From Promethearchaeota archaeon (GTDB taxonomy: Archaea; Asgardarchaeota; Lokiarchaeia; Sigynarchaeales; SOKP01), in the NCBI GenBank assembly GCA_019058515.1, contig JAHPYY010000108.1:1-14821 (forward strand): a DNA stretch of 14,821 nt. Reading direction: 5' to 3'. Made by a program: the position numbers and the translations under genes. Each line of letters starts with the position of its first letter. Positions within the stretch are counted from its first letter, which is position 1. Positions 1 through 14,821 of this stretch are shown one piece after another. Below the pieces are notes generated by a model. The model searched no databases and was not told where the DNA came from. It saw only the letters and a list, made by a program, of their open reading frames with translations.

Positions 1-14
1 CTTTTATTTACTTG

Positions 15-692
15 ATGGAGACAAAAAATGAAATATACGACGATGAGTCGTGCCAATCCACTATTAATCCCAGCGAGTGGAACGGAAGAACAATTGAAAT
101 TGACGACGCTGGGACCGGAGACCTCGTAGGAGATGCCTTCATTGGCTTTCTAGACACAAATTCCGGAAAAATAATTTTTCAATCAATTCCAGTTGGATTG
201 TATAATGAAGATAACAAGGACGATGACCGTCCTAAGAAACATATTGTAGAAATTGTGAAAAAAGGCTTAAAAACTCTTAACCACGGTAAGGGAGATCGAA
301 TACTCCTTTGTAGAGGTAATTGTTTCGACCTCGTGAGAGAATATTTCGACGAAAACGGTATTTATTACGAACCTGCGATCATTGAGGGAAAATTGCAAGA
401 CGCAGTAGAAGGTCGATATGTTCAACACCTCAGAAAACTTGGAGTCATTTCCGATAAGTTAACTACAGAATCGGGTGCCAAGAGATATTTTATTTTATTT
501 AATTGGGTGTGTCAAGACTTTCCCAATCGCGAAAAATTTATAAAAACGGGTTTTCCCTCTTGGAAAAAGAAGTGGAGGAAGATTGCGCAAAAGAGGTACT
601 ACAAATACTCTAAATACAACGGCAATTGGAAATTAATGGTAAGAGACAAAATTGAGAAGCGGGCAGCAGAGTTGTACAACCAAATGTCTTAA
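15..692 (+). CDS. conserved archaeal protein of unknown function with an IDDAG motif
   Basis: The product is about 225 aa and soluble. An acidic, poorly conserved-looking N-terminus is followed by EIDDAGTGDLVG at about residues 28-39, then a second hydrophobic strand (RILLCRG, near 95), the segment GKLQDAVEGRYVQHLRKLG, and a basic aromatic tail containing KTGFPSWKKKW. I recall this arrangement (an IDDAG strand, a TSGAK-like segment, then KTGxxSW) from uncharacterised archaeal proteins. The first motif resembles the catalytic strand of RNase HII (DEAGRG), so an RNase H-like fold is possible, but I cannot assign an activity. TTG at 12 and ATG at 15 are adjacent. The frame is open to the window edge, so the true start could lie upstream. 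I chose ATG 15. A T-rich terminator follows, and the next gene is in the same direction 91 bases on. Confidence 0.7.
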   Translation: METKNEIYDDESCQSTINPSEWNGRTIEIDDAGTGDLVGDAFIGFLDTNSGKIIFQSIPVGLYNEDNKDDDRPKKHIVEIVKKGLKTLNHGKGDRILLCRGNCFDLVREYFDENGIYYEPAIIEGKLQDAVEGRYVQHLRKLGVISDKLTTESGAKRYFILFNWVCQDFPNREKFIKTGFPSWKKKWRKIAQKRYYKYSKYNGNWKLMVRDKIEKRAAELYNQMS

Positions 693-712
693 GCATTTCA
701 CAACACTAAAAC

Positions 713-754
713 TTTTTTCGATTTTATCGATTTTTTTAAAGACTTTTTATTTTT
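713..754 (+). terminator. oligo-T transcription terminator
   Basis: Two runs of six and seven T (713-718 and 731-737) and further T-rich sequence follow the stop of the upstream gene. Archaeal RNA polymerase terminates at such tracts without a strong hairpin. The call rests on base composition and position only. Confidence 0.4.
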
Positions 755-783
755 AGGATTTTTCTTTAATTAGAGAACTATTT

Positions 784-1398
784 ATGATAGATAGTTATAC
801 GATTGTCTTTTCAGGATTAGGAGGACAAGGCTTAATTCGCTTATTGCAAATTATAGGAAGCACCTTAGTAAGAGAGAGATATAAAGTGACCACTTCAGAA
901 ACCCACGGTTTAAGCCAAAGAGGGGGGAAAGTCACGTGTTTTCTACGATTCGGAACTAAAATCCACGCCCCTATCCCAATAATCACCTCTGTGGATATGA
1001 TTGTGGCAACCGAAAAAAGCTGCGTGTTAGATGTGCTTAAGTACGCTAAACCAGATAAGAGCACTATATTGGTCGTTTCCACTTACGAGAACCGGATATT
1101 TGGTAAAGAATATCCCTCCGAAGATTACCTTTTATCAGTTCTAAGGGAAAATTCCGAGAACCTGTACTTTATTCCTGCTATGAAAATAGCTGAGGATACC
1201 GTAAAAAACTCGCGAACCATGAATCTCGTTTTATTAGGATTTATTTCGAAGTTAGTACCTATAGAAGAAATTGAACTCGAAAAATCGTTAAAGGAGCATT
1301 TTTCACAGGAGTTACTTCCGTTAAATTCGCTAGCGTTAAAAAGAGGTATAGAATATAATATTTTCAACTCGCAGAGTAAAGAATTTAAGGAGAAATAA
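784..1398 (+). CDS. iorB: indolepyruvate:ferredoxin oxidoreductase beta subunit (2-oxoacid oxidoreductase gamma family)
   Basis: This is the small subunit of the enzyme that oxidatively decarboxylates aryl 2-oxoacids to aryl-CoA, reducing ferredoxin, in the cytoplasm of anaerobes. The family signature is clear: FSGLGGQG at residues 9-16 and SETHGLSQRGGKV at 38-50. The length of 204 aa fits IorB or a stand-alone gamma domain. No alpha subunit (the thiamine-diphosphate and ferredoxin-domain part) is present on either side, so its partner must be encoded elsewhere if the complex is intact. ATG 784 is the first start, and the Shine-Dalgarno sequence is weak. The substrate could be another 2-oxoacid, because gamma-family subunits are alike in sequence. 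Confidence 0.85.
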   Translation: MIDSYTIVFSGLGGQGLIRLLQIIGSTLVRERYKVTTSETHGLSQRGGKVTCFLRFGTKIHAPIPIITSVDMIVATEKSCVLDVLKYAKPDKSTILVVSTYENRIFGKEYPSEDYLLSVLRENSENLYFIPAMKIAEDTVKNSRTMNLVLLGFISKLVPIEEIELEKSLKEHFSQELLPLNSLALKRGIEYNIFNSQSKEFKEK

Positions 1399-1546
1399 GT
1401 AATTTTCCTTACTACTTTTACCACTCCGGGAAATTTCTCAGCAATCAATTCCCGTAACGCTTTCGGTATTTCTGCGATTGGTTAATCAAAAAGCGAACTA
1501 ACATCCTCAAATGTGGCTTATGTTAGGTTTGGCTAAATAAAACTTT
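1399..1546. other. intergenic gap between convergent genes, possible gene relic on the minus strand
   Basis: No intact gene is present. Read on the minus strand from about 1511 to 1400, the sequence gives SSLFD, a stop codon, then PIAEIPKALRELIAEKF and PGVVKVVRKI. This recalls the segment in archaeal Trm5-type tRNA methyltransferases that runs through FDxIGDIA and IPxxL to VKTVLRK. It is too short and interrupted to call as a gene, and may be chance. Confidence 0.2.
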
Positions 1547-2347
1547 TTATCGATATACATTTTCAAAAAAATCGAGTAGCAATTGGTTAACCTTATAGGG
1601 CATTTCGAGCATGAGAAAGTGGCTGACACCCTCAATTTCATGATAGTCTGTTTGGGGATACATTTTCAGAAAATCCCGTGTATATTCCTCCGTTAGTTGA
1701 AATACGGGGGTGTGCATCACTAGGCATGGGATATTTACTTCTTTTTTAACCCAAAATTTTTGGTCTTTTACCGCAGCCTCGATCATCTTCTGACCAATTT
1801 TCAATGGCACTTGTCGACTTATTTTAAATACTTCTTCTCGCAAAATGTTTGATGTATCGGGTAAAAATAGCATGTTGATAAATTTATCCCTTCCTTCCTC
1901 TTTCTCTAACGCTTGCACAAACATCTCGTTATTTTGGATCCATTCCTCTTTTTCTTTTTCATCTTCTGGCAATTCAAAATGAGCCCCATCTACGCTACAA
2001 ATTCCAATGCAACGTTCAGGATATTTATAGACTATAACTTCCGTAACTGAGAATCCCATGCTGTGTCCAATGATCACTGCTTTTTTGATTTTTTCTCGGT
2101 CCATTAACGCTTTGACTGTGTCAGCAAACATTTCCATTGTGTAATCCGCATCTTCGTCTTTAGTACTTTTACCATTACCCGGAAGATCAACTGCTATTAC
2201 CTTATAATTTGGAAAGGAATCTAATTGATACTTCCAAGATTGCACGCTAGAGGTCCAACCATGAATGAAAATTAGTACTTTTTTAGATCTTCCTCGCACT
2301 TCGTAATATACATTAAATCCTTGAAAATCTATGTACTTACTTTTCAT
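1547..2347 (-). CDS. alpha/beta hydrolase
   Basis: A 266-aa cytoplasmic alpha/beta-hydrolase-fold protein. It has the oxyanion segment FIHGW (residues 27-31), the nucleophile elbow GHSMG with Ser96, and a late catalytic histidine in GVSHF. The usual acid after strand 7 is not obvious: the segment reads CLVMHTPVFQLTEEY, where one expects GxxD. Asp120 in SVDGAHFE after strand 6 could serve instead. The substrate is unknown; an esterase or hydrolase of small carbonyl compounds is likely. ATG 2347 is preferred over ATG 2374 because GGAGG stands nine bases before it. It overlaps the end of padR by 11 bases, so the two are co-transcribed and probably translationally coupled. Confidence 0.85.
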   Translation of the reverse strand: MKSKYIDFQGFNVYYEVRGRSKKVLIFIHGWTSSVQSWKYQLDSFPNYKVIAVDLPGNGKSTKDEDADYTMEMFADTVKALMDREKIKKAVIIGHSMGFSVTEVIVYKYPERCIGICSVDGAHFELPEDEKEKEEWIQNNEMFVQALEKEEGRDKFINMLFLPDTSNILREEVFKISRQVPLKIGQKMIEAAVKDQKFWVKKEVNIPCLVMHTPVFQLTEEYTRDFLKMYPQTDYHEIEGVSHFLMLEMPYKVNQLLLDFFENVYR

Positions 2348-2879
2348 TCTTAAATTCCTCCAAAAATGATTCAAGCCATTCTTTTTCTGCTTTTAACAAG
2401 TAAATTCTCCTCGTTGCGAGTTGGAGATTGCCAAGAGTACAATTTTTTTCTTTTAAATAGTTTTCAAGCGCTTTATACCCATCGAGAATCTCTTCAAGTG
2501 ATTTGTTGTATTTGTTAAGGCATTCAATGGCTACCTCTTTTTCTAGTACATACAAATTAGCTAATCCCGTATCAATGGGCTCAATCGTAGGCATCCATTT
2601 TGATACTAAATCTTTAAGTTTCGCTTTAAACTCTACTCTCCCAGATTCCGTTAAAGAAAAGACTTTTTGGGCCATATTCTTCTCAGAAAGTTTTACTTTA
2701 CTGGAAACTAGCTTTCTTTTTTCCAATTTTGCTAAAAGCTTGTAAATAGACGATTGAGAGATCTGAGTCCAATAATCCATGCTTCGATCTTTAATTTCTA
2801 ACTCGATTTCGTAAGCATGTCTAGGATGTTCATAAAGTAATCCCATTAAAGTTGATTCTCGATCTGATATTGTACTCAT
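2337..2879 (-). CDS. PadR family transcriptional regulator
   Basis: A 180-aa regulator. An N-terminal winged helix (about residues 5-80) carries the PadR hallmarks: HAYEIELEIKDR, then SSIYKLLAKLEKRKLV and the wing ending in FSLTESGRVEF. The C-terminal half (about 90-178) is the helical dimerisation region of the long PadR type (Vir-like). PadR proteins usually repress a neighbouring gene and their own and are released by a small ligand. Here the first gene downstream is an overlapping alpha/beta hydrolase, so it probably controls that operon in response to the hydrolase substrate (inference). A dyad sits seven bases upstream of the start codon. Confidence 0.88.
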   Translation of the reverse strand: MSTISDRESTLMGLLYEHPRHAYEIELEIKDRSMDYWTQISQSSIYKLLAKLEKRKLVSSKVKLSEKNMAQKVFSLTESGRVEFKAKLKDLVSKWMPTIEPIDTGLANLYVLEKEVAIECLNKYNKSLEEILDGYKALENYLKEKNCTLGNLQLATRRIYLLKAEKEWLESFLEEFKNEK

Positions 2880-2885
2880 ACGATA

Positions 2886-2899
2886 TTGTAATGGTACAA
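2886..2899 (-). promoter_or_regulatory. candidate PadR operator
   Basis: TTGTA-ATGG-TACAA is a perfect 5+5 dyad between an A/T-rich TATA-like stretch (about 2901-2912, minus strand) and the padR start at 2879. The position would block transcription initiation, as expected for autorepression. No binding data exist; the call rests on symmetry and position. Confidence 0.4.
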
Positions 2900-3059
2900 C
2901 ATATTTATTTTTTTCTAAATGATTCTAGCTTAGGCATATTGAGAAGAGTAGATGTAGATTTGTATTTGTTAAATCGATACTAATGTTTATGAACAGAAAT
3001 GTATTATGAAATATTAGAACTTAAATTGAAATCAATTGAACAGTTAATAGGAATCTCAA

Positions 3060-3671
3060 ATGGACCTAATAGTCATATTTAGTTGGATAAATTTCGTTTC
3101 GCTTAACATTAGCATGGTCCTATTTTCGTATTTAGGGTTTCTGAGCATCATGCCCATTACACGCTTGGAGAAGAGAGGTAAGCGTGCGTGGAAAGAGTGC
3201 AAGATACTCCGAGATATTTCAAGTATTTTCGGTATTTTAATGGTCGTAAATACAATAATGTGGCTATGGGCTCCAATTGCTCAATTAAGTTGGCAAATTC
3301 ATCCTAATCCATTTATACCTATTACGATTGCTATTATTATTGGGATTCCGTGTACGATTATTATGATCATTGCAACGAAGGATGCAGGAAAAGAAATGAT
3401 GGCACCTCAACCTGAAACTAAAATGCACAAGGGAATTTACGACCACATAAGACATCCCGGCGCTTTGGGAGAATTGCCGTTGTATGTGTGCGTTGCTATA
3501 TTTATTAACTCATTGTTCCTATTATTTTGGATGAGCACGTTTGTAATAATTTATTTACCAATAATGATTCATCTCGAGGAAAAGGATTTGATTAAGCGGT
3601 TTGGAGACGAATATCGAGAGTATCGAAAGAGAACAGGTGCGCTTATTCCTAAATTTAAAAAAAAAAACTAA
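3060..3671 (+). CDS. isoprenylcysteine carboxyl methyltransferase (ICMT)-like membrane protein, copy 1
   Basis: A 203-aa polytopic membrane protein with about five hydrophobic segments (near residues 5-30, 53-77, 84-106, 140-156 and 157-170). The C-terminal SAM-binding signature of the ICMT/PEMT/NnrU superfamily is complete: GIYDHIRHPGALGE (125-138) followed after a hydrophobic pair by EEKDLIKRFGDEYREYRKR. Enzymes of this family methylate carboxyl or amino groups of lipidic substrates at the membrane, and the archaeal substrates are unknown. ATG 3060 has only a weak upstream purine stretch. The gene converges on the next one with a six-base gap. Two further family members lie within 7 kb. Confidence 0.82.
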   Translation: MDLIVIFSWINFVSLNISMVLFSYLGFLSIMPITRLEKRGKRAWKECKILRDISSIFGILMVVNTIMWLWAPIAQLSWQIHPNPFIPITIAIIIGIPCTIIMIIATKDAGKEMMAPQPETKMHKGIYDHIRHPGALGELPLYVCVAIFINSLFLLFWMSTFVIIYLPIMIHLEEKDLIKRFGDEYREYRKRTGALIPKFKKKN

Positions 3672-3677
3672 TTGAAA

Positions 3678-4307
3678 TTATTGGTCGGCTTTAAAAATAT
3701 TATGTATATGTATCATGCTTAAATTATATTTATCAGCGATCTCTTGCTGAGTGGCTCCGTTAAGATATTCTTGTTTGATTTTTTGGCGTAGAGTCTTAGT
3801 AAGAGAAGGGATCTCGCTTTGTTCCCATATTCTGACTGAAAAGCACGATGGAATCAACACAGCTAAGATAAAGAATGGTAAGTAAAAGGGAGGTAAAAAC
3901 CAGATTTCAAATGAGTACCTGTACGCTAATAGGTAATAAGCGATATATACCAAAACCCAAGCGATGTACACCAACAAAAACATGAAGATCGCAACGGAGT
4001 AATAATCCTCTATGACTGAAGGGTTCTCTTTAACAGTTCCTTTGTGGTATTTAATCAAGTTCCTTTCAAGCATTACTATTTTCGCAATTGGATAAAAATA
4101 CATTGCCACAAATATTAAGTATAGAGGAAAAAATGGGAAATCAAGAGCAAATACATAGGAATAAAACGAATAGTTTTCTACGCGCGTAGTTCCTATATAC
4201 ACAATGACATTGTCGGTTGCACGTAATAATGCTATAGGTAAAATTAGGTATAGCGTAAATAGAACTAGCACTATAACATTTAAAACTATTAGATATTTTG
4301 TTTTCAT
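3678..4307 (-). CDS. membrane protein with C-terminal helix-turn-helix
   Basis: A 209-aa protein of unknown function. Four hydrophobic segments are visible (about residues 5-29, 57-79, 103-128 and 136-158). After them comes a charged linker and a terminal helix-turn-helix: LRQKIKQEYLNGATQQEIADKYNL, with recognition-helix-like residues up to about 205. This is the pattern of resolvase- or sigma-type HTH ends (GxTQQEIADxYxxS). It suggests a membrane-bound one-component DNA-binding protein that passes a membrane signal directly to DNA (inference). I do not recognise a named family. A TATA-like ATATAAAAG lies at 4341-4349, about 35 bases upstream, giving a nearly leaderless transcript. Confidence 0.65.
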   Translation of the reverse strand: MKTKYLIVLNVIVLVLFTLYLILPIALLRATDNVIVYIGTTRVENYSFYSYVFALDFPFFPLYLIFVAMYFYPIAKIVMLERNLIKYHKGTVKENPSVIEDYYSVAIFMFLLVYIAWVLVYIAYYLLAYRYSFEIWFLPPFYLPFFILAVLIPSCFSVRIWEQSEIPSLTKTLRQKIKQEYLNGATQQEIADKYNLSMIHIHNIFKADQ

Positions 4308-4340
4308 ATTGGTTCTCGTATCTTTACTAGAAACTCAAGG

Positions 4341-4349
4341 ATATAAAAG
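4341..4349 (-). promoter_or_regulatory. TATA box of the membrane HTH gene
   Basis: On the minus strand this reads CTTTTATAT, about 35 bases before the ATG at 4307. With archaeal spacing (start about 25 bases downstream) the leader would be near ten bases. Confidence 0.45.
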
Positions 4350-4397
4350 TTCCCAGTAGTCATAATCTAAAAGAAAGTATGGATATAGATTTTAAAT

Positions 4398-5609
4398 TTA
4401 TTGCTCTTCTTTGGAACTCCCTCTCTCTTTAAGTTTAGCTTTAAGAATTAGAGTTTCTATTTTTCGGAGAGCTACTCTATCTCGCTTTGGAACGAGATCG
4501 TAGATTTCTTCGAGGTCTTCCAAGTTAAGGAGCTTGAAGAAATCTTTGCGTAATAAATATCGGTACCCATCTAGATTTTTTTCTTTTAAATACAATATAA
4601 TCTCGCTTTTTACGATTTCTTGGGCTCTGAAAATCCCTCTTTGAATTAATTCTTGGAGTAGGGGATACCATAGCCTCCTTTTTTCCATGTACGTGAATTT
4701 CACGTTTCTATCAAGCCACTCTTCGAACATCGTTTCTAGTTCTTCGTTAGAAAATAACTCAAGGTATTGTTCGTTTAGATAGAAAATAATCGTATTATAG
4801 TTTTTTATCGCAATTCTCGTCGCAATACTTTCTTTTAATCGAATGACAGCTCGTTTATCCCCTAAGAACGCCAATCTTTTAAGCAAGGGTATCGATAAGC
4901 TGCTATGCAAAATCCTCAGATCGTAGTCATATTCGTACCAGGCATGGAGATTAGAACAATGACCAATAAATTCTGATACAGGATCAAGAAGTTTATGATT
5001 TGTTTCGTGATTTCTATCGATCTTATTGTATACTTCGAACGCTTCATCAATTGATTCGATTTGTTCGAACTTAGCAAAATCTGTTTGAGTGAGGTTTAAC
5101 AGGAGATACTTACATTGATTAAACGGTTTATCATCAAGCAAAATAACCGTCTGACCTCTAATTAGCTTTAAGGTGAGGTGTTCGTTTATTCTAAATTCTC
5201 TCTCTTCTGGATAATCGATTTTTTCTTTACTCTTCACCTTTTCACTGTTGCGAACATATCTCAGGTCATCTAATCTTTCTTTCACTTCCATTGAATGAAG
5301 GTTAAAAGCGTCAAGAAATTCTTGAACTTCGTCTCCCTGATCTACTGATATAATCTTACAATGATGATACCGATTATCTTCCATTAATTCACCTTGTATT
5401 TCTTGTGCTACTCTGGAACTATTAAATCTTTTTCTCACAGGGGATTTGGCACCTTTCCATATGAATATCCTCCTTATATCTTCTCGAACAAGTACTAACA
5501 CCTGTTCTGGATTAAGATAATGTACTATATCCTCCTCAGAAAACTTAAGTTCCCGGCGAACACCGTTATCTAGTAACTCATAAGCAAAAAAATTTCTTAA
5601 TTTATCCAT
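4398..5609 (-). CDS. gelsolin-like domain protein with an Asgard GHCSNL-type domain
   Basis: A 403-aa soluble protein. Residues about 30-103 match a gelsolin/villin repeat: QVLVLVREDIRRIFIWKGAKS, then RKRFNSSRVAQEIQGEL and KIISVDQGDEVQEFL. Gelsolin repeats bind actin and calcium in eukaryotes and are among the eukaryotic-signature proteins of Asgard archaea. After a charged linker comes a region (about 137-250) with FNQCKYLLLN and GHCSNLHAWYEYDYD followed by LLKRL. I know this region next to leucine-rich repeats in Asgard proteins; its role is unknown. The rest (250-403) is helical and charged, HEAT-like in appearance. No signal peptide or membrane segment is seen. Actin regulation is possible but unproven. 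It is a single gene with its own TATA box. Confidence 0.75.
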   Translation of the reverse strand: MDKLRNFFAYELLDNGVRRELKFSEEDIVHYLNPEQVLVLVREDIRRIFIWKGAKSPVRKRFNSSRVAQEIQGELMEDNRYHHCKIISVDQGDEVQEFLDAFNLHSMEVKERLDDLRYVRNSEKVKSKEKIDYPEEREFRINEHLTLKLIRGQTVILLDDKPFNQCKYLLLNLTQTDFAKFEQIESIDEAFEVYNKIDRNHETNHKLLDPVSEFIGHCSNLHAWYEYDYDLRILHSSLSIPLLKRLAFLGDKRAVIRLKESIATRIAIKNYNTIIFYLNEQYLELFSNEELETMFEEWLDRNVKFTYMEKRRLWYPLLQELIQRGIFRAQEIVKSEIILYLKEKNLDGYRYLLRKDFFKLLNLEDLEEIYDLVPKRDRVALRKIETLILKAKLKERGSSKEEQ

Positions 5610-5624
5610 AACCCAAATAAAACA

Positions 5625-5697
5625 AGCTAATAATTTTATAAAAATTCATCGCTCAGACATTATAAAAGATAGAATGTTTAAGATTAGCTAATAATTT
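5625..5697. repeat. pair of direct repeats AGCTAATAATTT
   Basis: The 12-base word occurs at 5625-5636 and 5686-5697 in the gap upstream of two divergent genes. The second copy overlaps the palindrome ATTAGCTAAT (5683-5692). It could be a pair of regulator sites, but AT-rich sequence yields such words by chance. The rest of the 231-base gap holds TATA-like stretches only. Confidence 0.3.
5635..5644 (-). promoter_or_regulatory. TATA box of the gelsolin-domain gene
   Basis: TTTTATAAAA lies 26-35 bases upstream of the ATG at 5609. This is a strong archaeal TATA match and predicts an almost leaderless mRNA. Confidence 0.5.
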
Positions 5698-5840
5698 CTG
5701 CACTTTTTTTCTTGACCAGGTATTTATGCTCTATTTAAAGAAATTTTATAAATATGTAATATATTTAGATACAATTGTAAACTTCAAAAGTAATTCTATT
5801 AAATTTATAGGCTCTACGGTATAAATGTAAAGAGGATTGT

Positions 5841-6634
5841 TTGGTAAGCATAATCGAGATAATAATTACAATTTTACTTATAAATACATCGCTTCTGATT
5901 CTTGGAAGCGTTATTTTTGGATTTGCTTGTATTTATGATAGGGAACTGTTTTCTAATCTCCCAATACAAATTTTATTTTTAATTGGAAACTTATTTATTT
6001 TACACCAATTTGTTAGTAACATATATCATATAGTGGCGATGTTTTTTTTGCTGCGAAATCTTTTAGTTTATTCATTGCTGCTGCTTTAGATTATTATATA
6101 ATCTTTTTTAAACCAAGACTTGAAGTGTCTCATATTTCTCACTCTTTGCTCGCTGCTGTCGTTATAAGCCCTATTGTGGTATCCCTGCAAATCTTTATGA
6201 TATTTACGTTAATTATAGCCTCAATAATGCTGTTTCATGCGTACTTACGATCGAGATCAACTGTCAAATTACTTTTTATGTCATGTGGATTAGTTTCTAT
6301 GATATCAATAGGATCTCAACTAATTCCTTATTATGATTTTGAATTTGGACTATTTCTAGCTTATTTAACTGGTACAGTATTCATTACTATATTACTTATA
6401 ATTGGACTTGTCGCAATACTGGAACAGGATAATAATAAAAACCTGAATGTTAAAAATAACTTAAAAGATAGCTACTCCCCTGAATTGGGTAATATCCTTC
6501 ACTCAACTTCGATATCCTATGAATTAATTAATATTACGGAAATTTCTGAACAGGAATTATACAAATTACATAAACTTTTGAAAGAAAAAATAAGGGAAGC
6601 TTCCAAATTGGTTAAAGAGATCCGTAACCTTTAA
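5841..6634 (+). pseudogene. polytopic membrane protein, frame interrupted at a T8 run
   Basis: Two adjacent frames read as one protein. The first (TTG 5841, GAGG upstream) runs to a stop at 6087-6089. The second is open through to 6634. At the eight T of 6042-6049 a -1 shift, or one extra T, joins them as HIVAMFFFAAKSFSLFIAAALD and onward without a stop, giving about 264 aa. The product would have about six hydrophobic helices and a charged, coiled-coil-like tail (ISEQELYKLHKLLKEKIREA). I do not recognise the family; the layout recalls membrane sensor modules. The join could be a homopolymer sequencing error, a recent inactivation, or frameshifting: the site reads T TTT TTG in frame, a classic slippery heptamer. 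Without the shift only an 82-aa fragment is made. Confidence 0.6.
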
Positions 6635-6691
6635 GGTTTCGGTTTATATAGATTACATCTGCTTACTTTATACAATAATCACTTTTTAAAA

Positions 6692-7462
6692 TTAGTAAAT
6701 ATGAGGAATTAGTTTGTACCTTACGCGTTGCCTGTATTCCTTGTATCCTTCCAGCCCCGTTATAAGCATTTCTTCTTCGTATTTAGTTCTGAGGATCAAA
6801 CCTAAAACGCCTAAAACGGCAGGAATTATGCTCCACCATGATCCGAACGATAACGATACTCCAATAATTATCCCCAGAAAACCCGAATATAACGGGTGGC
6901 GTACGTGAGCGTACAACCCCGTATCGATAAGTTTTTGACCTTCTCTGATGTCGAGAACTTTTGAAGCGTACGCGTTTTGGACTTGAGCAAGATAAAGCAC
7001 ATATAACCCAGCTGCCAATATAGCAAACCCCACTATTTCTACCCAAATTGGATACCCAATCGACCAGTTAAATAGGTGATCCAGGTCTGCAAGAATAAAT
7101 ATCAATGCGAAACTAATTCCAAATAAAGGTAAAATCCACTTATCGGAACTCGATGCTTTTTGCGATTTCTCGTCTTTCATCTTCCTCTCTTTACGTATTT
7201 TCATCCTGTTTCGCAGCACTCTAGGATTTTTTTTGTTTAAGCCGTAGACCATCAAAAAGGCATAAACCGCAAACATAACCACAAACACCCAACCTTCGAT
7301 CCACAACCAATCCCCCGCAAGGGGAAATAGACAAAATGCAATAAGTGCCCCACTGTATAACGGTACAATTGCTAAAAACCATTTAGGAAGAGGTTTATCC
7401 ATCTTATCGATGGTTTGATCATTGGTGTTGTTTTTTATTGATTCACTGTCGTTATCTGCCAT
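6692..7462 (-). CDS. isoprenylcysteine carboxyl methyltransferase (ICMT)-like membrane protein, copy 2
   Basis: A 256-aa membrane protein. A polar N-terminus (1-25) precedes helices near residues 28-50 and 54-75. A strongly basic cytoplasmic loop (80-107) follows, then helices near 110-126, 138-160, 192-206 and 209-225. The methyltransferase signature is GLYAHVRHPLYSG (182-194), and the C-terminal EEEMLITGLEGYKEYRQRV matches the second SAM-site motif of the ICMT family. The best guess is methyl transfer from S-adenosylmethionine to a lipid or prenyl substrate at the membrane; the true substrate is unknown. ATG 7462 lacks a clear Shine-Dalgarno sequence; Met21 is an alternative start. It is closer to canonical bacterial and archaeal ICMT-like proteins than the other two copies in this window. 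Confidence 0.82.
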   Translation of the reverse strand: MADNDSESIKNNTNDQTIDKMDKPLPKWFLAIVPLYSGALIAFCLFPLAGDWLWIEGWVFVVMFAVYAFLMVYGLNKKNPRVLRNRMKIRKERKMKDEKSQKASSSDKWILPLFGISFALIFILADLDHLFNWSIGYPIWVEIVGFAILAAGLYVLYLAQVQNAYASKVLDIREGQKLIDTGLYAHVRHPLYSGFLGIIIGVSLSFGSWWSIIPAVLGVLGLILRTKYEEEMLITGLEGYKEYRQRVRYKLIPHIY

Positions 7463-7556
7463 ATGAGTTATAGTAACTGTCGAAATAAAAACATATCAAT
7501 ATTTAAGGGCTAAAATAAAATAAGGGATTTAAATTTAACTTGAAGACGACTCTAAT

Positions 7557-7882
7557 TTACTCCTCGGTCATGGTCAAACCTACTAGGGGCATTGCGTCTA
7601 TTCCAGTTAAGAAGACTTCTATTTCTATTCGATATCCTTCTATTCTTGAATACTCAAGGTATTCCGTATATGAGCGTTTCATATACTCAGTAAACTTACC
7701 CTCCATGACTCAGAAATAACTATTCCCTTCATACCATCAGAAGTAATTCTTACCCCTACTCGTAAAATAGGTTTAGAGAGTGTTGGATCAGGAGGAAAAT
7801 TCTTTTGCATTTCGATGTACTTCTTTCCTACTTCTTCTGATTTATCTGCTGGAAAATAGGATGTGGTCACAACTAATACCAT
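7557..7882 (-). pseudogene. small conserved protein, frame broken by one base
   Basis: ATG 7882 has an excellent Shine-Dalgarno AGGTGA five bases before it. The frame gives MVLVVTTSYFPADKSEEVG through ISESW, then runs into a stop at 7679-7681. Shifting by -1 near 7699-7712 continues as EGKFTEYMKRSYTEYLEYS through EGYRIEIEVFLTGIDAMPL to a TAA at 7557-7559, about 108 aa in all. I recall a family of small archaeal and bacterial proteins of this shape (TxSYPxxK, PPD, EGYxxEIE, LPxVGL end), without known function. One missing G would explain the break, as a sequencing error or a real mutation. The window has a second gene with the same type of lesion. Confidence 0.5.
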
Positions 7883-7891
7883 TAATTTCAC

Positions 7892-8175
7892 CTCTATGTT
7901 TAATATTGATTTAATATTAGATTAAGAACCAAGGGATTAGTATTCCAATAATAGAGTTAAGTTTTTACTTTTTTATCAAATAGATATAGCAGTAAAAGAA
8001 AAAAAGAAGTTAAACAGCATTAAAAACCTAATAAGAATGAATAATCTTTTATTCCGAACGAAAATCACTTATTATCCTTAAGAAGAGCATGATTTTTACG
8101 TAAATTCTTTATAAACTATGGTCTAAATTCTTTTTAGTTCTATTAAAGTTGTTTTTATTGAGTCATAACGGATAA
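7892..8175. other. gene-free intergenic region between divergent genes
   Basis: About 280 AT-rich bases. I see a direct repeat of TTTAATATT with an 11-base period (7899-7918) just upstream of the minus-strand gene, and a TATA-like TTTATAAAC (about 8108-8116) that could serve the plus-strand dehydrogenase. No RNA gene, strong hairpin or coding frame is apparent. Confidence 0.4.
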
Positions 8176-9123
8176 ATGTTATTTTCGAACGAGTTGATAG
8201 ATATGAGTGAAAATGAAATTATGAAGGGTAAAGTTGTAATGATTACGGGAGCGAACTCGGGCATTGGGAAAGAAACGGCAATACAATTGGCTAAAAAAGG
8301 TGCGACTATCATCATGGTCTGCAGAAATAAGAACCGTGGTGCGGAAGCCCTTAAAGAGATAAAAGAAAAGGGATTTACTGAAAACATTGAATTATACATA
8401 GCAGATTTGGCGGACCAAAACTCTATTAGAGTTATGGCTAAAGAATTTAAAAACGCTCATAAACAGCTTCATGTGTTAATAAACAACGCAGGAGTGATGT
8501 TAACGGAAAGGTTCGAAACTCCAGAGGGTTACGAACTCACTTTTGCCACAAACCATCTCGGTCATTTCTTATTATCGTACCTTCTTTTGGATGTTCTTAA
8601 AAAATCGGCTCCAGCACGCATAATTAATGTTGCATCTTTAGCGCATCGATTCTCGAAAGTTGACTTTAAAGACATCAACCTAAAAAACAAATACAGAGGA
8701 TTTAGAGCGTATTCAAACTCAAAGCTATATAATATCCTGTTTACGTATAAATTAGCGAGGTTATTGGAAGGGACGGGAGTAACAGTCAACGCTCTCCATC
8801 CAGGAACCGTACATTCAAACTTAGGAAGTAGTGATCGGAGTTCATTTCAGCGGATGACGGGAGCTTTTAATTTCTTAATGAAAAGCGCCAGGAAAGGTGC
8901 GAGTACCTCAGTGTACCTCGCGAGTTCCCCAGAAGTTGAAAATGTTACGGGTAAATACTTTTCACACAGTACGAAAAAGAGATCATCGAAGAAGTCTCGA
9001 AATCAAAGTTTTCAAGATAAACTATGGGATATTAGCGAAAAGTTAACGAAATTATCGCAATTAGACAATAAGGAGCTTGTTATTGAGGAAGCTGTTTCGA
9101 TGGAATTTGATAAACCTATTTAA
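8176..9123 (+). CDS. short-chain dehydrogenase/reductase, retinol-dehydrogenase-like
   Basis: A 315-aa NAD(P)-dependent oxidoreductase of the classical SDR fold. It shows TGANSGIG (24-31, cofactor), VCRN with Arg50 suggesting NADP preference, NNAG (103-106), the structural Asn126 in ATNHLGH, catalytic Ser154, and YSNSK with Tyr179 and Lys183. The ALHPGTVHSNLG segment after the active site is typical of RDH11-14-like enzymes, which act on hydrophobic alcohols or ketones. A basic tail (about 267-278, HSTKKRSSKKSR) is unusual and may touch membrane or nucleic acid. ATG 8176 is the longest start; ATG 8203 and ATG 8221 are alternatives and none has a clear Shine-Dalgarno sequence. An ICMT-like gene follows at once, so an operon on a lipidic substrate is plausible. 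Confidence 0.88.
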   Translation: MLFSNELIDMSENEIMKGKVVMITGANSGIGKETAIQLAKKGATIIMVCRNKNRGAEALKEIKEKGFTENIELYIADLADQNSIRVMAKEFKNAHKQLHVLINNAGVMLTERFETPEGYELTFATNHLGHFLLSYLLLDVLKKSAPARIINVASLAHRFSKVDFKDINLKNKYRGFRAYSNSKLYNILFTYKLARLLEGTGVTVNALHPGTVHSNLGSSDRSSFQRMTGAFNFLMKSARKGASTSVYLASSPEVENVTGKYFSHSTKKRSSKKSRNQSFQDKLWDISEKLTKLSQLDNKELVIEEAVSMEFDKPI

Positions 9124-9145
9124 AATAACCATAATTACACCATAT

Positions 9146-10009
9146 ATGAGATTAAAAGGGATTGAAAAATTTAAGGAAAAGCTCCCTTGGTATAAGGGTA
9201 AGAGGATACTTTTAATCCCATTTCTATCGCTGATTACTGGTTTAGCTTCCTTGGCTTTTCAATTGTCAATGGGTTTCTTACCTATCCTTTTCAAAGACAT
9301 ACAAATGCTTCAATTCCTCGCTCCATTTTTACCAATTATTGGTTCTGGCTTTATTTTGACCTTAGGATTCTTCCTCGTGTATTCGTTTTGGCGTCAAAAA
9401 AGAAAGTTGCTCCAACAGAACAGAGACAGAGCGTATCAAACAGCGATTCCATTCGCGTTAATTGGGATTGTCCTCGTACTTTCTTTTGTCATTAATTCAA
9501 TTATTCCAAGACAACTTATATTTTTCAGTATAGACTTAACGCAACTAACTTGGTATTTTCAAGTTCCTTTGAATGAGATACTAATTGCAACCCCATTTTA
9601 TTTTCTCATAACTCGGATTATCTTAGCTCTGCTTTTCACGTTTTTTGGTTTTTTAGTCGTTATCAAGTCTTTGTCGGTTTTCGGAATAGATAACATGGCA
9701 CTAGTGTATGTTTATTACCCCGAGGAGTCAAAAGTTGTAAATCACGAGATATATTCAGTTTTGAGGCATCCCACTTATCACGGCTTATTTTTAATCCTTA
9801 TAGGGGGCTTTTTTTTAAATTTTTCCGTATACTCACTCATTTTCTTCTGTATGTTTTTGATAGGAATGAGTATGCACCTTAAATTCGTTGAGGAAAAAGA
9901 ATTAATAAAAAGGTTTGGAGAGGAATACAATAGTTATCGTAAGTCGGTTCCAGCTTTGTTCTTTAGATTAAGAGATTTTAAAAAATACTTTAGTTTTCTT
10001 TTTTGCTGA
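9146..10009 (+). CDS. isoprenylcysteine carboxyl methyltransferase (ICMT)-like membrane protein, copy 3
   Basis: About 287 aa from ATG 9146, which lies 22 bases after the dehydrogenase stop. A TTG at 9077 in the same frame would overlap that gene by 47 bases and is less likely. Long hydrophobic segments (residues about 22-40, 57-80, 102-118, 147-175 and 215-245) are followed by the family signature NHEIYSVLRHPTYHG (about 199-213) and EEKELIKRFGEEYNSYRKS. It is the most N-terminally extended copy in this window, with a predicted six or seven helices. It probably uses S-adenosylmethionine at the membrane on an unknown lipid-like substrate. Co-transcription with the preceding SDR is likely. The end is close to another gene set with its own TATA box. 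Confidence 0.8.
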   Translation: MRLKGIEKFKEKLPWYKGKRILLIPFLSLITGLASLAFQLSMGFLPILFKDIQMLQFLAPFLPIIGSGFILTLGFFLVYSFWRQKRKLLQQNRDRAYQTAIPFALIGIVLVLSFVINSIIPRQLIFFSIDLTQLTWYFQVPLNEILIATPFYFLITRIILALLFTFFGFLVVIKSLSVFGIDNMALVYVYYPEESKVVNHEIYSVLRHPTYHGLFLILIGGFFLNFSVYSLIFFCMFLIGMSMHLKFVEEKELIKRFGEEYNSYRKSVPALFFRLRDFKKYFSFLFC

Positions 10010-10040
10010 AGATTACAGTATTTTAGTGGGGAGTAATTTT

Positions 10041-10050
10041 ATTTTATAAA
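10041..10050 (+). promoter_or_regulatory. TATA box for the VOC gene
   Basis: ATTTTATAAA lies about 60 bases before the TTG start at 10110, leaving a leader of roughly 35 bases that contains a small hairpin. Confidence 0.4.
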
Positions 10051-10067
10051 CGCAATATTTATGAGTA

Positions 10068-10083
10068 TAAGACGAAAGTCTTA
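10068..10083 (+). other. leader hairpin with GAAA tetraloop
   Basis: TAAGAC-GAAA-GTCTTA is a perfect six-base stem closed by a GNRA tetraloop, 15 bases before the likely ribosome site of the VOC gene. It may stabilise the mRNA 5' end or be coincidental. Confidence 0.3.
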
Positions 10084-10109
10084 ACTTAACCTTAATAGAG
10101 GTTTTTTGA

Positions 10110-10478
10110 TTGGCAAGAGTAACACATTTTGAGTTTAATGTGAAGGATATCGAGAAAACAATAGAGTTTTACAAGGTGGTTTTTAATTGGAACATAACCA
10201 AGTGGGAGGGTCCAATCGACTATTGGCTCGTCATGACTGGCGACGAGAATACCCCTGGTATTGACGGAGGTATTGGCTCTGCTGAGGAAGATTTCCCTAA
10301 TATAGTAAATATTATGGATGTCAAAAACATAGACGAGGTCATTGAAAAAATTAAAGCTAACGGAGGAGAAATAATAAGACCTAAACACGCTGTTCCAGGT
10401 GTTGGATGGCTTACGTACTTTAAAGATCCCGAAGGGATTGTTTCGGGAGTCATGGAAGAAGATTTGGAAGCTAAATAA
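10110..10478 (+). CDS. VOC-fold (glyoxalase/bleomycin resistance) family protein
   Basis: A 122-aa single-chain vicinal-oxygen-chelate protein with the usual two beta-alpha-beta-beta-beta modules. The first is THFEFNVKDIEKTIEFYKVV, with His6 as likely metal ligand. The second is centred on NIDEVIEKIKANGGEI and ends GVGWLTYFKDPEGIVSGVME, with the second-module Glu as likely ligand. YWLVMTGDENTPGIDGG is characteristic of the short subfamily often annotated as glyoxalase-like. Such proteins dimerise and bind metal, but reactions range widely (isomerase, dioxygenase, drug binding), so none is assigned. The TTG start has GAGG seven bases upstream. It is followed by nine T and then an oxidoreductase gene on the same strand. 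Confidence 0.88.
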   Translation: MARVTHFEFNVKDIEKTIEFYKVVFNWNITKWEGPIDYWLVMTGDENTPGIDGGIGSAEEDFPNIVNIMDVKNIDEVIEKIKANGGEIIRPKHAVPGVGWLTYFKDPEGIVSGVMEEDLEAK

Positions 10479-10483
10479 ATCAA

Positions 10484-10492
10484 TTTTTTTTT
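10484..10492 (+). terminator. oligo-T terminator after the VOC gene
   Basis: A run of nine T starts five bases after the stop codon. It fits archaeal intrinsic termination and suggests the next gene is a separate transcript. Confidence 0.45.
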
Positions 10493-10567
10493 ATATTTTG
10501 TCAACTTCACTAAACTTAAGGGTTACCTTAGAATCTGCATATTAATAGTAAAATATAGGTGAGATAA

Positions 10568-11608
10568 TTGAAAGAGAAAAATTGGTTATTGTACGGAGCG
10601 TATGGATATACTGGAGAATTAATAGCTAGAGAAGCTGTCCGTAGAGGATATGATCCTGTAATAGCGGGGCGATCGAAGGAAAAACTTTCTACATTAGCAG
10701 AGAGTTTGGATCTAGAATACCATGTATTTGACCTAAACGATAAAACTCTCGATAAATATTTCATGGAGTATGACTTAGTATTTCTTGCTGCAGGTCCTTA
10801 TATTCACACTAGCGACCCAGTGGTGCAAGCCTGTTCAAAAGCTGGAGTAAATTACCTAGATATAACTGGAGAAATCCCCGTCTTAAAAAAACACTTTAAA
10901 CTCGATGAGGATTTTCGTCAAAAAGAAATCGCTTTAATTCCTGCTGTTGGTTTTGATGTAGTTCCCTCGGATTGTTTGGGTAAATATGTAAGTGAAAAAA
11001 TTGAAAACCCAACGCATTTAGAAATTGCGTTTACGATGGAAGGAGGGATTAGTCCTGGGACCTTGAAAACCATGTTGACGCACATATCTGAAGGAACGCT
11101 TTCGCGAAAAAACGGAGAACTAGTAAAACTACCTCACGGGACAAAATCTATGGAAGTTCGATTTCCAGATAAAGTCAGAAAAGTGGTACCTACACAGTGG
11201 GCTGATATTGTTACAAGTTACATCTCTACAGGAATCCCTAACATAATAGACTATATTGCACCACCTAAAAAGATTTTAAGTTTGATGTCGACCGTCAATT
11301 CTATTGATGGGAATGTTCAAGAATGGATCGAGCGTTACATTAAAGGTCCCGACGAGAAAACTCGAACTACTGCCAAGTCTTATTTATGGGCGAGAGCTTC
11401 CAACGACAAAGGAGAAGAGGCTGAAGCGTGGCTCGAGACAATGGAGAGTTATCAACTTACAGCTGTAGCAGGTGTTCGAAGCGTAGAAAATGTTTTTAAA
11501 CTTCGTCCTAAAGGAGTATTGACTCCCGCACTTGCGTTTGGTAAGGATTTCATTCTTGAACTACCTAATACTCAGAGATTCGATAGCTTAGAAATTGTGG
11601 CAAAATAA
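10568..11608 (+). CDS. saccharopine dehydrogenase-like NAD(P)-binding oxidoreductase
   Basis: A 346-aa protein of the saccharopine-dehydrogenase-like/trans-acting enoyl reductase family. The N-terminal Rossmann motif is LYGAYGYTGELIA (8-20), then AGRSKEKL as dinucleotide contact, the strand LVFLAAGPY, and DITGEIPVL. PAVGFDVVPSDCLG (about 129-142) is the family signature, followed by the substrate domain starting FTMEGGISPGTLKTML. Relatives reduce lipid-bound or polyprenyl double bonds or have unknown substrates; true lysine-pathway saccharopine dehydrogenase is unlikely. The length is usual for short archaeal members. The TTG start has AGGTGA five bases before it, the same start context as HdrA at the end of the window. 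Confidence 0.85.
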   Translation: MKEKNWLLYGAYGYTGELIAREAVRRGYDPVIAGRSKEKLSTLAESLDLEYHVFDLNDKTLDKYFMEYDLVFLAAGPYIHTSDPVVQACSKAGVNYLDITGEIPVLKKHFKLDEDFRQKEIALIPAVGFDVVPSDCLGKYVSEKIENPTHLEIAFTMEGGISPGTLKTMLTHISEGTLSRKNGELVKLPHGTKSMEVRFPDKVRKVVPTQWADIVTSYISTGIPNIIDYIAPPKKILSLMSTVNSIDGNVQEWIERYIKGPDEKTRTTAKSYLWARASNDKGEEAEAWLETMESYQLTAVAGVRSVENVFKLRPKGVLTPALAFGKDFILELPNTQRFDSLEIVAK

Positions 11609-11636
11609 TTAACTATATTATTTTTTAAATATTAAC

Positions 11637-11915
11637 CTAAAGCAAGTTAGTAACTTGTATGATGGTATTAGATATTTCTAGTGGTTTTACCTCCTCTATG
11701 AAATGACCTACATCGTTATAAACAGTTACATTTCCTTTTAGATGAGGTAAATTGTCAATACATTGATTAATTGCATATTCCTTTCCAGTAGGGTCCCAAC
11801 TTCCTAGTATTTTATCTTCAATCGTAATCTCTTCATTATACCAGTTTTCAACAATAGATTTCGGATAAACATTGCTAAAAAAATATAAATATTGTGCAAG
11901 TATGCACATCATCAT
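11637..11915 (-). pseudogene. C-terminal remnant of an alpha/beta hydrolase
   Basis: Only 92 codons remain. They resemble the last third of a haloalkane-dehalogenase-like hydrolase: YPKSIVENWYNEE (cap/strand region), KILGSWDPTGKEY in place of the usual acid loop, then LPHLKGNVTVYNDVGHFIEE with the catalytic histidine. The oxyanion hole and nucleophile elbow that should precede are absent; the sequence upstream to 12195 has no matching frame. The gene was therefore cut, probably by rearrangement at about 11915. An ATG exists but I see no Shine-Dalgarno sequence. Expression as a stand-alone protein is unlikely. A second, intact hydrolase of a different branch is at 1547-2347. Confidence 0.65.
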
Positions 11916-11964
11916 ATGATTATCTCATTCTTTAGACTGAATCGCTATAAAGCAGTTAAAGAAC

Positions 11965-12031
11965 GGGCAAGGGTTAAAAAGCCCTTGTCTTCCCTTTTCT
12001 CCAGGCAAAATTAGAGGAAAGGGCGATTTTT
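11965..12031. other. two adjacent hairpins and a T run
   Basis: Hairpin one pairs 11965-11975 with 11980-11990 (core GCAAGGG/CCCTTGT, AAAA loop, some G-U). Hairpin two pairs 11992-12000 with 12015-12023 (CCCTTTTCT/AGGAAAGGG, 14-base loop). Five T follow at 12027-12031 on the plus strand. This is the most GC-rich, structured piece of a gene-free stretch. It could be a small RNA with terminator or a remnant of a mobile element. No family is recognised. Confidence 0.4.
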
Positions 12032-12105
12032 AAACACCACATTTAGGCACATTTACCAATTATTTTGTGCTAATTAAGGAGATTATCAATTAGTATTTAA
12101 ATGTT

Positions 12106-12124
12106 ATGTGCAAATGTGCACATT
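12106..12124. promoter_or_regulatory. operator-like palindrome upstream of the winged-helix regulator
   Basis: AATGTGCACATT at 12113-12124 is a perfect 12-base palindrome, preceded by a second half-site copy (ATGTGCA, 12106-12112). It lies about 70 bases before the regulator start and could be its autoregulatory site or sit over its promoter. Confidence 0.35.
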
Positions 12125-12151
12125 AAGTCTTTAATACAATGTAGTCCTATA

Positions 12152-12172
12152 TTTTTGGTAGATTACCAAAAA
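12152..12172. promoter_or_regulatory. inverted repeat next to the regulator start
   Basis: TTTTTGGTA-GAT-TACCAAAAA has perfect nine-base arms 24 bases before the TTG start at 12196. The place, between promoter and start codon, fits an autoregulatory operator. It also could form a short hairpin in the leader. Confidence 0.4.
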
Positions 12173-12195
12173 AAAATCAAACAAAAGGATTCGAA

Positions 12196-12885
12196 TTGAC
12201 AAAACGTGATAATGTTAAACATAAATCAAGAATATTTAAAGAGTTATCCAATTCACCTTCGGGATTAACTATAACAGACATATCTAAAAAGGTAAACCTT
12301 CATAGAAATACAGTTTCTAAATATCTTGGAAACTTAGAGGAAGAGGGAGTTATTGAGAAAAAAGAAATTGGATGGGCACATCTCTATTTCAGCAAGAAGC
12401 GAGAATATTTGAAAAAATCTTTAGTCAATTCGTTTATGAAATCGCTCCTTTATGGAATAAAAAAAGTGTTTCCTTATTCAGAGCAAAAATTGAAGCAAAT
12501 CGGGCATTTAATTGCCGAGAATTTTGAGTTTCCTGTAGGTAAAGCAATCTTGAAAGAATTTAAGGAAGCACATAAATTAGTTGATCCCATTGCTCAACTT
12601 AACCTTTTTCAGAAGTTTTACAATTCGTACGACTTTTTTCAGGACGATTTAGAGATTACGATACTTTACATAGACAAAACTCGCGCTAATTTTAGGTTAA
12701 AGTATTCGGAATACATCGAAAAGGACAACATATACGAGAATTTTTTTCACATCATGTGTGGAATTATAGAGCGTATTTATTTACAAAATCTGAATAAGCA
12801 GGTAGTTTGTAACGTAGGTATGATGCATCCCTCCAAAAATGTCAGAGAGTCCTATATAGAAATATCTGCGGAAATTCTTAAATAA
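12196..12885 (+). CDS. winged-helix transcriptional regulator with C-terminal sensor domain
   Basis: A 229-aa one-component regulator. Residues about 10-65 form a winged helix: IFKELSNSPSGLTITDIS, then LHRNTVSKYLGNLEEEGVI and the wing KEIGWAHLYF. The C-terminal part (about 90-229) is a mixed domain with YENFFHIMCGIIERIY near its middle and a terminal VCNVGMMHPSKNVRESYIEI. The cysteine-containing end recalls 4-vinyl-reductase (V4R)-type ligand-binding domains, which bind hydrophobic compounds, but the match is from memory and weak. TTG 12196 is preceded by AAAAGGA. Two dyads lie upstream. The next gene converges from the other strand, so it is a single transcription unit, probably acting on itself and distant targets. 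Confidence 0.75.
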   Translation: MTKRDNVKHKSRIFKELSNSPSGLTITDISKKVNLHRNTVSKYLGNLEEEGVIEKKEIGWAHLYFSKKREYLKKSLVNSFMKSLLYGIKKVFPYSEQKLKQIGHLIAENFEFPVGKAILKEFKEAHKLVDPIAQLNLFQKFYNSYDFFQDDLEITILYIDKTRANFRLKYSEYIEKDNIYENFFHIMCGIIERIYLQNLNKQVVCNVGMMHPSKNVRESYIEISAEILK

Positions 12886-12973
12886 ATGTAGAAAATTGAT
12901 GATTAATCCCATATCAAAAATAGGAAAATAAAAAGAAAGGAATTTGACTTTAAAGTCTCGTTGTTGACGATTG

Positions 12974-13825
12974 CTATTCGTGAGGGAGGATAATTATAAG
13001 CAATATGATTAATAGTAATCCTGCTAAAAAGATCAATGCTTGAGGGATTGATTTTCTTAAGTCTTTTTCCTTTAGCAACTCAGGCATTAATTCTGTACTA
13101 GCTAAATACAAAAAGCCGCCTCCCGAAAACGCTAAAAAGAAAAAATTGAATATCTCTAAAAGATCAGAAACGATGAACGCGATTAATCCCCCGATTAACG
13201 CCACTAACGCACTGATAAAATTGAACAGTAGCGCCTTCTTTTTTGAAAATCCACCATAGAGAAGAATGCCGAAATCTCCAATTTCTTGAGGAAACTCGTG
13301 AAATACCACTGCCAATGTGACTATAATTCCGCTCCAAAAGCTAGTCAAAAAGGAAACCATAATGATGACGCCGTCCAGTAGATTGTGTAACCCATCTCCT
13401 ATCAAATTTAACAGGGCTACTCTTCTACTGCTACCCCATTTATCCAAAGGCACAATCAAGGATCCAACTCCCTCAGTTCTACCTGCGTAGCATACCAATT
13501 CATTTTCCGATTCGTGCGCATGTCCATGGAACCAATAAATAAACCGTTCCAAGATAAAAAAACTTACAAATCCCGCTATTACGAAACCAAAAAGTAGTCC
13601 TTCGGTAATTCCAGCACCTTGTGCGTTTAATTCTTCGAGGTGATGAAGTGATTCGGGTATTAAATCAAACAACGCCGTAGCAAGGATCGTTCCCGTCGCA
13701 AACGCCACGAGGATGAAGATTAGCTTGTCTAAGGTTTGTTCTCGCAGTGAAATCATGAATATACCTGCAAGACTTAACGTCCCTACGAGAAAAATCATTA
13801 AAAATCCAAATAATACTTCCAACAT
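12974..13825 (-). CDS. ZIP family metal transporter
   Basis: A 283-aa inner-membrane permease that moves Zn2+, Fe2+ or Mn2+ into the cytoplasm. It has eight hydrophobic helices. A histidine-rich loop between helices three and four (FHGHAHE, 99-105) is a likely metal-gathering site. Helix four carries GDGLHNLLDG (His147, Asn148, Asp151) and helix five HEFPQEIGD (His176, Glu177, Glu181), the binuclear metal site of the ZIP family. The HEFPQEIGD form is typical of the GufA/ZIP11-to-LIV-1 type. The metal cannot be told from sequence. ATG 13825 follows a perfect 12-base palindrome by five bases, so metal-dependent repression is plausible. The gene is transcribed away from hdrA. Confidence 0.92.
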   Translation of the reverse strand: MLEVLFGFLMIFLVGTLSLAGIFMISLREQTLDKLIFILVAFATGTILATALFDLIPESLHHLEELNAQGAGITEGLLFGFVIAGFVSFFILERFIYWFHGHAHESENELVCYAGRTEGVGSLIVPLDKWGSSRRVALLNLIGDGLHNLLDGVIIMVSFLTSFWSGIIVTLAVVFHEFPQEIGDFGILLYGGFSKKKALLFNFISALVALIGGLIAFIVSDLLEIFNFFFLAFSGGGFLYLASTELMPELLKEKDLRKSIPQALIFLAGLLLIILLIIILPHE

Positions 13826-13830
13826 AATTT

Positions 13831-13842
13831 GAAATCGATTTC
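13831..13842. promoter_or_regulatory. palindromic operator candidate of the ZIP gene
   Basis: GAAATCGATTTC is a perfect 12-base palindrome ending five bases before the ZIP start codon on the minus strand. A metal-sensing repressor would be expected at such a place. No regulator is encoded next to it. Confidence 0.4.
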
Positions 13843-13947
13843 TTTGAATTAAAATTTCGATATTATAATTATCAATTCATCTTGAGTTATAAAGAATATT
13901 AGACCAGAAGAATTTTGATAAGAATTAAGGTTATTAAGAATCTTTAA

Positions 13948-13976
13948 TTGTTTAAATTATCTCGATAATTAAACAA
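13948..13976. promoter_or_regulatory. long imperfect dyad upstream of hdrA
   Basis: TTGTTTAAATTATC-TC-GATAATTAAACAA has 13-base arms with a single bulged A, centred about 63 bases before the hdrA start. The two-base loop makes a DNA-binding site likelier than an RNA hairpin. Confidence 0.4.
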
Positions 13977-14024
13977 CTTGACATTAAACCACTAAGGAGG
14001 TTTAAAGTACTCAAGGTGAAATAA

Positions 14025-14821
14025 TTGTCTGAAAATCAGACCACAGAACAAGACGAAGAAAAAATTGGAGTTTTTGTATGCCGTTGAGGTGTTAACATCG
14101 CAGGGATACTTGACATACCTAGAATTGTCGAAGAACTAAATAGACTAGAAGGTGTCAAAGCCTTCGAATATTTAAGTATGTGTACAGAAGGGGGATCCTC
14201 CTACATTAAAGAATCCATAGAGGAGCACAAACTCTCACGAATCGTTGTTGCGGCATGTACGCCAAAAACACACCAGCCAGTATTTCACGCTATACTTTCG
14301 GAAGCAGGCTTACCACCAAGATATCTTGAGTTCGTAAATATTCGAGAACATTGTTCGTTTGTACATCAAGCTCCTGAGGAGCGAGAAAATGCATTTTGGA
14401 AAGCTATTGACCTTATTAAAGCGGGGATCTCGAGATCAAAACTCTTAGAAGATGTACCCACTAAAACCGTCCCAGTGACGCCCGTGGCACTAGTGGTTGG
14501 CGGAGGAATCGCAGGATTAACTACGGCAGTAGATCTAGGCGATGCGGGTTATAAAGTGTACCTCGTCGAGAAAAACACAACTATCGGGGGGCGAATGTCC
14601 CAACTTGACAGAACTTTTCCCACCGACGATTGTTCCATATGAATTTTGGGACCGAAAATGCTCGAAGCAAATCGTCATGAAAACATTGAGATCTTATCTT
14701 ATAGCGAAGTTATCGATGTAGATGGGTATATCGGAAATTTTACAGTAAAAGTTAAGCGAAAAACGCGCTATGTTGACGAAACAAAGTGCACAGGCTGTGG
14801 TTCTTGTACAGATGCCTGCCC
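14025..14821 (+). CDS. hdrA: heterodisulfide reductase subunit A, selenoprotein with two UGA codons, 3' truncated by the window
   Basis: HdrA is the FAD and iron-sulfur subunit of heterodisulfide-reductase complexes that bifurcate electrons between hydrogenase or formate, ferredoxin and disulfides. Here 265 codons are seen. TTG 14025 has GGTGA five bases before it. The N-terminal domain reads VFVCR-U-GVNIAG with TGA at 14085-14087 (residue 21), where relatives have VCHCGxNIAG. The next conserved cysteines are Cys53, Cys78 and Cys110. The FAD motif VVGGGIAGL is near 158-165. TFPTDDCSI-U-ILGPKM has a second TGA at 14640-14642 (residue 206), where relatives have DCSxCILxPKM. The window ends in a ferredoxin motif with Cys255, 258, 261 and 265. 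Reading both TGAs as selenocysteine restores an unbroken family sequence. Archaeal SECIS elements lie in the 3' untranslated region, outside this window. Confidence 0.9.

Follow-up and report, generated by a model that had tools for sequence, protein, structure and literature searches.

The hdrA fragment at the window end

The window (the whole stretch of DNA analysed here, 14,821 nucleotides) ends in the 5′ part of a Lokiarchaeal hdrA gene, which encodes the electron-bifurcating subunit HdrA (Table 1). The reading frame contains two TGA codons, at residue 21 in the context VCR-U-GVNIAG and at residue 206 in the context DCSI-U-ILGPKM. It has no TAA, no TAG and no further TGA. With C written for U, residues 10-265 aligned to the solved HdrA 5odc_A (E = 2.9e-92), and the protein matched five distinct solved HdrA sequences (5odc, 7bkb, 8rvu, 8rvv and 9sfi). 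The sequence-only reading of this DNA had described HdrA similarity on both sides of the TGAs and a frame without other stops or shifts, and these results bear it out.

The fragment possesses the parts by which an HdrA is recognised, namely an N-terminal iron-sulfur domain, an FAD domain and a Cys pattern that can be aligned to solved HdrA. Pfam searches gave FAD/NAD-binding and Fer4 matches. The NCBIfam HdrA model NF040770 scored 325.8 bits over 253 of its 777 positions, which is below its cut-off of 1100 because the fragment is truncated by the contig end. The HdrA frames of relatives run to at least 638 residues where they are neither cut nor broken. Comparing the starts, we found a start codon (TTG, GTG or ATG) at the place of the window TTG in 13/13 relatives, four of which (L011, L017, L019 and L030) use ATG; a GGTG motif precedes it in 12 of the 13. 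A ZIP-family metal transporter gene (12974-13825, - strand) adjoins hdrA in the window, and a ZIP-like stretch sits elsewhere in relatives, for example at 9612-10419 of L065.

Table 1. Features of the hdrA fragment, in window positions. Counts refer to the 150 listed HdrA matches of relatives.
Feature	Position	Strand	Remarks
AAGGTGA, ribosome-binding-site-like motif	14013..14019	+	5 nt ahead of the TTG start
hdrA, 5′ part, 265 codons	14025..14821	+	TTG start; truncated at contig end; from frame and homology
Cys19 codon, never TGA	14079..14081	+	C in 150/150
TGA 1, residue 21, CRU motif, probable Sec	14085..14087	+	TGA in 105/150; inferred, probable N-terminal [4Fe-4S] ligand
Cys53 codon	14181..14183	+	TGA in 14/150
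Cys78 codon	14256..14258	+	TGA in 37/150
GGGIAG dinucleotide-binding motif, FAD (thioredoxin-reductase-like) domain	14499..14516	+	from sequence and Pfam
Cys203 codon, never TGA	14631..14633	+	C in 150/150
TGA 2, residue 206, CSIU motif	14640..14642	+	aligned to Cys197 of 5odc_A; TGA in 120/150
Inserted ferredoxin domain, first Cys motif CTGCGSCTDAC	14787..14819	+	cut by contig end

In-frame TGA codons in related hdrA genes

The protein P0001 was used to search 227 genomes from the phylum that includes G001, the genome of the Lokiarchaeal locus L001, with up to 11 candidates scored per genome. An HdrA match was found in 221 genomes and none in the remaining six. There were at least 150 matches, and the column counts rest on all 150 that are listed. 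The named loci among L001-L043 are titled Lokiarchaeota or Lokiarchaeia. An earlier locus set, used below for the 3′ regions, comprised the best 80 of 310 confirmed stretches.

The sequence-only reading had placed both UGAs at conserved Cys positions and had proposed an alignment of HdrAs with Cys or selenocysteine (Sec, U) at both columns. In this alignment, 150/150 relatives have Cys or TGA at each of the two. Across all 150 relatives, ten of the 265 columns hold nothing but Cys or TGA, so two random codons would both fall on such columns with p ~0.0013.

The 150 HdrAs hold 278 in-frame TGAs, and 276 of these sit at columns 21 (105), 53 (14), 78 (37) and 206 (120). The other two are at column 9 of the near-identical loci L117 and L128, N-terminal to the conserved domain. 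TAA and TAG occur inside none of them. Counting all columns, 30 loci have no TGA, 7 have one, 72 have two, 37 have three and 4 have four; at the four main columns the corresponding numbers are 30, 7, 72, 39 and 2. The pattern is nested, with TGA at column 206 in 120/120 TGA-bearing HdrAs. Two sites in one HdrA had been called unusual, but at least two of the four columns are TGA in 113 of these 120, so two or more are the rule. L115 and L116 carry TGA at 21, 53, 78 and 206, in an HdrA frame on the - strand that is open through the stretch examined. The 30 rows without TGA have Cys at all four columns. Every row has Cys at 19 and 203, the positions that go with 21 and 206 in the CxC and CxxC motifs.

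To look at the nearest relatives, we took the loci scoring over 900 as close orthologs (n = 47), and 47/47 have TGA at both columns 21 and 206. Against these orthologs, pN/pS was 0.204 for residues 22-205, 0.182 for residues 207-265 and 0.374 before the first TGA, with synonymous sites near saturation (pS 0.81-0.82). Purifying selection acts on the frame beyond each of the two TGAs. An in-frame TGA at the CxxU column followed by conserved coding sequence, as found here, is the mark of a Sec-containing HdrA. The evidence comes from a single contig that ends 59 codons beyond the second TGA, but a sequencing error, a frame-broken copy or a decaying pseudogene has a negligible chance of being the explanation: error was rejected on the same two TGA columns in all 47 close orthologs, and decay on the pN/pS of about 0.2 either side of the second TGA in a frame with no other stop or shift.

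We also built a FastTree tree of the 150 listed HdrAs and the window (151 rows), coding TGA and Cys alike at these sites to keep them from influencing its topology. The state changed once at column 206, 9 times at column 21, 5 times at column 53 and 12 times at column 78. All column patterns together required 22 changes, in comparison with 74.9 for shuffled labels. The 9, 5 and 12 changes point to repeated Cys/Sec exchange at the same places; gains and losses are not distinguished by these counts, and 44 of the 148 inner branches of the tree were collapsed because of poor support. The window HdrA belongs to a group of 42 rows marked with a star (99), and its nearest relative is L085 at 84% identity. 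Among the matches listed for the whole-window DNA, identities were 64-81%.

Among the best 120 listed homologs of the window protein, 96 are shorter than 200 aa, and 96/96 of these stop at ...DCSI, immediately ahead of the second TGA; the protein alignment itself took in 20 of 121 proteins. Gene callers seem to cut these HdrA genes at the second TGA. Since gene callers fragment such proteins, the energy metabolism of Asgards is likely under-annotated.

A wider comparison, reaching beyond the length of the window fragment, covered 100 loci. Twenty of them (16 with TGA, 4 without) were hand-picked, so the proportions in this set are biased and those of the 150-row set are preferred. The count was confined to TGAs inside the alignment to L001; those past the HdrA end (L047, L059, L062 and L063) were left out, as was a TGA of L043 close to where its contig stops. 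Five aligned TGAs fall at other Cys: the inserted ferredoxin domain accounts for four and the C-terminal ferredoxin domain for the fifth. Sec is thus not strictly confined to the columns of the N-terminal cluster. An extra in-frame TGA stands at a ferredoxin-domain Cys, column 308 in L001 numbering, in L070, L078, L117 and L128, and its context in L070 and L078 is ESCVE-U-YACV. L047 and L068, titled Bathyarchaeota and 'bacterium', have a Sec-type HdrA with TGA at column 206 only.

SECIS-like hairpins and Sec genes in relatives

In most relatives read, mvhD follows hdrA and usually contains two TGAs of its own (CWKU and VGUYP). Behind mvhD, most readable relatives have a hairpin in which a stem of about 9 bp joins an AUGA...GA core to an A-rich loop. 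This core and stem, with an A-rich apical loop that lacks a ministem, correspond to the eukaryote-like (Asgard type I) SECIS. The published form of the Asgard eukaryote-like SECIS is of the same core, stem and loop type (PMC11227280, PMC13188914; papers are cited throughout from the parts of their text that were accessible). By a strict hairpin rule, 49 of the 65 readable 3′ regions have it, compared with 4 of 650 base-shuffled ones (single-base shuffles); the other 16 failed the rule. The 3′ region was unreadable at 15 of the 80 loci: 10 lacked an mvhD match, and at 5 hdrA runs off. For L001-L046, the strict rule gave a hairpin in 33 of 41, and inspection of mismatched, bulged or shorter stems raised this to 40 of 41. 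No SECIS-like hairpin was seen on inspecting the 3′ region of L044.

We then counted pairs in the stem. Of the 49 hairpins, 38 are exactly 35 nt long, and these gave 33 distinct cores, which were used raw and in register because a MAFFT alignment had put two SECIS groups out of register. All nine stem pairs show two-sided changes among the 33 distinct cores, the rows having been preselected for a stem. In the same preselected cores, pairing was 95% in register versus 29-43% in five slid registers. Rfam SECIS covariance models gave no match with E up to 1 in the window, L001, L002 or L041, so the hairpins of relatives rest on our own rule.

From 9465 onward in L001, and at equivalent places in relatives, one hairpin behind mvhD apparently serves two to three hdrA UGAs plus two mvhD UGAs. 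SECIS sharing of this kind is already known, as PMC11227280 reports that hdrA and frhD (mvhD) have a SECIS in common. The MvhD/VhuD selenoprotein is the next gene in most relatives and shares the SECIS-like hairpin, although it is a different protein and lies beyond the contig end of the window. It is listed with two Sec (PMC13188914). In L059 and L063, an mvhD-like CWKUGYG motif lies behind hdrA in the same open frame, with the TGA read through; these may be HdrA-MvhD fusions, judging from the frame.

Sec genes were searched in 17 genomes of relatives and 14 control genomes. SepSecS scored over the cut-off in 17/17 relatives and in one of 14 controls (M. jannaschii). A PSTK-like gene was present in 17/17 relatives, in all cases below the curated cut-off. 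A SelB/EFSec-like match of at least 228 bits was obtained in 15 of 17, and in 11 of 17 the score was below the curated cut-off. In G015, a SelB piece lies at a contig edge, on the contig that carries the G015 SepSecS, while G010 gave no SelB/EFSec-like match of 228 bits or more. tRNA-Sec scored over the cut-off in 5 of 17 relatives and did not in 12, with some weaker matches beside SepSecS and no tRNA-Sec match at all in G003. The same searches also match the control genomes. With E up to 0.001, they gave tRNA-Sec in 14/14, SelB in 14/14 and PSTK in 9/14 controls, and over the cut-off tRNA-Sec in 5, SelB in 2 and PSTK in 1 of the 14. Weak matches therefore say little, and only strong ones count. 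G001 has a 117-nt tRNA-Sec-like match below the cut-off (contig C41:175206-175322), about 75 nt from SepSecS; this match may represent a tRNA-Sec interrupted by an insert or intron.

An alternative is that TGA is reassigned or read through as Trp or Cys, by a genome-wide change or by near-cognate decoding, so that no selenium is involved. TGA is indeed rare as a terminator in the window. In positions 1-13825, 15 putative genes hand-picked from 30 open reading frames end in TAA 13 times, in TAG once and in TGA once (9077-10009). Moreover, P0077 and P0112, two longer HdrAs in the database, have W at both Sec columns; presumably the gene caller translated TGA as Trp here. The Trp reading was rejected on the 30 rows without TGA, which have Cys and not Trp at all four columns. 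General recoding would not confine 276 of 278 TGAs to four Cys columns, and the relatives have SepSecS, EFSec-like genes and SECIS-like hairpins. We regard such recoding as very improbable.

In our view, both TGAs of the window are very probably read as Sec, as had been proposed for them; the conservation in 47/47 close orthologs, the purifying selection and the Sec genes and SECIS-like hairpins of relatives all favour it. Both UGAs would be decoded by Sec machinery of the archaeal/eukaryote type, with Sec insertion presumed for this organism. A eukaryote-like SECIS behind mvhD would direct the decoding, one hairpin serving at least four UGAs in two cistrons. For relatives this poses a decoding puzzle, in which a single hairpin would have to act on four to five UGAs in two genes.

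Proposed ligands of an inter-subunit iron-sulfur cluster

Performing alignments to the solved enzyme, we find that column 206 corresponds to residue 197 of 5odc_A, a Cys. In the solved HdrA, Cys197 is a trans ligand of the N-terminal cluster, coming from the other HdrA copy (PMC9012536). By homology with this Cys enzyme, for which the role is established, column 206 would be the trans ligand of the N-terminal cluster in the window protein as well. Both window TGAs thus probably serve one cluster in the dimer. The sequence-only reading had envisaged selenium at or near the flavin and cluster; given the match of column 206 to the trans ligand, the two residues probably do not occupy distinct places by the flavin.

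HdrA has 16 ferredoxin-domain Cys and four more Cys at L001 columns 395, 407, 411 and 412. The latter four we take to hold one cluster. By count, these Cys suffice for five other clusters, which leaves the N-terminal cluster with 206′ and three of 19, 21, 53 and 78. Within the first 265 columns, Sec exchange marks exactly 21, 53, 78 and 206, and for this reason we infer that these are its four ligands. These four columns thus probably supply all the protein ligands of a single inter-subunit [4Fe-4S] cluster, which carries one to four selenolates in the TGA-bearing enzymes. The choice of 21, 53 and 78 as the three N-terminal ligands is a deduction from the exchange pattern, Cys19 being equally conserved. 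Ligand numbers for these three columns were not found in the accessible parts of PMC12350162, PMC12054007, PMC8097209 and PMC9012536.

Both residues could instead be Sec in redox-active selenol-thiol pairs of the CxU and CxxU kind (Cys19-Sec21 and Cys203-Sec206), the cluster role being absent or transient. The partners Cys19 and Cys203 are invariant (150/150), reviews class HdrA by its CxxU motif (PMC9312934, PMC13188914), and CXXU/UXXC redox motifs have been ascribed to Asgard selenoproteins including HdrA (PMC11291895). However, the residue matching column 206 is a named cluster ligand in the solved enzyme, and a review has Sec in Hdr ligating iron-sulfur clusters (PMC9499178). Columns 53 and 78 have no nearby Cys partner in the window, yet they are Sec in 14 and 37 of the 150 relatives. 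Altogether, we think it unlikely that the pairs account for the two Sec.

With good though incomplete confidence, we favour the cluster role: the window hdrA encodes a selenoprotein of a soluble heterodisulfide-reductase-like complex, in which Sec21 (in cis) and Sec206 (in trans) ligate one inter-subunit [4Fe-4S] cluster. Of the four Cys that otherwise ligate this N-terminal-domain cluster, two would be replaced in this way, one of them by Sec206 of the partner HdrA subunit. Electrons taking the low-potential route to ferredoxin would pass through the cluster. Selenolate ligands would alter its potential and the lability of the inter-subunit bond. Being more polarisable and of lower pKa, selenolates may tune the cluster potential and thereby affect electron transfer, and they may ease the making and breaking of the trans bond as a mobile arm moves.

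The mobile arm of HdrA complexes contains N- and C-terminal HdrA domains together with a shuttle cluster, which the legend accessible in PMC12350162 places at the C terminus. Because of this placement, linking the shuttle cluster to the N-terminal cluster is conjecture. Counting domains, we suspect that the two are the same, which contradicts the wording of PMC12350162; our verdict does not depend on it.

As for the evolution of these ligands, we lean towards a stepwise exchange in Asgard HdrAs, column 206 changing before 21, 53 and 78, up to a [4Fe-4S]Sec4 cluster, ligated by selenocysteine alone, in the two genomes of L115 and L116. On this low-potential bifurcation branch, selenium may have been selected for tuning or bond switching at an electron-transfer cluster rather than for nucleophilic catalysis. 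Most discussion of selenocysteine concerns its part in catalysis. Should all four positions ligate a single [4Fe-4S] cluster, thiolate and selenolate would have replaced each other repeatedly in evolution at a centre whose sole task is electron transport. Archaea close to eukaryotes would then offer a natural series of zero to four selenolates in an electron-bifurcating enzyme, and what an electron-transfer cluster gains from selenium would become directly testable.

Mariotti et al. 2016 (MBE) reportedly described five Lokiarchaeal selenoprotein families, three of them multi-Sec, with eukaryote-like SECIS. The multi-Sec families very likely include HdrAs such as these. Sec in HdrA is known from methanogens, bacteria and Asgards (PMC2933860, PMC1794560, PMC9723677, PMC11227280). 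The statement of the sequence-only reading that methanogens and Lokiarchaeota have it, the latter with a eukaryote-like SECIS, fits what PMC11227280, PMC9723677 and PMC13188914 give for methanogens and Asgards. The Sec-HdrA (HdrAU) of Methanococcales/Methanopyrus and Asgards is the same protein as ours, with the hdrA-mvhD/frhD pair and Sec at CxxU (column 206). Sec in HdrA is not new; the one-cluster mapping may be the new part, and it was not found in the accessible text of the literature searched, a search that most subscription papers lay outside.

The table of a 2026 (May) review gives one Sec per HdrA, with the motif CxxU (PMC13188914), whereas two are found in the window and as many as four in relatives, with those other than column 206 lying in the N-terminal domain. 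A count of Sec per HdrA was not found in the accessible part of PMC11227280. Comparing the alignments of the solved HdrAs 5odc, 8rvu and 9sfi, we find Cys at column 21 in each of them, in contrast to the TGA of the window. At column 206, 9sfi_A alone among the three has X, a non-standard residue.
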